A stretch of DNA of 64,000 bases from Balneolaceae bacterium (GCA_017643365.1 JAEPNO010000004.1:141085-205084); one strand, 5' to 3'. Shown: positions 1 to 64,000, numbered from the stretch's first letter. Made by a program: numbers and translations. Notes: generated from the sequence alone by a model not told the origin.

Positions 1-9
1 TAGAAAAGA

Positions 10-1116
10 TTAAACATTAACCCCAAGCAATTTTAACACCGGAAATTCTGAAAGATTGACTCCTTTCAACCGTATATTTGGATATTCGTAGCGATAAGGT
101 CGATCGGTGCGTAGTTTAGCGAATAATTTTGCGTTATCATCTCGACCAATCAAATCACGAAGTGCAGCATCGTATTCTAACATCGGATGACATCGTGTGA
201 TCAAATCCAATAGCGAATAGGTGAGTTCAGCCAATAGTATTTCTTTGACCTCATGCCTCAAATTGGGCGCGAAATCCAAATCAAAAAAAGAGCAGAGTTT
301 TTCTGCAATCATTGAGCTGGCATTCAGTTTGGCCTGCTCAGAATAGCCGGCAATGTGAGGAGTGGCTATGAAACTATTTTTTGCTAATTCAACATTGAAA
401 GTTGGCTCATTTTCCCAAACATCTGTTATTAGATAAGAGATTCTGCCCTTTTCAAACGCGTTGAGAACTGCTTTCTCATCGGTAACTCCTCCACGTGCCG
501 CATTAATAAAGACTTCAAATCGATTTCCGGCAAGAAAATTTTCATCGATCATATTCTGCGTTTTCCATTCCCCATGTTCTATAAAAGGTACATGTAAAGT
601 TAGTATATCACATTGTTGAAGCTCCACCATTTCAGCTGATTTGAAACTTGGATCACGCAATGCTCTGGGTGGATCGTATAAAACCAGATCGCAACCAAAT
701 CTCGATAATAGATCAGAAACCGCAGTTCCAACTGCGCCCACACCGATAACTCCAATTCTCATATTTCGGAAGTCAATTCCATGTTTTTCTTGAAGAATTA
801 TCAACGCTGTTAAAACATATTCTGCAACAGCTTGAGCATTACAACCTTTGGCATCAACCACTTTGATCTGGTGATTTTCAAGATACTCGATATCAAGATG
901 ATCACTTCCGGCTGAACCCGTTCCTATAAATTGTAGGGAAGGAGGCGGGTCCGTTAAAGTTTGAGCATTAACTCTAGTTACGGTACGCAATAGCCAGGCA
1001 TCAAATCCTTTTGGGGATGGAGTCTGTTCATTCGGGTTGTAATAAGTAACATCAACCTCTTTAGGTAAAAATTGGTCGAGTTTGTAAAGGTTTTGATCGG
1101 CCAGTAATTTGATCAA
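10..1116 (-). CDS. pdxB: 4-phosphoerythronate dehydrogenase
   Basis: A 368-residue D-2-hydroxyacid dehydrogenase. The NAD-binding glycine motif GVIGVGAVG lies near residue 122, followed by an acidic residue in LVLYDPPR that would hold the adenosine ribose. NAARGG and the catalytic TPHIAGYS block follow. The length, the wording TPHIAGYS and an extra C-terminal segment fit PdxB (second step of the DXP-independent route to pyridoxal phosphate, oxidising 4-phosphoerythronate) better than SerA or lactate dehydrogenases. It diverges from the nucleoside phosphorylase with only 54 bases between starts, so promoters must be packed there. Other hydroxyacid dehydrogenases are the alternative. Confidence 0.85.
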   Translation of the reverse strand: MIKLLADQNLYKLDQFLPKEVDVTYYNPNEQTPSPKGFDAWLLRTVTRVNAQTLTDPPPSLQFIGTGSAGSDHLDIEYLENHQIKVVDAKGCNAQAVAEYVLTALIILQEKHGIDFRNMRIGVIGVGAVGTAVSDLLSRFGCDLVLYDPPRALRDPSFKSAEMVELQQCDILTLHVPFIEHGEWKTQNMIDENFLAGNRFEVFINAARGGVTDEKAVLNAFEKGRISYLITDVWENEPTFNVELAKNSFIATPHIAGYSEQAKLNASSMIAEKLCSFFDLDFAPNLRHEVKEILLAELTYSLLDLITRCHPMLEYDAALRDLIGRDDNAKLFAKLRTDRPYRYEYPNIRLKGVNLSEFPVLKLLGVNV

Positions 1117-1170
1117 AGAAAATTCCTGTTTTGATGAGAAAATAAGTGCGTTTTAGGCTATACTTAGCCC

Positions 1171-2514
1171 ATGAGCACCAATTATAATATTGTTTCACTT
1201 ATTCGCAAAAAAAGGAATAAAATTCATCTTACATCAGATGAAATTTCTTTCATTGTATCGGCGTATTTAGCCGGGGATATCGAAGATTATCAAGTAAGTG
1301 CCTTTTTGATGGCGTCGTTTTTAAATGGGTTAAATACAGAAGAATCATCTGCTTTAACCAACTCGATGCTCCATTCAGGGCAAATTGTTGACCTCAGCCA
1401 TATTCCGGGCAAAAAAGTTGATAAACATTCTACCGGCGGTGTAGGTGATAAACTGTCGCTGGTTCTGGCGCCAATCGTCGCTAGCGCAGGCGTTCCTGTT
1501 CCAATGATTTCCGGCCGAGGATTAGGACATACGGGTGGTACATTAGATAAATTGGGTTCCATTCCTGGTTTTTCTACCGATATGGATCTTCCCCGATACA
1601 AAGAAATCATCCAAAAACACTTGTTAGTACTTGCCGGACAAACCGCAGAAATCGCACCGGCAGATAAGAAATTATATGCACTTAGAGATGTTACTGCAAC
1701 AGTAGAGTACATTCCTTTTATCGCAAGCAGCATAATGTCGAAAAAGCTTGCAGAAGGAATTGATGCCCTGGTTTTAGATGTGAAATACGGCAGCGGTGCA
1801 TTTATGAAGACATCGGAACAGGCAATAGAACTTGCTGAGACGCTCGTCGGAATTGGGGAACAGTTTGATAAAAAGACCATCGCTTTCATCACCAACATGA
1901 ATCAGCCTACCGGTTATAAAATCGGAAATTGGTTGGAGGTTGAAGAATCGATCGATTGTTTGAAAGGAAAAGGTCCGGAGGATACGGCGTATTTGTCGCA
2001 TTTACTTGCTGGAGCAATGATTTATTTAGGTGGTAAAGCAGATTCGCTCGAAAACGGAATTGCATTGAGTAAAAGACAGACTCAAAACGGCGAAGCGTTC
2101 TCTAAATGGAAAGATATAGTAGCCGAACAAGGCGGAGATGTTTCGTTTATAGAAGATCCGAATAAATTTGTGCTACCATCATTTGTATTCGAATTGAAAT
2201 CAAGTAAAACCGGCTTTGTTCAGAAAATCGACACCTACAGTGTTGGAATGGCCGCTGTTGAACTTGGTGCCGGTCGTAAACTTATTACTGATGTTATCGA
2301 TCCGGGAGCCGGAATAGTGCTTGAAAAGAAAATTGGCGACAAAATTGAAGAAGGTGAAACAATTTTGAAAGCCTACACGAACAAGCCCACTGTAATTGAC
2401 GAAGTTACTGAACAATTATTTAGTGCTTTTTCGATTGGAGATGAGAAGCCGGAGGCTCAACCTTTGGTTACTCATATATGCGACAGCAACGGCACTCGGG
2501 CATTTGAGCTTTAG
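1171..2514 (+). CDS. deoA: pyrimidine-nucleoside (thymidine) phosphorylase
   Basis: A 447-residue protein of the thymidine/pyrimidine-nucleoside phosphorylase family, which cleaves pyrimidine nucleosides with phosphate in salvage. Visible hallmarks are the phosphate-binding KHSTGGVGDKLSL near residue 86 and the family signature SGRGLGHTGGTLDKL near 113. The C-terminal third (GAGRKLITDVIDPGAG, KIGDKIEEGE) matches the family's C-terminal domain. Length is normal (about 435-445). Whether it prefers thymidine only (DeoA) or also uridine (Pdp) cannot be read from the sequence, so the symbol is provisional. A TATACTTAG string lies just before the start codon and could be a promoter -7 element with a very short leader. 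Confidence 0.9.
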   Translation: MSTNYNIVSLIRKKRNKIHLTSDEISFIVSAYLAGDIEDYQVSAFLMASFLNGLNTEESSALTNSMLHSGQIVDLSHIPGKKVDKHSTGGVGDKLSLVLAPIVASAGVPVPMISGRGLGHTGGTLDKLGSIPGFSTDMDLPRYKEIIQKHLLVLAGQTAEIAPADKKLYALRDVTATVEYIPFIASSIMSKKLAEGIDALVLDVKYGSGAFMKTSEQAIELAETLVGIGEQFDKKTIAFITNMNQPTGYKIGNWLEVEESIDCLKGKGPEDTAYLSHLLAGAMIYLGGKADSLENGIALSKRQTQNGEAFSKWKDIVAEQGGDVSFIEDPNKFVLPSFVFELKSSKTGFVQKIDTYSVGMAAVELGAGRKLITDVIDPGAGIVLEKKIGDKIEEGETILKAYTNKPTVIDEVTEQLFSAFSIGDEKPEAQPLVTHICDSNGTRAFEL

Positions 2515-2588
2515 CATATTGAATTACAATAATAATCAATTAACTTAGATCCTACACACTAAAAGGGCATAAAACAAAGGATAGAACA

Positions 2589-3335
2589 ATGTTTCAACGA
2601 TTTATTCGCGCAATCAAATCTATGTTCGGTGGTTTGGTAAGTTCCATGGAGAACCCAAAACTGATCCTTGAACAGAATATCAGAGATTTAAACGATCAGA
2701 TTCCACAAATGAACGAGAATATTGCCACTGTAAAGGCGAATCTGATTATGCTTCAAAAAGAAGCCAAAAGAAATGAAAAACAAATTCAGGAATTAACTTC
2801 TAAGATTAAGTCTGCCATTCAAGCCAATCGCGACGACATTGCCGAAGGCTATGCTTTGCAACTTGAAAAGGCCAAAGAGACTTTCGAGCACACCAAAGAT
2901 CAGCTCGCATTTGCTGATAAAGCTTATGAGAAAGCGATTAAGGTGAAAAAAGTATTTATGCGTGAGAAAGACCGTAAAATACAAGAGGCTAAAGAAGCTT
3001 TACGTGCCAGTGAGCGTGCAGAATGGCAAGCTAAAATTGCGGATACTCTAGAACAATTTGAAGTGGGTGGCATTGACCAAACTCACGACGAAATGATTTC
3101 TCGTATCAACGAAGAAGCTGCTAAGAACGAAGCTCGTATGGAAATCGCTTTAGACAGTATTGATACTAAAACGATGGAAATTGAAGCCAATGCGGAGAAA
3201 ATTCGTGCTCATGAATTAGTTGAGCAGTTTAAAATGGAAATGGGAACTTCATCAGGATCAATTTCTGTGGACGACGAACCGGCTGAAGAAGAAAAAGCTT
3301 CGAAGAAATCTGTGGGTGCAAAAACTAAAAACTGA
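2589..3335 (+). CDS. pspA: PspA/IM30 family envelope-stress protein
   Basis: A 248-residue, almost wholly helical protein. The N-terminus MFQRFIRAIKSMFGG is an amphipathic helix of the type that PspA/Vipp1 uses to dock on stressed membranes. It is followed by the family string ENPKLILEQNIRDLNDQI and long charged coiled coils to about residue 220. The acidic, low-complexity tail (EEEKASKKS) is expected to be flexible. PspA-family proteins polymerise on the inner membrane and limit proton leakage. It leads a run of same-strand genes (gap of 5 bases to the next), two of which also carry coiled coils, suggesting a shared envelope function. Confidence 0.9.
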   Translation: MFQRFIRAIKSMFGGLVSSMENPKLILEQNIRDLNDQIPQMNENIATVKANLIMLQKEAKRNEKQIQELTSKIKSAIQANRDDIAEGYALQLEKAKETFEHTKDQLAFADKAYEKAIKVKKVFMREKDRKIQEAKEALRASERAEWQAKIADTLEQFEVGGIDQTHDEMISRINEEAAKNEARMEIALDSIDTKTMEIEANAEKIRAHELVEQFKMEMGTSSGSISVDDEPAEEEKASKKSVGAKTKN

Positions 3336-3340
3336 TCACC

Positions 3341-3853
3341 ATGAGTAGCCACGGAGAAGAAGAACGGGAACGCCTAAAACAAGAGTACAAAGAGCATTAT
3401 CGAAAGATAAAAGAAGCTAAAGAGCGATTACGCCAAACCGAGAAAAAGGGTAAGATCGCTCAAGCTTTAGATAATATGAATGCTGATGAACTCTTAGGTA
3501 CCGTTGATGAGTTTTTAGGTAAGGTGAAGGAAAAGGTGAATCTCACCGAGGCGAAGCTCGATGTGGCTATGGACAGCTTGGACGATGAGGATTTTTCGTC
3601 GACGGCGCAGAAAATAAAAGATGAAGAACATGCTGAAGAGTTAAAAAAGCAACGTGCTAAAGACACTCTCAAGCAGGTAAAAGCCGAAATGGGAATGCTG
3701 TATTCTGAGATCGAAAAGACAGCAGACGAAATTAAAGCAACTAAAACGATCGGACACAAAATCGAAGAAACTCCAAAATCATCGGCTTCTAAAACGATTG
3801 GTACACCAAAACAAACCGACTCTAACGTGGAAGATTCCGCAAGCGAAAATTAA
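3341..3853 (+). CDS. coiled-coil protein resembling the PspA C-terminal half
   Basis: A 170-residue highly charged helical protein with no signal peptide or membrane segment. Residues about 65-110 (EAKLDVAMDSLDDED then EMG about 40 residues later) line up by eye with the pspA product's EARMEIALDSIDTKT and its following EMG, so this looks like a shortened PspA relative lacking the amphipathic N-terminal helix. It sits 5 bases after pspA, and its stop overlaps the next start by one base (TAATG), so the three are almost certainly co-translated. A role as a PspA partner or capping subunit is inference. Confidence 0.6.
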   Translation: MSSHGEEERERLKQEYKEHYRKIKEAKERLRQTEKKGKIAQALDNMNADELLGTVDEFLGKVKEKVNLTEAKLDVAMDSLDDEDFSSTAQKIKDEEHAEELKKQRAKDTLKQVKAEMGMLYSEIEKTADEIKATKTIGHKIEETPKSSASKTIGTPKQTDSNVEDSASEN

Positions 3854-4743
3854 TGTCGACTGAAGATCTGAATATAAATTACACCCGAGAGGCTTTTCTA
3901 AATCCCATCAATTTGGGGGCATTATTGGTTTCTACCATTGGTGCGCTTTTTGTGAGCAACCTTAGCATGGACGTTTCTAACTTATTGCTTACCACTGTGT
4001 TTGGTATCGAGTTGATGTATTTAGGGGTGATTCCTCGCTTACCAAGATTTCGGAAGAATCTGGAATTGAAAAAGATTAAAGAACGTCATGCTACATCCAG
4101 CGAGAAAGACACCTTTCAAGCGTTGGATCCAGCAAGCAAGAAACGGTTCTTGGTGCTCAAACATCTTGCTAATTTAGTACAGGAAAATTTCGAAAAGCTT
4201 CCGTACAGCAGCCAAGGATTGCTCGAAAACATCAAAAAGAAAATTGACGAACTTCTAGTTAATTACATCACCTTACTGGATTTAATTAAGCGCTACGAAG
4301 TGTATTTGAACACCGCTCTCGAAAGTAGCCTGAAAGAAGAAGTGATCCGCCAAATCGAAGAGATTAAGTCGATCGAATCCGAAAAGTTAAAGCGCACTAA
4401 AGCGCGTCGGGTTGCAATAATGAAAAAGCGATTGAACAAATTTAAAATCGCCAAGGAAAAATATTTGGTGTGCGAAACTCACCTCGAAACCATCGAAGAC
4501 GCTGTTCGGTACATCTACGAACAATCTATGACGATGAGTAACCCGGAAGAAATTGGCTTCCAATTGGATAATTTACTTACCGAAGTGGATGAAACTTCTC
4601 AACTTATCGAAGATTTGGATCAGGATATTACTCCTGAATACACCACCGAGTGGGAAACAGAATTAGACTTCGATTCTATTTTGGATGAATTATCGGATGA
4701 CGTAAATTCGGTAACAAATCAAAAGAAAAGAGTTCAAGAATAA
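3853..4743 (+). CDS. membrane-anchored coiled-coil protein in the pspA operon
   Basis: A 296-residue protein of unrecognised family. Two hydrophobic segments lie close together near the N-terminus (NLGALLVSTIGALFVSNL and VSNLLLTTVFGIELMYLGVI, residues about 17-55). A long basic/acidic helical domain follows, predicted to face the cytoplasm, and it ends in an acidic tail (ELDFDSILDELSDD). Start overlap with the upstream gene and a 5-base gap to the enoyl-CoA hydratase downstream place it firmly in the pspA operon. By position and design it could be the membrane anchor or receptor for the two soluble PspA-like proteins, the part PspB/PspC play in enterobacteria, but there is no visible homology to those. 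Confidence 0.55.
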   Translation: MSTEDLNINYTREAFLNPINLGALLVSTIGALFVSNLSMDVSNLLLTTVFGIELMYLGVIPRLPRFRKNLELKKIKERHATSSEKDTFQALDPASKKRFLVLKHLANLVQENFEKLPYSSQGLLENIKKKIDELLVNYITLLDLIKRYEVYLNTALESSLKEEVIRQIEEIKSIESEKLKRTKARRVAIMKKRLNKFKIAKEKYLVCETHLETIEDAVRYIYEQSMTMSNPEEIGFQLDNLLTEVDETSQLIEDLDQDITPEYTTEWETELDFDSILDELSDDVNSVTNQKKRVQE

Positions 4744-4748
4744 TCGGA

Positions 4749-5525
4749 ATGAGCACCACCTTTGCATCGCTTCTGTACGAAGTGGACGAACAGGGCATTT
4801 GTACCATATCAATTAACCGCCCCGACAAACTAAACGCGTTAAACAATCAGGTTTTCCTAGATTTAGACGAAGCACTTTCTACTGCTGCTAATGATTCGGC
4901 TATAAAAGTTGTAATTATTACCGGAGTAGGAGAGAAAGCCTTTGCTGCCGGCGCCGATATTAAAGAATTTGCTGATTTCACCTCAGTGCAAGCAACCGAT
5001 TTATCCACTCGTGGACATCGAGTATTCCAAAAAATTGAAGATTTCTCAAAGCCGGTTATTGCCGCAGTAAATGGTTTTGCTTTAGGTGGAGGATGTGAAC
5101 TGGCCATGGCTTGCCATATTCGAGTAGCATCAACGTCGGCCAAACTTGGTCTTCCGGAAGTTACTCTCGGTTTGATTCCGGGTTACGGAGGCACTCAGCG
5201 ATTAGTAGCACTTTGCGGCCGAGCTAAAGCGCTGGAATTAATGATGACCGGTTCATTTGTAGGCGCGGATGAAGCCCAATCAATTGGATTGGTGAATTCA
5301 GTAGCTGATTCAGCGCTCGAAGCGTCGACCAAACTCGCTGCCAAAATTGCAAAGCAAGCACCTCTTGCATTAGAGAGTGCCATTAAAGCTGTAGCAAAAG
5401 CCGGACAAAATGATGGCTATCAGACGGAAGCGTCATTGTTTGGCGAGCTTTTTGCTACTGAAGACTTCAAAGAAGGCACAACAGCTTTCTTAGAGAAACG
5501 AAAACCAAGTTTCTCAGGTAAATAG
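4749..5525 (+). CDS. enoyl-CoA hydratase/isomerase family protein
   Basis: A 258-residue crotonase-fold enzyme. The oxyanion-hole strings KAFAAGADIKE and NGFALGGGCELAMAC are present. Both catalytic glutamates of true hydratases are there: one in GGCELAM and one in LPEVTLGLIPG. It should therefore hydrate 2-enoyl-CoA (fatty-acid beta-oxidation or a related acyl-CoA route) and is not a catalytically altered relative. Length is typical. It begins 5 bases after the preceding membrane protein, so it is probably in the same transcript although its chemistry has no evident link to PspA function. Confidence 0.88.
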   Translation: MSTTFASLLYEVDEQGICTISINRPDKLNALNNQVFLDLDEALSTAANDSAIKVVIITGVGEKAFAAGADIKEFADFTSVQATDLSTRGHRVFQKIEDFSKPVIAAVNGFALGGGCELAMACHIRVASTSAKLGLPEVTLGLIPGYGGTQRLVALCGRAKALELMMTGSFVGADEAQSIGLVNSVADSALEASTKLAAKIAKQAPLALESAIKAVAKAGQNDGYQTEASLFGELFATEDFKEGTTAFLEKRKPSFSGK

Positions 5526-5542
5526 GAACCAATTATTAGTTC

Positions 5543-5602
5543 ATGAGCGACGAGCCTCCATCGGGTAGCAAATCAACAAATAATAACTTCGGGAGCCACT
5601 AA
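5543..5602 (+). CDS. possible 19-residue upstream ORF before the CBS-domain protein
   Basis: An ATG at 5543 opens a short frame of 19 codons (starting MSDEPPSGSK) that stops at 5602, two bases before the start of the next gene and in a different frame from it. It fills most of the 79-base gap after the enoyl-CoA hydratase. It may be a translated leader that couples translation into the downstream gene, or simply chance. No close Shine-Dalgarno sequence is obvious. Kept as a low-confidence entry because it is too short for ordinary gene callers. Confidence 0.2.
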   Translation: MSDEPPSGSKSTNNNFGSH

Positions 5603-5604
5603 CT

Positions 5605-6879
5605 ATGGAATGGCTTCTGATTGTACTCACCATCATTTTAAGTGGATTCTTTTCGGGATCTGAGATTGCCTTCGTTTCTGCGAATAAGCTGAAGCTCGAA
5701 GTAGCCTCGCGTAAGCAGAATATGCTGGCGAGCTCCATCAACTTTTTTAAGAATAACCCCGATACTTTTCTTACCACTACGCTGGTTGGTAATAATATCA
5801 TAAATGTGCTTTACGCTACATTGATGGCTATTTTCTTGGTGGCGCCGATTACAAATTATTCTATCGCATGGTTTAATCACGCACCTTCTGAAGTAGAGAT
5901 TTTGTTGGTGCAAACACTTATCGCTTCTGTGTTGATAATGATTTTTGGGGAGATCATTCCAAAAGCGATTTTCCGAGCACAGGCTGATTTTATGATGAAC
6001 GTAATTGCAGTGCCACTACGGGTGTTTTACTATGTATTGCGCCCGTTAATTGGCTTGGCAAACAGTTCATCAAACGTGTTAATTAAGTGGTTTGTGCCGG
6101 ATGCTGAAAAGACAGAATCTTTTTACCGTCGCCAGGATGTTGAGCTTATTTTTAAAGAGTTAAAAGAAAGTGGCGGTGGCAGCGATTTGGACGAAGATGA
6201 TTCCGAAATTCTGCAAAATGTTCTCGAGCTCTCGAATATGCGTGTTAAAGATTCGATGATTCCCCGAATTGAAATTTTAGCCGTTGAGCGAAATACCCCG
6301 GTTGATGAAGCCCTAGAATTACTGATTAACTCCGGTCATTCTAAGTTGCCGGTTTTTCGCGAGTCGATTGATGATGTGATTGGGGTGGTTTTTGCTTCCG
6401 ATTTCTTCGATAAGCCCACATCTTTAAACGAAATTATCCGACCTGTAAAATTAATTCCATCTTCCAAAAAATCGAAAGACTTGCTAACCGAATTCAGGCA
6501 ATCTGATTTATCTGTAGCTATTGTACTGGATGAATATGGTGGTACAGCCGGAATGGTAACAATCGAAGATCTGCTCGAGGAAGTGGTTGGGGATATTCAG
6601 GATGAGCATGATAAGGACGATGAGCTCATGAAGAGATTATCACCAAATACCTACGTAATCAGCGGTAGTGTAGAGATTGAAGTGCTGACGGAAAAATTTG
6701 AAGAAATTGAACTTCCCTTGGAACCTTCGGAGTACGATACCGTAGCGGGTTACCTGATAAATCATTTAGGGCGTATCCCAAAAGTGAACGAAGAGTTGCT
6801 TATCGAGGGCAAAAAGTTCATCATTAGCAAAGCAACTCAAAGCCGAATTGAAACGGTGAAACTCATTCTCATAGAATGA
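5605..6879 (+). CDS. CNNM/CorC-HlyC family membrane protein with CBS pair
   Basis: A 424-residue protein. The N-terminal DUF21/CNNM membrane domain (residues about 1-170) starts with LTIILSGFFSGSEIAFVSANKLKLE, the usual family opening. Residues about 195-320 form a CBS-domain pair (VKDSMIPRIEILAVERNTPVDEAL; LDEYGGTAGMVTIEDLLEEVVGDI), and a CorC/HlyC C-terminal domain follows. Proteins of this build are Mg2+/divalent-cation exporters or regulators; in gliding Bacteroidota a relative is called GldE, which cannot be separated from other paralogues here. It lies on the same strand after the pspA run and before the AAA+ ATPase. Confidence 0.85.
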   Translation: MEWLLIVLTIILSGFFSGSEIAFVSANKLKLEVASRKQNMLASSINFFKNNPDTFLTTTLVGNNIINVLYATLMAIFLVAPITNYSIAWFNHAPSEVEILLVQTLIASVLIMIFGEIIPKAIFRAQADFMMNVIAVPLRVFYYVLRPLIGLANSSSNVLIKWFVPDAEKTESFYRRQDVELIFKELKESGGGSDLDEDDSEILQNVLELSNMRVKDSMIPRIEILAVERNTPVDEALELLINSGHSKLPVFRESIDDVIGVVFASDFFDKPTSLNEIIRPVKLIPSSKKSKDLLTEFRQSDLSVAIVLDEYGGTAGMVTIEDLLEEVVGDIQDEHDKDDELMKRLSPNTYVISGSVEIEVLTEKFEEIELPLEPSEYDTVAGYLINHLGRIPKVNEELLIEGKKFIISKATQSRIETVKLILIE

Positions 6880-6961
6880 GCATTTCCGAAATTCTAAATC
6901 CAATTTTCAATTTTAAATTTGGATAAAGGATTTAAACAATTGAAAATTTTACGAAGTAACT

Positions 6962-8674
6962 ATGTTTGATAATTATCCGGATTGGTCGCAGGAATTTGCG
7001 CGAAAATATCTTAGCCGAACCATTAACACATTTTTGTTACATGGAAACGTACACGATTTGGTTCCTCTAAAGGATGAAGACGGAACCGAGTTTCATCGCC
7101 TAAAATCGTTTTTATCAGATGAATTTTTCGGAGCCCGTGATTTCGTGATATTCTACGATCGCTCTTCGGGTATTTACTTCCGTGATAAAGAATCACAAAT
7201 CGATTTTAATCAGGCTATTGCCGGTCGTGACAGCCTCGTTGGCACCGATTACGCCAAGAAAATGCCAAAAGATCCGGTACGAGTGTTCTCTTTATTGGAG
7301 CAGTATTTCCGACTTCGATTAGATCAAAAGAAAAGTATCGCTTTGATCATCGATTACGCCGAGACGATCATCCCGATGAGCGATGCCGGTTCAACCGGAA
7401 ATGAAGACCGTACGTCGCTTGTATATTTAAGCCGATGGGCTCATGATCCTATGTTTTTGGCTTCCGATTTCACCAATGTATTGATTACTGAGAATCTTGC
7501 CGATCTTAATAAAACGCTGATTCAAAATCCGTACACCACCGAAATCAAAATTACGATTCCCGGTGAGCAAAACAGATTGGATTTCATCAAGTTTGAGACG
7601 GAAGAGGATGATTTTGAAAAGCTTTCATCTGTTAAGCCGGAGATCATCGCGCAACAAACGGCCGGTTTGAATTATGTGAATATCCGTTCGGTACTTTCTA
7701 ATTCCCGAGAGAATGAAGAAACCATCACTTTCGAGAGTTTATCAACCAACAAGAAAGAATTAATTGAAGCAGAAGCGTACGGCTTGCTGGAGTTTGTAGA
7801 AACACAATATTCGTTGGAGAATGTTGCGGGTCATGCCAATGTTAAATCACACCTTCGTCAGGCGGTACAAGCGTTAAAAGACGGCCGCCAAGATGTAATG
7901 CCGATGGGTTACTTGGTGTGTGGTCCGGTTGGGACAGGTAAAACGTTTTTAGTGACTTGTTTTGCCAGCGAGGTAGGGATTCCGATGGTGAAACTGAAGA
8001 ATTTCCGAAGCCAGTGGCAAGGTGTTACCGAAGGGAATCTTCAAAAGATTTTATCCATACTTAAAGCAATGGCACCGGTTGCGGTGATGATTGATGAAGC
8101 CGATGCTTATCTGGGCGATCGTTCGTCTGGTGGCGATAGTGGCGTTTCATCTCGCGTGTTTTCTCAGATTGCAACATTCATGAGTGATACCACCAATCGT
8201 GGGCGAATTATCTGGTTTTTGATGACCGCACGTCCTGATTTGATGCCCATCGATTTAAAGCGACAGGGTAGAGCCGAAGAACATTTAGCGTTATTTCCGC
8301 CTCATACCAACGAAGAGCGGGTAGAGTTGTTCGAAGCAATGAAGAAGAAAACGGGACTCAAAATGTCGGAAGAGTACATCCCTGCTATCATCGAAGAGGG
8401 ATTCAAGACGTTCTCCGGCGCCGATATGGAAGCCGCATTAACCCGTGCAAAATTCCGAGCCGCTGCTGAAAAACTAGATGTAGTAACTCCGGCTGTTTTA
8501 GATATTGCCTTAGCTGATTTCATTCCGCCAACCTATCCCGAAGAAGTTGAGCTACAAACGTTGAACGCTGTTATCGAATGTACATCGAAAGAACTGCTGC
8601 CGGAACGCTATCGCGAGATGGATCGAAATGAAATTCTATCGAAAATTGAAGAGCTGAAGTTTAAAGTCGGCTAG
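6962..8674 (+). CDS. AAA+ ATPase with degenerate N-terminal ATPase-like half
   Basis: A 570-residue soluble protein. The C-terminal half is a complete AAA+ module: Walker A GPVGTGKT at 321-328, Walker B VAVMIDEAD at 373-381, and TARPDLMPIDLKRQGR as the sensor/arginine-finger region. The N-terminal half (residues about 1-270) looks like an inactivated copy: LLHGNVHD sits where a P-loop should be, and IALIIDYAETIIP resembles a Walker B strand. This two-part build recalls Ycf46-type ATPases. An 82-base gap separates it from the CBS protein. Its neighbourhood suggests a remodelling role in membrane stress, which is inference only. Confidence 0.75.
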   Translation: MFDNYPDWSQEFARKYLSRTINTFLLHGNVHDLVPLKDEDGTEFHRLKSFLSDEFFGARDFVIFYDRSSGIYFRDKESQIDFNQAIAGRDSLVGTDYAKKMPKDPVRVFSLLEQYFRLRLDQKKSIALIIDYAETIIPMSDAGSTGNEDRTSLVYLSRWAHDPMFLASDFTNVLITENLADLNKTLIQNPYTTEIKITIPGEQNRLDFIKFETEEDDFEKLSSVKPEIIAQQTAGLNYVNIRSVLSNSRENEETITFESLSTNKKELIEAEAYGLLEFVETQYSLENVAGHANVKSHLRQAVQALKDGRQDVMPMGYLVCGPVGTGKTFLVTCFASEVGIPMVKLKNFRSQWQGVTEGNLQKILSILKAMAPVAVMIDEADAYLGDRSSGGDSGVSSRVFSQIATFMSDTTNRGRIIWFLMTARPDLMPIDLKRQGRAEEHLALFPPHTNEERVELFEAMKKKTGLKMSEEYIPAIIEEGFKTFSGADMEAALTRAKFRAAAEKLDVVTPAVLDIALADFIPPTYPEEVELQTLNAVIECTSKELLPERYREMDRNEILSKIEELKFKVG

Positions 8675-8711
8675 GCTGTTAAGTCTTTAAACCAACAAAC
8701 GGAATTATCTA

Positions 8712-9950
8712 TTACTTTTCCCAAAAAGAGTAGTAGCTTTTGAAAGCGTATTTTAAGTTTACCGTAAATGCGGTGAATTTAATGGTGTTGTATTCATCAT
8801 AGCTTGAGATGGTACGATCTATAAATTCTACTTTAGATTCTAGACTGAAGCGGTTCAACGTTGTTATTCCCAGCCCAAAAGTGGGGATCAGATTTTCATT
8901 TTCGTACACAAAGTTAGGACTTCTTTCATATTTCAACGAAATACCATCTTGAATAGCCAGAGGTTTTGCAATACCTGCATCAGCATATAGCTTAAATGCC
9001 GAATTAGTATTTAGGTAGCCTCGAAAACCGAACGTGAGGTACAAATAATCGATATTCTTTTCTACAAATTGGTTACCTAGAGGCATGTTGATAATGGAAC
9101 TATCATAAGATCTAGCGAAATCGAATCTTAAAATTGAGGCTATTCTGTTTCGGTAAGGCGCAATAAGATATTCGAACTCGATGCCGACATTGGTGAAGCC
9201 AAAATCTTTCCAGGTAAAGATATTTTCAGAAGTTACGCTTTCTGTTGAAGTCATTTTATTCCATCGGATTCCTGTAAACGCGGATATATTCAAATATCTG
9301 AGAGAATGGTTGCTACTTCCTGGAATTCGGTTGTAGGCGAAGTTAATACAAGTATTCAAGTATTCGATAAAGAGCATTAAACTCTGTTCATTATACTTTA
9401 CATCATCAATCGTTTTAGAGTAACTGAAGCAATCATCGATACTATCTAATTGTTCCCGATAGTTATTGTTATTGTATAGACCACGCTCGCCTCGATATTG
9501 TTTATAAATTAAAGGAGTAAGGGTATCACTTGATCCGGTTTTTATAAAAAAGTAGGAGTGCGTTTCAGTTTTATATTTAAACAAAGAAATCCCACCCTCT
9601 ACAATTAGTTCTAAAAATAGATGCCGGTTTTCAAAAGACGGTTCTTTAATCTCGTTTACATGATTTACAGATGTATCAATTTCAACGATGTGAGGTACCA
9701 ACTGTAGACCAGAAACCTCAATTTTCTTAACTGCGAAAGGGCTTAACTCGATCGTTGAATCCCGTCTTGTTCTTTTAAATCGGATATCATTTGGGATTTC
9801 ATCCAGAAATGATCGATCAATGAACCCGGAATGCTTCACATCGTTTAAATCGATGTAGTAGCCTTTCTCGAAGAGGGGTTGAGCCTTCAAAAAAGATGGC
9901 AGGAGTATAGCTACTACAATAAATGAGATAAGCACTAAATATTTGACCAT
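8712..9950 (-). CDS. predicted outer-membrane beta-barrel protein
   Basis: A 412-residue exported protein. Residues 1-23 are a signal peptide (hydrophobic core then SFLKAQ, the AQ cleavage end common in this group). The first third is a soluble domain with short strands (GYYIDLNDVKHSGFIDRSF, FAVKKIEVSGLQ). From about residue 215 alternating aromatic/hydrophobic strands typical of a beta barrel run to the end (FTGIRWNKM, FGFRGYLNT, FTVNLKYAFKSYYSFWEK). Family not recognised. It converges with the AAA+ gene, 37 bases apart. Confidence 0.6.
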   Translation of the reverse strand: MVKYLVLISFIVVAILLPSFLKAQPLFEKGYYIDLNDVKHSGFIDRSFLDEIPNDIRFKRTRRDSTIELSPFAVKKIEVSGLQLVPHIVEIDTSVNHVNEIKEPSFENRHLFLELIVEGGISLFKYKTETHSYFFIKTGSSDTLTPLIYKQYRGERGLYNNNNYREQLDSIDDCFSYSKTIDDVKYNEQSLMLFIEYLNTCINFAYNRIPGSSNHSLRYLNISAFTGIRWNKMTSTESVTSENIFTWKDFGFTNVGIEFEYLIAPYRNRIASILRFDFARSYDSSIINMPLGNQFVEKNIDYLYLTFGFRGYLNTNSAFKLYADAGIAKPLAIQDGISLKYERSPNFVYENENLIPTFGLGITTLNRFSLESKVEFIDRTISSYDEYNTIKFTAFTVNLKYAFKSYYSFWEK

Positions 9951-10021
9951 ACTCTGAACATAATCAAATATTTAGAATTTTAAATAGACAAATTCATTTT
10001 TTCTAGTACACAGCAGAAAAG

Positions 10022-10189
10022 TTATTTATTTAAAGCATCAATTTGCTTGAGGACTTCATTGGCTTCATGCGCTTTTTGATCGCTTAGTGTTCTATTGATG
10101 GACGATAAATTGTAGGATTCTTCCATCAATTTTTGGTACTTCTCGTTTAATTTTTCTGCTTCTGATTTCTTTTTGAATAGTCCGAACAT
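10022..10189 (-). CDS. small Lacal_2735/DUF6435-like protein
   Basis: A 55-residue protein starting MFGLFKKKSEAEKLNEKYQK. The string NRTLSDQKAHEANEVLKQI matches small proteins I recall as the Lacal_2735/DUF6435 family in flavobacteria and relatives, which have the same size and opening. The ATG at 10189 was chosen over the upstream in-frame ATG at 10219 because it places the conserved MFGLFKKK at the N-terminus. Function unknown; it is a single helical hairpin with no membrane segment. Confidence 0.65.
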   Translation of the reverse strand: MFGLFKKKSEAEKLNEKYQKLMEESYNLSSINRTLSDQKAHEANEVLKQIDALNK

Positions 10190-10267
10190 GGTAAAAGGAA
10201 TGTGTGATAGTTGAGACATCTAAAACAAAGCCAATCACTCGAATCGTTCGGTGAATAAGAATGAAAA

Positions 10268-10657
10268 TCAAGTTTTTGATTTACTACTGATCATTTTTTG
10301 AAGCGCAATAGTAAGGCCACCGGTTACCGCAATACTTGTTGAAACCAAGAACCGATTAATCATGTCGCTTATAGGCATAGATGTTGAAAGATAAGCTACC
10401 GTATCCATCAAAATTAATGAGCCTACAACGAAAACTAGAGCTCTTAACTGACTGCTTTTTTGGGGGATGAAAACCGTTGCAACACCGGTAATAATTCCGG
10501 CCAAAATGTTCATCAAATAACGAGCATTGGTTGCTGAGGTTATTTCATCCAAGCCAAAATAGTACCCCATGTTAGTTAGGCTATCGGATAAAAAATAGGC
10601 ACCTGCCAATCCTGTTAAAAAGCTTAATCCTATGCGCGAACGCTCTCGTTTTTCCAT
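10268..10657 (-). CDS. small integral membrane protein, unknown function
   Basis: A 129-residue protein with about four hydrophobic segments (IGLSFLTGLAGAYFL; YLMNILAGIITGVATVFI; ALVFVVGSLILMDTVAYL; FLVSTSIAVTGGLTIAL). The start at 10657 (MEKRERSRIG) is preferred over the longer frame from 10702, which would overlap the upstream gene by about 40 bases. Family not recognised. It follows the GGCT-like gene on the same strand with a 4-base gap, so the two are probably co-transcribed. Confidence 0.5.
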   Translation of the reverse strand: MEKRERSRIGLSFLTGLAGAYFLSDSLTNMGYYFGLDEITSATNARYLMNILAGIITGVATVFIPQKSSQLRALVFVVGSLILMDTVAYLSTSMPISDMINRFLVSTSIAVTGGLTIALQKMISSKSKT

Positions 10658-10661
10658 GAAA

Positions 10662-11069
10662 TTATCTATGTCCTTGATGATCTTGGTATCTACCCGAAGC
10701 AATCAATTTGAGTCCGTTTAAGTTCCGGTTGTAAAGGTAGGCAGAAGCTTGATAAATAGTACCATCAACGCTTACAGGGATAATCTCTCGCCGATATTCG
10801 TTGGGTTGATCAAACTCCGGTCCGCATTCTTCAAAACGATCCAGATATTGAACTAATTCATCTTCGTCTGATTCAATTTTATAAAGCTCGCCATACACGA
10901 TAGTTTTAGAATTAGGTTCATACACGATGCCGGGGTAGGATCCCAGATCAAAAAGTCGGCCGGGAGTAACGCCAACGCCAATCAAGCTGCATTTCTGGCG
11001 AATAAGGCGAGCGGCATCATTATCGTACATAGATTTTAGCAGGCCGTAAACAAAAATGTAGGACATCAT
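10662..11069 (-). CDS. gamma-glutamylcyclotransferase-like (AIG2/GGCT) protein
   Basis: A 135-residue protein of the GGCT-like fold. The N-terminal FVYGLLKS is the substrate-loop motif (usually YGSL) of the family. The Glu in LDRFEECGPEFD stands where the catalytic acid is expected, and YRREIIPV continues the typical core. Members cyclise gamma-glutamyl amines or peptides; the substrate cannot be predicted. An ATG one codon later is equally possible as the start. It is followed on the same strand by a small membrane protein. Confidence 0.75.
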   Translation of the reverse strand: MMSYIFVYGLLKSMYDNDAARLIRQKCSLIGVGVTPGRLFDLGSYPGIVYEPNSKTIVYGELYKIESDEDELVQYLDRFEECGPEFDQPNEYRREIIPVSVDGTIYQASAYLYNRNLNGLKLIASGRYQDHQGHR

Positions 11070-11085
11070 TTTTCAGTAAAAATAA

Positions 11086-11115
11086 AAAAGCCGACGATGA
11101 ATACCGCCGGCTTTT
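11086..11115 (-). terminator. intrinsic terminator after azurin
   Basis: AAAAGCCG at 11086-11093 pairs with CGGCTTTT at 11108-11115 around a 14-base loop. Read on the minus strand the hairpin ends in a run of U, 30 bases after the azurin stop codon. The A/T tails on both arms could let it work in both directions. Confidence 0.8.
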
Positions 11116-11144
11116 GAGTCAGGAGATTGAATAATTACAAAGAA

Positions 11145-11597
11145 TTACTCAACAATAAATGTTCCGTTCATTAGTGCATAATGGCCGGGGAAGCTACAAA
11201 TGAAAGTGTATTCACCTTTTGCTGGTGCAACAAATTCGATAGTAGTTTCTTCGCCACCGCCAATTAATTCGGTGTAAGCGATGGTTCCTTCGCCTTCAGC
11301 CGGAATATAATCGTTATCGCGGGCTTGAACTGCTTTTTGTGCAAATGGTCCCATTTCGGTTCCTTGTGCAAGTAACACCCAGTTGTGGCCCATTGCAGCT
11401 TTAGGAAGCTTACCAACATGCTTTAGAGTAAGCACTACGGTATCACCTTCTTTAACTTTAATTTCGTTCAAGTTGAATTTCATTTGATCGTTTGATTCGA
11501 TCACGATTTCAACTTTATCTCTGGTAGCTAGATCGTTATTTACTGCCGCAAATGGGTTTACCATCACGAGAGCAAGTATTGTAATGATGAATGTCAT
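11145..11597 (-). CDS. azurin-type blue copper protein
   Basis: A 150-residue exported cupredoxin. A hydrophobic N-terminal signal peptide (ITILALVMVNPFAAV) is followed by the azurin fold. The copper ligands are all visible: His in MGHNWVL, then Cys, His and Met in CSFPGHYALMNGTF. This is the classic azurin spacing, so it should be a type 1 copper electron carrier in the periplasm. The loop GGGEETTIEFVAPAKGEYTFICSFPGH is the expected strand before the Cys ligand. It is a single gene with its own terminator and diverges from the ECF sigma factor. Confidence 0.92.
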   Translation of the reverse strand: MTFIITILALVMVNPFAAVNNDLATRDKVEIVIESNDQMKFNLNEIKVKEGDTVVLTLKHVGKLPKAAMGHNWVLLAQGTEMGPFAQKAVQARDNDYIPAEGEGTIAYTELIGGGEETTIEFVAPAKGEYTFICSFPGHYALMNGTFIVE

Positions 11598-11744
11598 AAT
11601 CCTCTAATATTAATTTTCAAATTCTATTGAAAATACCGATGGAATGTGAAGATTCTGTGAAGTTGAACGATCTAATTTTTCATTTCTAGGCCAATCATTA
11701 AATAAAAAATGAACCTTTACTTTTTTTCAGCGACTATATAGAAA

Positions 11745-12314
11745 ATGGCGAAAACAATAATATATAATCCAATCGAGTCGCTTGTATTAAGCTATCAAGG
11801 CGGTGATAAAACTGCTTTGAAAAAGCTGATTAAAGCATTCAATCCAAAAATTAGATCATCGATTCGATTTCAAGCTGGGATTAATGCTCCGGTAGATGAT
11901 ATCAGCCAGGAAAGTTGGTATGCGATTATTGATAAGATTGGTGAAACTAAGTTTACAATTGGCTTCGAAGTATGGGCATTAAGTATTGCTCGGCGAAAAG
12001 CCATCGACTGGATTCGAGCTCAACGTACCAACCGTGAAGTGTTTGCGATATCAGAGATTGTGGATTCGGTTGATCAAATAGATGAAGAAGCTGAATCACA
12101 CGAAGATTTATTGAAAAAGCTCAGGCTCGAAATTCTACGATTGCCAAAAACACATCAATTGATGATTTCGATGTTTTATCTGCAAAGTTATTCGATCGAA
12201 GAGATAAGCCAGGTTTTGCAAATACCCGTGGGTACGGTGAAATCAAGATTGTTTAAAGCCAGAGAATATTTGAAGCAAACGTTAAATCAAAAGAACAAAA
12301 AGGTGGAATCATGA
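11745..12314 (+). CDS. ECF-type RNA polymerase sigma factor
   Basis: A 189-residue sigma-70 family protein without region 1 or 3, so ECF class. Region 2 covers residues about 25-95 (DDISQESWYAIIDKI; ALSIARRKAIDWIRA, the -10 contacting helix). Region 4 covers about 130-180 (LPKTHQLMISMFYLQSYS; EEISQVLQIPVGTVKSRLFKA helix-turn-helix). It shares a 4-base overlap (ATGA) with the next gene, a small membrane protein that probably belongs to the same regulatory unit. No classical zinc anti-sigma factor is present. Confidence 0.9.
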   Translation: MAKTIIYNPIESLVLSYQGGDKTALKKLIKAFNPKIRSSIRFQAGINAPVDDISQESWYAIIDKIGETKFTIGFEVWALSIARRKAIDWIRAQRTNREVFAISEIVDSVDQIDEEAESHEDLLKKLRLEILRLPKTHQLMISMFYLQSYSIEEISQVLQIPVGTVKSRLFKAREYLKQTLNQKNKKVES

Positions 12315-12697
12315 AAAAGGAAGAGATTGACGCATTAATCGAAGAATCGCTAAGTCAAGATGAAGCAAAGTTTTATCATGAACTTGAAGAACCGGGACTT
12401 TTTACCCAATGGATGAATTTATATCGAACAAAATTTGCCGGCTGGATGATTGTTGCTACCATCGCTCAACTCATATTCACAGCATTAGCCGTATGGACAG
12501 GCTATCGATTTTTTACCGCAATTGAAGCTAACGAAACTTCATTTTGGGGGATGTGTTTTATTTTGAGTGTATTGGGCAATGCTATGTTAAAACTCTGGCA
12601 CTGGATGCAAATGGATAAATACGCGGTAATGCAAGAGATGAAACGCATCGAATTTCAAATTGCAGTGCTAACTGACAAGCTCACATCACAGAAATAA
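12311..12697 (+). CDS. DUF6768-like membrane protein coupled to the sigma factor
   Basis: A 128-residue protein with an acidic N-terminal segment (EEIDALIEESLSQDEAKFY), two membrane helices (residues about 45-70 and 80-100) and a C-terminal helix (MKRIEFQIAVLTDKL). The arrangement and the wording DALIEESLSQDE...LEEPGLF match proteins I recall as DUF6768, which are commonly encoded right behind ECF sigma genes. Translationally coupled to the sigma factor (start inside its last codons). It could tether or inhibit the sigma factor at the membrane; that is inference from position. Confidence 0.65.
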   Translation: MKKEEIDALIEESLSQDEAKFYHELEEPGLFTQWMNLYRTKFAGWMIVATIAQLIFTALAVWTGYRFFTAIEANETSFWGMCFILSVLGNAMLKLWHWMQMDKYAVMQEMKRIEFQIAVLTDKLTSQK

Positions 12698-12774
12698 GCG
12701 CAAAGTTTTTACCAAGAATTATACTTCAACTTTGCTACCTTCAGCATCACACACTCATTGATGCAGAATAGGTT

Positions 12775-13914
12775 ATGAAAAAGGAATTAGAGTCGATTCG
12801 TAAACGGCTAGACGAAATCGATCGAAGTATATTGATGGCACTGGCCGAGCGGCAGGGATTGGTTAAAGAGGTTTCGAACTACAAACTTACAACCAATACC
12901 GGCATTCGCGATATGGAACGTGAAGAGCGTTTGTTGAATAAGATAAGAGACGTTGCCGCCGAAATTGGCTTGGATAGATATTATGCCGAGCATCTTTTCC
13001 GAGAAATCATCACCAATTCGGTGCGCTATCAAACGCATTCGTTGGTGGATCATCAAAACGAAAATGACGCAAGCCATGTAAGCGTTAGTTATCAAGGCAC
13101 GGATGGTGCTTATAGCCATTTGGCTGCTCAACGACACTTTGATGAACGCTTTGAACATGTGGATTGCTACGGTTATGATACTTTTAAAGACGCCGCCAAA
13201 GCCCTCATCGATGGACATGTTGACTACGCCTTGCTTCCTATCGAGAACACAACTGCCGGTTCCATCAACGATACCTACGATATTTTGGGAGAGTCGAATC
13301 TTCATATTGTTGGCGAAGAAATCATTAAAGTGGTTCATTGTCTGCTTGCGGTAGAACAGGTCGAGGTGAGCCAGATTCGACGCATTTTATCGCACCCAAA
13401 AGCCATTGAGCAGTGCACCAATTTTCTGGCAAAGTTGCCGCGTTGTAAGGTTGAATCGTACCTGGATACTGCTATTTCAGCCAAAAAGGTGATGGACGAC
13501 GGTGATTTATCTCAAGCTGCCATAGCAGGTGCACACGCTGCCGATCATTATGGTTTGCAGGTGATAGCTCACGACATCGCCAATCAAAAAGAGAATTTTA
13601 CGCGATTCGTGGTAGTATCCAAAGAGGATGTAAGTGTGGATGTTCAAATCCCGACCAAAACTTCGTTGATGATGGTGACTTCGCATAAAGAAGGTGCGTT
13701 GGTAGAATGCTTGAATGCATTACATCGGCATGGAATAAATATCTGTAAGTTGGAATCTCGACCAAAAATAAATGAGCCTTTCCGGTATTCATTTTATGTA
13801 GATATTGAGGCGAATACCTCAGATCCGAATACTGAAAAGGCTTTGGAAGCTCTAGCTAATGAGGCCGTAGAATTGAAAGTATTTGGGAGCTACGCCAAAC
13901 AAATCAGTAATTAA
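12775..13914 (+). CDS. pheA: bifunctional chorismate mutase/prephenate dehydratase
   Basis: A 379-residue three-domain enzyme for phenylalanine synthesis. Residues 1-90 are an AroQ-type chorismate mutase (IRKRLDEIDRSILMALAERQ). Residues about 102-280 are prephenate dehydratase (VSYQGTDGAYSHLAA; PIENTTAGSINDTYDIL; NFTRFVVVS with the catalytic TRF). Residues about 290-370 are an ACT domain carrying the GAL and ESRP phenylalanine-binding motifs (KEGALVECL; LESRP), so feedback inhibition by phenylalanine should be intact. Length matches E. coli PheA (386). It ends one base before the convergent porin gene. Confidence 0.93.
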   Translation: MKKELESIRKRLDEIDRSILMALAERQGLVKEVSNYKLTTNTGIRDMEREERLLNKIRDVAAEIGLDRYYAEHLFREIITNSVRYQTHSLVDHQNENDASHVSVSYQGTDGAYSHLAAQRHFDERFEHVDCYGYDTFKDAAKALIDGHVDYALLPIENTTAGSINDTYDILGESNLHIVGEEIIKVVHCLLAVEQVEVSQIRRILSHPKAIEQCTNFLAKLPRCKVESYLDTAISAKKVMDDGDLSQAAIAGAHAADHYGLQVIAHDIANQKENFTRFVVVSKEDVSVDVQIPTKTSLMMVTSHKEGALVECLNALHRHGINICKLESRPKINEPFRYSFYVDIEANTSDPNTEKALEALANEAVELKVFGSYAKQISN

Positions 13915-14994
13915 TTACAGCGAATAGGTCAATCGAACGAAGGTCGAAAATATCATGTCGCTGGATGAATCTGAATGCCGTGCACGGTATCGGGCATCCA
14001 TATTCAGTTTGTTGTTGATATAATACTTGTATCGAATTTCGAGTTCTTCTGAAGCGGCAGCATAAGCCGTTCCCGTTAACCATTCACGATCGGTTCGCGA
14101 AAACTCGATCATAAAATCGTGCTTATTATCGTATCGGTTAATCCCAGCTGAAATAATTGCGTTTGTACCAGCCGATAACTCATTATTCAGATTTTGCCCA
14201 AGTTCACCGGCAAAGCGAATTGATCCACCGCTTAATAAACCAGGACGAGGAATATCAACCGCAGCGCGACTCATAACTAATGCATAGGTCGTGTAATCTC
14301 CGCCTTTTTGATATGCATTTGGAGCTACAAAAACTCCAAATCCTTTTTGAATGAAATTGTTTTCGTCACGAGTTCTGTTTTCTAGTCCAAAGTATGATGT
14401 GATGTTATGGTCAGCATTCCCAAAATTGAGTCCACTTCTATATGGATAAGTGGTATTGTTTTTAGGCTGAGATTCAAGAATTAACTCAGTGTACCATTCT
14501 GAGGTGAACTTATTTTTCCAATAAAGGCCATCGCTCCAATGCACGTTTACAGAATTACTTTGGAATCGAAATCCACTTCGTTGTGCATTCGATAATATAG
14601 CTACTGTATGTTGAAACCGGCCTATTTTCAATGTGCTAAACGCATTTTTGTTTTGATAATAAAACTCATCGAAAGATAGAGTTCCATGGTTTAGGCCTCC
14701 ACCATCAGCTTTTAGTGAAAAGCTTAAATTGTCGGTGTAATCACGAAACTGTCCTGCCAAACGAGCTTTAAAAGACGATTGTTCATTTAGTTGAATATTC
14801 ATCCCGTAGCGAATACGAACAGCGAAAAAATCGGAATCAGGATCTCCACTATTTCCAATACCTGTGAGATTATCGGTATTGCCGACATAGGCAAGGCGAA
14901 TGTTCCCATATGGAGTAATTTTGGTCTCCTGCGCTTGTGATGAAAGAGTAAAAAGTAAAATAAAAACCAGTGTTGAAATGGTTCTTAACAACAT
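13915..14994 (-). CDS. outer-membrane porin-like protein
   Basis: A 359-residue exported protein. A signal peptide (residues 1-21, LFTLSSQAQ) is followed by repeated amphipathic strands with turns rich in D, N and G through to the end (FKARLAGQFRDY; LEIRYKYYINNKLNMDARYRARH; FSTFVRLTYSL), as in a 14-18 strand porin. Specific family not recognised; alginate-export and phosphate-porin families look similar. A clear AGGAG lies six bases before the ATG (14996-15005). The exported carbonic anhydrase gene is just upstream on the same strand but separated by a terminator hairpin, so the two may be only partly co-expressed. Confidence 0.65.
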   Translation of the reverse strand: MLLRTISTLVFILLFTLSSQAQETKITPYGNIRLAYVGNTDNLTGIGNSGDPDSDFFAVRIRYGMNIQLNEQSSFKARLAGQFRDYTDNLSFSLKADGGGLNHGTLSFDEFYYQNKNAFSTLKIGRFQHTVAILSNAQRSGFRFQSNSVNVHWSDGLYWKNKFTSEWYTELILESQPKNNTTYPYRSGLNFGNADHNITSYFGLENRTRDENNFIQKGFGVFVAPNAYQKGGDYTTYALVMSRAAVDIPRPGLLSGGSIRFAGELGQNLNNELSAGTNAIISAGINRYDNKHDFMIEFSRTDREWLTGTAYAAASEELEIRYKYYINNKLNMDARYRARHSDSSSDMIFSTFVRLTYSL

Positions 14995-15020
14995 GAAATT
15001 CTCCTGTATTTAAATTGAAA

Positions 15021-15052
15021 AAGGGTGCTGCGATATCATCACAACACCCCTT
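15021..15052 (-). terminator. terminator between carbonic anhydrase and porin
   Basis: AAGGGTG at 15021-15027 pairs with CACCCCTT at 15045-15052 (one extra C). On the minus strand the hairpin is followed by TTTTTCAATTTAAA, directly ahead of the porin's Shine-Dalgarno sequence. It probably terminates carbonic anhydrase transcripts, with or without read-through into the porin gene. Confidence 0.7.
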
Positions 15053-15069
15053 GATTCTTAGGTACTAAA

Positions 15070-15798
15070 TTAATCAATGAAGGTCACTTTTCCAGTATCT
15101 AAATCGTAAAAAGCTCCAGCAATTAGTATGTCGCCATTTCTTTCTAGTTCAGCGATAATTGGACTATTTTTTCTCATTTCTTCGATTGTATGGCGTACGT
15201 TGTTATTTACAACTTCGGTTACATAATCACCATTTGCTACCGTTTGTTCGCCATTGTAATCGTCAGTCATAGCGATAGCAGGTTTTATGTTAGATAAGAG
15301 GGCAGTGATATTTCCCACTTGAACATCGTCGATAGCAGACTTTACTGCACCACATGACTCATGTCCCATGATAATAACCACTTTAGAGCCTGCAACCGCT
15401 GTACCAAATTCAATACTTCCTAACATATCGGTATTAACATTGTTGCCTGCAATCCGGCCAACAAATACATCGCCGACACCTTTGTCGAAAACTTGTTCAA
15501 CCGGAACTCGACTGTCGAGGCAAGAGATAATTACGGCTTCCGGAAACTGCCCGGCTGCTGTTGCAGCAACCTGAGCTTGCCAGTCGCGAGAGGTTAGATC
15601 ATTGTTGACGTATCGTTCATTTCCTGCTTTTAGGCCTTCAAGCACTTCCTGAGGTGTGAGTGCATCTTGCTTTTCTTTAGTCAAAACTTCCTTAACAGGA
15701 TCGGTTGCATAGCTGCCATTTTGGGCATTGGTGCATGCAAAAGTAAATAACGAAATTGCTATTACAGACAGAAAATTGATTGTTTTTTTTGTAAACAT
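15070..15798 (-). CDS. exported beta-class carbonic anhydrase
   Basis: A 242-residue beta-carbonic anhydrase that interconverts CO2 and bicarbonate. The zinc ligands and the Asp-Arg dyad are visible: Cys and DSR in SCLDSRVP, then His and Cys in MGHESCGAV. The N-terminus (FLSVIAISLFTFACTNAQ) is a signal sequence, with a Cys that could be lipidated although the lipobox is non-ideal. The enzyme is therefore probably periplasmic, which is less usual than cytoplasmic beta enzymes. The neighbouring porin suggests a shared role at the cell surface; this is inference. Confidence 0.88.
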   Translation of the reverse strand: MFTKKTINFLSVIAISLFTFACTNAQNGSYATDPVKEVLTKEKQDALTPQEVLEGLKAGNERYVNNDLTSRDWQAQVAATAAGQFPEAVIISCLDSRVPVEQVFDKGVGDVFVGRIAGNNVNTDMLGSIEFGTAVAGSKVVIIMGHESCGAVKSAIDDVQVGNITALLSNIKPAIAMTDDYNGEQTVANGDYVTEVVNNNVRHTIEEMRKNSPIIAELERNGDILIAGAFYDLDTGKVTFID

Positions 15799-16307
15799 GA
15801 CAGTTTAATTATGTTGTTGATGAATATAAAAATGGGGTTGCAATGGACATCCGACATCCACTGGTAAGAATCATGCAGCCTATTTAAGCTGCAATTTTCC
15901 CTAAGAAAGGTTCTAACTGCCTTAAATAATATACCTAAGTAAGTTTGCTAGGGAATGTAGTTTTAGCTCCGTTCAAATAAGCTTTTGAAGAAATAGCTCA
16001 AATCTTCACCCTTGTAAAAGGAAAGCGTTGAACATAAAAAGTTGTAGCAACTCGATCGTAAGCCGAGTAGGTAACTTTTAGAACAGGATTGGGTGACGAT
16101 TATAAACGGAAACATAGCCAGAGGCTGTTAATTGAACATTGCAGTTTAGCTAAATCCAAGTAAGACAGTCTATCTGTCCGACTCTTTATTTAAATCGATT
16201 CTAAATTAGTCCAGATTTTATTGTTAGCCAAGGGGTGCTTAGCCGGTTTTAAAATCATTTACAATTTAACGTAACTTGCAGTTAATATGTAAGCGCAAGC
16301 TAACACG
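15799..16307. other. 0.5 kb non-coding region with hairpins
   Basis: No convincing reading frame on either strand. It contains the carbonic anhydrase promoter and the xseA 3' flank, yet is far longer than other gaps nearby. Visible structure: GCAGC...GCTGC hairpin near 15874-15894; a nested stem with AAAAGTT at 16037-16043 pairing with AACTTTT at 16073-16079, and ACTCG at 16050-16054 pairing with CGAGT at 16064-16068; and GACAG-TCTAT-CTGTC near 16166. It could hold a small RNA. I could not match it to tmRNA, 6S, SRP RNA, RNase P or a riboswitch. Confidence 0.4.
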
Positions 16308-17501
16308 TTATTTAAATTGGATTTTTCCGTCTAACCACTCGGCTTCAACCTCCGTTCCCGGGGTGTAATCTTTTTTTGATCGAATCCAATGGTCATCTTG
16401 CCAAACGCGAACAAATCCTTTCTCAAGTGGAATGTTAGGATTCTGATTTTCAACAGCTTGAGTAAAGGTTGCAAGCGTGTGTTTACGTGAGATAAAAAGT
16501 CGATCAACTGTTTGTCGAAGTTGGGTTGTCAGCCGTACAACGTCATTTGAAGCTAGTTTCATCTTTTGTTGAACAGCGAGTAGGGCATAACTTTTTGATA
16601 AGCTACCAACTCGATCTTTATAATATTGAATGGCACCGGTTGTATTCAACTCTACCTTTCGATGAAGATCCTCAACCAGCATTCGCACTTCGTTTATATC
16701 GGGTGTGGCATAAACTGCTGCTTGAGTTGGTGTTGCGGCGCGCAAATCGGCAATAAAATCAGAAATTGAGAAATCAACTTCGTGCCCTACAGCGCTGATT
16801 ATAGGAACTGAGCAATCAAAAACAGCTCGGGCAACCACTTCTTCGTTAAACGCCCAAAGATCTTCCAATGAGCCACCACCACGACTAATAATGACAACAT
16901 CTACATTTTGATGGGCAGAGAAATAGTTTATCCCGTGAACAATTTCCGGGGCAGCGTTAACTCCCTGAACGCTGGCGTGATAAAGCTGAACTTCAGCAAC
17001 CGGCCATCGTTTTTCTAACGTGGATCGGATATCCTGAAAAGCAGCGGTAGTTTTGGAAGTAACAACGCCTATTTTTTTAGGGTATTTAGGAATGGGCTTT
17101 TTGTGGATGTCGTCGAAAAGACCTTCGGCTTTCAATTTGGCTTTCAGAGCTTCAAAAGCCTGCTGAAGCTTTCCAATCCCGGCTTGTTGAACCAACCCCA
17201 CAATCATTTGATAACGGCCGTGTGGGGCGTACACTTGAATATCGCCACCCACAACAATTTGCTGCCCATCCATTAGATTCAGCCCTAATCGTTGCGCAGT
17301 ATTTCGCCAGATCACACAAGGCAATTGTGCACCCGAATCTTTTAGCGTGAAATAAATATGTCCGTTTGCACTTTGTTTTACGTTGCTGGCTTCACCTTCA
17401 ACCAGAATATCCACAAAGTTTTGCTCAAGCAGATTTTTGATTTTACCTGTGAGTTCGGTAACGGTGGGAATATCAAATAAAAAGGGAATTTGTTTCGACA
17501 T
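16308..17501 (-). CDS. xseA: exodeoxyribonuclease VII large subunit
   Basis: A 397-residue protein. The N-terminal OB fold (residues about 8-100: FVDILVEGEASNVKQSANGHIYFTLKD) is followed by the catalytic domain (KKIGVVTSKTTAAFQDI; VDVVIISRGGGSLEDLWAFNEE; PIISAVGHEVDFSISDF; RAATPTQAA), all hallmarks of XseA, which degrades single-stranded DNA with XseB. The start at 17501 (MSKQIPFLFD) is preferred over the in-frame ATG at 17555, because the 18 extra residues are unlike the family and the longer start crowds the divergent gene at 17561. No xseB is visible next to it. Confidence 0.92.
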   Translation of the reverse strand: MSKQIPFLFDIPTVTELTGKIKNLLEQNFVDILVEGEASNVKQSANGHIYFTLKDSGAQLPCVIWRNTAQRLGLNLMDGQQIVVGGDIQVYAPHGRYQMIVGLVQQAGIGKLQQAFEALKAKLKAEGLFDDIHKKPIPKYPKKIGVVTSKTTAAFQDIRSTLEKRWPVAEVQLYHASVQGVNAAPEIVHGINYFSAHQNVDVVIISRGGGSLEDLWAFNEEVVARAVFDCSVPIISAVGHEVDFSISDFIADLRAATPTQAAVYATPDINEVRMLVEDLHRKVELNTTGAIQYYKDRVGSLSKSYALLAVQQKMKLASNDVVRLTTQLRQTVDRLFISRKHTLATFTQAVENQNPNIPLEKGFVRVWQDDHWIRSKKDYTPGTEVEAEWLDGKIQFK

Positions 17502-17560
17502 ATCACGATTGGATTTCCGCCAATGATAAGGATATTTTGACGCCCGAATAATCAAAGTTT

Positions 17561-18004
17561 ATGAATAAAGCCGAAGCTCAACACTATATCGAAAACAATA
17601 TCCCTATCACCAAAATTATGGGGATGACCATTACCGATTTATCCCGAAAATCAGTGCGCATTGCGATGCCGCATGCCCCAAATGTCAATCATCAGGGATC
17701 GGCGTTTGGCGGAAGTATCGACAGCCTGTTTTTTGTTACTTGCTGGGCCTATGTTCAATTATTGATTGAAGATTTTGATCCACATCCGCGAATTGTTGGT
17801 CGAAGAGGGAAATCCACCTTTTCGAAACCGATCAAAAGTGATTTTGAGGCTAAGGTTCTTATCCCGGAAGATGAGACTGTGAATCAATTTCTGGCAGATT
17901 TATCCGAAAAAGGAAAGGGAAGGTTGACTGCAAAGGCAGTAGTTGAATACGAAGGAGAAATCGCCGCAGAGTTTGAAGGAGATTTTGTGGTTTTGAAGGG
18001 GTGA
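17561..18004 (+). CDS. YiiD C-terminal-type hotdog thioesterase-like protein
   Basis: A 147-residue hotdog-fold protein. NVNHQGSAFGGSIDSLFFVTCWAYV is interrupted here only for brevity: the key part is NHQGSAFGGS followed by a hydrophobic helix, the usual central helix of thioesterase-like hotdog domains. The overall wording resembles the stand-alone C-terminal domain of YiiD (putative thioesterase, DUF4442-like). Substrate unknown. It diverges from xseA and converges with yoeB. Confidence 0.7.
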   Translation: MNKAEAQHYIENNIPITKIMGMTITDLSRKSVRIAMPHAPNVNHQGSAFGGSIDSLFFVTCWAYVQLLIEDFDPHPRIVGRRGKSTFSKPIKSDFEAKVLIPEDETVNQFLADLSEKGKGRLTAKAVVEYEGEIAAEFEGDFVVLKG

Positions 18005-18009
18005 ATAGA

Positions 18010-18264
18010 CTAATAGTGATATCGTAACTGAATGATATAAAGGTTTTTATCATCCACTTTATACACCAATCGATGTTCATCATTTATTCTCCGACTCCAA
18101 TATCCTGATAGACTATGTTTTAACGGTTCCTGTTTTCCAATACCTTCAAAAGGATCTCGAATAGTGTCTTTTATCAAGAGGTTAATTCGTTTATGAATTT
18201 TTTTATCGGTTTTAATCCAAAACTGATAGTCGTCCCAGGCATGTGAGGTAAACACTAAATTCAT
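18010..18264 (-). CDS. yoeB: YoeB-type mRNA interferase toxin
   Basis: An 84-residue toxin of the Txe/YoeB family, which cleaves mRNA in the ribosomal A site. The sequence runs in register with E. coli YoeB: DDYQFWIKTDKKI, NLLIKDTIRDPFEGIGK, EPLKHSLSGYWSRRI, DEHRLVYKV and the terminal RYHY. Catalytic residues (Glu in GIGKQEPL, Arg in SRRI, His/Tyr of RYHY) are present, so it looks active. The antitoxin gene is immediately upstream with a 1-base gap. Confidence 0.95.
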   Translation of the reverse strand: MNLVFTSHAWDDYQFWIKTDKKIHKRINLLIKDTIRDPFEGIGKQEPLKHSLSGYWSRRINDEHRLVYKVDDKNLYIIQLRYHY

Positions 18265-18265
18265 T

Positions 18266-18517
18266 TTAGTCTACTAAATCTTGTCTCGTACCACCGTTCT
18301 CCGATAACTCCTGAATAGATTCAAACAATCTGATAGCATTTTTTGGGGATCGAAGTAAATATGCAGTTTCGTTTAATGCTTCGTATTCATCTAACGAAAT
18401 CATTACCACCGATTGATCTCTGTTTCTAGTGATAATCACCGGTTCGGCATCATTAACCACATTATCCATTGTTTTCGCTAATTCTTGCCGTGCAGCTGTA
18501 TATGTAATAGCCTTCAT
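18266..18517 (-). CDS. yefM: YefM-type antitoxin
   Basis: An 83-residue Phd/YefM antitoxin. The N-terminal DNA-binding half (MKAITYTAARQELAKTMDN; VVMISLDEYEALNETAYLL) and the C-terminal toxin-neutralising tail (RSPKNAIRLFESIQEL) align with E. coli YefM almost without gaps. The start at 18517 was chosen because it gives the family's exact N-terminus; the in-frame ATG at 18553 would lie beyond the operator. It is expected to repress its own operon with YoeB through the TGTACA operator just upstream. Confidence 0.94.
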   Translation of the reverse strand: MKAITYTAARQELAKTMDNVVNDAEPVIITRNRDQSVVMISLDEYEALNETAYLLRSPKNAIRLFESIQELSENGGTRQDLVD

Positions 18518-18534
18518 GAGATTGTTATTTAATA

Positions 18535-18552
18535 TGTACAGTATCATGTACA
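18535..18552 (-). promoter_or_regulatory. yefM-yoeB operator (two TGTACA cores)
   Basis: TGTACA occurs at 18535-18540 and again at 18547-18552, centres 12 bases apart, 18 bases upstream of the yefM start. TGTACA cores with this spacing are what I recall for the YefM-YoeB operator of E. coli, so autoregulation appears conserved across phyla. An AT-rich stretch (CAATATAGTGTAATATT) on the promoter side could hold the -7 region. Confidence 0.75.
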
Positions 18553-18614
18553 ATATAGTGTAATATTTTGGTTTTGGGAAGGAGTGGATTTTATTGGTTG
18601 AAGATTACATTACT

Positions 18615-18833
18615 GAAGGGTTAAAACCCTTCATTTGGTAAATTGGATGAGTTATGAAAGATGTATTTCCCAAGAGAAGGACTTCAGTCCTTCGATACAA
18701 ATCATAGCTTAGTGAAGATGAAAAACAATCCGAAATCGGTAGTCGTAAGTTGTTGCAGAAGGGTTAAAACCCTTCATTTGGTAAAATTAGGATGCCAAAA
18801 TAAGATTTACTAAGAGAAGGACTTTAGTCCTTC
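18615..18833. repeat. paired hairpin repeats (family A), units 1-2, left of tnpA
   Basis: Two units about 143 bases apart. Each unit has a first hairpin GAAGGGTTaaAACCCTTC (18615-18632; 18758-18775) followed by ATTTGGTAAA, then about 40 bases, then a second hairpin (18676-18693; 18816-18833) of type GAAGGACTtcAGTCCTTC. The second is preceded by CCAAGAG in unit 1 and TACTAAGAG in unit 2, variants of the TTTACCAAGAG tail. Turned to the other strand, the second hairpin reads GAAGG-stem-CCTTC then TTGGTAAA-like, so both are the same element in inverted orientation, like a BIME. The spacer between units (AGCTTAGTGAAGATG, CCGAAATCGGTAGTCG) is also repeated. Confidence 0.9.
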
Positions 18834-18978
18834 GATAATAATAATGGTATTAATTCAATTTTAACAATTATTTAAGAATAATCATTGACTATCATTAAAT
18901 AGAAAATAAAAAAATTTAATGTAAGTAGTAGTGTTGAGCTTGATCTAACTATTAGATAGAAACCAAGTAAATGAAACG

Positions 18979-19422
18979 ATGCCTAAAACTTATAATTCGG
19001 TTTGGATCCACCTGATATTTTCAACCAAGAATCGAGAAGAATTACTAACTAAATCGATTCGTAATCAGTTATGTGAATTTCTACGAAATGAGAGTGTCTT
19101 GAAAGGATATCATCTTGATAGTATCAATGGATATCAAAATCATATCCATATACTGTATAAGCAAACGTTGAGCCGACCAATTTCTGAATCAGCAAAGTGG
19201 TTTAAAGGTCGTTCTTCTAAATGGATAAACGAGACTTTCGAGCTAAGTAGTGATTTCCGATGGCAACAAGGCTATGGTGTGTTTTCAGTTTCGAGAGAAA
19301 ATCTAGAAAAAGTCCGAAATTATATATATCACCAAGAGAAAATACATAAGTCAAGATCATTTAGTGATGAGTTTAAAATGTTTATGAAAGAAGATGAAGT
19401 AGAATTAAATCGCTTCATTTGA
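18979..19422 (+). mobile_element. tnpA: IS200/IS605-type TnpA (Y1 transposase, REP-associated)
   Basis: A 147-residue HUH single-strand transposase. The metal-binding HIH lies at 55-57 (NHIHIL), the catalytic Tyr at 115 and the supporting Gln four residues later at 119 (NYIYHQEKIH), and GRSSKWINE and FRWQQGYGVFS are family strings. All active-site positions are intact. There is no TnpB partner and no usual IS200 ends; instead the gene sits inside an array of paired hairpins on both sides, which is the layout of REP-associated tyrosine transposases. Such enzymes cleave and join REP hairpins as single strands. Confidence 0.88.
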
Positions 19423-19459
19423 TAATTGGTTGAAATCCACATTTATTATCTATTTCTAA

Positions 19460-19820
19460 AAGGTTAAAACCCTTCATTTGGTAAATGGTTCGATTCAGGA
19501 AATACAGATTTACCAAGAGAAGGACTTCAGTCCTTCGAACCCGGACATAGCTTAATGAAAATGATAAACGATCCGAAAAAGGTAGTCGTAAGCTGTTTCT
19601 TAAGGTTAAATTCCTTCATTTTGTAAATGGTTCGATTCGTGAAATACAGATTTCCCAAGAGAAGGACTTCAGTCCTTCGAAACAAGCATAGCTTAATGAA
19701 GATGATAAACGATCCGAAATCGGTAGTCGTAAGCTTTTACAGAAGGGTTAAAACCCTTCATTTGGTAAAAGGTGCGATTCAGGATGCACAGGTTTATCAA
19801 GAGAAGGACTTTAGTCCTTC
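19460..19820. repeat. paired hairpin repeats (family A), units 3-5, right of tnpA
   Basis: Three further units with a period of about 141 bases. First hairpins lie at about 19460-19475 (left arm decayed), 19600-19618 (decayed) and 19742-19759 (perfect); second hairpins at 19519-19536, 19661-19678 and 19803-19820 (all perfect). Spacers share AGCATAGCTTAATGAAGATG and CCGAAATCGGTAGTCGTAAG. An open frame across part of this block is a by-product of the repeats and is not called as a gene. The array ends about 120 bases before pyrC. Confidence 0.9.
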
Positions 19821-19899
19821 GAACGAATCGATTAACAAGCTCCGTAAACACTTCTGTTCATCTCCACTCATTAACTCAGATTCTAAGTGATATTTCCAA

Positions 19900-19907
19900 T
19901 ATATTTG
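19900..19907 (+). promoter_or_regulatory. candidate promoter -7 element of pyrC-tsaB
   Basis: TATATTTG fits the Bacteroidota-type -7 box TAnnTTTG, 32 bases ahead of the pyrC start. A possible -33 TTC/TTG lies near 19881. The spacing is approximate. Confidence 0.45.
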
Positions 19908-19939
19908 AGTCGAATTTTTAACGACGCTAAAAGCCAGCT

Positions 19940-21220
19940 ATGCTCCTAAAAAATGTCCGACCAATCAGTAAAAATCACAGCGGTGATGAAACGATCGACC
20001 TTCGAATCGAAGATGGTAAAATCACGAACATTGGAAGTGGATTAGACGCAAAACAAGGAGAGGAAACCCACGATTTTGGTGGAGCGTATGTAAGTCCAGG
20101 TTGGATGGATATGCATATTCACCTACGTGAGCCTGGATATGAACACAAAGAAACCATAAAAACGGGCTGTGCAGCTGCGGCTTTTGGCGGCTTTACTGCA
20201 GTTGCGTGCATGCCAAATACGAGTCCGGCTACGCATACGCGTGATGTGGTTGAGTTTATCATCTCAAAAGGAAATGAAACGCCGGTTGATGTACATCCAA
20301 TTGGGTGTGTTACTAAAGATCGAGCAGGGAAATCAATTGCCGAAATGGGCGATATGAAGAAAGGCGGTGCAGTGGCTTTTAGTGATGACGGTGATCCGGT
20401 GTACGATGCACAAGTGATGCGTATTGCTCTCGAATATGCTTCGATGCTGGGAGTGCCGATCATCAACCACGAAGAAGATTTAGAGCTTTCTCGTCCAGGT
20501 CACATGAACGAAGGCGCTGTTTCAACGCGATTAGGACTGGAAGGAACTCCGGGAATCGCCGAAGAAGTGATGATTGCTCGTGATATTTTACTTGCTGAAT
20601 ACACTGGCGGACACGTACATGTGGCGCACATCAGCACAAAAGAAGGAGTGGAATTAGTACGCCAAGGAAAGGCTAAAGGCATTAAGGTTACTACCGAAGT
20701 TTGTCCGCACCATTTTGATTTAACGGATGAAGAAATCGAACGGCAGAAATTCAGTACTAATTTTAAGATGCATCCACCTCTAAGAACACAAGAAGATGTG
20801 GAAGCCATGATCGAAGGATTGGTAGATGGAACCATCGATGTAATTTGCACGGATCATGCACCGCACGCCATCGAAGAAAAAGAAGTGGAATTCATGTATG
20901 CACCTAATGGAATCATTGGCTTAGAAACGGCCTGGTCGATTTCGAATATGCGTTTACACAAAACCGGAAAGCTGGATTTACAACAACTTGTTGAGAAGAT
21001 GAGCTACAATCCGCGTGCAATCTTAAACTTACCTGAGCTTACCATTGAAGAAGGAGCGGAAGCAAATCTCACCTTTTTTAATACCAACGAAAAGTGGGTG
21101 TTTGATGTAAAAAACGTACGATCAAAATCTCGAAACTCACCATACCTCGATAACGAGTTAACAGGGCGAGCAGTGGGGATTTACAATCGCGGACAGTTAG
21201 TGTTGAACGAGTTGAGATGA
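19940..21220 (+). CDS. pyrC: dihydroorotase
   Basis: A 426-residue class I-type dihydroorotase, closing carbamoyl-aspartate to dihydroorotate in pyrimidine synthesis. The metal-binding HIHLREPG near residue 58 and VHVAHISTKEGVELVR near 230 are clear. CTDHAPHAIEEKE near 303 carries the catalytic Asp, and GIIGLETAW follows. Hydantoinase/allantoinase relatives lack the HLREPG wording, so the call is firm. Its stop overlaps the tsaB start by 4 bases (ATGA), making the two translationally coupled. Confidence 0.93.
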   Translation: MLLKNVRPISKNHSGDETIDLRIEDGKITNIGSGLDAKQGEETHDFGGAYVSPGWMDMHIHLREPGYEHKETIKTGCAAAAFGGFTAVACMPNTSPATHTRDVVEFIISKGNETPVDVHPIGCVTKDRAGKSIAEMGDMKKGGAVAFSDDGDPVYDAQVMRIALEYASMLGVPIINHEEDLELSRPGHMNEGAVSTRLGLEGTPGIAEEVMIARDILLAEYTGGHVHVAHISTKEGVELVRQGKAKGIKVTTEVCPHHFDLTDEEIERQKFSTNFKMHPPLRTQEDVEAMIEGLVDGTIDVICTDHAPHAIEEKEVEFMYAPNGIIGLETAWSISNMRLHKTGKLDLQQLVEKMSYNPRAILNLPELTIEEGAEANLTFFNTNEKWVFDVKNVRSKSRNSPYLDNELTGRAVGIYNRGQLVLNELR

Positions 21221-21882
21221 TTCTCGCTTTTGAAACTTCCACCGATGTATGTTCGGTAGCTTATCAAAAAGTTGAAGGAGAAATCCACGAAAAGCGAATT
21301 CAAGGGCGGAGTGTACATTCCGATCATCTCTTTTTGTTTACCCAAGCTCTGATGGAAGAGCATGAATTCACCATCGACCAAATCGAAAATGTATTGGTGA
21401 GTAACGGTCCGGGATCGTACACAGGATTACGAATTGCGGCAAGTGCCATTAAAGGAATTTTCTTTGATTCGGAGGCCGAAATTTTAGCGACCAACACTCT
21501 GGCCGGGTTTGCTGCCTCACAACTTGAGAAATCTGGCAAAACGGTACATGCCATCATCGACGCACGGCGAACTCATGTGTATCATCAGCAATTTGTTATT
21601 AACGCCTCGATGGAAGCACAAAGTGAAATGAAAGTGCTGGAAATCGCTGCTTTTGAAGCTACATTAAATGAAAGTGATATTATTGTCGGAACCGGGTTGA
21701 ATCGATTGAATCCGACGAATTTGGAAGGCATCGAAACCTACAGCACCGATGTAATTAGCGCACAGAATTTAATTCAACTTTTCAACCATCAATCGGAAAG
21801 CGAGTTTTTCGAAAAAACAGACTTGGAAGCGCTAAGTCCGAATTACATAACCTCTAGCCAGGTTAATAATTCGAATATTTAA
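21217..21882 (+). CDS. tsaB: tRNA threonylcarbamoyladenosine protein TsaB
   Basis: A 221-residue ASKHA-fold protein, partner of TsaD/TsaE in forming t6A37 on ANN-decoding tRNAs. N-terminal ILAFETSTDVCSVAY and SVHSDHLFLF are typical, as is VSNGPGSYTGLRIAAS, the hallmark loop of TsaB. No metal-binding histidine pair of the TsaD type is present, as expected. Length is normal (220-240). It overlaps pyrC and is followed by accD after 46 bases. Confidence 0.92.
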   Translation: MILAFETSTDVCSVAYQKVEGEIHEKRIQGRSVHSDHLFLFTQALMEEHEFTIDQIENVLVSNGPGSYTGLRIAASAIKGIFFDSEAEILATNTLAGFAASQLEKSGKTVHAIIDARRTHVYHQQFVINASMEAQSEMKVLEIAAFEATLNESDIIVGTGLNRLNPTNLEGIETYSTDVISAQNLIQLFNHQSESEFFEKTDLEALSPNYITSSQVNNSNI

Positions 21883-21928
21883 TTAAGTGTATAAATCCCT
21901 ATTTTAGGCAAAATTTTAGAAGGATTTT

Positions 21929-22771
21929 ATGAGCTGGTTTAAACGAAAAGACGAAAACATACAAACCTCAACCAAAAAGGAAATGCCGGAAGGCGTTTGG
22001 GTTAAAGTTCCAACTACGGGAGAAACTATCCACCGTAGAGAACTCGAAGACAATAAGTTTGTAGATCCCCTCAGTGGTTATCATTTCCGAATTGGAAGTA
22101 GACAGTATTTCGAAATCATTTTTGATGAGGGTAAGTACAAAGAAATTGCCAGCGACATCATTTCTGATGATCCACTGGAGTTTACCGATCGTAAAAAATA
22201 CACCGACCGTTTGGCCGAAGCCCAGAAGAAAACGGGATTGTCGGATGCGGCGTTAATCGGTGTTGGTAAAATGAATGGCCTCGATTTTGTTGTAGGCTGT
22301 ATGGATTTCAGTTTTATCGGTGGCTCAATGGGCTCGGTTGTAGGCGAGCGACTGGCTCAAGGTGCAGAATATGCACTTAAGAATGGCGTTCCGTACATGA
22401 TTATTTCTCAATCGGGTGGAGCTCGCATGATGGAAAGTGTGTTAAGTTTGATGCAGCTTGCCAAAGTGTCTTCAAAACTGGCACAGCTCGACGAAGCCGG
22501 CATTCCTTATATCTCTTATCTCACAAACCCTACAACCGGTGGTGTAACCGCTAGTTTTGCAATGTTAGGTGATTTCAACGTGGCAGAACCCGGCGCATTG
22601 ATAGGATTTGCCGGACCTCGTGTGATTCGTCAAACCATTGGTAGAGATTTACCGGAAGGTTTTCAAACTTCAGAATACCTGCTTGAGCATGGGTTTTTGG
22701 ATTTAATCATCGAAAGAAATGAGATGAAAGAGAAGCTCACACAATTGCTTAAGATGGTTTTACACAAGTAA
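21929..22771 (+). CDS. accD: acetyl-CoA carboxylase carboxyltransferase beta subunit
   Basis: A 280-residue AccD, which with AccA transfers carboxyl from biotin to acetyl-CoA. The catalytic crotonase-fold core is intact (MDFSFIGGSMGSVVGER; ISQSGGARMMES; NPTTGGVTASFAMLGD; GFAGPRVIRQTIG). The N-terminal zinc ribbon has lost all four cysteines: the positions hold V27, T30, D46 and S49 in KVPTTGE and VDPLSGYHF. The rest of that domain is well kept, so this is loss of the metal rather than decay. Relatives in Bacteroidota, as I recall, share the loss. A good RBS (GAAGGAT) precedes the ATG. Confidence 0.93.
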   Translation: MSWFKRKDENIQTSTKKEMPEGVWVKVPTTGETIHRRELEDNKFVDPLSGYHFRIGSRQYFEIIFDEGKYKEIASDIISDDPLEFTDRKKYTDRLAEAQKKTGLSDAALIGVGKMNGLDFVVGCMDFSFIGGSMGSVVGERLAQGAEYALKNGVPYMIISQSGGARMMESVLSLMQLAKVSSKLAQLDEAGIPYISYLTNPTTGGVTASFAMLGDFNVAEPGALIGFAGPRVIRQTIGRDLPEGFQTSEYLLEHGFLDLIIERNEMKEKLTQLLKMVLHK

Positions 22772-22784
22772 TAGCCTGTCTGCA

Positions 22785-22818
22785 TTGTAACGAAGGCGGA
22801 TTAGGGGAGTCGTTACAA
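22785..22818. repeat. 8-bp inverted repeat before the peptidase gene
   Basis: TTGTAACG at 22785-22792 and CGTTACAA at 22811-22818 are exact inverted copies with 18 bases between, lying in the 67-base gap between accD and the DPP IV gene. It could be a regulator site or a weak hairpin; no U tail follows, so a terminator is unlikely. Confidence 0.4.
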
Positions 22819-22838
22819 AGAACTAAAAAGTAGTATTT

Positions 22839-24998
22839 ATGCGAAAAACATTACACTTATGTATTGCGCTGGTTTTTTGTGCCAGCATTTCATTATCAGC
22901 ACAAGATAGAAAGCCCATCGAGTTTGATCATATTTTTGATGGCACATTCTCACCAACTACCATCAATAATGTGCGTTGGATGAATGATGGCCGTTTTTAC
23001 TCGGCTTCGGATGGACAAACCATAACTCGCTTCAATATCACTAATGGTGAGTCGGAAGTTATTTTTGATGGTTCAAATTTTGAAGACCTCCAAGTTCAAG
23101 GCTATGAATTTTCGGCCGATGAAAACCTAATCCTCATCGAAACTGATGTAGAACAGCTTTGGCGCAGATCAACCAAAGCAAACTACTTTATCTACAATCG
23201 CTCGGAAAACACGGTGCAAAAACTAACCGAGAGCGACGAAAAACAACAATATGCTGAACTGAATGCTGATGGCGATCGCGCGGCATTTGTTCAAAACAAC
23301 AACCTCTATTGGGTGGATTTAACTACCGGTGAAGAATTCCAGATTACCGAAGATGGAGAATTTAACTCCATTATTAATGGTGCCGCTGATTGGGTATATG
23401 AAGAAGAATTTGGCTTTGCGAAAGCATGGTTTTGGTCGCCACGAGGAGATAAGATTGCTTTCTATCGATTTGATGAAAGCAACGTAAAGCAGTTTACGAT
23501 GGAAACCTGGGGAGAGCTTTATCCCGAGGAAGTTCGTTTCAAATATCCCAAAGCCGGTGAGGAAAACGCAATTGTAAGTATCCACGTGTTTGATATTACA
23601 ACAGGCGAAACTATCACAATGGATATTGGTGAAGAGACCGATCAGTATATCCCAAGAATTAACTGGACAAAGAACAACAACTTGTTGGCTATCCGGCGCA
23701 TGAACCGACTTCAAAATAAAGAAGAGTTATTGTTTGCGGATGTTTCTACCGGCGAGACGAATGTTATGCTTACCGAGGAAAGTGAAACTTGGCTGGATGT
23801 TCACGATGATCTGATGTTTTTAGATAACGGAAAGCAATTTCTAACTACATCTTCTCGAACAGGATACAATCATGTGTATTTGTATAAAATGGATGGAGAA
23901 GAAATCCGGCAGATCACAAAAGGCGAGTACGATGTAACAGAAATCATCGGTTTTGATGAACGTCGCCACAATTTGTACTACGTGAGTACGGAAGTTTCGC
24001 CATTGGAGCGCCATTTTTATCGGATACGAGTTGATGGTCGTCGTAAACGAGCCATGACCGAGGAAAACGGTTGGTATTCCATCAACATGAGCGGTGATTT
24101 TAAATATTACATCCAGTCATATTCTGATTACAACAAACCACCGGTAATCACCTTACACGAAGGTGGAGGAAAGCAAGTTCGCGTACTGGAAGACAATGCC
24201 GATGTTGTTGAAAATATGAATGAATTTGCACTTCAAACCAAAGAGTTTTTGGTGATGGATGTGAATAGTGAACAATTGAATGCATACATGATAACCCCGC
24301 CCGATTTTGACGAGAATCAAGAATATCCGGTGTTGATGTACGTGTATGGCGGTCCGGGAAGCCAAACGGTGACTCGGGCTTTCGAATACGGTCAACGCCC
24401 GATGTGGCATCAATACCTGGCAAATCAGGGCTATATTATCGTTTCTGTTGACAACCGAGGAACCGGAGCTCGCGGAGAAGCATTCAAAAACCAAACCTAT
24501 TTACAGCTTGGAGTTCTCGAAACGGAAGATCAGGTTGAAGCAGCCCGACAAATTGCTGATCTCGCGTATGTGGATGCAGATAGAATTGGAATTTGGGGAT
24601 GGAGTTACGGCGGATTTATGAGTACGAATGCCTTAGCTCAAGGGAATGATGTATTCAGCACAGCCATAGCCGTTGCACCCGTTACGCATTGGAAATATTA
24701 CGATACCATTTACACCGAGCGATTTATGCGTACTCCGCAAACTAATCCCGAAGGCTATGAAGCCGGATCGCCCATCAACTATGTGGATCAAATAACAGGT
24801 GAGTACTTACTCATTCATGGTACCGGTGATGACAACGTACATTATCAAAATGCGGTAATCTTAGTCGAGGAATTGATTAAGCATGATATTCAGTTCGAAA
24901 CGATGTACTATCCGAATCGAAATCATGGAATTTACGGTGGTAATACTCGTCGCCACCTTTGGAAGTTGATGAGCGACTTCATTTTAGAAAAACTTTAA
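22839..24998 (+). CDS. dipeptidyl peptidase IV (S9B family)
   Basis: A 719-residue exported serine peptidase that removes X-Pro dipeptides. A signal peptide (residues 1-21, ALVFCASISLSAQ) is followed by a beta-propeller. The Glu-Glu substrate-binding motif of DPP IV is present (ADWVYEEEFG near residue 186). The C-terminal alpha/beta-hydrolase domain has the nucleophile GWSYGGFMS, the Asp in HGTGDDNVHY and the His in NRNHGIYGG. All functional residues are intact. It is a periplasmic or surface enzyme for peptide use. Confidence 0.93.
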   Translation: MRKTLHLCIALVFCASISLSAQDRKPIEFDHIFDGTFSPTTINNVRWMNDGRFYSASDGQTITRFNITNGESEVIFDGSNFEDLQVQGYEFSADENLILIETDVEQLWRRSTKANYFIYNRSENTVQKLTESDEKQQYAELNADGDRAAFVQNNNLYWVDLTTGEEFQITEDGEFNSIINGAADWVYEEEFGFAKAWFWSPRGDKIAFYRFDESNVKQFTMETWGELYPEEVRFKYPKAGEENAIVSIHVFDITTGETITMDIGEETDQYIPRINWTKNNNLLAIRRMNRLQNKEELLFADVSTGETNVMLTEESETWLDVHDDLMFLDNGKQFLTTSSRTGYNHVYLYKMDGEEIRQITKGEYDVTEIIGFDERRHNLYYVSTEVSPLERHFYRIRVDGRRKRAMTEENGWYSINMSGDFKYYIQSYSDYNKPPVITLHEGGGKQVRVLEDNADVVENMNEFALQTKEFLVMDVNSEQLNAYMITPPDFDENQEYPVLMYVYGGPGSQTVTRAFEYGQRPMWHQYLANQGYIIVSVDNRGTGARGEAFKNQTYLQLGVLETEDQVEAARQIADLAYVDADRIGIWGWSYGGFMSTNALAQGNDVFSTAIAVAPVTHWKYYDTIYTERFMRTPQTNPEGYEAGSPINYVDQITGEYLLIHGTGDDNVHYQNAVILVEELIKHDIQFETMYYPNRNHGIYGGNTRRHLWKLMSDFILEKL

Positions 24999-25009
24999 TG
25001 TTCACAGTT

Positions 25010-25054
25010 ATCCCGGAGCTGATTCGGGATCTAGATTCCTGCCCTAGAGGAATC
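25010..25054 (+). other. two small hairpins between DPP IV and obg
   Basis: ATCCCG (25010-25015) pairs with CGGGAT (25025-25030), and GATTCCT (25034-25040) pairs with AGAGGAATC (25046-25054). They fill most of the 72-base gap ahead of obg. Neither is followed by a clear U tract; they may slow read-through or shape the obg leader. Confidence 0.35.
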
Positions 25055-25070
25055 ACCAAATAACGAAAAT

Positions 25071-26087
25071 ATGCGCTTCGCAGATTACGCTAAAATTTAT
25101 GTAACCGCAGGAAAGGGTGGAGATGGCTCCGCTCATTTCCGGAGAGAAAAATATATCCCACGTGGAGGTCCTGATGGCGGTGATGGCGGAAAAGGTGGAA
25201 GCATTGTTTTAAAGGGAAATCCACAATTAAACACCATTCTGGATTTACGCTACAAAAAATTCATCAAGGCAAAACCGGGTGAAAATGGTGCGGGAAACAA
25301 GAAAACGGGTGCCGGTGGGGAAGATATCATCCTTTCAGTACCTCTTGGAACGGTAGCTTACGATGCTGAATCTAGAGAGCGATTAGGTGAAATCACCGAG
25401 CAAGATCAGGAATTGGTTATTGCCGAGGGAGGCAGAGGTGGTTTAGGAAACTGGCACTTCAGAAGTTCTACAAACCAAACTCCACAGTTTGCCCAGGAAG
25501 GAAAGCCGGGCGAGGAACGAGTGGTTGAACTCGAGTTAAAACTGATTGCTGATGTCGGCTTAGTTGGATTTCCAAATGCAGGAAAAAGCACGTTATTATC
25601 AGCTTTATCTGAGGCTAAGCCAAAGATTGGGGATTATCCTTTCACAACTTTAGAACCCAATTTAGGAGTGGTAAAATTCAGCGATTACCGCAGTTTTGTT
25701 ATGGCTGATATTCCCGGAATTATCGAAGAAGCCCATCAAGGTAAAGGATTGGGAATTCAGTTTTTAAGGCACATCGAACGTAACAATGTGCTGCTCTTTA
25801 TGGTTGCTGCCGATACCGATATCGAATACGAATATCAGGCGTTGATAAACGAGCTGAAAGCCTACCGATCTGATCTTTTAGAAAAGCCTCGAATCCTTGC
25901 TATCACTAAGATGGATTTAAAACAAGGCTTTAAGTTAGAAGAAGAGTTGCATTTTGAGGACGAAATTCCCGTTATTCCTATTTCATCAGCCACGGGGCAT
26001 GGGGTGGATGAATTAAGGGAAACTCTTTGGGCGGCCATACAAGATGCAAAACAAATCGAAGACAACCAGGACTCTACTGGCGCTTAG
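25071..26087 (+). CDS. obg: Obg/CgtA family ribosome-assembly GTPase
   Basis: A 338-residue Obg GTPase acting in 50S assembly. The glycine-rich Obg fold covers residues 1-158 (FRREKYIPRGGPDGGDGGKGG; GAGNKKTGAGGEDI). The G domain follows, with G1 GFPNAGKST, G2/G3 YPFTTLEPNLG and DIPGIIEEAHQGKGLG, and G4 ITKMD. There is no C-terminal OCT domain, as in many Obg proteins of this length. The 3' end overlaps the dprA start by 44 bases. Confidence 0.94.
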   Translation: MRFADYAKIYVTAGKGGDGSAHFRREKYIPRGGPDGGDGGKGGSIVLKGNPQLNTILDLRYKKFIKAKPGENGAGNKKTGAGGEDIILSVPLGTVAYDAESRERLGEITEQDQELVIAEGGRGGLGNWHFRSSTNQTPQFAQEGKPGEERVVELELKLIADVGLVGFPNAGKSTLLSALSEAKPKIGDYPFTTLEPNLGVVKFSDYRSFVMADIPGIIEEAHQGKGLGIQFLRHIERNNVLLFMVAADTDIEYEYQALINELKAYRSDLLEKPRILAITKMDLKQGFKLEEELHFEDEIPVIPISSATGHGVDELRETLWAAIQDAKQIEDNQDSTGA

Positions 26088-27174
26088 CTTAGTTCCGGGA
26101 TTTGGACCGAAACGGGTAAAGCAGCTTCATCAACATTTTAAAGGCGATTTAGAAGGACTTTTTGAGCGTTCTAAACGCGAGCTGCGTGCGGTTGATGGAA
26201 TAGGAGAAGCTTCAGCTCTCACATTGCTTTCATTTGACGATTGGGACACCGTAGACGAAATTATCCTGAAAACGGAAACGCTTAAGGCAGAAATTCTAAC
26301 GATCGCCGATCCTCAATATCCTGCACTTCTAATGCAAATTTACGATCCACCGTCGGTACTTTGGTATAAAGGTGATCCGGACGTTTTGAGTGAGCCGGGC
26401 ATCGCGGTGGTTGGAACAAGAAATACGAGCGCTTACGGACGTAAAACCACGAAGAAATTAGTTCAAAGTCTAGTAGAAGCCGGGCTATGCATAAACAGCG
26501 GTTTGGCGTTAGGAATCGATGCAGCGGCTCATTCTGCCGCACTGGAAGCTGAAGGTAAAACCGCTGCAGTGTTGGGATCGGGAATCGATTGGGTGTATCC
26601 ATCAGAAAACCGAAATTTGGCGAATGCTATAGTGAAATCGGGTGGGATCGTTCTAACCGAATATCCACCGGGAAGTAAACCGGATGCCGGTAATTTCCCG
26701 GTTCGTAATCGCATTGTAAGCGGTTTGAGCTATGGTACTTTGGTTATGGAATCGGGAATTCAGGGTGGAAGTATCATCACCGCTGAGTTGGCACTAGATC
26801 AAAACAGAGAAGTATTTGCCATCCCGCATACCATCGAAAACCCAAGTGGAACCGGGTGCAATTATCTCATCAAAAATGGATCGGCGAAGCTCGTTCAAAC
26901 TGTAGATGATATCCTGGAAGAACTTCCGGTTGGGGATCATTCAGATCAAAGTTCGGTGAGTATTAAGGAGCCCAAAATTAGTAGCTGGAAGGAACAGGAA
27001 TTAGATGATCTAAGTGTTGCCATTTGTACGAAACTCGAAGCAAAAGAATACCAAATTGATACCTTAGCCGATGAACTCGAAGTACCAACAAGTCAGCTTT
27101 TAGTGGCGATGCTAACATTAGAGATGAAGCAAATCATCGTTCAAAGAGCAGGAAAGATATTTGGGTTAAGGTGA
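26044..27174 (+). CDS. dprA: DNA-processing protein DprA
   Basis: A 376-residue DprA/Smf protein that loads RecA on incoming single-stranded DNA. A helix-hairpin-helix-like N-terminus (LVPGFGPKRVKQL) is followed by the Rossmann core: VVGTRNTSAYG, SGLALGIDAAAHSAAL, VLGSGIDWVYPSEN, FPVRNRIVSGLS, ESGIQGGSIITAELALD and NPSGTGCNYLI. A C-terminal winged-helix domain ends the protein. The ATG lies 44 bases inside obg; no later in-frame start would leave the N-terminal domain whole. Presence of dprA fits a lineage capable of natural uptake of DNA. Confidence 0.93.
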   Translation: MQNKSKTTRTLLALSLVPGFGPKRVKQLHQHFKGDLEGLFERSKRELRAVDGIGEASALTLLSFDDWDTVDEIILKTETLKAEILTIADPQYPALLMQIYDPPSVLWYKGDPDVLSEPGIAVVGTRNTSAYGRKTTKKLVQSLVEAGLCINSGLALGIDAAAHSAALEAEGKTAAVLGSGIDWVYPSENRNLANAIVKSGGIVLTEYPPGSKPDAGNFPVRNRIVSGLSYGTLVMESGIQGGSIITAELALDQNREVFAIPHTIENPSGTGCNYLIKNGSAKLVQTVDDILEELPVGDHSDQSSVSIKEPKISSWKEQELDDLSVAICTKLEAKEYQIDTLADELEVPTSQLLVAMLTLEMKQIIVQRAGKIFGLR

Positions 27175-27175
27175 G

Positions 27176-27406
27176 TTAGACCGCTGTTTTTTCTTCTAGT
27201 TTGTCAGCTAGCCATAACTTAATGAGAGATTGTCTTGTAACTCCTAATCTCTTGGCTTCTTTATCTAAAGATTGAACCATCCAGCTTGGGAAATCTACGT
27301 TAACACGTTTATTTTTCAGATTAGGACGTTTGGCTTGATCTAAATCAAAATGATCAAGTACATCTTCTCCATTATCAAATTTTCGATCTATTTCAGAGGT
27401 TTTCAT
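27176..27406 (-). CDS. brnA: BrnA-type antitoxin
   Basis: A 76-residue antitoxin. An acidic N-terminal toxin-binding part (DRKFDNGEDVLDHFDLDQA) is followed by a ribbon-helix-helix DNA-binding domain (RVNVDFPSWMVQSLDKEA, LGVTRQSLIKLWLADKL). The start at 27406 overlaps the toxin gene by 14 bases; the in-frame ATG at 27463 would overlap it by 71. The toxin-first gene order is characteristic of BrnTA. Expected to neutralise BrnT and repress the operon. Confidence 0.85.
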   Translation of the reverse strand: MKTSEIDRKFDNGEDVLDHFDLDQAKRPNLKNKRVNVDFPSWMVQSLDKEAKRLGVTRQSLIKLWLADKLEEKTAV

Positions 27407-27656
27407 ATAAATCAATCTCCTTTTTTCGGGCTCTTCGAACAGAGATAATTCGTCTTGAGTCACCTCTGTATGTGATAATTGCAGACCATATTTTATTGTC
27501 TATTTTACCAATCACTAATCGTCGTTTTTCATCAAAAGACTTAGCTGGTATTTCAATTAAATATTGGTCTAACCAAATTAATTGAGCTGTTTGAAAATCA
27601 ATACCATGTTTTAACTTATTGGATTCACTTTTTGAGGTATCAAATTCAAACTGCAT
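27393..27656 (-). CDS. brnT: BrnT-type ribonuclease toxin
   Basis: An 87-residue RelE-fold toxin of the BrnT family. QFEFDTSKSESNKLKHGIDFQTAQLIW, given here in pieces as FEFDTSKSESNKLKHGIDF then AQLIWLD, is the standard BrnT opening; ERR-like DEKRRLVIGKI and the C-terminal IISVRRARKKEIDLY carry the catalytic basic residues. It should inhibit translation by cutting RNA. It precedes its antitoxin, overlapping it, and lies between dprA and the DUF885 gene. Confidence 0.9.
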   Translation of the reverse strand: MQFEFDTSKSESNKLKHGIDFQTAQLIWLDQYLIEIPAKSFDEKRRLVIGKIDNKIWSAIITYRGDSRRIISVRRARKKEIDLYENL

Positions 27657-27680
27657 ACAGTAAGGTATAATAATTATACT

Positions 27681-29414
27681 TTAATTACTCAATTTAATTT
27701 TAATATAGTGATCCACAATCTCTTCTAAAATCTGCATCGTGACCGTGCCCTTGCTCAATATTACATCATGAAATTCTTTGATGTCGAAATTTTCTCCCAA
27801 TTCAGCTTCGGCTTTCTCACGGAGATTTTTAATTGTGATTTCTCCCATTTTGTAAGCCAGTGCTTGCCCGGGCCAGGTGATGTATCGATTGATTTCGGTG
27901 TTTACTTCGTGAATGGAAAGAGCCGAGTTATCACCCAAAAAAGCGACCGCTTCATCGCGCGTCCAGCCCATATAATGCACTCCGGTGTCGATAACTAAGC
28001 GACAGGCACGCCACATTTCGTAGGTGAGTCGCCCGAATTCTGAATAGGGATCTTGATATAAATCGAGTTCATATCCAAGATACTCGGCGTACAATCCCCA
28101 GCCTTCGCCAAAAGCATTGATGTACATATTTCGGCGAAACGAAGGCAAATCTTCCAATTCGGCTGTGAGGGCAATTTGCAGGTGATGCCCGGGCATGGCT
28201 TCGTGGAGGGTCAATGCTTCGAGGGTGTACATCGTACGACTTTCCAATTTGGTGGTATTCACCCAGTATTGACCTCCGCGATCAGAATCGAGCGGGGCAC
28301 CTGAATATCGTCCGGCTGTATAATTTTCAGCAAGATAATCCGGCACGGGAACCACTCCATAGGGCTGTCGCGGTAGTTTCCCAAATAAAGAAGGAAGCCG
28401 ACCATCCACCGATTTTGCAATCCAGGCTGCTTCTTTAAGTAATTCCTTGCCTGTTGCCGGATAAAACTGGGCATCGGTTCTCAAAAACTGAATGAAATCA
28501 GCGAAACTGCCCTCAAAATTAAGATCAGCAATAATGCTTTCCATTTCGGTTCGAATTCGCTGTACTTCCTCTAATCCGATTTCGTGCACAGCTTCAGGAG
28601 TTAAATCCTGTGTGGTGTAATAACGGGTTTTGTGCTCGTAATAAGCCTTACCATTGGGCATAGTTGCTGCACCAAGACCATCACGTGTATTGGGGAAATA
28701 CTCATTTTCAAAAAATAGTTTTAGGTTTCGATAGGCGGGAGTTACGGACAAGTTAATGGCATCTGAAACCGATTGAAGAGCAATTTCCCAATCTGCCTGA
28801 CTGAATGATTCCGGCTTGTCGTTCATCGGCCTAAAAAAGATTGATTCCATCGGATCATCCACAATATATGGATCGTAGGTGGCACCATAGTTCTGAAGTC
28901 CTTCGAGTGGTTGAGTAATTCCAAGATCAATTCCGGTTCGCATCAGCTCGATATTCTCTTCAAAATAACGAGGAATGTCGTTGAGATATGCGATATAACG
29001 CTCTAGACTTTCCTGGCTGTTGATGGAGCGATTGGTACGCCATAAAACACGGGTATGGAAACCACTTTCCGAAAGAATTGGGATCAAATACTCCTTGAAC
29101 TCAAAAAGCTGAACTTGATTATGAATATCAAAACGCAGAAGCGAATGAGAGATGTAATCATCGAAACTGAGTGTATTGATATCCATCTGATCCAACCGTT
29201 CTAGCAATGCTTTGTTGAATTCATATTCTTCACGGAAATGTGCTTCGTTTGCAAAACCCAAGGGAAATCGCTCACGCTCTTCCTCAGAATATCGCTGATC
29301 ATAAAAGGTATCGATATCTCGTAAAACCGAATTCAGCGTTGAATCAGAAGTGAGAACTTGAGCTTGTGATTGAATCCACAACAAAGAGAAAAGCAGTAAA
29401 AAGATTGATTTCAT
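27681..29414 (-). CDS. DUF885 family exported metallopeptidase-like protein
   Basis: A 577-residue protein of the DUF885 family. Residues 1-18 are a signal peptide (LLFSLLWIQSQAQ). The family's zinc-binding string LHEAMPGHHLQIAL lies near residue 402, with an acidic helix EGWGLYAEYLGYEL about 35 residues later, resembling gluzincin peptidases. Substrates are not established for most members. Length is normal (550-620). A terminator hairpin lies in its leader region. Confidence 0.85.
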   Translation of the reverse strand: MKSIFLLLFSLLWIQSQAQVLTSDSTLNSVLRDIDTFYDQRYSEEERERFPLGFANEAHFREEYEFNKALLERLDQMDINTLSFDDYISHSLLRFDIHNQVQLFEFKEYLIPILSESGFHTRVLWRTNRSINSQESLERYIAYLNDIPRYFEENIELMRTGIDLGITQPLEGLQNYGATYDPYIVDDPMESIFFRPMNDKPESFSQADWEIALQSVSDAINLSVTPAYRNLKLFFENEYFPNTRDGLGAATMPNGKAYYEHKTRYYTTQDLTPEAVHEIGLEEVQRIRTEMESIIADLNFEGSFADFIQFLRTDAQFYPATGKELLKEAAWIAKSVDGRLPSLFGKLPRQPYGVVPVPDYLAENYTAGRYSGAPLDSDRGGQYWVNTTKLESRTMYTLEALTLHEAMPGHHLQIALTAELEDLPSFRRNMYINAFGEGWGLYAEYLGYELDLYQDPYSEFGRLTYEMWRACRLVIDTGVHYMGWTRDEAVAFLGDNSALSIHEVNTEINRYITWPGQALAYKMGEITIKNLREKAEAELGENFDIKEFHDVILSKGTVTMQILEEIVDHYIKIKLSN

Positions 29415-29442
29415 AATCAGTATTTAGTTGGGCTAAATAAAA

Positions 29443-29474
29443 AAAGGTTTCCCGACAAATGCCGAAAAACCTTT
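29443..29474 (-). terminator. minus-strand terminator-like hairpin in the DUF885 leader
   Basis: AAAGGTTT at 29443-29450 pairs with AAACCTTT at 29467-29474. On the minus strand the stem is followed by TTTTTATTTAG. It lies 28 bases upstream of the DUF885 start codon, so it would stop a transcript coming from further right before the gene begins, or act as an attenuator. Confidence 0.6.
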
Positions 29475-29721
29475 AGCGAATAATGAATTGATGAAAAGAG
29501 ATTTTGTCGCTAGAAATGTTCGGCAAGAATTAGGGAATTAAATCGGAAATTACCGGAAACAAGTATAGGTAAGTAGCAGATATCAAGGGTTGTAGCTCAA
29601 GAGGGATAGCTTTAAAAGAGTACTGCTAGATGAATTTGTTACAAATAAAATAATAAATGCGTAAATATGCGTATATGTAACTGTAAAGCAGAGTGTTAAG
29701 AATAAAATATTTGCAAAAAAA

Positions 29722-29753
29722 AATGTGGTTCCGTACAATGACGAAACCACATT
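29722..29753 (-). terminator. strong minus-strand terminator-like hairpin
   Basis: AATGTGGTTcCGT at 29722-29734 pairs with ACGaAACCACATT at 29741-29753, and on the minus strand the stem runs into eight U. It is unusual because no minus-strand gene lies to its right for several kilobases; only the start of the plus-strand lipoprotein gene at 29792 does. It may block antisense transcription or end a small RNA. The 29415-29791 gap holds no gene otherwise. Confidence 0.6.
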
Positions 29754-29791
29754 AGGAATGTGTTACACAAATATCAACTAAATGTATAACA

Positions 29792-31282
29792 ATGGAAGCT
29801 AACAACTTTATATTTAAAAAGAAGGGGTTTTTAATAGTATTTACACTATTAATTGCTTGTCAACAGAACAGTATTTCACCATTAAATATTGGTGAGATAG
29901 AATCAGAGATCAGTTTTATTGATGCTCAACCTATAATTGAACTTAGAGATAGGGGGACTCTTGACTCTGAACTATTTGAAGAAATCAAGGGCAACTTGAT
30001 CGAGTCTTATGGGACAGAATTAGTTAATGAAATAAAAACTAAGCTTAATCAGGAAAAATCCAATGATGGTTTAGTTTTGATTAAAGATTTACCACATAAA
30101 AGGAAAAGCCAGCAAGTTCCTTCCACTCACTTCAAAGTAATTGAAGATGATGTGCTAATTGATGAATTCGTTTTAGCTGTGAGGCCATTTAAAAACAGTA
30201 AAAATATGGCAGCTAAGATGGCAGATAGTAACGATGATATATGGATTGCACTAGACCCTGATAAGTTCTATTTGGAAGATGATGAATATGGTAATGAAAT
30301 ATGGCCTATTACAATAGAAGGCAATCATATTTCAGATCACGATAGAGTAATTGAACTAACTTTTGACAAAACTGGATTGGTTTCTTCGGTCGAAAAATCA
30401 ATGTTTAAATCTAAGGCAATTGATGACCCATCAATTATTATGGTAGAGACAGTCCCAGTAGAGCCTTGTGAAATTCAACTAAAGAGTACTTCTTCCACTG
30501 AAGATGGTTGCCAACCATCAGGTGGTGGTGGAGGTGGTGGTTATGATCCCCCAGAAGTAAGAGTAGATGATTGGAGTAGGGGGGAATCAACAGGAACGTG
30601 GGGAACAGATCATATTAATTTCGTTTTAAAAGGTGTTCAACTTGCTGTTACTGGTGATGGAGGAAGTGCCTCTGATTTACAATTCTTTTCGAAGAAAAGT
30701 GATGATGTATTAAAAAATATGCCGGTTAGCTATAAATATAGATTTGATCCTGTTGCAAGATTAAATCCTTATACCGCATCTGTTGTTAACACATTTATTG
30801 AAGGGGCAGACAAGGGTTTTCCATTTAATGTGTTTTATGAAGTTCCTGATATTAATTATGCAGGGCAGTATTATTCATTCGAAGGAATTTATAGATATTT
30901 AACTCCACTTCCCGGAATTGTAGATGTACAAAGTGTGGATTATTTCCCATTGTTTAATCTAACTAGAACATCAGGGCCTTGGAGATTCGTGTTAGTAGAT
31001 GATGATAAAGACTATGCGGATATGTCTACACGTCGTAAAGATACTAGAATTATGGATGTAAACACATTTCATATGGATACTGGTACCTGGGAAGTTGTTG
31101 AAACTGGGTTTACAACAAGAAACCATAGATATGGTAGTAGTGATGACCCATTGCTTGATTCTGGTGTTAGGAGAGTTACACTTGAAAATGTGAGACAACT
31201 AGTTGATGGAAGCTTTGAATTATTTATAACAAGAAGCACATCTAATGGAGAGTTTAAATATAAATTTGGACTTGAATCATAA
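29792..31282 (+). CDS. predicted lipoprotein, unknown family
   Basis: A 496-residue protein. The N-terminus has a hydrophobic segment ending in LLIACQQ, a good lipobox with lipidated Cys at residue 23. A mature N-terminal domain (residues about 35-220) is joined to a second domain (about 250-496) by a low-complexity linker of seven glycines (GGGGGGGYDPPE, near 244). No enzyme motif was recognised. It leads four same-strand genes for envelope proteins. Codon use is richer in A/T than in the flanking housekeeping genes, suggesting acquisition. Confidence 0.6.
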   Translation: MEANNFIFKKKGFLIVFTLLIACQQNSISPLNIGEIESEISFIDAQPIIELRDRGTLDSELFEEIKGNLIESYGTELVNEIKTKLNQEKSNDGLVLIKDLPHKRKSQQVPSTHFKVIEDDVLIDEFVLAVRPFKNSKNMAAKMADSNDDIWIALDPDKFYLEDDEYGNEIWPITIEGNHISDHDRVIELTFDKTGLVSSVEKSMFKSKAIDDPSIIMVETVPVEPCEIQLKSTSSTEDGCQPSGGGGGGGYDPPEVRVDDWSRGESTGTWGTDHINFVLKGVQLAVTGDGGSASDLQFFSKKSDDVLKNMPVSYKYRFDPVARLNPYTASVVNTFIEGADKGFPFNVFYEVPDINYAGQYYSFEGIYRYLTPLPGIVDVQSVDYFPLFNLTRTSGPWRFVLVDDDKDYADMSTRRKDTRIMDVNTFHMDTGTWEVVETGFTTRNHRYGSSDDPLLDSGVRRVTLENVRQLVDGSFELFITRSTSNGEFKYKFGLES

Positions 31283-31339
31283 TTTTAAGTAAAGACAAAT
31301 GAATGCTATACACTGTATAGCATTCAAATTTTCAATATT

Positions 31340-32497
31340 ATGAGACTTAGAATATTTTTATCTGCCGTTACGATATTTACCTATAGCTGTGTTAATGCAA
31401 CAACTGAAGTTGGCAAAACTCATAAAATCATCCCTGATAAAACACCATTTATATCAGGTTTTCTTGATGTATCAAATGATACTACTCATTACCACCCGCA
31501 AGTTGTAGTAGGTTACGTTTCTGATGCTAGATTTGTTGAAAACTATAAAGAACTGAAAAACTTAACTAGTTTATACAGCCCAACACATTTGGCTCAAGTT
31601 GTATTTACTTCAAGGCTTTTTCAGCTTCAATTTTATACTGATTCGACTGCTTTGGTTGAAGTTTCAGGTCCATTAGATTCTCAATTTTCTAAAACAATTC
31701 AATATCAACGCGAAAGTAATAGTGTTTATGGCGATGTTAATAGTCAATTGAAGATTTTGCCAGGGCATCGATATAAGCTCAACGTAACATTAGTTGACGG
31801 TAGAAAATTTGAATCTATTACATATATACCTGAAGAGGTAGACATTTTCATACCAGATAGTATTGGTCTAAAAGTACAATTGAAACACTATGAAGATGGA
31901 ACACCAAGAGAGGAAAGTGAATCACACTTTTGGACAAAGTTTGAGTTTCCAGAGAATACATTTATCTCAGAAACACAAAAAAATTCTAGTATTGATCGGG
32001 AATTACTCTTTATGGAACCATGGGAATCATTTAGGTTTTCAGACCGTAGCTCATTTTTAAGAACAGGTCTTTCCTATGGCGCATGGCTATCAGAAAGTGA
32101 TATAGATTCAGTTCAAACTGGTTGGTGGATTAATCTAACAGAACCTTGGTTTCGAAAAGATCTTATAGTTAATCAATGGAGAAGATTTTCGTTTTACAGT
32201 AATGGATTATGGAGAAATCACCAAGCTCTTAATAATCGTATCGCACCCTTTGGAAATTGGGAAGATATTTATTTGGAATATGGTGAAGCAGCTAATCAAA
32301 AGGATTCCACCTACCTAAAAAGAGTGTCTACAATTGATGAGATAAGTCCTGATGGTGAAATCTTACCGAAGGACGAGGCGAATGTAATAGGGTTTTTTGC
32401 AGGCAGTTTTTCTGTATACAAAAAAACGGTTGTCTACCCTATACGTAATTTTGATTTAGATTCAGTATTAACAGCACATGGTTTAAATGATGATTAA
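31340..32497 (+). CDS. DUF4249-like outer-membrane lipoprotein
   Basis: A 385-residue protein with a lipoprotein signal (IFLSAVTIFTYSCVN, Cys at 17). The mature part opens with an Ig-like layout typical of DUF4249: a strand FISGFLDVSND, a segment TALVEVSGPLD, and LPGHRYKLNVTLVDGRKFESITYIPEEVD, where a structure-then-transport sentence is usual. Members normally accompany a TonB-dependent receptor, which is missing here. The match is by wording and is moderate. It overlaps the next gene's start by 11 bases. Confidence 0.5.
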   Translation: MRLRIFLSAVTIFTYSCVNATTEVGKTHKIIPDKTPFISGFLDVSNDTTHYHPQVVVGYVSDARFVENYKELKNLTSLYSPTHLAQVVFTSRLFQLQFYTDSTALVEVSGPLDSQFSKTIQYQRESNSVYGDVNSQLKILPGHRYKLNVTLVDGRKFESITYIPEEVDIFIPDSIGLKVQLKHYEDGTPREESESHFWTKFEFPENTFISETQKNSSIDRELLFMEPWESFRFSDRSSFLRTGLSYGAWLSESDIDSVQTGWWINLTEPWFRKDLIVNQWRRFSFYSNGLWRNHQALNNRIAPFGNWEDIYLEYGEAANQKDSTYLKRVSTIDEISPDGEILPKDEANVIGFFAGSFSVYKKTVVYPIRNFDLDSVLTAHGLNDD

Positions 32498-33089
32498 AAA
32501 AACCACACTATATTTAATAGTAACTGTATTAATTGCAGTGCCGGGTATCGCTCAGGATACCGATTACTCTTTCAAGAAAGGGGATGTAATTTGGGTTGGA
32601 AACTCAAATATAAACAGTGTTAAACAATACTTTTATAACTCGACGAATGATGAATATCACTCAGTTCGTAGTACCCGATTTTCTCTCAACTTCAAACGAA
32701 TAAGTTTATTATCAGAAAGTTCTGGGATTGGTTTACTTGGGCAAACACAGGTATTAGTATCAGATCGATATAATTTCTCACTTTCATATTTGGGGGCAGG
32801 AGCTCTTTACCGACATTATGTTCTCAATCGGTCTAAGATTAATATGTATGTGGAAGGAAATTCTATGTTAGGCTATAATATAGCACTAGCAGACGCAACT
32901 GGATCTACAAAATCTGATGGTTTTAGAATACGACCTGCTTTGAAGTACGGAGTTAATATTAATTTGAACAAGACTGCCGGTCTATTCTTCGAAATAGGTC
33001 CGGAATGGGAATCAAGTATGAAAGATTTAGTCTTTGATTCCAAAGCTCTAAGAGCAACCATTGGTATTCAATTTTTAAAGAATAAGTGA
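32487..33089 (+). CDS. small outer-membrane beta-barrel protein
   Basis: A 200-residue exported protein. Signal peptide at residues 1-22 (LIVTVLIAVPGIAQ). The rest is a run of amphipathic strands with tight turns (FSLNFKRISLLSE; FSLSYLGAGALYRHYVL; INMYVEGNSMLGYNI; ALKYGVNINLNKTAGLFFEI; LRATIGIQFLKNK), consistent with an eight-stranded barrel. No family assigned. It starts inside the 3' end of the DUF4249-like gene, so translation is probably coupled. Confidence 0.6.
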   Translation: MMIKKTTLYLIVTVLIAVPGIAQDTDYSFKKGDVIWVGNSNINSVKQYFYNSTNDEYHSVRSTRFSLNFKRISLLSESSGIGLLGQTQVLVSDRYNFSLSYLGAGALYRHYVLNRSKINMYVEGNSMLGYNIALADATGSTKSDGFRIRPALKYGVNINLNKTAGLFFEIGPEWESSMKDLVFDSKALRATIGIQFLKNK

Positions 33090-33098
33090 AAGAAAGCC

Positions 33099-33773
33099 AT
33101 GAAAAAATATATTTACACAACACTGGTTTTTATAAGTTGTTCACTGATTGTAGATCCGGTTCAAGCACAAAGCGAGAGTAAATCCGCCGAGTTTATCAGT
33201 TCAGGTTCAATAATAACATCGATTAATTTTGGATATCTTGGCGCAGAACGTGACAGAAACTTCAACCACGAATTCGAAAAATCATTCAAGAATCTAAGTT
33301 ACGATCTTCGTTTCTCATATTTTTTGACCAACACTATTGCTTTAAGTAGTAGTATCAGTAACATCATAACCAGTAGAAATTTATTTGATTACTATAATGA
33401 TATTGGTGCTTTTAAAATCGACGATAGAAGTATAAAATTGGGACTTGGTGCTGGGTATTATCATCCAATCACGTTAAATAATAAATCTACTCGCCTGTTT
33501 ATTGAAGGAGGATTATTTAGATATTCGAGCACGTATAAAGTAAGTAATTATCAAAGTTCGTTTGACAAATCCTACACCGGTTACTCAATGGCAACAGGAC
33601 TTATTATCCCTTTAAGTACACGATTATTATTGAATCTGAGTTTAAAAAGAGACGCATTTCCTGAAGAATATATTTTGGGAACTTCTCAAAATGGTATTTA
33701 TACTGAAATCAGTCGAGACACCAAGTGGAACTCAGAGATTAATATGAATATTGGGTTTTCCATCAAATTTTAA
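33099..33773 (+). CDS. small outer-membrane beta-barrel protein
   Basis: A 224-residue exported protein with a signal peptide (residues 1-23, SLIVDPVQAQ) and a barrel-like body (YDLRFSYFLTNTIAL; IKLGLGAGYYHPITL; TRLFIEGGLFRYS; MNIGFSIKF). The final residue is Phe, the usual BAM recognition end. It follows the previous barrel gene by 9 bases and shares its size class, so the pair may be distant paralogues. It converges with the gamma-glutamyltransferase gene, 3 bases apart. Confidence 0.6.
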   Translation: MKKYIYTTLVFISCSLIVDPVQAQSESKSAEFISSGSIITSINFGYLGAERDRNFNHEFEKSFKNLSYDLRFSYFLTNTIALSSSISNIITSRNLFDYYNDIGAFKIDDRSIKLGLGAGYYHPITLNNKSTRLFIEGGLFRYSSTYKVSNYQSSFDKSYTGYSMATGLIIPLSTRLLLNLSLKRDAFPEEYILGTSQNGIYTEISRDTKWNSEINMNIGFSIKF

Positions 33774-33776
33774 ATT

Positions 33777-35456
33777 TCAATACCCCGACACGCCACCATC
33801 CGGGCTGGAGGAATCTGCAGCGCCGATGAATATGCCTAGCTCTCGATCCCAAACGATACCCATCATGCGTCCAAGTCGGTAGCGAGGCTCAAGAGTGTGT
33901 CCCATTGCTTCGAGCGCTTTACGAGTATCAGGAGAAAGTAAATCGCCTTCGTATAGAATACGATCGGGCAGCCATTGGTGATGAATTTTCATCGCTTCGA
34001 TGGCTTTGTTTATCGGCATATCAAATTCCAGCACATTCAACACCGTTTGAAAAGTTGTGTTGATGATCGTCCGTCCGCCAGGCGTACCAATTACTAAATA
34101 AGGCTTACCATCTTTAGCAACGATGGTGGGTGTCATACTGGAAAGCATTCTTTTTTCGGGAGCGATGAGATTAGGATCGGATCCGATTCGGCCTCGCGAG
34201 TTCGTTTCGCCGGGAACCGGATTGAAATCACCCATTTCGTTATTAAGGATAAATCCCAATTCAGGCGATCCTGTTCGGGCACCATAACTCCATTCCAGCG
34301 TATAAGTTAACGAAACGGCATTGCCATCTTTATCCATCACCGAAAAGTGTGTTGTATTTTTTCCGTCGTACAATTGACCAAATTTGCTGGAATCGCTCAC
34401 CGAAGCTTTATCCCAATTAATATTCGTAAAGCGGTTTTGGGCATGCTCTTTAGAGATTAATCGATCAATTGGCATTTCAGGATTAAAATCAGGATCGCCC
34501 ATGTGTTCAGCACGGTCGGCGTACGCTCGACGCATACTTTCAGCCACAATGTGCACATACTCGGTTGAGTTAAACTCAATTTCATCCCAGTTCACTTGCT
34601 CCATCATATTCATCATTTGGATAAGGCTCGCACCGCCGGAAGAGGGTGGAGGCATCGAAATGATGTCGTAGTCTTTATAAGTTCCTCGAATCGGTTCGCG
34701 TTCGATAGATTCGTATTTCGCCAAATCTTCTTCGGTGATGATCCCGCCATTTTCGGCCATGTGTTTGGCTAGAAGTCGGGCCGTTTCCCCTTTATAAAAT
34801 CCATCATGACCGTTATCCCGAATGCGTTTCAAGGTTTCGGCAAGAGCCGGTTGTTTCCAAATTTCGCCCATTTTAAGCGGTCGACCTTCAGCATTTGTGA
34901 AGAAATTCTGCATGAATTCATCCTCATCCGAATTGAAAAATCGTTCGGCATGTTGGGCAAGTGCGAAACTCAGTGGAAATCCATTTTCAGCTAACTCAAC
35001 GGCTGGTTGCAGCAACTCAACCCAGGGCATGCTTCCTTGTTGTTGATGCGCTTTCCATAATCCCGCAACGGTTCCCGGTACGCCAACTGCCAACAACCCA
35101 TTGTGATTGATCATCGGGATGTATTCGCCGTTTTCATCCATAAACATATCTACCGTAGCTGCTAAGGGCGCTTTTTCCCGAAAATCGAAGGTCGTAGAAG
35201 AGCCATCGCCATCCATATACACAAGAAATCCACCGCCACCGATATTGCCGGCCTGCGGATGAACTACCGCTAAAGCAAAAGCCGTTGCGATGCTTGCATC
35301 CACGGCATTACCGCCTTTCTTTAAGATTTTGGCTCCCACATCGGAAGCAACTTGGTTATCGGAAACTACCATTCCATGTTGATGGTAGACCTGAGCCGGA
35401 ACCGAAAAAGTGAATACAAAAACGATAAGGAGTGGGAGTAACTTTCTGCTGTGCAT
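33777..35456 (-). CDS. ggt: gamma-glutamyltransferase
   Basis: A 559-residue exported gamma-glutamyltransferase, which is made as a proenzyme and cuts itself before a Thr. The Thr in KNTTHFSVMDKDGNAVS is the expected autoprocessing nucleophile. HGMVVSDNQVASDVG, GNAVDASIATAFAL, the large-subunit block with GPSSGG-like PPSSGGAS, and MLSSMTPTI with GTPGG are all family strings. The start at 35456 (MHSRKLLPLL) puts a signal peptide at the N-terminus; the ATG at 35534 adds 26 residues before it and lies within a repeat-flanked region. It degrades glutathione or gamma-glutamyl peptides in the periplasm. Confidence 0.92.
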   Translation of the reverse strand: MHSRKLLPLLIVFVFTFSVPAQVYHQHGMVVSDNQVASDVGAKILKKGGNAVDASIATAFALAVVHPQAGNIGGGGFLVYMDGDGSSTTFDFREKAPLAATVDMFMDENGEYIPMINHNGLLAVGVPGTVAGLWKAHQQQGSMPWVELLQPAVELAENGFPLSFALAQHAERFFNSDEDEFMQNFFTNAEGRPLKMGEIWKQPALAETLKRIRDNGHDGFYKGETARLLAKHMAENGGIITEEDLAKYESIEREPIRGTYKDYDIISMPPPSSGGASLIQMMNMMEQVNWDEIEFNSTEYVHIVAESMRRAYADRAEHMGDPDFNPEMPIDRLISKEHAQNRFTNINWDKASVSDSSKFGQLYDGKNTTHFSVMDKDGNAVSLTYTLEWSYGARTGSPELGFILNNEMGDFNPVPGETNSRGRIGSDPNLIAPEKRMLSSMTPTIVAKDGKPYLVIGTPGGRTIINTTFQTVLNVLEFDMPINKAIEAMKIHHQWLPDRILYEGDLLSPDTRKALEAMGHTLEPRYRLGRMMGIVWDRELGIFIGAADSSSPDGGVSGY

Positions 35457-35552
35457 AGATTTGGATTTTGTTGGTGTGGATGATACTAAATCCAAAACTA
35501 GAAAAGAAAAAGCGGATAGGTACCGAACTTGCATACTTTTACAGAGAGAGTA

Positions 35553-35638
35553 TCCACCGAATGCCCGGTTGATGGATTTAACAAATGAAACTACTACGTA
35601 CTATACCATCCTTCACCCCGCTTTCAGCGAAATGATGG
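35553..35638. repeat. degenerate family B hairpin pair
   Basis: The first hairpin is decayed (TCCACCGAATGCCCGGTTG then GATGG); the second, at 35606-35638, is well kept (CCATC, CCCCGCTTTCAGCG, ATGATGG). It is the leftmost copy of the repeat family seen again at 37.6, 45.0, 46.1 and 46.3 kb. It lies between ggt and the MBOAT-like gene. Confidence 0.75.
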
Positions 35639-35710
35639 TTTGGAATGACTTATGAAAAATTTCTCAAAAGTATGTTGACATCCTAAAATAGAGAGATAAA
35701 AGATCAACAA

Positions 35711-36139
35711 TCAGATTTTAACCTGATAGGCAAAGAACAAACAACTAAAAATGATTGCAATGTTGATAGTGGCTCGAATAATCCATGCATATTTTGAATA
35801 GTCGATATTGGCATAATCACCAATGATTACACAAAGTCCCATAAATAAAAACCAAGGGGTGAGTAGTAAGGTAAATTGCTTAGTTAACACTATGATTACC
35901 AGGTCATGGATAAAGCCGGAGACAACAAAAGTGATTAACAGTGACACGGCATTGGGCAAGAAGGATTTAAGCGGTTTGAAAATTAACTTCCCGAGATAAA
36001 ACCCCCAGATGGGGTTCCAGTATTGCCAAAAGATTGAAAATTTTCCGGCTCCCAGTGAACGGTGTAGCATATTTCGAAGGGAGCCACTCTGACCTAATGG
36101 TACTCCGGTTCTTTTCTTTACGTAGTCGGATAATTTCAA
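35711..36139 (-). CDS. small MBOAT-like membrane protein
   Basis: A 142-residue protein with about four membrane segments. FSIFWQYWNPIWGFYLGKLIF and the HD in VVSGFIHDLV resemble the conserved Trp-Asn block and the catalytic His of membrane-bound O-acyltransferases, but the protein is far shorter than full MBOATs (about 400). Short stand-alone forms exist, so it is not necessarily a fragment; I see no flanking remnant of the missing part. Function cannot be given. Confidence 0.45.
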   Translation of the reverse strand: MKLSDYVKKRTGVPLGQSGSLRNMLHRSLGAGKFSIFWQYWNPIWGFYLGKLIFKPLKSFLPNAVSLLITFVVSGFIHDLVIIVLTKQFTLLLTPWFLFMGLCVIIGDYANIDYSKYAWIIRATINIAIIFSCLFFAYQVKI

Positions 36140-36184
36140 AAAGAATTCTCTTTAACCAATTTGAGTGTCCGCTTTGGGAAGATT

Positions 36185-36496
36185 TTAACTAAAGTGCTTA
36201 AGAATTTCTTCATGGATTGCATTTTTGTCCTGTCTGCTATCAATTAGATTCAAAATGTGAATACAATCTGATTGAATTTCATAGAGTAATATGGAGTGCT
36301 TCGTTATTACACACTTCCTAATTTTATGATCAATTGTACTAGTAGGGTAGATTTGAGGATTTTCTACTATAGTTTGAACTCTTGAATTTAGCTTTTCAAG
36401 AAATCTTTTTTTCGAGTTTTCAGAAAATTCTTCAACTAGGTATTCACAAAGTTTTTCTAACTTATAAACACTAAGTTTTGAAAATAAAACCTTCAT
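36185..36496 (-). CDS. RelE/ParE family toxin
   Basis: A 103-residue protein with the RelE/ParE fold: helical hairpin (YKLEKLCEYLVEEFSENSKKRF), then strands KIRKCVITKHSILLYEI and IHILNLIDSRQDKN. The arginine in the last strand and the DSRQDK ending are typical. The target (gyrase or ribosome) is not clear from sequence. It overlaps its putative antitoxin by 4 bases (ATGA), toxin second. Confidence 0.75.
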   Translation of the reverse strand: MKVLFSKLSVYKLEKLCEYLVEEFSENSKKRFLEKLNSRVQTIVENPQIYPTSTIDHKIRKCVITKHSILLYEIQSDCIHILNLIDSRQDKNAIHEEILKHFS

Positions 36497-36711
36497 GCAA
36501 GTCTCTTATAAACAGACTTCCAAGACTCTGATTCACCCTCTTCGAATTGTTTACGACTAATTTCAATCTCCGCCTTTTCCTCTTCAGATAAATCAAGCCA
36601 AAAATCCGGATGCTCGTTTTTTAGGGTATTAAGAATCTTACCTAAAAGTTCTTGGCTTTCTGTTTCGAGAATGCGTTTTGCAAGTTCAATTTTTAAAGCT
36701 TGAATATTCAT
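36493..36711 (-). CDS. antitoxin partner of the ParE-like toxin
   Basis: A 72-residue, mostly helical acidic protein (MNIQALKIELAKRILETESQ; LSEEEKAEIEISRKQFEEGE). The last part is the standard toxin-wrapping helix of RelE/ParE antitoxins, and the first helix resembles the N-terminal region of the same class. The start at 36711 was chosen over 36756 because the extra 15 residues are atypical. It is translationally coupled to the toxin. Confidence 0.7.
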   Translation of the reverse strand: MNIQALKIELAKRILETESQELLGKILNTLKNEHPDFWLDLSEEEKAEIEISRKQFEEGESESWKSVYKRLA

Positions 36712-36914
36712 AATTTTCAATTTACGGATTTCTCGATTTGATTGCGATAGTAGCAAAAATTGAGTTCTAGAATTTAAAGAAAGTGAATGTTACTAAATAC
36801 TGTATGTGAAACTGTGATTCCAGAATATCGATAGGTAAAATTGAATCTGGTTCTGTTTTAATGTTTCACAAAGAATTTAATTGGAATGAAATAAGTTAGG
36901 AGACTCAACTCTGC

Positions 36915-37199
36915 TTATTTAAAATCTTGCCGACCAATTATGGCCATTATTTCCACAATGTTATCTTCATCATTTATTCTGTAATAAATACTATCTACGC
37001 CACAAACACATCGTCTATATCCAGGTTTAATAAAATCTACTGCTGCATTGGATAGAGGTTGACTTGCAATCATTTCAAAGTATTCGAAGAAAGTATTGAA
37101 ATATTTATCTGCTTGTTTTACTCCGAACCTCTGTACGCCATATTGATGTATTCGAATAAGATCCTCTTTAGCGGCATTGCTAAGTCGGTATCTAGCCAT
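36915..37199 (-). CDS. parE: ParE-type toxin
   Basis: A 94-residue ParE toxin: RYRLSNAAKEDLIRIHQYG is the standard N-terminal helix, with GVKQADKYFNTFF, the strand GYRRCVCGVDSIYYRI and the C-terminal IMAIIGRQDF. ParE proteins of this type usually poison DNA gyrase. It overlaps the 3' end of parD by 8 bases, antitoxin first. Confidence 0.88.
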   Translation of the reverse strand: MARYRLSNAAKEDLIRIHQYGVQRFGVKQADKYFNTFFEYFEMIASQPLSNAAVDFIKPGYRRCVCGVDSIYYRINDEDNIVEIMAIIGRQDFK

Positions 37200-37431
37200 T
37201 AAGCAATCTCTTAGATTCAGCTAAGATTTCTTTTTGTGATTGAGAGCTAAACCCACTTTGCTCAGCTTTTTCAAGTTTTAGTTTGATCAGGTCAATCTCT
37301 CTTTGTTGCATTCTAGCTTGCCTAACCAAATCGTTCACTAATTCACTCTTGCTTGAATACTCCTTACTCTGAACTTGAGCCTTTAGCCACTCGTCGTTTG
37401 GCTCGGTAAATGAAATACTTTGTCGTCCCAT
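37192..37431 (-). CDS. parD: ParD-type antitoxin
   Basis: A 79-residue ParD antitoxin with an N-terminal ribbon-helix-helix (QSISFTEPNDEWLKAQVQS; YSSKSELVNDLVRQARMQQ) and a C-terminal helical toxin-binding tail (EKAEQSGFSSQSQKEILAE). It opens the operon and should repress it. Together with the neighbouring pair this makes two ParE-type modules within 1.3 kb. Confidence 0.88.
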   Translation of the reverse strand: MGRQSISFTEPNDEWLKAQVQSKEYSSKSELVNDLVRQARMQQREIDLIKLKLEKAEQSGFSSQSQKEILAESKRLLNG

Positions 37432-37569
37432 TACTATGATAAATTGGTGTAATTATGCACCAGGTTATTTAAATATTATTGAATATGCAAGTTATGGATT
37501 TGTGAATGCAGAGTTGAAAGAATGAATGTAGAATACAAATTATCATACCTGAGGTTTGGCAGAAGCAAT

Positions 37570-37729
37570 CCATCTGTCGGGCGTTAGCACGGCTGATGGA
37601 ATTATCGTGAAGCTAAGTATTGGTGGTTTATCTCCATTTCCATCAACCCGCTTTCAGCGAAATGATGAGTGGAAAACATTGAAAGGTCTAGAAAGCAACC
37701 CATCTGTAGGGGTTAGCCCGGCTGATGGA
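37570..37729. repeat. family B hairpin repeats (one and a half units)
   Basis: First hairpin at 37570-37599 (CCATCTGTCGGG ... CTGATGG), second at 37640-37667 (CCATCAACCCGCTTTCAGCG ... ATGATG), and another first-type hairpin at 37699-37729 (CCCATCTGTAGGGG ... GCTGATGG). They fill the 426-base gap between parD and the methyltransferase. A short open frame across the block is not a gene. Confidence 0.85.
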
Positions 37730-37857
37730 GCTCACTAACTAAGAGACCGCGCTATTCAAAATGTTTTAAACCCGGATTCACTCATTCTTTAAACTTCTTT
37801 AGTGTACATTGATTCTCAAGAAGCATCCAACCATTTAATACAAAGGCATACAAGACG

Positions 37858-38922
37858 ATGAGTAACGATGTAGACAAGCCAATTCCTGTTAGCCCTCATA
37901 AAAACTCACTGCAGTTTCGTAAATCTGCTGATGTTAGCCTCACGATTGAGGCTTTAATGGAGGGTAATCATGTTATCATCGCGGATTATTATAGCAGTGG
38001 ATTGTTGCTACTTAAGGAGTTGAAGAAGCATCTTAACCAGAGCTTGCCCAATAAGAGCTTTCTTGAGCAAAGGGAATATCGAGCTGAATATCAAAAACTG
38101 TCGAACCGCATTTTGATGGAGGTTAAAAATCATTCGTTGGCTGTAAAGAAATCTCCGGCAATCGGTTGGTTGAAAAAATTGTATCCGGAATCCAACCAAT
38201 TTTATTTAACACTCCCACAAATTCAAGGCCTGAACAGCGCCTGGCAATGGTACATTAAGGGAGTTTCAATTCCTGTACTTCGGAATAAAATTCATCCCTA
38301 TTACGGAGTGTATTTCCCCACTCGTTTTGATCATTTGATTGTTTTTGATAACTGGCTGAAACGGTATTCAGGACCAAAAAAGTCAGCAATGGATATTGGG
38401 ATCGGAAGTGGAGTTCTTTCATTACAAATGATGAAATATGGTTTTCAAAAGGTGTATGGCACCGATGTTAACACAAATGCGATAATTGGTTTCAAAGAGT
38501 TTATGGGGGATACGAAGCTCTCAAGAAAGATTGAATTAGATAATGGAAACCTCTTTGGTAAGTGGGATCAAAAAACCGAATTGATTGTAATTAATCCACC
38601 TTGGTTACCTAAATCGCATGACTTAAACAGGCTGGACGAGGCCATGTACTACCACGACACTCTTTTTGAGGAGTTCTTCTCCGGTGCCAAACAGCGACTC
38701 CTGCCCGACGGTAAAATCGTACTATTATTTTCCAATTTAGCACAATTAACCGGAGCGGCAGAAGAGCATCCCATAGAAAAAGAACTGGCAGAAGGGGGGC
38801 GGTTCAAATTGGAAAATTGCTATAAAAAAAGAGCGAAATCGGCTTCAAGTAAAACGAAACGGAACCAGACTTGGCGTGATTCTGAAGAGGTGGAACTTTG
38901 GGAGTTATCGAGGCTAGAGTAG
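37858..38922 (+). CDS. class I SAM-dependent methyltransferase (PrmC/HemK-like)
   Basis: A 354-residue protein. The C-terminal half is a Rossmann methyltransferase: motif I AMDIGIGSGVLSLQM near residue 177, the acidic residue in GTDVNTNAI, and NPPWLPK near 242, an N-methyltransferase NPPY/W motif as in PrmC, RsmC or DNA/protein amino-methylases. The N-terminal 170 residues are helical with no match. The substrate is probably RNA or protein; DNA is less likely because no target-recognition domain is visible. It stands alone just before the restriction cassette. Confidence 0.7.
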   Translation: MSNDVDKPIPVSPHKNSLQFRKSADVSLTIEALMEGNHVIIADYYSSGLLLLKELKKHLNQSLPNKSFLEQREYRAEYQKLSNRILMEVKNHSLAVKKSPAIGWLKKLYPESNQFYLTLPQIQGLNSAWQWYIKGVSIPVLRNKIHPYYGVYFPTRFDHLIVFDNWLKRYSGPKKSAMDIGIGSGVLSLQMMKYGFQKVYGTDVNTNAIIGFKEFMGDTKLSRKIELDNGNLFGKWDQKTELIVINPPWLPKSHDLNRLDEAMYYHDTLFEEFFSGAKQRLLPDGKIVLLFSNLAQLTGAAEEHPIEKELAEGGRFKLENCYKKRAKSASSKTKRNQTWRDSEEVELWELSRLE

Positions 38923-38983
38923 CTGGTTGGTGAGACCTAATTTAAAACTATGTTTCTGCTCGTTTTGGTGAGAAACGGTTTGG

Positions 38984-39017
38984 CTATGCGCAGTATCCCG
39001 AAGGGTATTGCGTATAG
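38984..39017. repeat. outer hairpin at the left edge of the restriction cassette
   Basis: CTATGCGCAGTA (38984-38995) pairs with TATTGCGTATAG (39006-39017) through two G-T pairs. After one bulged T an inner CCC/GGG closes on a GAA loop. That makes about 15 pairs in 34 bases, with the pairing kept through G-U-type positions, as in a folded single strand. Five bases separate it from the TGTTGTGCCCC end. Confidence 0.65.
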
Positions 39018-39021
39018 GTTT

Positions 39022-39130
39022 TGTTGTGCCCCGTTTTTATTTTTCTTTTCAGTCTGTCAGCGTTGGCGTGAAAGCTCTTTGCAACCGCAGGAACGAGGAT
39101 TGCAATGTGCTTGAACTGAGCGTTGGCTTT
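39022..39130. repeat. left edge repeat of the restriction cassette
   Basis: Outer inverted end TGTTGTGCCCC at 39022-39032, a T-rich stretch, then a conserved block: AGCTCTTT at 39073-39080, 23 bases, AATGTGCTTGA at 39104-39114, and GGCTTT at 39125-39130. The same words occur at identical spacing at 44686-44743 on the other side of the operon. The block also contains a small stem (TTGCAACC with GGATTGCAA, 39079-39106). The last bases overlap the res stop codon. Confidence 0.75.
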
Positions 39131-41768
39131 ACATTCCACCAATCAATTCTTTTGCTTTGTCCAACGTATATGCTCCGTCTACTTCTTTCTTGTCAAAAAT
39201 CATAAAGTAAGCAAAGTCATTCCCTGCTTGTTTTTCCCATTCGTTTCCAAGTCGGCATTTTGCAGCACTGTCGGCATTGTCCAAATGGTCGCCTTTAGTT
39301 TCCACTAAAATCGTTTTACCTGACTTTGTCCGCATAATAAAGTCAGGGTAGTGGTTGGCTTTAAATCCATTGATGTAAAATCCTTTTCCACGTTCCAAAT
39401 TCCTATGCCAAAACTCAATGTTAGAAGATGTTCCGAGTTCCATTGCTACACGTTCTTCAAAGTTGTTCATTGAACCTTCTTTTTCGTAAAGTGAATTACC
39501 AATCGAAGAACCTGTATTTCCTGGAACAATCTCCTTACTCAAATTCCAATTTCCTTTGGTATTGATTCGCTTAGACTTGATTAAATCCATAAAACGACCT
39601 TCAGCATACGAGTCCGCTAATTGTCTGATTTTTGATTTGATTTTGTCTGTATAACTCCATTTGCGAACCAAAATATCTCTTAGCTGCTCTGTGTTCATAC
39701 TATTCAGAACACGACCGATGTAAACCTTGATTTCTTGGTCAGGAATCGGATACATATTTCCGATAATCTGCATCATTTGATGAGTGATGTCTGTAATCTG
39801 GTTTTCTTTTGGTTTTGCCAAAATGTATTCTGCAATTGGGTCTTTTACCAAGTTGTCTTCAATCTTCGTGAATGAAGGTCTGTACTCGTTTTTCTTGGCT
39901 TCTTCTAAGTCGATTTTATACAAGTCAGAAGAGATTTGGTCGAAGTCTATTTTGATGTCTTCGTCTGAAAGTTTGAAGTCTTTCAGCAAAGATTCTCGGT
40001 TTAGTAATTCTTCGTCAGTTCCAAAAATGTCGCTTGCGGTAACTTTGATGAAGAACTGCGGAAACTCAATTTTGTCTATAAACTCCTTGTACGCTTCTTT
40101 TACTTTGTAGCGTTTTACTTTATCACCCATTTCTTGAAAAATATTTTCGTCAACAGGCTGTTGCTCCTGTTCTTTAATTTGTTCTTCTAACTGTCGATTT
40201 TGTTCTTCCGCAATAGCTTCAATTTCATCAATTACCGTTGTTGTTTCTGGTTCTTCTTCATCTGCATTCGGGTCAAACGTTACTCGATTTGTGTCGATGT
40301 TTTCATCTTCTACTTGCTCCGTTTGTTGCTCTGGGAAAAGGAAAGATTCAACTGGGTCTGCAGTAACCGTTTTCTTTTCTTCTTCGGTCATCTTATCAAC
40401 TTTGCGATAATCTTTTTCGCTAAATCCTGATTCTTGCAAGCCTTTTACAATGCTTTGCAATGTCTCATTGAATTTGGCAGATGCCGTTAACACGTATGAA
40501 AGGTTTAACTGAAATGACTTGTGCCTTTGCACGTAAGGTTGACGCAATACACGACCTAAAATTTGCTCCACATCTACTGCACTTGATTTGTCTGCTAATG
40601 ATGCCAAGATGTAAGCAAATGGACAATCCCAACCTTCTTTCAAGGCGTTAATGGTGATGATGTAGCGAACTTCACATTCCTTGCTCATCAAATCAATGCC
40701 TTTCAATTCGTCAATGTTGGCAGTCTTGATTTTGATTTGATTTTCAGGAATACCCAAACTCAACAACTGTTCTTTCAACTTCTCGAAAGTCGTATTGTCG
40801 TCATTGGTTTTGGGTTGTGCTTGAAAAAGTACAATGGGTCTGATGTATTTACCGCCTTCGGCTTCTTGCTTTTTTGCAAGGTTTTCCAACTTGCGTTGCA
40901 AATGCAAAGCATTGTTGATGACTTCCGTTTTATCGTGATTATTGTAAACGATTACAGGAAGCTTTACCATATGTTCCTTTTTTAATTCAATAGCAGGAAC
41001 AAGGCTTACAATGTTGCTATTGTCTTTTGGTGTTGCAGTTAAATCAAGAATGAAAGAAGGATTTAGATTTTTGAGCATATCCACACTCAAATCGCTTTCG
41101 GCATTGTGGCTTTCATCCACTACCAAAACGGGATTGAGATAACGCAAAACATTGATAAGTGCGGTATCATCCACACCGTCTAAAATATGTTCGTTGCTTT
41201 TGAATTGCGATAAAAAGGCTTCTAACTGACCGTTTTCTTGGTAAACCTTTCTGTCGTCCTTGTTTCTTGCCCGCAAGCTGGCAAAACTCATTACAAAAAT
41301 GCTCAACTGGTCTTTTACCACCGTTGGGTTAAAGTTCGAGCCTTGCAACAAATCTTCTTTTTGATAGACTTCTACTCGGTGATTGAAAAGTGTATTGAGT
41401 TTTTGTCTGTACGGATGCTCTGGATTGGAAAGTGCATCAACCGTTTGTTGCAGAAGGTTACTCCAAGGCACTAACCAAATTACGGCTTTTGGTTTGCTGG
41501 AATCATAAGCCTGAAAAATGGAATGTAAAGCATTTACGGCAATAAAGGTTTTACCACCTGCTGTTGGAACTTTCACACAAACGTGTGCTGCATTCGGGAT
41601 GTTATTTTTATAGGGCTGCATACCTGTACCATCCAACGGATTGTACGGACCAATTTTATCTTCCCAATATTGGTTGAAGGCTTTGCCTAAATCTTTTTGC
41701 TCTTGAACATAGTTCAAGTATTCCTCAAGATTTTCAATTACTTTCTGTTGATAGCTCTTTAATTCCAT
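39129..41768 (-). CDS. res: Type III restriction endonuclease, Res subunit
   Basis: An 879-residue helicase-nuclease. Motor motifs: KVPTAGGKTF near 66-75 (Walker A), VVDESHNAES (DEAH-type box), LDLTATPK (motif III) and the C-terminal RecA-fold strings LKEGWDCPFAYILA and EQILGRVLRQPY (motif VI). A PD-ExK nuclease lies at the end (PDF 808-810, ETK 823-825). All are intact. With Mod it would translocate or slide and cut DNA bearing head-to-head unmodified sites. It starts 3 bases after the mod stop, last in the operon. Confidence 0.94.
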   Translation of the reverse strand: MELKSYQQKVIENLEEYLNYVQEQKDLGKAFNQYWEDKIGPYNPLDGTGMQPYKNNIPNAAHVCVKVPTAGGKTFIAVNALHSIFQAYDSSKPKAVIWLVPWSNLLQQTVDALSNPEHPYRQKLNTLFNHRVEVYQKEDLLQGSNFNPTVVKDQLSIFVMSFASLRARNKDDRKVYQENGQLEAFLSQFKSNEHILDGVDDTALINVLRYLNPVLVVDESHNAESDLSVDMLKNLNPSFILDLTATPKDNSNIVSLVPAIELKKEHMVKLPVIVYNNHDKTEVINNALHLQRKLENLAKKQEAEGGKYIRPIVLFQAQPKTNDDNTTFEKLKEQLLSLGIPENQIKIKTANIDELKGIDLMSKECEVRYIITINALKEGWDCPFAYILASLADKSSAVDVEQILGRVLRQPYVQRHKSFQLNLSYVLTASAKFNETLQSIVKGLQESGFSEKDYRKVDKMTEEEKKTVTADPVESFLFPEQQTEQVEDENIDTNRVTFDPNADEEEPETTTVIDEIEAIAEEQNRQLEEQIKEQEQQPVDENIFQEMGDKVKRYKVKEAYKEFIDKIEFPQFFIKVTASDIFGTDEELLNRESLLKDFKLSDEDIKIDFDQISSDLYKIDLEEAKKNEYRPSFTKIEDNLVKDPIAEYILAKPKENQITDITHQMMQIIGNMYPIPDQEIKVYIGRVLNSMNTEQLRDILVRKWSYTDKIKSKIRQLADSYAEGRFMDLIKSKRINTKGNWNLSKEIVPGNTGSSIGNSLYEKEGSMNNFEERVAMELGTSSNIEFWHRNLERGKGFYINGFKANHYPDFIMRTKSGKTILVETKGDHLDNADSAAKCRLGNEWEKQAGNDFAYFMIFDKKEVDGAYTLDKAKELIGGM

Positions 41769-41771
41769 AAT

Positions 41772-43415
41772 CTAAAATCTTGTGATGTCTCTTGGTATTT
41801 TCTTGAAAATGATGTTCTTCTTCGCCATAAACTCTTTTGGCAATAGGCAGTTGTCCGCATAAATAATGTATTGCTCACCTTTGGTTTTTATGAGTTCCAA
41901 AGCATCATAATCTAAAGTGGTCAAACGGTCTTTCTCGTAAATGAAGTAGTAGGCAGTATCTTCTTTTTTGCCCAAGAAGTAATTCTCTGCATTGGGTTCT
42001 GTGAACGAGGTACGAGTTTCTGAGAACCAAATGTATTCTCGGATTTTTGGCAAGCCGACTTCTTCATTTAGATTTTCGTTGTCGTCAAATAATGGCAAGC
42101 CGAGTTCATAGAAGTCAAATGCTCCGCCTGTGCCTTCCACTTTTTTATTGCCTGAACCATAACCTTTAGTTACACGCTTTACTCTTTCTGCCGTAATCTC
42201 ATTGGCGTAATCTTCCATTTCTACCAAAATGAATTTACGATTGCCACCATCTTGCTTGTTTAAGTTCAATACTGCGTGTGCTGTTGTACCTGAACCTGAA
42301 AATGAATCAAGTACGATTGAGTTCTTTTCACTCCCAATTTTTAAAAGAAATTCGATTAGGGAATATGGTTTTGGATAGTTGAAAATGTCTTTACCAAATA
42401 TTTGCTTCAACACTTTTTTGGCACCTTCATTTGTATCAACGTTATCTTCAACTTTATTTATTGTTGTATTTAAATATTTGTCTTTGAATAAATTAGTAGG
42501 TGCTTTAAATGATTTATCTGCTCTTAAAAACCTTATAGAAAACTTGTCACTTTTAATAATGAACTCTGTTCCTTTTTGAATTTCTGCATCAACGGTATCT
42601 TGAACCCACTTAAACTGTGCCGTAAGCTCAAAATCTACGTTTGAATAACCATCTTCAATGATTATGTCGTTATGAAGAAATGCTTTATCATATTGCCCTG
42701 ATTCATATTTGCCATCAGGCAACTTGAAGTAAACTTTATCTTTTGGGAAGAGTATCTTTGCTTCAGGATTTCCTGAATTTAGAAGTGGGGCATCTCCACC
42801 ATCAGAAAGTTCAGCATTGTATTTTAAATTATCTTTCTTTTTTTCATAGCAAACAACATACTCAACCGTTTTTCTTGATTTGTTTGCTAAACTTGGTGGC
42901 GTTGATGTTTTTGTCCAACAGAAGTATTCGACAAAATTATTTCTGCCGAAAATCTCGTCCATCAACAAACGTAGATGTGCTAATTCGTGGTCATCAATCG
43001 AAATAAATATTATTCCATTTTCACTCAAAAGTTTATGAAGCATCTTTAGCCTTGGGTACATCATACACAACCATTTGTCGTGTCTGCTCAAATCATCTCC
43101 GTCTTTACCAACTACTTCACCTAACCACTTCTTTATTTTTGGGTGGTTGACGTTGTCATTGTACACCCAATTCTCATTTCCTGTATTGTAAGGTGGGTCA
43201 ATGTAGATGCACTTTATTTTTCCTTCGTATTCGGGTAATAGACTTTTTAGTGCTTCAAGGTTGTCTCCGTGTATGATTTTGTTTCCGCTGTTAGTTGGTT
43301 CGGTTTGTTCGCCTTTGTCTGCTGTAAAACCGTATTTATGTTCCAATACTCGGTATGGTACATCTTGGTGGTGGCTCACCACCTTGTCTTTTCCTATCCA
43401 ATTGAGTGTTGGCAT
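41772..43415 (-). CDS. mod: Type III DNA methyltransferase, Mod subunit
   Basis: A 547-residue beta-class adenine-N6 methyltransferase. The catalytic DPPYNTGN lies at 73-80 and the SAM-binding LDSFSGSGTTAHAV near residue 375, in the beta-class order. The target-recognition region lies between them (about 150-340), and a C-terminal part of about 150 residues completes a normal Mod. It both methylates and gives the site to Res; the recognition sequence cannot be predicted. No simple-sequence repeat that would make it phase-variable is visible. It starts one base after the 5'-nucleotidase stop. Confidence 0.94.
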   Translation of the reverse strand: MPTLNWIGKDKVVSHHQDVPYRVLEHKYGFTADKGEQTEPTNSGNKIIHGDNLEALKSLLPEYEGKIKCIYIDPPYNTGNENWVYNDNVNHPKIKKWLGEVVGKDGDDLSRHDKWLCMMYPRLKMLHKLLSENGIIFISIDDHELAHLRLLMDEIFGRNNFVEYFCWTKTSTPPSLANKSRKTVEYVVCYEKKKDNLKYNAELSDGGDAPLLNSGNPEAKILFPKDKVYFKLPDGKYESGQYDKAFLHNDIIIEDGYSNVDFELTAQFKWVQDTVDAEIQKGTEFIIKSDKFSIRFLRADKSFKAPTNLFKDKYLNTTINKVEDNVDTNEGAKKVLKQIFGKDIFNYPKPYSLIEFLLKIGSEKNSIVLDSFSGSGTTAHAVLNLNKQDGGNRKFILVEMEDYANEITAERVKRVTKGYGSGNKKVEGTGGAFDFYELGLPLFDDNENLNEEVGLPKIREYIWFSETRTSFTEPNAENYFLGKKEDTAYYFIYEKDRLTTLDYDALELIKTKGEQYIIYADNCLLPKEFMAKKNIIFKKIPRDITRF

Positions 43416-43416
43416 A

Positions 43417-44379
43417 TTATTTCTCTTTTACTTTCTTCGGTTCAACAATAATTTCCTTCTCGTAATTTTTGAGAACAGAATTCGATTTATACAACACTCG
43501 TCCGCAAGGTATTTTCTTACTCGAATCGCTCAAATGTGTATGCTGGTCGTCAAAAAAGATGTGAGCACCAAAGGCTTCTAATACTTTTGCTTTTGGCAGT
43601 CCGCCCATAAAGTAGGCTTCATCCACATAAACATTCCATTTTCTAAGCGTTTTGATAACTCGCATATGACTTGGCGAATTCCGTGCGGTTACAATTGCAA
43701 TACGAAGTGGTGAAAGTTCTTTTTCTACAGGTAAATCGTCTTGAATGTCTGATAGCTTTCTTAGTAGAACTGCAAAAGGTCCATCATTCAAGGGAACATC
43801 TTCGTTTTCCTTTTCGTGCTTGTGGAATGCTTCTATGCCTTGCTCCTTATAGATTTGTTCAGATTCTTCCGAAAAGACAACAGCATCGGCATCAAATGCG
43901 AATTTTACTCGGTCTGTTTCAGGTTCAAAATTTTCTGGTGGGTCGTAAATCAATGCAGTTGCACAGTTTGCCGTATCAATGATTTTTTGAACATCACTTT
44001 CATCACGAGAAAGGAAAAGGTCAACATCAAAAGCGTCAATGAAAGGTGCAAGTGGATCGCCACCCGAGAATGCCCATCTTGTAATTGGAAGTTTGAAATG
44101 TTCAATTGCCTTTAAAACTCTGACTCCTGTTTCAGGGCTGTTCCTTGACATCACTACAACTTCTACAATTGGTTTTTCAACGTGTGTATTTAGTTTTAGT
44201 AATGCTTCAACCAATGGGAAAGCAGTTCCTTTTTCGAGTAGCTTATCTTCATTGGCTAATTGGTATTCCCGAAAACCACGAATATTCTTTTCTCTAAAGA
44301 TTTGTTCTTCTTCCTCGAGATTGAAAAGTGCTCTCGAAGAAACACCAACCACTAATATTTTTGAAAAGTCTACTGGCAT
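43417..44379 (-). CDS. cytosolic 5'-nucleotidase I (cN-I) family protein in R-M operon
   Basis: A 320-residue HAD-fold nucleotidase of the cN-I/PF06189 family. The N-terminal GVSSRALFNLE and VVVMSRNSPETGVRVLKAI are family strings. The catalytic site is complete: nucleophile motif FDADAV at 162-167 (Asp163/165), VTARNSPS with Thr231, a Lys in GGLPKAKVL, and HIFFDDQ with the acidic pair at 277-278. The core matches animal NT5C1A closely. It would release nucleosides from (d)NMPs. It sits between an XRE regulator and mod with gaps of 0 and 1 base, so it belongs to the restriction operon. A defence role, such as nucleotide depletion, is inference. Confidence 0.85.
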   Translation of the reverse strand: MPVDFSKILVVGVSSRALFNLEEEEQIFREKNIRGFREYQLANEDKLLEKGTAFPLVEALLKLNTHVEKPIVEVVVMSRNSPETGVRVLKAIEHFKLPITRWAFSGGDPLAPFIDAFDVDLFLSRDESDVQKIIDTANCATALIYDPPENFEPETDRVKFAFDADAVVFSEESEQIYKEQGIEAFHKHEKENEDVPLNDGPFAVLLRKLSDIQDDLPVEKELSPLRIAIVTARNSPSHMRVIKTLRKWNVYVDEAYFMGGLPKAKVLEAFGAHIFFDDQHTHLSDSSKKIPCGRVLYKSNSVLKNYEKEIIVEPKKVKEK

Positions 44380-44577
44380 CTATTTTTCCTTGTTTGATAT
44401 TATTAATTCCTTCACGTCAACGTCCAAGACTTCGGCAATCTCCATCAAGGTTTCCAAGCGTGGTTGTTGTCGATTTTGTGCATAGGCATTTACCATGTTG
44501 TAGCTTTTCCCGAGCTTCTCAGCCAACCAAGTCTGCTTGATTCCTTTCTGTTCTAACACTTCCTTAATTCTGTTCAT
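44380..44577 (-). CDS. XRE-family regulator of the restriction operon
   Basis: A 65-residue protein that is essentially one Cro/CI helix-turn-helix: KEVLEQKGIKQTWLAEKLG, YNMVNAYAQNRQQPRLETL and MEIAEVLDVDVKELI. It is first in the operon, directly abutting the nucleotidase gene. Its size and place are those of a C protein, the small regulators that delay restriction until methylation is established. C-boxes should be upstream, between 44578 and the cassette edge; I could not pick out a convincing palindrome. Confidence 0.85.
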   Translation of the reverse strand: MNRIKEVLEQKGIKQTWLAEKLGKSYNMVNAYAQNRQQPRLETLMEIAEVLDVDVKELIISNKEK

Positions 44578-44658
44578 TTCAGACGTTGTTTATTCAGCCA
44601 CTAAAATAGTCAGTTTATTTTGAATATCTCAAAAAACTGTGTATAAAATGTAAAGATT

Positions 44659-44764
44659 CTGTTCGGGTGGCGGTGGGGAAGGGCGAGCTCTTTTGCTGCG
44701 GAGGCACGGAGCAGGAAATGTGCTTGACCGTGCGGTGGGCTTTCTTTTTTAATGGGGCACAACA
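44659..44764. repeat. right edge repeat of the restriction cassette
   Basis: AGCTCTTT at 44686-44693, 23 bases, AATGTGCTTGA at 44717-44727, and GGCTTT at 44738-44743 repeat the left edge in the same orientation and with identical spacing. By eye about 38 of 58 bases agree, with no gaps. The outer end GGGGCACAACA at 44754-44764 is an exact inverted copy of the left TGTTGTGCCCC. The block is more G-rich than its surroundings. Confidence 0.75.
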
Positions 44765-44784
44765 TTAGCATAACACGTACATTG

Positions 44785-45109
44785 TTCATGTTATCCCAGT
44801 TATATCATTAAGTATTATGATTGTTATCCCATCAAATAACTTGAATAGCATGAAGAAAAGCGAATCAAGTATAAAGTACAACCATCAGTTTATTCTTTAG
44901 CGTCTTAGCTATTGAGAATTGAATTCTAAGTTTCATTCCTAATAACGAGCATAGGTTACCCATCTGTCGGGTGAATACCCGGCTGATGGAATTAACTTGA
45001 TGCTAAGAATCGGTGGTTTATCTCATTTTCCATCACCCTGCTTGTAGCGAAATGATGGGTTGGGCTCAAAACTCATCCCCACAAAAAAAGCCCACAGTTA
45101 ACGGGCTTT
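44785..45109. repeat. long direct repeat, copy 1 (left of DUF6090 gene)
   Basis: Starts TTCATGTTATCCCAGTTA and runs through a family B hairpin pair (44960-44989 and 45030-45058) to the terminator at 45087-45109. Bases 44785-45058 match 45911-46184 at equal length (274 each), and 44960-45109 match 46274-46423 at equal length (150 each), with only scattered differences. The DUF6090 gene lies between the copies. No other gene is seen from 44578 to 45141. Confidence 0.85.
45087..45109 (-). terminator. terminator after the DUF6090 gene
   Basis: AAAGCCC at 45087-45093 pairs with GGGCTTT at 45103-45109; on the minus strand it is followed by a U-rich run. It is a near copy of the terminator behind the C-terminal processing protease gene (46401-46423). 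Confidence 0.8.
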
Positions 45110-45141
45110 AGAAATCATTTATAAATAGAAGGAGCTACTAT

Positions 45142-45861
45142 TTATTCTAAATAATTTGATATTGAGTTTATACATTCCATTGTTGATATGTAAATTCTTT
45201 CATAAAATGATTTCCATCTCATCACTCTGGATTTTCTTAAAAGTAAGTAATCCTTAAAGTCTCTAGAATTTATTGTCCCCTCATAATTTAGTGGGCTTGA
45301 ATATAAGTCAAACGCCTCTGAGGTTGAATCAACTTGTACTATAAAGTGTGATTTTTGTAATGGGATTGATCTGAATTCACGAAAATCTTTGTCTTCAAAT
45401 GATAAAAGTTCCAAAAAAAATTTAGATCGATGGTAATGATTATTAATTAATTTTCTGAGTTCATCGTCAAAGGGTATATTTATATTTCCACTTTTAATTG
45501 TCTCAATAGCTTTGGTATTTTGAACTAAATAAACTCCGCCAAATAAGCTTATCATTTCTGGATTGTTTTTTAATAAGGTGGGATCATTTGTAATTTGATC
45601 TATAGATTCTTCAAATCGTTCAATTCTTCTAAATTGGGTCTGAATAAGAGTAGAATCACTTTTTAAGTCTTCAAGTACCTCAATAAGCATTTTGTGTTCA
45701 TACAACTTCGCTTTTTTATTTTCATTCCAGTTATTAATCTGAAGCGCAATGAGAATCCCGATGACAACTAAAAGAATCTCTCCTATTGCATATTTCAGAT
45801 ACTTTCCAATATTATTTTTTGAAAGCAAGTTTTGCCTAATTTTTCTGAAGAATTTTATCAT
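45142..45861 (-). CDS. DUF6090 family membrane protein
   Basis: A 239-residue protein with the standard opening of the DUF6090 family: FFRKIRQNLLSKNNIGKYL followed by a single membrane helix IGEILLVVIGILIALQI and NNWNE. The remainder is a helical, charged domain expected outside the inner membrane. Function unknown; such genes occur in many copies in Bacteroidota and often near repeats. Its A+T-rich coding sequence, and its position between long direct repeats, point to recent arrival or duplication. Confidence 0.85.
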   Translation of the reverse strand: MIKFFRKIRQNLLSKNNIGKYLKYAIGEILLVVIGILIALQINNWNENKKAKLYEHKMLIEVLEDLKSDSTLIQTQFRRIERFEESIDQITNDPTLLKNNPEMISLFGGVYLVQNTKAIETIKSGNINIPFDDELRKLINNHYHRSKFFLELLSFEDKDFREFRSIPLQKSHFIVQVDSTSEAFDLYSSPLNYEGTINSRDFKDYLLLRKSRVMRWKSFYERIYISTMECINSISNYLE

Positions 45862-45910
45862 TGGTTGGCGGTTTGTTATAAAGAATCACAACATAGGTAA
45901 ACTCACACAA

Positions 45911-46372
45911 TTCATGTTATCCCAGTTACATCATTAAGTATTATGATTGTTATCCCATCAAATAATTGGAATAGCATGAATAAAAGCGAATCGAGAGTAA
46001 AGTACAACCATCAGTTTATTCTTTAGCGTTTTAGCGATTGGGAAATGATTACTTAGTTTCATCCCTATTAACTCGAAAAAGCAATCCATCTGTCGGGTGA
46101 ATACCCGGCTGATGGAATTAACTTGAAGCAAAAAGTGGACGGTTTATCTCATTTTCCATCACCCCGCTTTCAGCGAAATGATGGGGAGAAATCACTGAAA
46201 GGCTTAAAAAGTAACTGGCATTCATTGTAAACCTACGGAGCAGAGTTTGAAAACAAGTTTATCTGAAAGCTATCCATCTGTCGGGTGAATACCCGGCTGA
46301 TGGAATTAACTTGATGCTAAGAATCGGTGGTTTATCTCATTTTCCATCACCCCGCTTTCAGCGAAATGATGG
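45911..46372. repeat. long direct repeat, copy 2, with two family B pairs
   Basis: 45911-46184 repeats 44785-45058 including one hairpin pair (46086-46115 and 46156-46184). After an 89-base spacer a second hairpin pair follows (46274-46303 and 46344-46372), which continues colinearly into the terminator like copy 1. So copy 2 carries one extra hairpin pair. The gap from 45862 to 46450 contains no gene. Confidence 0.85.
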
Positions 46373-46400
46373 GTTGGGCTCAAAACTCATCCCCACAAAA

Positions 46401-46423
46401 AAAGCCCGCAGTTAACGGGCTTT
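46401..46423 (-). terminator. terminator after the processing protease gene
   Basis: AAAGCCCG at 46401-46408 pairs with CGGGCTTT at 46416-46423; on the minus strand a U-rich run follows. It stands 28 bases after the protease stop codon. Confidence 0.85.
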
Positions 46424-46450
46424 AGAAATCTTTATAAATAAAGCGTTCTC

Positions 46451-48385
46451 TTATTTCCCACCATCAGGATCGAGGTTGGAAATGTCGTCCAACGATGCCT
46501 GACCTTTTGCCAAGGCTTCTAATCGTCCGTAGGCATCCCAAAGGGTCATCGATTCTTTTAGCGTGGTATCGAAATAGTCGTTTACAACCGGATAGAAATA
46601 CTGCATACCCCAAATTTGGCGTGCAATTTCGGCTTTCATTCTGCCTTCAGCCATCCATTGTACTTCCTCGAAATAGCCTTGAGGCACAAAAAGCGAATCA
46701 TTTTCGAATTTTGGTGAGTTTACGTCATCCGTAACAATAAATCCTTCTTCAACCATACGTGTTTTGAAGTCACTGATTTCCTCAGCCGACCATTCGAAGT
46801 CTTTGCGGAAGCTTTCAAAATCGTTTTCCCACTTTGCACGGAATTCGTCACCGTTTTTGTCGAGATAATCGCGTACAAAATCGAAAGAAACTCTCTTACG
46901 AATCGCGAAATTAATCATATATCCAGATCGCGAAGTATCTTGTTGGATTATGTAATCAGGAACGATTCCACCACCGCCATACACGGTGCGACCGGCATCG
47001 GTTTTGTATTGCAACGAATCAGGAATCTGATCCACAAACTCTACAGCGTCGTTCATCGCATTATCGTTACGTTGATAAATCTCGTAGGCGTACTCTTCGC
47101 CACCGCCTTCAGTAAATTGTTTCTGAATCACACGACCGGATGGCGTCATGTATCGAGAAATAGTCACACGAACCATGCTCTTGTCGATCAATTCATATTG
47201 CTGTTGTACTAAGCCTTTGCCAAAAGTACGGCGACCAACAATCAGCGCTCGGTCATGATCTTGAAGTGCACCCGATACAATTTCACTGGCAGATGCAGCG
47301 CCTTCATCCACAAGCACGATTACCGGCTTGTCTTTGAAGATTCCGTCCTTACGTGAATAATATTCTTGGGTAAATCGATTGTGTCGACTTTCGGTAGCCA
47401 CCAATTCGGTTCCTCTTGGGAAGAACTCTTCGGCAATGGCTACAGCTTGACCTAAATATCCACCCGGATTACCACGTAGATCGAGCACCAATCGCTCCAT
47501 TCCTTTAGGCTTCAAACCTGCCATCGCTTGCATAAACTCGTCGTGTGTGGTGGCAGCAAAACGATTTATTTTAATGTATCCGGTTTCATCGTCGAGCATG
47601 TACGCGGCATCAACAGTGTACAATGGGATGTCATCGCGAGTAATGGTGAATTTAAGAGGATTCTTAACACCCGGACGTTTTATAGTTACACGAACTTTAG
47701 ATCCTTTTTCACCACGAAGTCGGCTAACCACTTGTTCGTTGTCGAATCCAACTGCGGATGAATCTTCAATTTCAATAATTCGATCACCGGATTGAATCCC
47801 AAGTTGATCGCTCGGCCCACCGGCAATAGCGGTTACCACCGTAATGGTATCTTGAATTACATTAAACTGAACTCCGATTCCCTGAAATTTTCCGGCAAAA
47901 TTCTCTTGGTCAACTTCACTTTCTTTAGCTTCGATAAATACCGAATGAGGATCGAGGGTAGAGAACAAACCACGGATGGCCACTTCGGTCAATCGTTTCA
48001 TATCCTCATCAGGGCTGTTATTAGCCACGTATAAATAGGCCGATTCGAAATTCTCGTAGGCATCGCGGATCGAACTTACATCCAATCCCGGAAAAGTTGT
48101 GTCGATGGGAGTGCCGTCGATTTGAAGGGTTGAGTCTTCAATTGCGTTCACCATATAGCGGATGCTGGCGCGGTACATCATGTCTACATCGGGGTATCCA
48201 AAGTAGTTTTGCACGATGCTACGTTGTGCTTGCACGTATTTGGTAAGGTTGGTGGTGTCGTCATTTTCGGATTTGACGACTTGGTCAACACCGGTAAAAC
48301 TCAGAAAAAATAATACAATGGAAATGATTGCGCTCGGAATCAGGAATCTCTTAATAGTCATTTGAAATCGTGTTATTGCTGTCAT
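46451..48385 (-). CDS. C-terminal processing peptidase (S41), CtpA-like
   Basis: A 644-residue tail-specific protease. An N-terminal membrane anchor or signal (LIPSAIISIVLFFLSFTGV) is followed by a PDZ domain near residues 170-260 (GIGVQFNVIQDTITVVTAI, IQSGDRIIEI). The S41 catalytic domain has the Ser in DEGAASASEIVSGALQD and the Lys in RTFGKGLVQQQ, the Ser/Lys dyad. Residues about 480-644 form an extra C-terminal domain seen in longer Bacteroidota members. It trims periplasmic proteins. An AGGTAG sequence just upstream supports the ATG at 48385 over that at 48361. Confidence 0.9.
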   Translation of the reverse strand: MTAITRFQMTIKRFLIPSAIISIVLFFLSFTGVDQVVKSENDDTTNLTKYVQAQRSIVQNYFGYPDVDMMYRASIRYMVNAIEDSTLQIDGTPIDTTFPGLDVSSIRDAYENFESAYLYVANNSPDEDMKRLTEVAIRGLFSTLDPHSVFIEAKESEVDQENFAGKFQGIGVQFNVIQDTITVVTAIAGGPSDQLGIQSGDRIIEIEDSSAVGFDNEQVVSRLRGEKGSKVRVTIKRPGVKNPLKFTITRDDIPLYTVDAAYMLDDETGYIKINRFAATTHDEFMQAMAGLKPKGMERLVLDLRGNPGGYLGQAVAIAEEFFPRGTELVATESRHNRFTQEYYSRKDGIFKDKPVIVLVDEGAASASEIVSGALQDHDRALIVGRRTFGKGLVQQQYELIDKSMVRVTISRYMTPSGRVIQKQFTEGGGEEYAYEIYQRNDNAMNDAVEFVDQIPDSLQYKTDAGRTVYGGGGIVPDYIIQQDTSRSGYMINFAIRKRVSFDFVRDYLDKNGDEFRAKWENDFESFRKDFEWSAEEISDFKTRMVEEGFIVTDDVNSPKFENDSLFVPQGYFEEVQWMAEGRMKAEIARQIWGMQYFYPVVNDYFDTTLKESMTLWDAYGRLEALAKGQASLDDISNLDPDGGK

Positions 48386-48457
48386 AAATACTACCTAAAT
48401 ACGCGAAGTTTAGTTCATCGGTTTCCATTGTAATAAAACTACATCATCAAATCCACA

Positions 48458-49849
48458 TTAAAGGATGTAATGACTCAAGTCTTTGTCTTTTACTAAGCCA
48501 TCTAATTGTTTTTCGACGTAAGCCTTATCAATATTAATCTCTCCGCTATTTATGTCATCAGGCACAGCAAAGAGAAGCTCGTCAAACAACGACGACATAA
48601 TGGTGTGTAGTCTGCGAGCTCCGATATTTTCTACTTGCGAGTTAACCAATGCGGCGATTCGGGCGAGTTCATTAACGGCGTCATCCGTAAAATTGATGGT
48701 TACACCCTCGGCGGCCAGCATGGCGATGTACTGCTTGGTCAACGCATTTTTTGGTTTTGATAAAATCTCTATAAAGTCGCTTTCGGTAAGCGAATTCAAT
48801 TCTACTCTAATCGGGAAACGGCCTTGAAGTTCCGGAATCAAATCTGATGGCTTCGATACATGAAAAGCGCCCGAACCGATAAACAAAATGTGATCAGTTT
48901 TTACGATGCCGTGCTTGGTATTCACGGTGCTTCCTTCCACAATGGGGAGTAAATCACGCTGCACACCTTGTCGACTCACATCAGGACCGCTTTTTCCGGC
49001 TCCTGTGGATGGCTCCGCAATTTTGTCAATCTCATCGATAAACACGATCCCTTGCTTTTGTACACGCTCAAGCGCTTCTTGCACTGCGGATTCGTGGTCG
49101 ATCAGTTTTTCGGATTCTTCATCCAATAAAATCTCACGAGCTTCAGAAATAGGTATTTTTCGCTTCGACTTCTTGTTTTTACCTAATCCGCCCAACATAT
49201 CTTGCAAGTTCACGCCCATTTCTTCCATGCCGCCCGGACCAAAAACTTGCATCATTGGTGCTTTCGAGCTTTTTACTTCGATCTCGATTTTTCGATCGTC
49301 AAGCTCGCCATTTTTCAATTTCTCGCGGAAACGTTCTCGGGTACGTTCGTTCAGTTCTTCATCCGAGGCATTGTTTACGTTAAAGCCAACAGCATCTTTT
49401 TGGGGATTGGTAGCCGATTTACGAACAGGAGGGATGAGGATATCCAAAATGCGTTCTTCCACCATTTCGGCGGCTTTTTCCTGTACGCGTTCCTGCATTT
49501 CGTCTTTTACCATATTCAACGCGTAATCGGTCAAGTCTCGAATCATCGATTCCACATCTCGACCTACATATCCAACTTCGGTAAATTTGGAGGCTTCAAC
49601 TTTTACAAATGGGGCTCCTGCTAATTTCGATAATCGACGAGCGATTTCGGTTTTACCTACACCGGTTGGTCCAATCAACAGGATGTTATTGGGTACAATT
49701 TCTTCTCTGATTTCTTCATCGGCATTCATTCGGCGCCAGCGGTTTCTCAACGCAATGGCTACCGATCTCTTGGCTTCTTTCTGCCCGATGATATATTTGT
49801 CAAGCTCTCTTACAACTTGCTGGGGAGTCAAATTCTTTGCTTCAATCAT
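48458..49849 (-). CDS. hslU: HslU ATPase of the HslUV protease
   Basis: A 463-residue AAA+ unfoldase. The N-terminal VRELDKYIIGQKEAKRSVA, Walker A IGPTGVGKTEIAR, the pore loop and box FTEVGYVGRDVESMIRDL, Walker B IVFIDEIDKIA and SRQGVQRDLLPIVEG are all canonical. It ends KDKDLSHYIL, close to the conserved tail that docks into HslV. The I domain (residues about 110-240) is of normal size. It begins one base after the hslV stop, so the subunits are made from one message. Confidence 0.95.
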   Translation of the reverse strand: MIEAKNLTPQQVVRELDKYIIGQKEAKRSVAIALRNRWRRMNADEEIREEIVPNNILLIGPTGVGKTEIARRLSKLAGAPFVKVEASKFTEVGYVGRDVESMIRDLTDYALNMVKDEMQERVQEKAAEMVEERILDILIPPVRKSATNPQKDAVGFNVNNASDEELNERTRERFREKLKNGELDDRKIEIEVKSSKAPMMQVFGPGGMEEMGVNLQDMLGGLGKNKKSKRKIPISEAREILLDEESEKLIDHESAVQEALERVQKQGIVFIDEIDKIAEPSTGAGKSGPDVSRQGVQRDLLPIVEGSTVNTKHGIVKTDHILFIGSGAFHVSKPSDLIPELQGRFPIRVELNSLTESDFIEILSKPKNALTKQYIAMLAAEGVTINFTDDAVNELARIAALVNSQVENIGARRLHTIMSSLFDELLFAVPDDINSGEINIDKAYVEKQLDGLVKDKDLSHYIL

Positions 49850-49850
49850 G

Positions 49851-50396
49851 TTATTTAATCTCTAGTAACGTTCGGTTATGATTGGAATAAATGTCGATGT
49901 CGGCGGCAATGCGCAATGCTTCAGATACAATATCAACCGCTTTCATTTCAGGAGCGTGTTTTACCATCGCTCTGGCAGCTGCTAAGGCATAACTGCCACC
50001 ACTTCCGATGGTAACAATATCATCGTCGGGTTCAATTACATCGCCCTGTCCGGAAATCACGAGGGCATATTCCTGATCCATCACAACCAGAAGAGCTTCC
50101 AGTTTCTGTAGATATTTGTCTTTTCGCCAGTCTTTGGCCAGTTCAACAGCGGCACGCTGCATGTTGCCGTTATATTCGTTCAGTTTCTCTTCGTAGCGCT
50201 CGAATAGGGTAAAAGCATCGGCGGTGGAGCCGGCAAAGCCTGCCAGCACTTTTCCGCCGTGTAATTTTCGAACTTTTTTAACGGTGCTCTTCATCACAGT
50301 TTTGTCTAGCGTAGCTTGACCGTCGCTACCAATTGCTGCTTCGCCGTTGTGAATAATGCCAACAACGGTAGTGGCATGTAAATTAAATACACTCAT
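49851..50396 (-). CDS. hslV: HslV peptidase of the HslUV protease
   Basis: A 181-residue proteasome-like threonine peptidase. [12 protein letters not shown] contains the active-site Thr exposed after processing; [32 protein letters not shown] (here quoted in part) and [14 protein letters not shown] are family strings. The start at 50396 ([10 protein letters not shown]) is preferred over an in-frame GTG at 50414, because it leaves a short propeptide as in relatives; AGGTG lies about 13 bases upstream. Partner of HslU in heat-stress proteolysis. Confidence 0.93.
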
Positions 50397-50443
50397 AATT
50401 TTTTTTGGTTTCACCTAAATGGGCAAATACCACGCCAACCTGT

Positions 50444-52219
50444 CTAGTTGGCGTTTCTCTGGGTATTTCTATTTCCACGTCCGCCATTATTCGACGAGCC
50501 ACCACCACTGTTATTTCGTGAACTGCCAGAATTTCTTGAATTCCCGCTATTACGTCGTTGTGGTTTTTTGGTGATATCCAGATTACTACGATCGTGTTGC
50601 CCGCTGTTAATCTCTTCGAGTTCCTGTCTATTTAGCAGATCATCGATAGAAGCCCCGCTTATTACGGCATCCGTAATATTTATATCCGATCCGGCAAGTG
50701 TAGCATGGAACTCATTAAGGGATGTCTTTTCATCTGCAATAATGGCGATTTTCATCCCGTATTTGGTCATCCATTTCCAGCGGCGACTAAACAGGCCTTT
50801 GGTTAGATAAGATTTGAGATAAGGATTCACATATAAATCCAAAGCGCGATATTTAGTGCTGTGCTTAAATTTGCTGATCCAACTTTCGATGTCGGTGATA
50901 ATAGTGTTTTGGCTAACCACGCTACCTGATCCGCCACACATTGGGCACACTTTTGAAACGGAATTCACAACGCTCGGACGAATTCTCTGGCGGGTGATTT
51001 GAACCAAACCGAAATCACTCATTCCAATGAGGTTCGTTTTAGCAGGATCCTTTCGGAATTCCTTTTTCATCTCGTCGTAAATCTTCTTCCGGTTCTTATC
51101 ATCCTTCAGATCGATAAAATCAACCACAATGATTCCACCGATGTCGCGCAAACGAAGTTGTTTTGCGATTTCGCGAGCTGCTTCTAAATTCGTTTTCAGC
51201 GAGTTGTCTTCTTGTCGCTCTTTGGCTGCGTACGGACCAGAGTTCACATCAACAACATACATTGCTTCGGTTTGCTCAAAAATCAAATATCCACCCATTT
51301 TCAGGCGTACGCGTGGGGAGAAGATGGAGTTTACATCTTCCGAAATCTTCATGAAATCGAAGATATGCTGCTTGCGATTATACAGCTCTACATTGGGCAC
51401 CATGTGTGGCGCAATCTGGCTCACATAGCTTTTAATCTGCCGATACATTTTGGGATCGTCGATGAGTACTCGGTCGTAATTTTTAGCAAACAAATCACGA
51501 ATCAAGCTTTCCGTCATATCCAGATCTTTGTACAACAAAGATGGGGGTTTCGCGGCATCAACGCGATCAACAATTGTTTCCCATTTTTTCAATACGGTAC
51601 GTAAATCGTCTTCGATCGCCTGTGTATCTTGATTTTGTGCCACTGTTCGAACGATCACTCCGAAACCATCCGGTAGCATTTTACTTAAAATGCTTTTTAA
51701 ACGTCTACGCTCTTTGTAATTACTAATGCGTTTCGAAACGGCGATATAATCTCCCATCGGGATCAACACCAAAAAGCGGCCTGCAATGGTGATATCGGTA
51801 GAAACACGAGGACCTTTCGAGCCAATCGGTTCTTTAACGATTTGAACCAACAACTTTTGACCATTCTTAAGCACTTTGCCGGCAAGCAACTGCTTCTGAA
51901 CATTGGTCATGTTTTCTTTGTTGTTGATTTCCTTATCCAATGAAGAAGGAATGGCATTTTTGCCATTCAACATACGGATGTAATTGTCTAAGTGGTCACC
52001 GGCATCGGAAAAGTGGAGAAACGCATCTTTTGGCGTCCCCATATCGATAAAAGCGGCGCGGATGCCGCTCATTACTTTATGAACCCGAGCTACATAAATG
52101 TTGCCAACGGTTCGCTGATTTTCTTCTGATTCTATGAAGAGTTGCGCTAATTCTCCTTGTTCGATCAGCGCAATTCGGGTCTGATTTCCCGAAGAGTGTA
52201 TGATAATTTGATTTTTCAT
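50444..52219 (-). CDS. rng: ribonuclease G/E family endoribonuclease
   Basis: A 591-residue RNase E/G. The S1 domain with NIYVARVHKVMSGIRAAFID lies near residue 42. The catalytic DNase I-like domain has VDVNSGPYA and VDFIDLKD, with Asp residues for Mg2+. The zinc-link CPMCGGSG near residue 423 allows dimer-of-dimers assembly. The tail (last about 45 residues) is a basic, Asn/Ser/Gly/Arg-rich disordered stretch (RNSGNSRNSGSSRNN), probably RNA-binding, and there is no RNase E-type scaffold. It processes rRNA and mRNA 5' ends. It precedes hslV by 47 bases on the same strand. Confidence 0.93.
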   Translation of the reverse strand: MKNQIIIHSSGNQTRIALIEQGELAQLFIESEENQRTVGNIYVARVHKVMSGIRAAFIDMGTPKDAFLHFSDAGDHLDNYIRMLNGKNAIPSSLDKEINNKENMTNVQKQLLAGKVLKNGQKLLVQIVKEPIGSKGPRVSTDITIAGRFLVLIPMGDYIAVSKRISNYKERRRLKSILSKMLPDGFGVIVRTVAQNQDTQAIEDDLRTVLKKWETIVDRVDAAKPPSLLYKDLDMTESLIRDLFAKNYDRVLIDDPKMYRQIKSYVSQIAPHMVPNVELYNRKQHIFDFMKISEDVNSIFSPRVRLKMGGYLIFEQTEAMYVVDVNSGPYAAKERQEDNSLKTNLEAAREIAKQLRLRDIGGIIVVDFIDLKDDKNRKKIYDEMKKEFRKDPAKTNLIGMSDFGLVQITRQRIRPSVVNSVSKVCPMCGGSGSVVSQNTIITDIESWISKFKHSTKYRALDLYVNPYLKSYLTKGLFSRRWKWMTKYGMKIAIIADEKTSLNEFHATLAGSDINITDAVISGASIDDLLNRQELEEINSGQHDRSNLDITKKPQRRNSGNSRNSGSSRNNSGGGSSNNGGRGNRNTQRNAN

Positions 52220-52731
52220 CTGGATAAACTTTTTGTCGGCACGTTTTCCCGGTCACAACCAGCCATCTTCTTATTTTTTTAATGGTACCTGTTACTTTCC
52301 ACACATCATTAGTTAGGAATTGTGGAAGTAGTTGTGCGTCTCCGGCTTCTTTTTTGCCAGTTAATTCTTTAAAAATTGGTGAGGATTCCTGAGTGGAATC
52401 AGTAGTTAGCGTTTGCTTAAAAACGATAATTAGTAATGAGCAAAAGCCAATTAATTCGGTACAGTGATCGCTTATTTCATCTGCAAACAGCGAAACTGAG
52501 AATTTTCTTTGATATGTATTTTGTGCGTAAAGCAATACTTATAATGCGATATAAAAAACTCTTGTCTGTGATTTTTATCACTTATTAATATAGGGGGAGA
52601 ATAGCTCGAATGAAATACGAATATTGAGGAGGAGTTAGAATTTAAGAATTAAGAATTGAGAATTAGTGCTCGAATACTTCTAATTCTTAATCTCACAATG
52701 TTGTGTCATTAAATTCCTAACTCAGGCTAAC
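52220..52731. other. 0.5 kb region between murA and the RNase G/E gene
   Basis: An open frame extends through the right part on the minus strand but its last third runs inside rng in another frame, and its product matches nothing, so it is not called. The region probably holds a long rng leader and promoter. Next to murA an AT-rich stem pairs GAATTAG (52660-52666) with CTAATTC (52680-52686), with further AAGAATT/AATTCTT complementarity outside, which may end the murA transcript. Nothing else is seen. Confidence 0.4.
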
Positions 52732-54000
52732 CTAATTATCCTCAGCTCGGGTGATTTTTGCACCCACCGGATTAAGTTTATTCTCCAGCGATTCGTAACC
52801 ACGATCCAAGTGGTAAACACGTAGTACTTCGGTAGTATTTTTAGCAATCATGGCTGCCAACACTAAGCTCACGCTGGCACGTAGATCGGTACTCATCACC
52901 GAGGCACCGGTTAAAGGCGTTTTACCTTTGATGTGAACCGTATTCTGATCCACATGCATGTTGGCGCCTAAACGAGTGAGCTCAGGAACGTAACTGAATC
53001 GATCAAAATAAACGCTGTCGGTTACCGATGATTCTCCCTCGGCTTGAGTAAGCATGGTTGCCCATTGGGCTTGTAGATCGGTGGGGAAGCCCGGATAGAT
53101 GTCTGTTTTTACCGAAACCGGTTTTAGTTTCTTAGGCGCTTTAATGTGGATGGTGCTTCCATCAATAGTGACTTCGGTTCCGGTTTGACGAAGTAAATCA
53201 GGGAAATTTCCTAAATGATCAGCATTACAACCGGTAAGAGTAAGTTCAGAATCGGGATGCATGGCACCGGCAATCATATAGGTTCCCAACTCAATTCGAT
53301 CGGGATCGTTGCTGATTTCAACGCCGTTCAATTTCTCTACTTTTCGAATGATGAGGGCAGAGGTGCCGATTCCTTCTATGTTGGCGCCCATTTTTACCAA
53401 GAAGTTGCAAAGCTGAACCACATCCGGTTCTTTAGCAGCATTGTTGATGGTGAATTTTTTGGCTCGAAGTACAGCTGCCAGCAACAGATTTACGGTGGCT
53501 CCAACACTGCTTGGTTTTAAAGTGAAGCTCTCGCCGTTTAATTCTTGATCGGCTTTGGCAATCACGTAACCTTTATCCAAGGTGATTTTAATGCCCATGG
53601 CTTCCATGCCTTTCAAGTGCAAATCCACAGGACGAGGTCCCCAGGCGCAGCCACCCGGTAGCGATACTTTCGCGTAGCCATGCTTTCCAACTAAAGCGCC
53701 TAACATATAAAAAGAAGCACGCATTTTGCGAACCAAATCGTAGGGTGCTTCGAGATATGATACTAAAGTCGGATCGATTTCAACGGTGTTTTCCTGCTCT
53801 TTGAAGTCAACCTTGGCACCAACCACCCGCAACACATTGTTGAAGGTGTAAATATCCTGCAGGCGCGGAATGTTATGAATGGTTACGGGTGAATCGGCCA
53901 GAAGAGCTCCGGCGATTACGGGAAGTGCGGCATTTTTCGAGCCACTAATTGCGATGGTTCCTTTCAGTGGAGTTCCACCTTTTATAATAAATTTATCCAA
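52732..54000 (-). CDS. murA: UDP-N-acetylglucosamine 1-carboxyvinyltransferase
   Basis: A 422-residue MurA, first committed step of peptidoglycan synthesis, adding enolpyruvate from PEP to UDP-GlcNAc. The substrate strings SGSKNAALPVIA (Lys22/Asn23 type), LPGGCAWGPRPVDLHLKG with the fosfomycin-target Cys at 118, and GFPTDLQAQWATM and DLRAS are present. Because the Cys is kept, sensitivity to fosfomycin is expected at the target level. The start lies within the 3' end of the biotin-carrier gene (8-base overlap). Confidence 0.95.
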   Translation of the reverse strand: MDKFIIKGGTPLKGTIAISGSKNAALPVIAGALLADSPVTIHNIPRLQDIYTFNNVLRVVGAKVDFKEQENTVEIDPTLVSYLEAPYDLVRKMRASFYMLGALVGKHGYAKVSLPGGCAWGPRPVDLHLKGMEAMGIKITLDKGYVIAKADQELNGESFTLKPSSVGATVNLLLAAVLRAKKFTINNAAKEPDVVQLCNFLVKMGANIEGIGTSALIIRKVEKLNGVEISNDPDRIELGTYMIAGAMHPDSELTLTGCNADHLGNFPDLLRQTGTEVTIDGSTIHIKAPKKLKPVSVKTDIYPGFPTDLQAQWATMLTQAEGESSVTDSVYFDRFSYVPELTRLGANMHVDQNTVHIKGKTPLTGASVMSTDLRASVSLVLAAMIAKNTTEVLRVYHLDRGYESLENKLNPVGAKITRAEDN

Positions 54001-54499
54001 CAGCTTCTATTTCTAAAATTGGTGTTTTCTTCTCCACCGATTGCCCAACTTCGGCAACTATTTTCACAACGGTTCCATCAACAGGTGATTTTAACTCGTT
54101 TTCCATTTTCATGGCTTCGAGAATGGCTACCGGTTGACCTTTGGTAACTTCATCGCCTTCGGCAACCATAATGTCGAGTATTTTGCCCGGCATTGGGGAA
54201 TCCAGTTTGCCTTCGGATGCCGCAGCCGCCGATTTAAATCCGAGCTTGTCTAACAATAGTTGTTGCTCGTCTTTTACATCAGCCTTATACCAAGAGCCGT
54301 CGATCGAAAATTCTACGGAGGAGTTTTCTACCTTTACATTATCTAAGGTGTACAGTTTTGTTCCCTTTCGTAAATAAAAACGTCCGTTTTGTTTTTCAAA
54401 CTGGAAAGAATTTTCATTGCCACCCACGGAATATTGTCCGTTTTCTCTGTCGATGTCGATTTCCAGCGATTTTTCGCCAAATTCTACTTTAAAATTCAT
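53993..54499 (-). CDS. biotin carboxyl carrier-type protein
   Basis: A 168-residue protein. The C-terminal 75 residues are a biotinyl domain with the lysine in EAMKMENEL and the loop LDSPMPGKILDIMVAEGD; residues about 1-90 are beta-rich (INGQYSVGGNENSFQFEKQ) as in carriers of acyl-CoA/pyruvate carboxylases. It is not the short AccB with a Pro/Ala linker, so it more probably serves a propionyl-/methylcrotonyl- or pyruvate-type carboxylase; its partners are not in the window. It overlaps its neighbours on both sides by 4 and 8 bases. Confidence 0.85.
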   Translation of the reverse strand: MNFKVEFGEKSLEIDIDRENGQYSVGGNENSFQFEKQNGRFYLRKGTKLYTLDNVKVENSSVEFSIDGSWYKADVKDEQQLLLDKLGFKSAAAASEGKLDSPMPGKILDIMVAEGDEVTKGQPVAILEAMKMENELKSPVDGTVVKIVAEVGQSVEKKTPILEIEAVG

Positions 54500-54762
54500 A
54501 CTGATTCTCGCATTTGTTTCAGCCCCGTTTTGGTTGCGCGAAAAGTGAAATCCTGTAAGTTATCAGAATCGTAAAAAGCGGAAGTGTCGTGCTTCACGAT
54601 TTCGGTGTTCACCACTTCAATCAATCGGTAGTTTATCAAGTTGATTAAATCGTCGCGCAATGCACCAGTAGGTAGACCGGTTTCTTCCAAAATCACTTCG
54701 TAAGGCTCTGGAAAAATTAACCTTGCTAACACTAGCTTTTCTGACGGGTATAGTTTTCGCAT
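54496..54762 (-). CDS. small winged-helix-like protein
   Basis: An 88-residue protein with a helix-turn-helix-like order (LYPSEKLVLARLIFPEP; EVILEETGLPTGALRDDLINLINYRLIEVV, quoted in part) that reads like a winged helix in which LPTGALRDDLINLI is the recognition helix. No family name. Coupled by a 4-base overlap to the biotin-carrier gene, and then to murA, forming a three-gene operon. It could be a regulator or a structural adaptor. Confidence 0.55.
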   Translation of the reverse strand: MRKLYPSEKLVLARLIFPEPYEVILEETGLPTGALRDDLINLINYRLIEVVNTEIVKHDTSAFYDSDNLQDFTFRATKTGLKQMRESV

Positions 54763-54799
54763 GGCTTGAAGATAGAGCCTCGGTTAGCCTAAAACAACC

Positions 54800-55297
54800 T
54801 TATTGAATCAGAATGTCGCCGTAAGAAATCAAGCGTTGGTTGCCATCAAAAACCAGCATTCGTTTTAAGCCCTGAGCCTGAGAAAGTGAGCTTCCGAATT
54901 GACGGGTATTGATCAAAAAAGTGATGAGTTCGAAATCATTTTGCAGATCCTGTTGCTGCAGAAATATCCACTGATTGGATTGATTCAGATAACCAACTTC
55001 GATACTGGAACTTGCAGGTGCACCTTTTATATCGATTTCGAGCGTTACGTTGGTGCCAAACTGAACAGGATTTGGGAATATTGGTTGAACACTCGCAAGC
55101 CCAAGATATAATGGTGAAATTCTCCAATCATCGGTGTCGTTTCTAACAATATCCCCTTGAAAGCTGGTCTCGGTATAATTAGCCGGTTCGCTATATGCCT
55201 GCGCTTCAAACTTCGATTGAGCATCATCATTAGTGCAAGAAAATCCCGTACCAAAAAGGGTTACGAGAATTAACAATTTAACAAAAGGTTTGTGCAT
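54800..55297 (-). CDS. predicted lipoprotein, unknown function
   Basis: A 165-residue protein with a lipoprotein signal (ILVTLFGTGFSCTND; Cys at 21). The mature part has an Ig-like strand pattern (ISPLYLGLASVQPIFPNPVQFG, in part; VTLEIDIKGAPASSSIEVGYL), as in secretion-system or surface-adhesion small domains. No catalytic motif. It diverges from the Spx/ArsC-like gene across 81 bases. Confidence 0.6.
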   Translation of the reverse strand: MHKPFVKLLILVTLFGTGFSCTNDDAQSKFEAQAYSEPANYTETSFQGDIVRNDTDDWRISPLYLGLASVQPIFPNPVQFGTNVTLEIDIKGAPASSSIEVGYLNQSNQWIFLQQQDLQNDFELITFLINTRQFGSSLSQAQGLKRMLVFDGNQRLISYGDILIQ

Positions 55298-55338
55298 TTG
55301 AATGCTCTCTCCGGTCTAACTTTTACGTCGGCTTGTTG

Positions 55339-55346
55339 TATCTTTG
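55339..55346 (+). promoter_or_regulatory. candidate promoter -7 element of the Spx/ArsC-like gene
   Basis: TATCTTTG fits the TAnnTTTG box, 32 bases before the start codon at 55379. A T-rich stretch near 55321 could serve as the upstream element, but spacing is not ideal. Confidence 0.4.
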
Positions 55347-55378
55347 AGAAAATACAAAACTATTCATTTATATATCAC

Positions 55379-55747
55379 ATGTTACACGTTATAGGCATTC
55401 CAAATTGTAATAAAATTCGTGATACCAAAAAGTGGTTGAACGAAAGAGAAATAGAGTTCGAATTTATTGATGTGAAAAAAGAGCCACTAACAATGGATGA
55501 ACTCAAGGATTTGGAGTTCAAAGTGGGGCTGGATGTATTGGTAAACAGCCGTGGAACTACCTATCGAAATCTGAAAATCAAAGATATGAATCCCTCGGAC
55601 GAGGAAATGCTTCAGTTACTTTTCGAGAATCAAAGCATGATTAAACGTCCGGTTTTAGTGTTTGAAGAATCTGTGTTGGTTGGTTTTGATGAAGAAGCTT
55701 TTGAAACGTTCATGAAAGAACATGAGCTGATGGAAGACGATCAGTGA
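55379..55747 (+). CDS. Spx/ArsC-family thioredoxin-fold protein
   Basis: A 122-residue protein of the ArsC/Spx/YffB family: GIPNCNKIRDTKKWLNER at the N-terminus, FIDVKKEPLTMDEL, and IKRPVLVFEESVLVGFDEEAF at the end. A single Cys (PNCNK) replaces the CxxC of redox-sensing Spx, as in YffB-like members. The start at 55379 gives the family's usual N-terminus; the frame opens earlier at 55292 without homology there. Its stop shares 4 bases with the next start (GTGA). Confidence 0.82.
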   Translation: MLHVIGIPNCNKIRDTKKWLNEREIEFEFIDVKKEPLTMDELKDLEFKVGLDVLVNSRGTTYRNLKIKDMNPSDEEMLQLLFENQSMIKRPVLVFEESVLVGFDEEAFETFMKEHELMEDDQ

Positions 55748-56550
55748 GATATTTTAGTTCACATTTTTTGATGTTGATTTTGTTGATGTTAACGCTGTCA
55801 ACAAATCATGGTGTAGCTCAAACCAATAGCAGTGTTGCTCCACCATCCATCAACGATCTTTTTGAGTATAAAGAGGTTTTGACCTACGAAGTGAAGTACG
55901 GATTTCTGCGGCTAGGCGAGGTGGAAGTGACCATGATGCCAGATTCGATGTTTCGTGGACAAATGCATAAACACTTGGTTACAAAGATTGTATCGAATCC
56001 AAAAATCCCGTTTATCGGCACCGAAATCGATCACTTTCACAGTTTGTTTTTAGTGAATGATGATGGATTGCCGATTACCTCATATTACTGGAAAGACAAC
56101 ATCGACGAAGAGATTTATAAAGACATCGAGTATGATTTTGATCGCGAAAAAAATTGGGTAACCTACAAAGAAGAAGATCTAACTCGTGATACCCTTGATT
56201 TGGAGGAGCCGGCAACTGCCGGACATGTAATATTTCTTTTTTCGCGCATGTTTGCAGGAACCGATTTCGAAAACTCAATGATTGTATACGTGACCAAGCG
56301 GAAGGGCTACATCCATTTCAATAACAGTACAGAACTTGAAAAACGAAATTACAAACCCTGGGAAGAACCGGTACAAACATATTTAACCACTGGGAACACC
56401 GAAAACATCGACGGACCTTTCGGATTTTCTGGCAAATTCAGAGCATGGTTTTTAAATGATGAACTTCGAATACCGCTCGAGGCCAGAGTTAAAGTTCTGT
56501 TTGGTAATGCGTTGGTTCGATTGATTGATTACAAAAAAGAACGATTATGA
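55744..56550 (+). CDS. DUF3108 family periplasmic protein
   Basis: A 268-residue exported protein. A signal peptide ([19 protein letters not shown]) is followed by the DUF3108 domain: [19 protein letters not shown] near residue 44, then [18 protein letters not shown] and [20 protein letters not shown]. The start is a GTG overlapping the previous stop; an ATG at 55771 is a possible alternative but would shorten the signal sequence. Function unknown for the family; it is followed by dut with a 4-base overlap. Confidence 0.75.
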
Positions 56551-56993
56551 CAGCTGTACGATTTAAAAAATTACCTCATGCGGCAGATTTGGAATTGCCA
56601 TCTTACGAATCAGCTTCGGCAGCCGGGATGGATATTCGGGCAGCTTTGGAATCGCCCATCACCTTAAAACCGGGAGATAGAACACTAATCCCAACTGGAC
56701 TACAAATGGCGCTACCGCATGGTTACGAAGCACAAATCCGTCCAAGAAGTGGCTTAGCGATCCGAAATGGAATCACCATGTTAAACAGCCCGGGAACTAT
56801 CGACGCCGACTACCGTGGTGAAGTAAAAGTGATTGCCATTAATCATGGTCAGCAAGATTTTACGGTAAATCATGGCGATCGCATTGCACAAATGGTAATC
56901 GCACCCGTGGTTCAGCTGTCTATTAACGAGGTTGAAGATCTCGATGAAACTGATCGAGGAGAAGGTGGGTTTGGAAGTACGGGAATCAATTAA
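56547..56993 (+). CDS. dut: deoxyuridine triphosphatase
   Basis: A 148-residue dUTPase, cutting dUTP to dUMP and PPi. All five motifs are visible: AGMDIRAAL (1), [12 protein letters not shown] (2), [17 protein letters not shown] (3), [12 protein letters not shown] (4) and the C-terminal GEGGFGSTG (5) that closes over the active site. Length is typical of the trimeric enzyme. The ATGA overlap with the DUF3108 gene shows one transcript: Spx-like, DUF3108, dut. Confidence 0.95.
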
Positions 56994-57074
56994 GAATAAT
57001 TCAATTTAGAATTAAGAATACTTGATTTGCGTCAAGCATCATCCTTCGGTTAGGATCATAATAAATCAATAATA

Positions 57075-58340
57075 TTGCCGAATTCAATTACGCCATACAT
57101 CGATCTTTTAAGGAATAATCAGAATTACAGACGATTGTGGGCGGCTCAGGCTGTATCAAATTTTGGGGATTGGTTTGGATTGCTCGCGTTGTATGCACTC
57201 ATTGCCAAATATTCGGATTCAGAGTTTCTGCTCGGGCTCATAATCGTAGTAAAAATGCTGAGCCTGGCCGCATTTTCTCCTCTTGCAGGATTTATTACCG
57301 ATCGTTTCAACCGCCGACATTTGATGTTGCTTTGTGACGGATTACGTGCCCTGGCAGTACTGGGAATCCTGTTGGTACAGTCGGAATCGATGCTTTGGCT
57401 GGCCTACGTACTCACTTCTTTACAAATGATGGTATCTGCGGTGTTTGAACCGGCTAAAACGTCTTCCATTCCAAACGTAACTTCAAAAGAAGAATTGGTG
57501 AACGCTAATATCATATCAACGGCAACGTGGAGTATCATTTTTACGACTGGGATGGCTTTTGGTGGATTTGCAACCGAATGGCTCGGCATCGAAATGGTGC
57601 TGATTTTGGATGCTCTAACCTATCTGCTTTCGGGATACTTTATCTATCGAGCAGTGATTCCACAGCAAGAGATGTCGGCCGAGGATAAACGCAAAAATCG
57701 CAATCCATGGAACGGCATTGTGGATGGGGCCAAATATCTGGTTGGGAATCCCCACATTCTTCGACCGAGCATCGCCAAAGGGACATCCAGCGCTTTTTTA
57801 GGCGGATTGGTGTATATGTTGATTATTGTGAGCGAAGAAATTTTAATGATGGGAAGTATTGGGCTTGGCTTGCTTTACGCCGCGCGTGGAATGGGAACTG
57901 GAATTGGACCGATTATCGGCCGGCGCTTGGTAACCGAAGAAAGAGATTGGGTGATGCTTATGGGCACCGCCATCGGATTAGCCGGATTGATGTACATGAT
58001 TGTAGGGCTTACCAATGTGATTTGGGTGATGATTTTGTTCGTTCTGCTAGCTCATGCGGCTTCCGGGGCGAACTGGGTTACAAGCACCGTTTTACTTCAA
58101 AAAAGAACCATCGATATATTTCGCGGACGAGTTTTCTCAACCGAATGGTTACTGTTTACCATCATGAATTCCATTTCTGTAATGATTGCCTCGCTCGTGC
58201 TTGAATTCGAACTTGTGAACGTGAAAACGCTCATGCTGATTTACGGAGCAGCCATGGCCGGTGCAGGAATATTCTGGAGTTTTACCATCACCCGAAAAGA
58301 GAAAGTTTATCAACAGGAAGTTGGGGTGGTAATCGAATAG
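57075..58340 (+). CDS. MFS efflux transporter
   Basis: A 421-residue protein with about 12 membrane segments of the major facilitator superfamily, in the EntS/MFS_3 branch. The loop 2-3 motif is present as GFITDRFNRRHLML, and AAQAVSNFGDWFGLLALYALI opens the first helix. The start codon is TTG at 57075, giving MPNSITPYID; the first ATG in frame lies far inside. It is 81 bases behind dut. Substrate unknown. Just after it begins the 1.3 kb repeat block. Confidence 0.82.
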   Translation: MPNSITPYIDLLRNNQNYRRLWAAQAVSNFGDWFGLLALYALIAKYSDSEFLLGLIIVVKMLSLAAFSPLAGFITDRFNRRHLMLLCDGLRALAVLGILLVQSESMLWLAYVLTSLQMMVSAVFEPAKTSSIPNVTSKEELVNANIISTATWSIIFTTGMAFGGFATEWLGIEMVLILDALTYLLSGYFIYRAVIPQQEMSAEDKRKNRNPWNGIVDGAKYLVGNPHILRPSIAKGTSSAFLGGLVYMLIIVSEEILMMGSIGLGLLYAARGMGTGIGPIIGRRLVTEERDWVMLMGTAIGLAGLMYMIVGLTNVIWVMILFVLLAHAASGANWVTSTVLLQKRTIDIFRGRVFSTEWLLFTIMNSISVMIASLVLEFELVNVKTLMLIYGAAMAGAGIFWSFTITRKEKVYQQEVGVVIE

Positions 58341-58662
58341 CTATCTTTGATGGTAAATTGATAATAAATTCACGGCGGGACTAAAGTCCTTTCAACTCGT
58401 AAATGGTGGGGTTCGACAAGCTCACCCACATGCGTGTGTTTTTAGTGATTTTGTGCTTTTGTGGCAAAGCATTGTTTTACTTATTTCGATGCTCTGTGTT
58501 GTTGTGGATTGAGTTAAGAGATAAACCTTTCCCAAGAGAAGGACTTTAGTCCTTGGAAAAACAGATTAGTATGAAGGGCTAAAAGCCCTTCATTTGGTAA
58601 ATGGTGGTAGGATCGAGTAATGTTTTTAAAGATTCTAGAAATTAACTAATAGCATTAGCGGC

Positions 58663-58980
58663 GGGACTGAAGTCCCTTCTTATTTATGATCGTGGCGTTG
58701 TTGTTTGAATTTCCCATATTTCAATGCTCTGCGATGCTGTGGATTGAGTTAATAATAAAAGCTTCTTTACCAAGAGAAGGACTTTAGTCCTTCGCATTGC
58801 ATTTGTAAAGAAAATAGGGATCAAAAAAAGCCCCAATTCGAAGCATCGGAGCAAGTTTTAAACGGTGGGGTTCGACAAGCTCACCCACCTTCGTATATTT
58901 TTGTGATTTTGAGCTTTCGTGGCAAAAACCTGATTTAGAATGAGTTTGGTTAACTGAGAATGCTTTTTACCAAGAGAAGG
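58663..58980. repeat. 318-bp direct repeat, copy 1
   Basis: Begins with GGGACTGAAGTCCC and continues through GATCGTGGCGTTGTTG and a family A hairpin to a second ACCAAGAGAAGG, where it is interrupted by a 60-base loop. It equals 59145-59462 at 482 bases offset, with only scattered base changes. Confidence 0.88.
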
Positions 58981-59144
58981 ATTTTTCCGGTAGGACCAAA
59001 TGGGATTCCTTCGGAAGATACCTTTGGCGGGTCCTTCGAAACATAGGTTGGTATGAAGGGCTAAAGCCCTTCATTTGGTAAAAGTTGTTTATTCGATTTC
59101 AGGGTTGTGATTGTGTTTTTCAGGATTCGAATGGGCGTCATTGC

Positions 59145-59462
59145 GGGACTGAAGTCCCTTCTTATTTATGATCGTGGCGTTGTTGTTTGAATTTCCCATA
59201 TTTCAATGCTCTGCGATGCTGTGGATTGAGTTAATAAAAAAAGCTTCTTTACCAAGAGAAGGACTTTAGTCCTTCGATACACATTTGTAAAGAAAATAGG
59301 GATCAAAAAAACCCCAATTCGAAGCATCAGAGCAAGTTTTAAACGGTGGGGTTCGACAAGCTCACCCACCTTCGTATATTTTTGTGATTTTGAGCTTTCG
59401 TGGCAAAAACCTGATTTAGAATGAGTTTGGTTAACTGAGAATGCTTCTTTACCAAGAGAAGG
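59145..59462. repeat. 318-bp direct repeat, copy 2
   Basis: Second copy of the 58663-58980 segment, same orientation. Its final hairpin (59459-59476) is uninterrupted. A partial third copy follows to about 59600 (GAGCAAGTTTTAAACGG, CTCACCCACCTTCG). Confidence 0.88.
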
Positions 59463-59619
59463 ACTTTAGTCCTTCGAATTATGTATGGAATGAAAGTGTA
59501 GACCCCAAAAAGCCCCAACTCTAAGCACCAGAGCAAGTTTTAAACGGTTGGGTTCTACAAGCTCACCCACCTTCGTAAGTTTTTAGTGATTTTGTGCTTT
59601 CTTGGCTAGAACATAAAAA

Positions 59620-59646
59620 CGGTCAGACGGGTAACCCGTCAGACCG
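59620..59646 (-). terminator. terminator after the S9 peptidase gene
   Basis: CGGTC-A-GACGGGT (59620-59632) faces ACCCGTC-A-GACCG (59634-59646), twelve pairs with one A-A mismatch and almost no loop. On the minus strand it runs into TTTTTATG, 44 bases after the peptidase stop. Confidence 0.85.
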
Positions 59647-59689
59647 ATAGTAATCATCTTTCGGGGTTTAGTGCTTTTGTGGCAATCAA

Positions 59690-62044
59690 TCAGTCCAAAT
59701 CTTCGGGAATATTAAAGTCCACGTTTGTTCGGCGATCGCCCAATAAATGCTCAGCAAAGTAGTACCACATCATTCGCTCGAAATAAGCTCGTGATTCACC
59801 CCGGAAACCATGACGCTGGCTGGGCAACATCATCAAATCGAATCGTTTTCCTTCTTTGATGAGCTCTTCTGCTAAGCGGAGCGTATTTGCTGGATGTACG
59901 TTATTATCTCTGCTACCATGAACTAGTAATAATTTTCCTTGAAGGTTGGCTGCCAACGACGTATTTGTTTCGATAGGGCCATCAAATGTGATTTCCTCGC
60001 GTTCAACTTCCACGCTGTCTTCGCCCATTTCTTTAACCTTTTTAACGGTTTCTTTAACCCCGTTGTGGGTTTCACTCCACCAGCGGTTGTACACGTTATT
60101 ATCGTGGTTACCGGCCGAGGAAACTGCCACATCGTAAAAGTCGGGATGGGTGAGGAGTGCGGCTGTACTCATAAATCCACCGCCGGAATGACCGTAAATC
60201 CCCACATTTTCGCCATCAATAAAGTCGTGACTGCCTACGAGTTGCTCGATTCCATATCGGTTATCAGCGAGCGGATAATCCCGTAAATCGCCATAACCAT
60301 AAGTGTGGTAATAGCGATTTCGAAGTGGAGTTCCACCTCGATTTCCGAATGCAACCACCACAAAGCCAACTTGAGCTAAGGTTTGATGTCGGGACGGACC
60401 AAAGCGAATAGGATAAGGCTCAACCTGTGGACCCGGATATACATATGAAATAACCGGATAATTTTTGGTGGAATCGAAATCGAATGGTTTCCACATCACA
60501 CCATATATATCAGTCACACCATCGGCGGCTTTTACTTTAAACTTTTCGGGATATTTCCAGCCCAATTCGGTAGCACGGTCGATGCTCACTTCTTGTAAAT
60601 CGATGATCACTTTGCCCGATCCATCACGCACTACCGCTTTGGTTGGCATATCAATGCGCGACATATTATCCACAAAATAATTGCCTTCAGGCGAAGCGAA
60701 AATACGGTGATTGGCATACTCGGGAGTAAGATGCGTCATTCTGCTTCCATCAAACTTAACCGAATACAAATGTTGATAATAAGGCTCGTTTCCCGGTTCA
60801 CGTCCGTAAGCCTCAAAAAAGATGGTCTGAGCAGCAGTATCAATTTTCATGATGTTGCCGGTTACGAAATTACCGGACGTAATCTGGTTTTTTAGATTTC
60901 CTTCTGCATCGTATCGGTACAGATGTCCCCAGCCCGAGCGCTCGCTCCACCACAGATATTCATCGCCGTTGTTAATTACATCGGCATCCTGAAAGCGCCA
61001 GTTCCAATAAGGCTCTGATCGTTCTGAAATAATCACTTCAACTTCACCGGTTTCGGTATTTCCTTTGAGTAACTCGAACTCGCTGGCTGCACGGTTTAGT
61101 CGCTCAATGTAAATCACATCCGATGATCTGCCGTTTAAATCGCCGGTGGCTACATCCGAAAAATCTACCGAAAGATTCTGATCTTCCCACTTATCCGTAT
61201 CCATAATTACGCGCGATTTTGATTCCACATCAAACACTTCCACATAATCGATGCCAATTTCTTCATCGCCGGGCATGGCGTATTTATAAGTCTCTAAGCT
61301 TGGGCGTTTCCCTAAATTATTGATCACCCACAGCTCTTCCACTTTTCGATTATCGGTACGTTGTACATAAAACTTCTTTTCATCATCGAACCATCGCACA
61401 CGAGCTCTCATCTTCTCATCTGAAGTGGTATCACCTTGATTCCATTGATAGCTGAACCAGCGCTCTCCATCGGTAGTTAATTGATGCTCGGTAGTGTCGG
61501 AGGTGTCGCCACTCATCAAATAAAGATTATGCTCTTTTGCGAACACAACCCAGGTGCTGTCGGGCGACCAATTTTGCCAAGGCTCTCGTTTATCCGGTTC
61601 TAGGCTGTCGCCTTTTACCAAATTGTTCGTTCGGATCGACCATTCGAACTCGATGCTATCCACATGAAAGGTGAACAAGTTTTTGTCATCATCGAAATCG
61701 AAGCCCTTTAAATCCAGATCGGTGGCATTAAACGGACGCTTGAATTCTTCGCTCAACAACCCGGCTAGTTCTTCCCGATCAAATAATTCGCGTTGATTTC
61801 TTTCTTCGATATCCACGTAAAACCAATTTTTACCTCGCGCATCTTCCCATTGGTACCAAAAGTCGTCGGAGTCATCAATCCAGTTCGGGAATACATCGGT
61901 TGAACCGATGAGTTTCTCCATTTTTTGAGTGGTAAAGCGTTCGGCAAGTTCGAAGTTTGCTTGCTGAGCCGACAATGCAGAGGGTGCTAAGAATAAGATG
62001 CCCAAACACATAGTTATAAATGATAAGCGGGAAGAAAAGCGCAT
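59690..62044 (-). CDS. S9 family prolyl oligopeptidase/dipeptidyl peptidase-like
   Basis: A 784-residue exported serine peptidase, second of the window. Signal peptide at residues 1-26 (MCLGILFLAPSALSAQ). A beta-propeller with a DPP IV N-terminal pattern (PWQNWSPDSTWVVFAKEHNL, in part) is followed by the hydrolase domain: nucleophile IYGHSGGGFMS, Asp in HGSRDNNVHP, His in SQRHGFRGE. The GHSGGG box differs from the GWSYGG of true DPP IV, and no DWVYEEE motif is seen, so substrate specificity is probably different. The start at 62044 (MRFSSRLSF) is chosen over 62083 to expose the signal peptide. Confidence 0.88.
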   Translation of the reverse strand: MRFSSRLSFITMCLGILFLAPSALSAQQANFELAERFTTQKMEKLIGSTDVFPNWIDDSDDFWYQWEDARGKNWFYVDIEERNQRELFDREELAGLLSEEFKRPFNATDLDLKGFDFDDDKNLFTFHVDSIEFEWSIRTNNLVKGDSLEPDKREPWQNWSPDSTWVVFAKEHNLYLMSGDTSDTTEHQLTTDGERWFSYQWNQGDTTSDEKMRARVRWFDDEKKFYVQRTDNRKVEELWVINNLGKRPSLETYKYAMPGDEEIGIDYVEVFDVESKSRVIMDTDKWEDQNLSVDFSDVATGDLNGRSSDVIYIERLNRAASEFELLKGNTETGEVEVIISERSEPYWNWRFQDADVINNGDEYLWWSERSGWGHLYRYDAEGNLKNQITSGNFVTGNIMKIDTAAQTIFFEAYGREPGNEPYYQHLYSVKFDGSRMTHLTPEYANHRIFASPEGNYFVDNMSRIDMPTKAVVRDGSGKVIIDLQEVSIDRATELGWKYPEKFKVKAADGVTDIYGVMWKPFDFDSTKNYPVISYVYPGPQVEPYPIRFGPSRHQTLAQVGFVVVAFGNRGGTPLRNRYYHTYGYGDLRDYPLADNRYGIEQLVGSHDFIDGENVGIYGHSGGGFMSTAALLTHPDFYDVAVSSAGNHDNNVYNRWWSETHNGVKETVKKVKEMGEDSVEVEREEITFDGPIETNTSLAANLQGKLLLVHGSRDNNVHPANTLRLAEELIKEGKRFDLMMLPSQRHGFRGESRAYFERMMWYYFAEHLLGDRRTNVDFNIPEDLD

Positions 62045-62155
62045 GGTAATAAGGTTTGTTTTAAAAGCTTGGAGAGGTAACAAAAATCAAATGTAAGGAA
62101 TTGCAATTTCTGAAAAGGAATGTTCGATTTTTCAAAGGAAATCAGCGGTTTTTTG

Positions 62156-62163
62156 TATATTTG
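62156..62163 (+). promoter_or_regulatory. candidate promoter -7 element of the ccm operon
   Basis: TATATTTG, a full match to TAnnTTTG, lies 30 bases ahead of the ccmC start. TTTTTC near 62128 could be the -33 element. Confidence 0.5.
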
Positions 62164-62193
62164 AGGCTGTGATTAATTCAACCATTTTTTGAT

Positions 62194-62859
62194 TTGAAAA
62201 TCTGGAAATATATAGTGGCCGTATGGCTTACATTAGTGATTGGTGGCGGATTCCTAATCTACATACCGGAAATCCCTATTCTTGAACAAACCGCACGCAA
62301 TATTTTCTTTCATGTGCCTATGTGGATGGCCATGTTTGCGATGTTTGCAACCAGTTGCACGTACAGCATTCGTTACCTCAATTCACCAAATCCACAATTT
62401 GATATAAAAGCGGAATCTGCCGCACGTGTGGGCATGATTTTCGGACTTTGCGGACTGCTAACCGGATCACTTTGGGCACGATTTACCTGGGGAACCTGGT
62501 GGACATTTGCCGAGCCGAAAATGAATTTAGCTGCACTAGCAATGATGATTTACGTTGCTTATTTCGTGCTTAGATCTGCTTTCGACGACGAAGACAAACG
62601 CGCTAAAATTGCAGCTGTCTATAATATTTTCGCAGTAACCACTATTCCTTTTTTATTGTATGTGGTTCCGCGCCAATTAACAAGTTTGCATCCCGGAGCA
62701 GACGGAAATCCTGCATTTTCAGAAATTACGGCTGCTGAATTACGGTTTATCTTATACCCGGCAATGCTTGGTTTTATCGCACTAGCGTTTTGGGTGTACG
62801 ACATCATGCACCGCTATCAGACGGTGCGTTATCACATTAACCCCGAACAAGATTCTTAA
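62194..62859 (+). CDS. ccmC: cytochrome c maturation heme protein CcmC
   Basis: A 221-residue membrane protein with six hydrophobic segments. FFHVPMWMAMFA supplies the first conserved His, WGTWWTFAEPKMN is the tryptophan-rich heme-handling loop (WWD-type, with Asp replaced here), and VVPRQLTSLHPGA gives the second His. CcmC loads heme on to CcmE. The start is a TTG, with no in-frame ATG before the first membrane helix. It heads an operon ccmC-ccmD-ccmE-ccmF with gaps of 5, -4 and 4 bases. Confidence 0.88.
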   Translation: MKIWKYIVAVWLTLVIGGGFLIYIPEIPILEQTARNIFFHVPMWMAMFAMFATSCTYSIRYLNSPNPQFDIKAESAARVGMIFGLCGLLTGSLWARFTWGTWWTFAEPKMNLAALAMMIYVAYFVLRSAFDDEDKRAKIAAVYNIFAVTTIPFLLYVVPRQLTSLHPGADGNPAFSEITAAELRFILYPAMLGFIALAFWVYDIMHRYQTVRYHINPEQDS

Positions 62860-62864
62860 TTTTC

Positions 62865-63101
62865 ATGCAAATCGATTCTACCGCAGTTGATACCTTAACC
62901 AAAGCCTACTCTGAAGTGTGGGCAGGGCAGGAGTCGGTCGAAGAAATGAACGCAATCGTAGCTTTTATGTATTCAAACGATCTTATTTATGTGGTGCTGG
63001 GCGTAACGCTCATCATCTGGTCAGTACTTTTATTTTTTATGATTCGAGTAGACAAAAAAGTAGCATCACTCGAAGAAAAACTTAATTCCGAAGAACCATG
63101 A
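62865..63101 (+). CDS. CcmD-like small membrane protein
   Basis: A 78-residue protein with one membrane helix (LIYVVLGVTLIIWSVLLFFMI) and a charged C-terminal helix (DKKVASLEEKLNSEEP), the plan of CcmD, which supports release of heme-loaded CcmE. It is longer than enteric CcmD (about 69) by an N-terminal extension. Its stop overlaps the ccmE start by 4 bases (ATGA). Confidence 0.75.
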   Translation: MQIDSTAVDTLTKAYSEVWAGQESVEEMNAIVAFMYSNDLIYVVLGVTLIIWSVLLFFMIRVDKKVASLEEKLNSEEP

Positions 63102-63493
63102 AACCGAAGTTAATTTTAGGCATTATCGCCATCATCGCATTTACCTCCATGTTGATGATCAATTTTGGAAACAGCATCAGCACATATACCGATTTCGAGA
63201 AGGCATCCGAAATGAAGGGCGCGCATGTGCCGGGCGTTTGGGATAACACACAGGAATATGGATTCTCGAGAGAAACCATGCAGTTTTCGTTTTATATGAC
63301 GGATGAATCCGGTGAAACGAAAAAAGTGATTTATCCACGACCGAAGCCCAATAACTTCGAAGAAGCGGATCGCTTGGTTGTAATTGGAGAGATGCGAAAC
63401 GACGTTTTTTACGCCAGCGAAATGTTGATGAAATGCCCGTCTAAATACAATGATGCTGATCCATCAGAATATGTAAAAGCTTCAGAGAGCTAA
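63098..63493 (+). CDS. ccmE: cytochrome c maturation heme chaperone CcmE, CxxxY type
   Basis: A 131-residue membrane-anchored heme chaperone. One N-terminal helix (ILGIIAIIAFTSMLMINF) is followed by an OB fold (FSFYMTDESGETKKVIYP; DRLVVIGEM; FYASEMLMKC). The usual heme-binding His motif HxxxY is replaced by CPSKY, with Cys113 and Tyr117, the CxxxY variant described in archaea and Desulfovibrio. The protein is otherwise complete, so heme should attach to Cys instead of His. It lies between ccmD and ccmF. Confidence 0.9.
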   Translation: MKPKLILGIIAIIAFTSMLMINFGNSISTYTDFEKASEMKGAHVPGVWDNTQEYGFSRETMQFSFYMTDESGETKKVIYPRPKPNNFEEADRLVVIGEMRNDVFYASEMLMKCPSKYNDADPSEYVKASES

Positions 63494-63497
63494 TTTT

Positions 63498-64000
63498 ATG
63501 CTAGTATTTGCCCCTGTAATTGGGATTTTAGGAAAGCTAACTATAACGCTTTCCTTTTTGTTTTGCTTGATTTCGATGGTGTTCTATTTCCGGGCTGCGC
63601 AAGGCAATAACGAGCGACAGCTGAAGATCGGAAACTGGATGTTCGGGCTTAAAGGTCTGTTCATGATTTTTGCCTCAGGCATTTTGGTGTATCTGATTTT
63701 CAAACACCAATTTCAGTTCTATTACGTGTTTAACTACACTAGCCTTGATCTAGCGCCGAAGTATTTGTGGTCGGCCTTTTATGGCGGACAAGAAGGTAGT
63801 TTCATGCTGTGGATTCTCTTTTCATGGATTGCCGGCATTGGTTTAATGAAATGGACACGCGCACCATACAGAGCTCCGGTAATGTTCTTCCTTGCGCTTA
63901 CTCAACTGTTTTTAATTTCGATGATAGTTGGTTGGCGATTTGGCGACTTCACTTTTGGAGCATCACCATTTAGAACCTTGGCCGAGGAAATGCCAAACGC
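63498..64000 (+). CDS. ccmF: cytochrome c heme lyase subunit CcmF (5' part)
   Basis: The frame starts at the ATG 63498, four bases after the ccmE stop, and is cut by the window edge after 167 codons. Translated by hand it opens MLVFAPVIGILGKLTITLSF, and contains YTSLDLAPKYLWSAFYGGQ then EGSFMLWILF. The GGQEGSxxxW string is the signature of CcmF/CcsA-type heme lyases near the first periplasmic loop. Full CcmF would be about 650-850 residues. It joins heme to apocytochrome c with CcmH-type partners. Confidence 0.88.
   Translation, partial: MLVFAPVIGILGKLTITLSFLFCLISMVFYFRAAQGNNERQLKIGNWMFGLKGLFMIFASGILVYLIFKHQFQFYYVFNYTSLDLAPKYLWSAFYGGQEGSFMLWILFSWIAGIGLMKWTRAPYRAPVMFFLALTQLFLISMIVGWRFGDFTFGASPFRTLAEEMPN

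Follow-up and report, generated by a model that had tools for sequence, protein, structure and literature searches.

The restriction operon of the window, as we call the whole 64,000-nt stretch of Balneolaceae DNA that was analysed, is very probably a gene cassette of an integron-type system of the Bacteroidota which employs another recombinase and other sites. Read 5' to 3' on the coding strand, the locus would comprise an attI-like site, the start box TTGTGCCCC, a 5' hairpin termed B, the genes for an HTH regulator and for restriction-modification, a 3' B hairpin, the end box GGGGCACAAC and the cassette's own attC-like hairpin. We infer that a tyrosine recombinase related to IntI, without the extra domain of the latter, would act enzymatically on a single-stranded substrate and thereby excise and insert the cassette via its folded bottom strand.

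The cassette and its ends

All four genes of the operon are located on the minus strand and are enclosed by a pair of inverted 11-mers. The first gene encodes an XRE/Cro HTH regulator of 65 aa (44380..44577; PF01381, 4.1e-12), followed by a 5'-nucleotidase family protein of 320 aa (43417..44379; PF06189, 3e-119), the DNA methyltransferase Mod of 547 aa (41772..43415; PF01555, 4.2e-38) and the restriction enzyme Res of 879 aa (39129..41768; PF04851, 9.7e-17), and the adjacency of Mod and Res marks a type III restriction-modification system. A search of plasmids with the cassette returned diverged relatives of Mod and Res only, none of which spanned 80% of the cassette. To the left of the locus, at 36185-37430, there are two ParE-like toxin genes with a small ORF upstream of each.

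An earlier note on this DNA had described direct repeats of the form AGCTCTTT-N23-AATGTGCTTGA-N10-GGCTTT on either side of the operon and exact inverted 11-mers outside them, and had likened the whole to an integron cassette bounded by inverted ends. The letters and positions of the repeat blocks (39073-39130 and 44686-44743) were verified; the two 58-mers agree at 38 of 58 positions, while the best among 60 random pairs of 120-bp stretches reached 34, and the window contains exactly two instances of AATGTGCTTGA-N-GGCTTT, compared with none in 100 shuffles. The inverted 11-mers at 39022-39032 and 44754-44764 are exact as well. Taken alone, this pair might plausibly have arisen by chance and is not significant by itself, as the 6-kb stretch around the edges contains 14 exact inverted 11-mer pairs; this explanation is ruled out by comparison with homologous copies. 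Two contigs of a single Cytophagales MAG, L054 and L123, carry the left and the right end of the same kind of cassette. The window is 89% identical to the former from 39021 rightwards and 88% identical to the latter up to 44766, and there is no similarity beyond either edge. The left box, TGTTGTGCCCC on the plus strand (39022..39032), thus lies where the homology to L054 ends and forms the 3' end of the mobile block, and the right box, TGTTGTGCCCC on the minus strand (44754..44764), where homology to L123 ends, forms the 5' start of the cassette. Since the similarity to an independent copy of the operon breaks off there on both sides, the inverted 11-mers are, on sequence comparison, the ends of a mobile unit. 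Accordingly, the direct repeats do constitute a layer of their own, but an inner one that is separate from the ends: the unit of insertion is set by the outer 11-mers, which serve as the recombination boxes, and not by the repeats.

Cassettes of this kind have moved between lineages. A type II restriction cassette of 3,017 nt is 97.2% identical between Roseivirga and Winogradskyella, with the same kind of ends and with unrelated flanks. Within the two best matched cassette pairs both flanking hairpins differ; the alignment of L106 with L103 appears to take in the left hairpin. Further copies, which the earlier note had proposed to look for, were found in the genome itself and, by a pattern scan of public genomes, at more than 70 Bacteroidota loci with such blocks, and other accessory genes do lie between two blocks elsewhere. 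The same note had expected empty single units at orthologous sites. At the orthologous locus of a member of the same genus (G002) the operon is indeed absent, the locus measuring 2.6 kb instead of 7.5 kb and adjoining a relic of a recombinase start; it is not empty, however, being occupied by two other genes and an intervening site. A collapse of the two repeats into one unit has a candidate product in a single B element (L062) that is half left block and half right block, although this hybrid is degenerate and does not stand at an orthologous site.

Outer sites, recombinase and attI-like region

Beyond the 11-mers, an imperfect hairpin was found whose two ends are AAC and GTT. This attC-like recombination site, or A-site, as present 3' of the operon (38966..39033, plus strand), includes the box at 39022-39032 and was recognized by the R2 covariance model, by its fold and by its homologues. 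It scores 68.9 bits with R2, in the training set of which the window site is included, and homologues were also recovered by an independent DNA search. As single-stranded DNA, the site is predicted to fold with -10.3 kcal/mol on the plus strand (z -2.9) versus -5.7 on the minus strand, and the favoured plus strand of the window is the bottom strand of the cassette. Across the Bacteroidota, the outer hairpins come in a short form, in which the conserved AAC and GTT are about 55-60 nt apart, and a long form of about 120, and they are arranged in arrays of tandem cassettes on one strand. Within such arrays, the six bases that follow GTT where a cassette starts and the six that precede AAC where it ends are complementary at all six positions in 31 of 45 consecutive pairs, compared with 2 of 80 for the two boxes of one site and 1.9% of random pairs. 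These complementary ends follow the logic of integrons, because both ends of a cassette derive from one site. On the bottom strand, G-T outnumber A-C pairs by 313 to 135 when sites are pooled, a count to be read with the somewhat G-T-favouring site scan in mind, and the main ORF has the standard orientation in no more than 55 of 76 cassettes, a list that includes some duplicates. While the outer sites share the imperfect hairpin of attC, their boxes deviate from those of attC (RYYYAAC / GTTRRRY), the GTTRRRY consensus fitting only 3 of 124 boxes. The earlier statement that the sequences do not fit attC is thus correct with regard to the box consensus, but not to the architecture, which is attC-like.

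The sites used in several of these tests stem from a custom scan that lacked a clean control count, the CAA/TTG control triplets of the first scan giving 118 against 134. For this reason, the unfiltered scan was dropped as evidence in favour of covariance models and box complementarity. The filters applied across many genomes lose weak sites. At one locus (L195:2983, 4240 and 13221), three cassettes share one 90-nt end (TGAATTTAGTCCAAGTTGGGATGAG...TTCTTCTTCAAC), which represents a separate kind of recurrent cassette start.

Inverted ends, the lack of an internal transposase and the occurrence in many genomes would equally be expected of a transposon or mobile insertion cassette that is non-autonomous, bounded by terminal inverted repeats and mobilized by a DDE transposase in trans. 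Such an element would not, however, form tandem arrays with one hairpin-shaped site between neighbours, nor carry complementary ends that are specific to each cassette and differ from one cassette to the next; moreover, no target duplication was seen at the edges, and it is a tyrosine recombinase that is linked to the sites. We consider this explanation hardly credible.

The recombinase, of 280-590 residues, stands beside the sites where IntI would be expected. The catalytic R-K-HxxR-H-Y is invariant in its clade, which is cleanly separated from XerC/D by score (at least 277 bits versus at most 199). It is without the approximately 42 residues of the IntI-specific region, and the spacing from KDR to HxxR amounts to 61-62 residues versus 103 in IntI. 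In a tree rooted with Xer as outgroup, the new recombinases group with IntI (100/100), with IntI monophyletic and the new recombinases paraphyletic to it at weak support. The association between the recombinase and the sites is seen at several scales. An R1 or R2 site occurs within about 1.5 kb at 12 of 19 loci of the new recombinase versus none of 17 IntI or XerC/D loci. Among 59 relatives, sites are present in 8 of the 9 genomes with the recombinase versus 10 of the 50 without it (p=1.5e-4); no site was found in one recombinase-bearing relative (G050). In a set of 198 Bacteroidota genomes, the recombinase was found in 68, the sites in 78 and both in 47 (p=9e-10; both, recombinase only, sites only and neither: 47/21/31/99); genomes with only one of the two are thus common in either direction.

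In contrast, the presence of sites is not associated with that of IntI, as they occur in 7 of 26 relatives with IntI versus 11 of 33 without it (odds ratio 0.74). IntI itself scores above the curated cut-off in 26 of the 59 relatives and in 2 of 24 site-bearing genomes, and not in the genome under study, where the best score is 106 bits compared with a cut-off of 265. Since neither the IntI-specific domain nor the box consensus was found on testing, the system is not classed as an IntI integron. IntI was also dismissed as the enzyme acting here, being absent from this genome and having loci without these sites, and the attC of IntI arrays in relatives proved to be a different site from the outer sites. 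Relatives with a full IntI belong to the same family and order (G002, G005 and G014 among them), and some have classical attC arrays (L135). The operon might still be taken for the remnant of an ordinary IntI integron (CALIN) with attC sites that have merely diverged: the overall logic is the same and full IntI genes are at hand among the relatives. Yet the missing association, the IntI loci devoid of such sites, the deviating boxes and an attI-like copy that matches the other recombinase leave this reading with scant plausibility.

The attI-like copy bears on the position of the cassette within the integron-type system. Of 15 matches to the site models in this genome, most belong to a single same-strand array that ends just upstream of the recombinase; on contig C44, about 13 sites extend from 5977 to 25026, followed by the recombinase at 25539-26381. 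The window cassette is found on the same contig, at a distance of 154 kb. It is flanked by an attI-like region in which the start of the recombinase has decayed (44759..44892, plus strand); over 134 bp, this copy is 80% identical to the recombinase start and the sequence upstream of it (G000:C44:25449-25582; E about 1e-28). A second copy (45888..46018, plus strand; 79% identity, E 2e-25) adjoins a DUF6090 gene. The homology begins exactly at the cassette box, and the same edge is seen at the recombinases of two further genomes (G028 and G019). Judged by its sequence, the conserved region upstream of the recombinase is an attI-like site, which adjoins the integrase and at which cassettes are inserted, as indicated by the sharp edge at the cassette box in both window copies and in G028 and G019. 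As the homology starts at the box, the window cassette takes the first position at a duplicated attI-like region, the recombinase of which has decayed down to its first codons.

Several observations concern the surroundings of this region. The DUF6090 gene (45142-45861) lies between the two attI-like copies within a longer direct duplication, and a similar arrangement, a DUF6090-like gene enclosed by duplicated flanks, is present at L003 (110-1475). Additional attI-like fragments were noted in the genome (C51:140563, C3:3902, C24:22242 and C11:93485 of G000), two of these four on contigs with A-sites a few kb away, suggesting several relic platforms.

Inner hairpins and their cargo

The direct repeats correspond to a conserved stem-loop, B, composed of AAGC, TCT, a stem, a loop with AGGNACGR, a second stem strand, TGT and GCTT, and flanked by GCGTTGG-like words. 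The 3' (left) hairpin extends from 39060 to 39126 on the plus strand (GCGTTGG - AAGC-TCT-stem-loop-stem-TGT-GCTT - GCGTTGG) and the 5' (right) hairpin from 44669 to 44740 on the same strand (GGCGGTGGGG - AGC-TCT ... TGT-GCTT - GCGGTGGGC). The structure is established by covariation in 35 left and 45 right units; compensatory changes are found across all 80, and the G-T pairs fall on the plus strand. The internal loop TCT/TGT is invariant and is kept in the stem variants CATAC/GTATG, AAGGCAC/GTGCCTT and AAATTGC/GCAATTT, and a structural scan of 1.5 Mb revealed 50 TCT/TGT hairpins versus 0-5 for control triplets, the reverse-complement image excepted. Rfam models gave no match to the region 38800-45100 up to E 1. 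A function of B as a terminator was discarded, as by eye no consistent T-run accompanies the stem. A hairpin with a AGCTCTTT...AAATGTGCTTT motif was observed in several Bacteroidota past the terminator of a conserved gene and outside any cassette seen (L042, L064, L076, L085 and L115), possibly representing a related structured RNA.

B units are paired on one strand, 2.9-14.4 kb apart and just inside the cassette ends. As imperfect hairpins of the same orientation on both sides of the cargo, one per side and strand-specific, they resemble the ends of IS200/IS605 and REP elements, so that B might represent the left and right ends of a single-strand transposon of the IS200/IS605 or REP/RAYT type. 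However, the mobile block reaches past B to the outer boxes, the hairpins therefore not being its ends, and no Y1 transposase was noticed among the annotated cargo of the loci; a transposon of this type is very unlikely.

About two dozen cassettes with paired B units were examined, and all but one of them contained restriction-modification systems (type I, II, IIG or III), mostly headed by an HTH regulator. As the loci were picked for having B, these counts describe the cargo of B and not the share of restriction cassettes that have B. The exception is a mercury operon in the array of the same genome on C44 (L193:6107-9484), where a MerA-like reductase and an ArsR-type regulator lie within a B-variant hairpin pair; it rules out that B is exclusive to restriction systems. 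Among the best 25 families listed for 57 other cassettes with matched ends, there was no methyltransferase or restriction enzyme. In Marinoscillum (L163), a ZorA-like (Zorya II) protein and an SNF2-type helicase accompany the type III restriction system of a B-bracketed cassette of 14.4 kb.

The left shells of four genomes agree at 92-100% over about 50 nt in the outward direction, and the cargo switches abruptly right after GCGTTGGCT. Near-identical shells of this kind would fit a chromosomal hotspot at which homologous recombination between conserved flanks is the only means of exchanging restriction systems. As the sole explanation this is quite unlikely, given that cassettes occur at unrelated places, with unrelated flanks and with exact ends at the boxes; homologous recombination may hold for the exchange of the inner cargo without explaining the outer ends. 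The most probable role of B is that of a structural module at the bottom-strand ends of self-regulated cassettes with several genes and, at the same time, of a homologous shell for the exchange of restriction cargo; B may also have a regulatory or single-strand promoter role. More tentatively, and with considerable doubt, it might be speculated that the system operates at two levels: an outer integron-type platform with a second, non-IntI integrase family, and an inner TCT/TGT hairpin pair that would act on the single-stranded bottom strand and serve as a shell dedicated to restriction-modification and other self-regulated operons, such that complete defence systems would be swapped inside a constant shell.

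Relation to known systems

In a survey with the standard tool, Salinibacter ruber was the only member of Bacteroidetes proper for which a complete integron was detected (PMC9024848), and the phylum has been listed without detail in another account (PMC8618304). No description of the cassette system or of the hairpin pair was found in the open-access literature, to which our search was confined. If the integron-type reading is correct, the recombinase is present in about one third and its sites in about two fifths of the sampled Bacteroidota genomes, and search models, which demand IntI and a canonical attC, would have missed a large reservoir of cassettes. This reading would further account for the passage of complete restriction systems (types I, II, IIG and III) from one class of the phylum to another, define the exact ends of many orphan genes and supply a second integrase lineage with which to explore the requirements of single-strand cassette recombination.

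The closest curated family of the recombinase is XerA, the archaeal-type Xer (NCBIfam NF040815), with scores of 204-243 bits at a cut-off of 220, and its solved relatives are the XerC-like 4a8e, XerA 5hxy and IntI4 2a3v. Unlike XerA, the recombinase is linked to cassette arrays, and many members have an N-terminal extension of about 100 residues. Similar to a CALIN, a cluster of attC sites without IntI, the window cassette resides away from a complete platform; in contrast to a CALIN, its sites go with another recombinase clade that is present in the same genome. With the integron of IntI, attI and attC, the system shares a tyrosine recombinase that adjoins an attI-like site, orphan-rich cargo, tandem same-strand cassettes of about 0.2-1.6 kb with one folded site per junction, complementary cassette ends and folding of the bottom strand. 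It differs in that the recombinase is without the IntI insert, the boxes read GTT-R-N-N-N instead of GTTRRRY, and some cassettes are operons of 3-14 kb bracketed by B hairpins. In addition, the downstream attC of a classical integron travels with its cassette, whereas the flanking hairpins do not always appear to be inherited here. Restriction-modification and other defence genes are known from integron cassettes of Vibrio and of mobile integrons; here, by contrast, whole multi-gene systems together with their regulator are bracketed by a dedicated hairpin pair.
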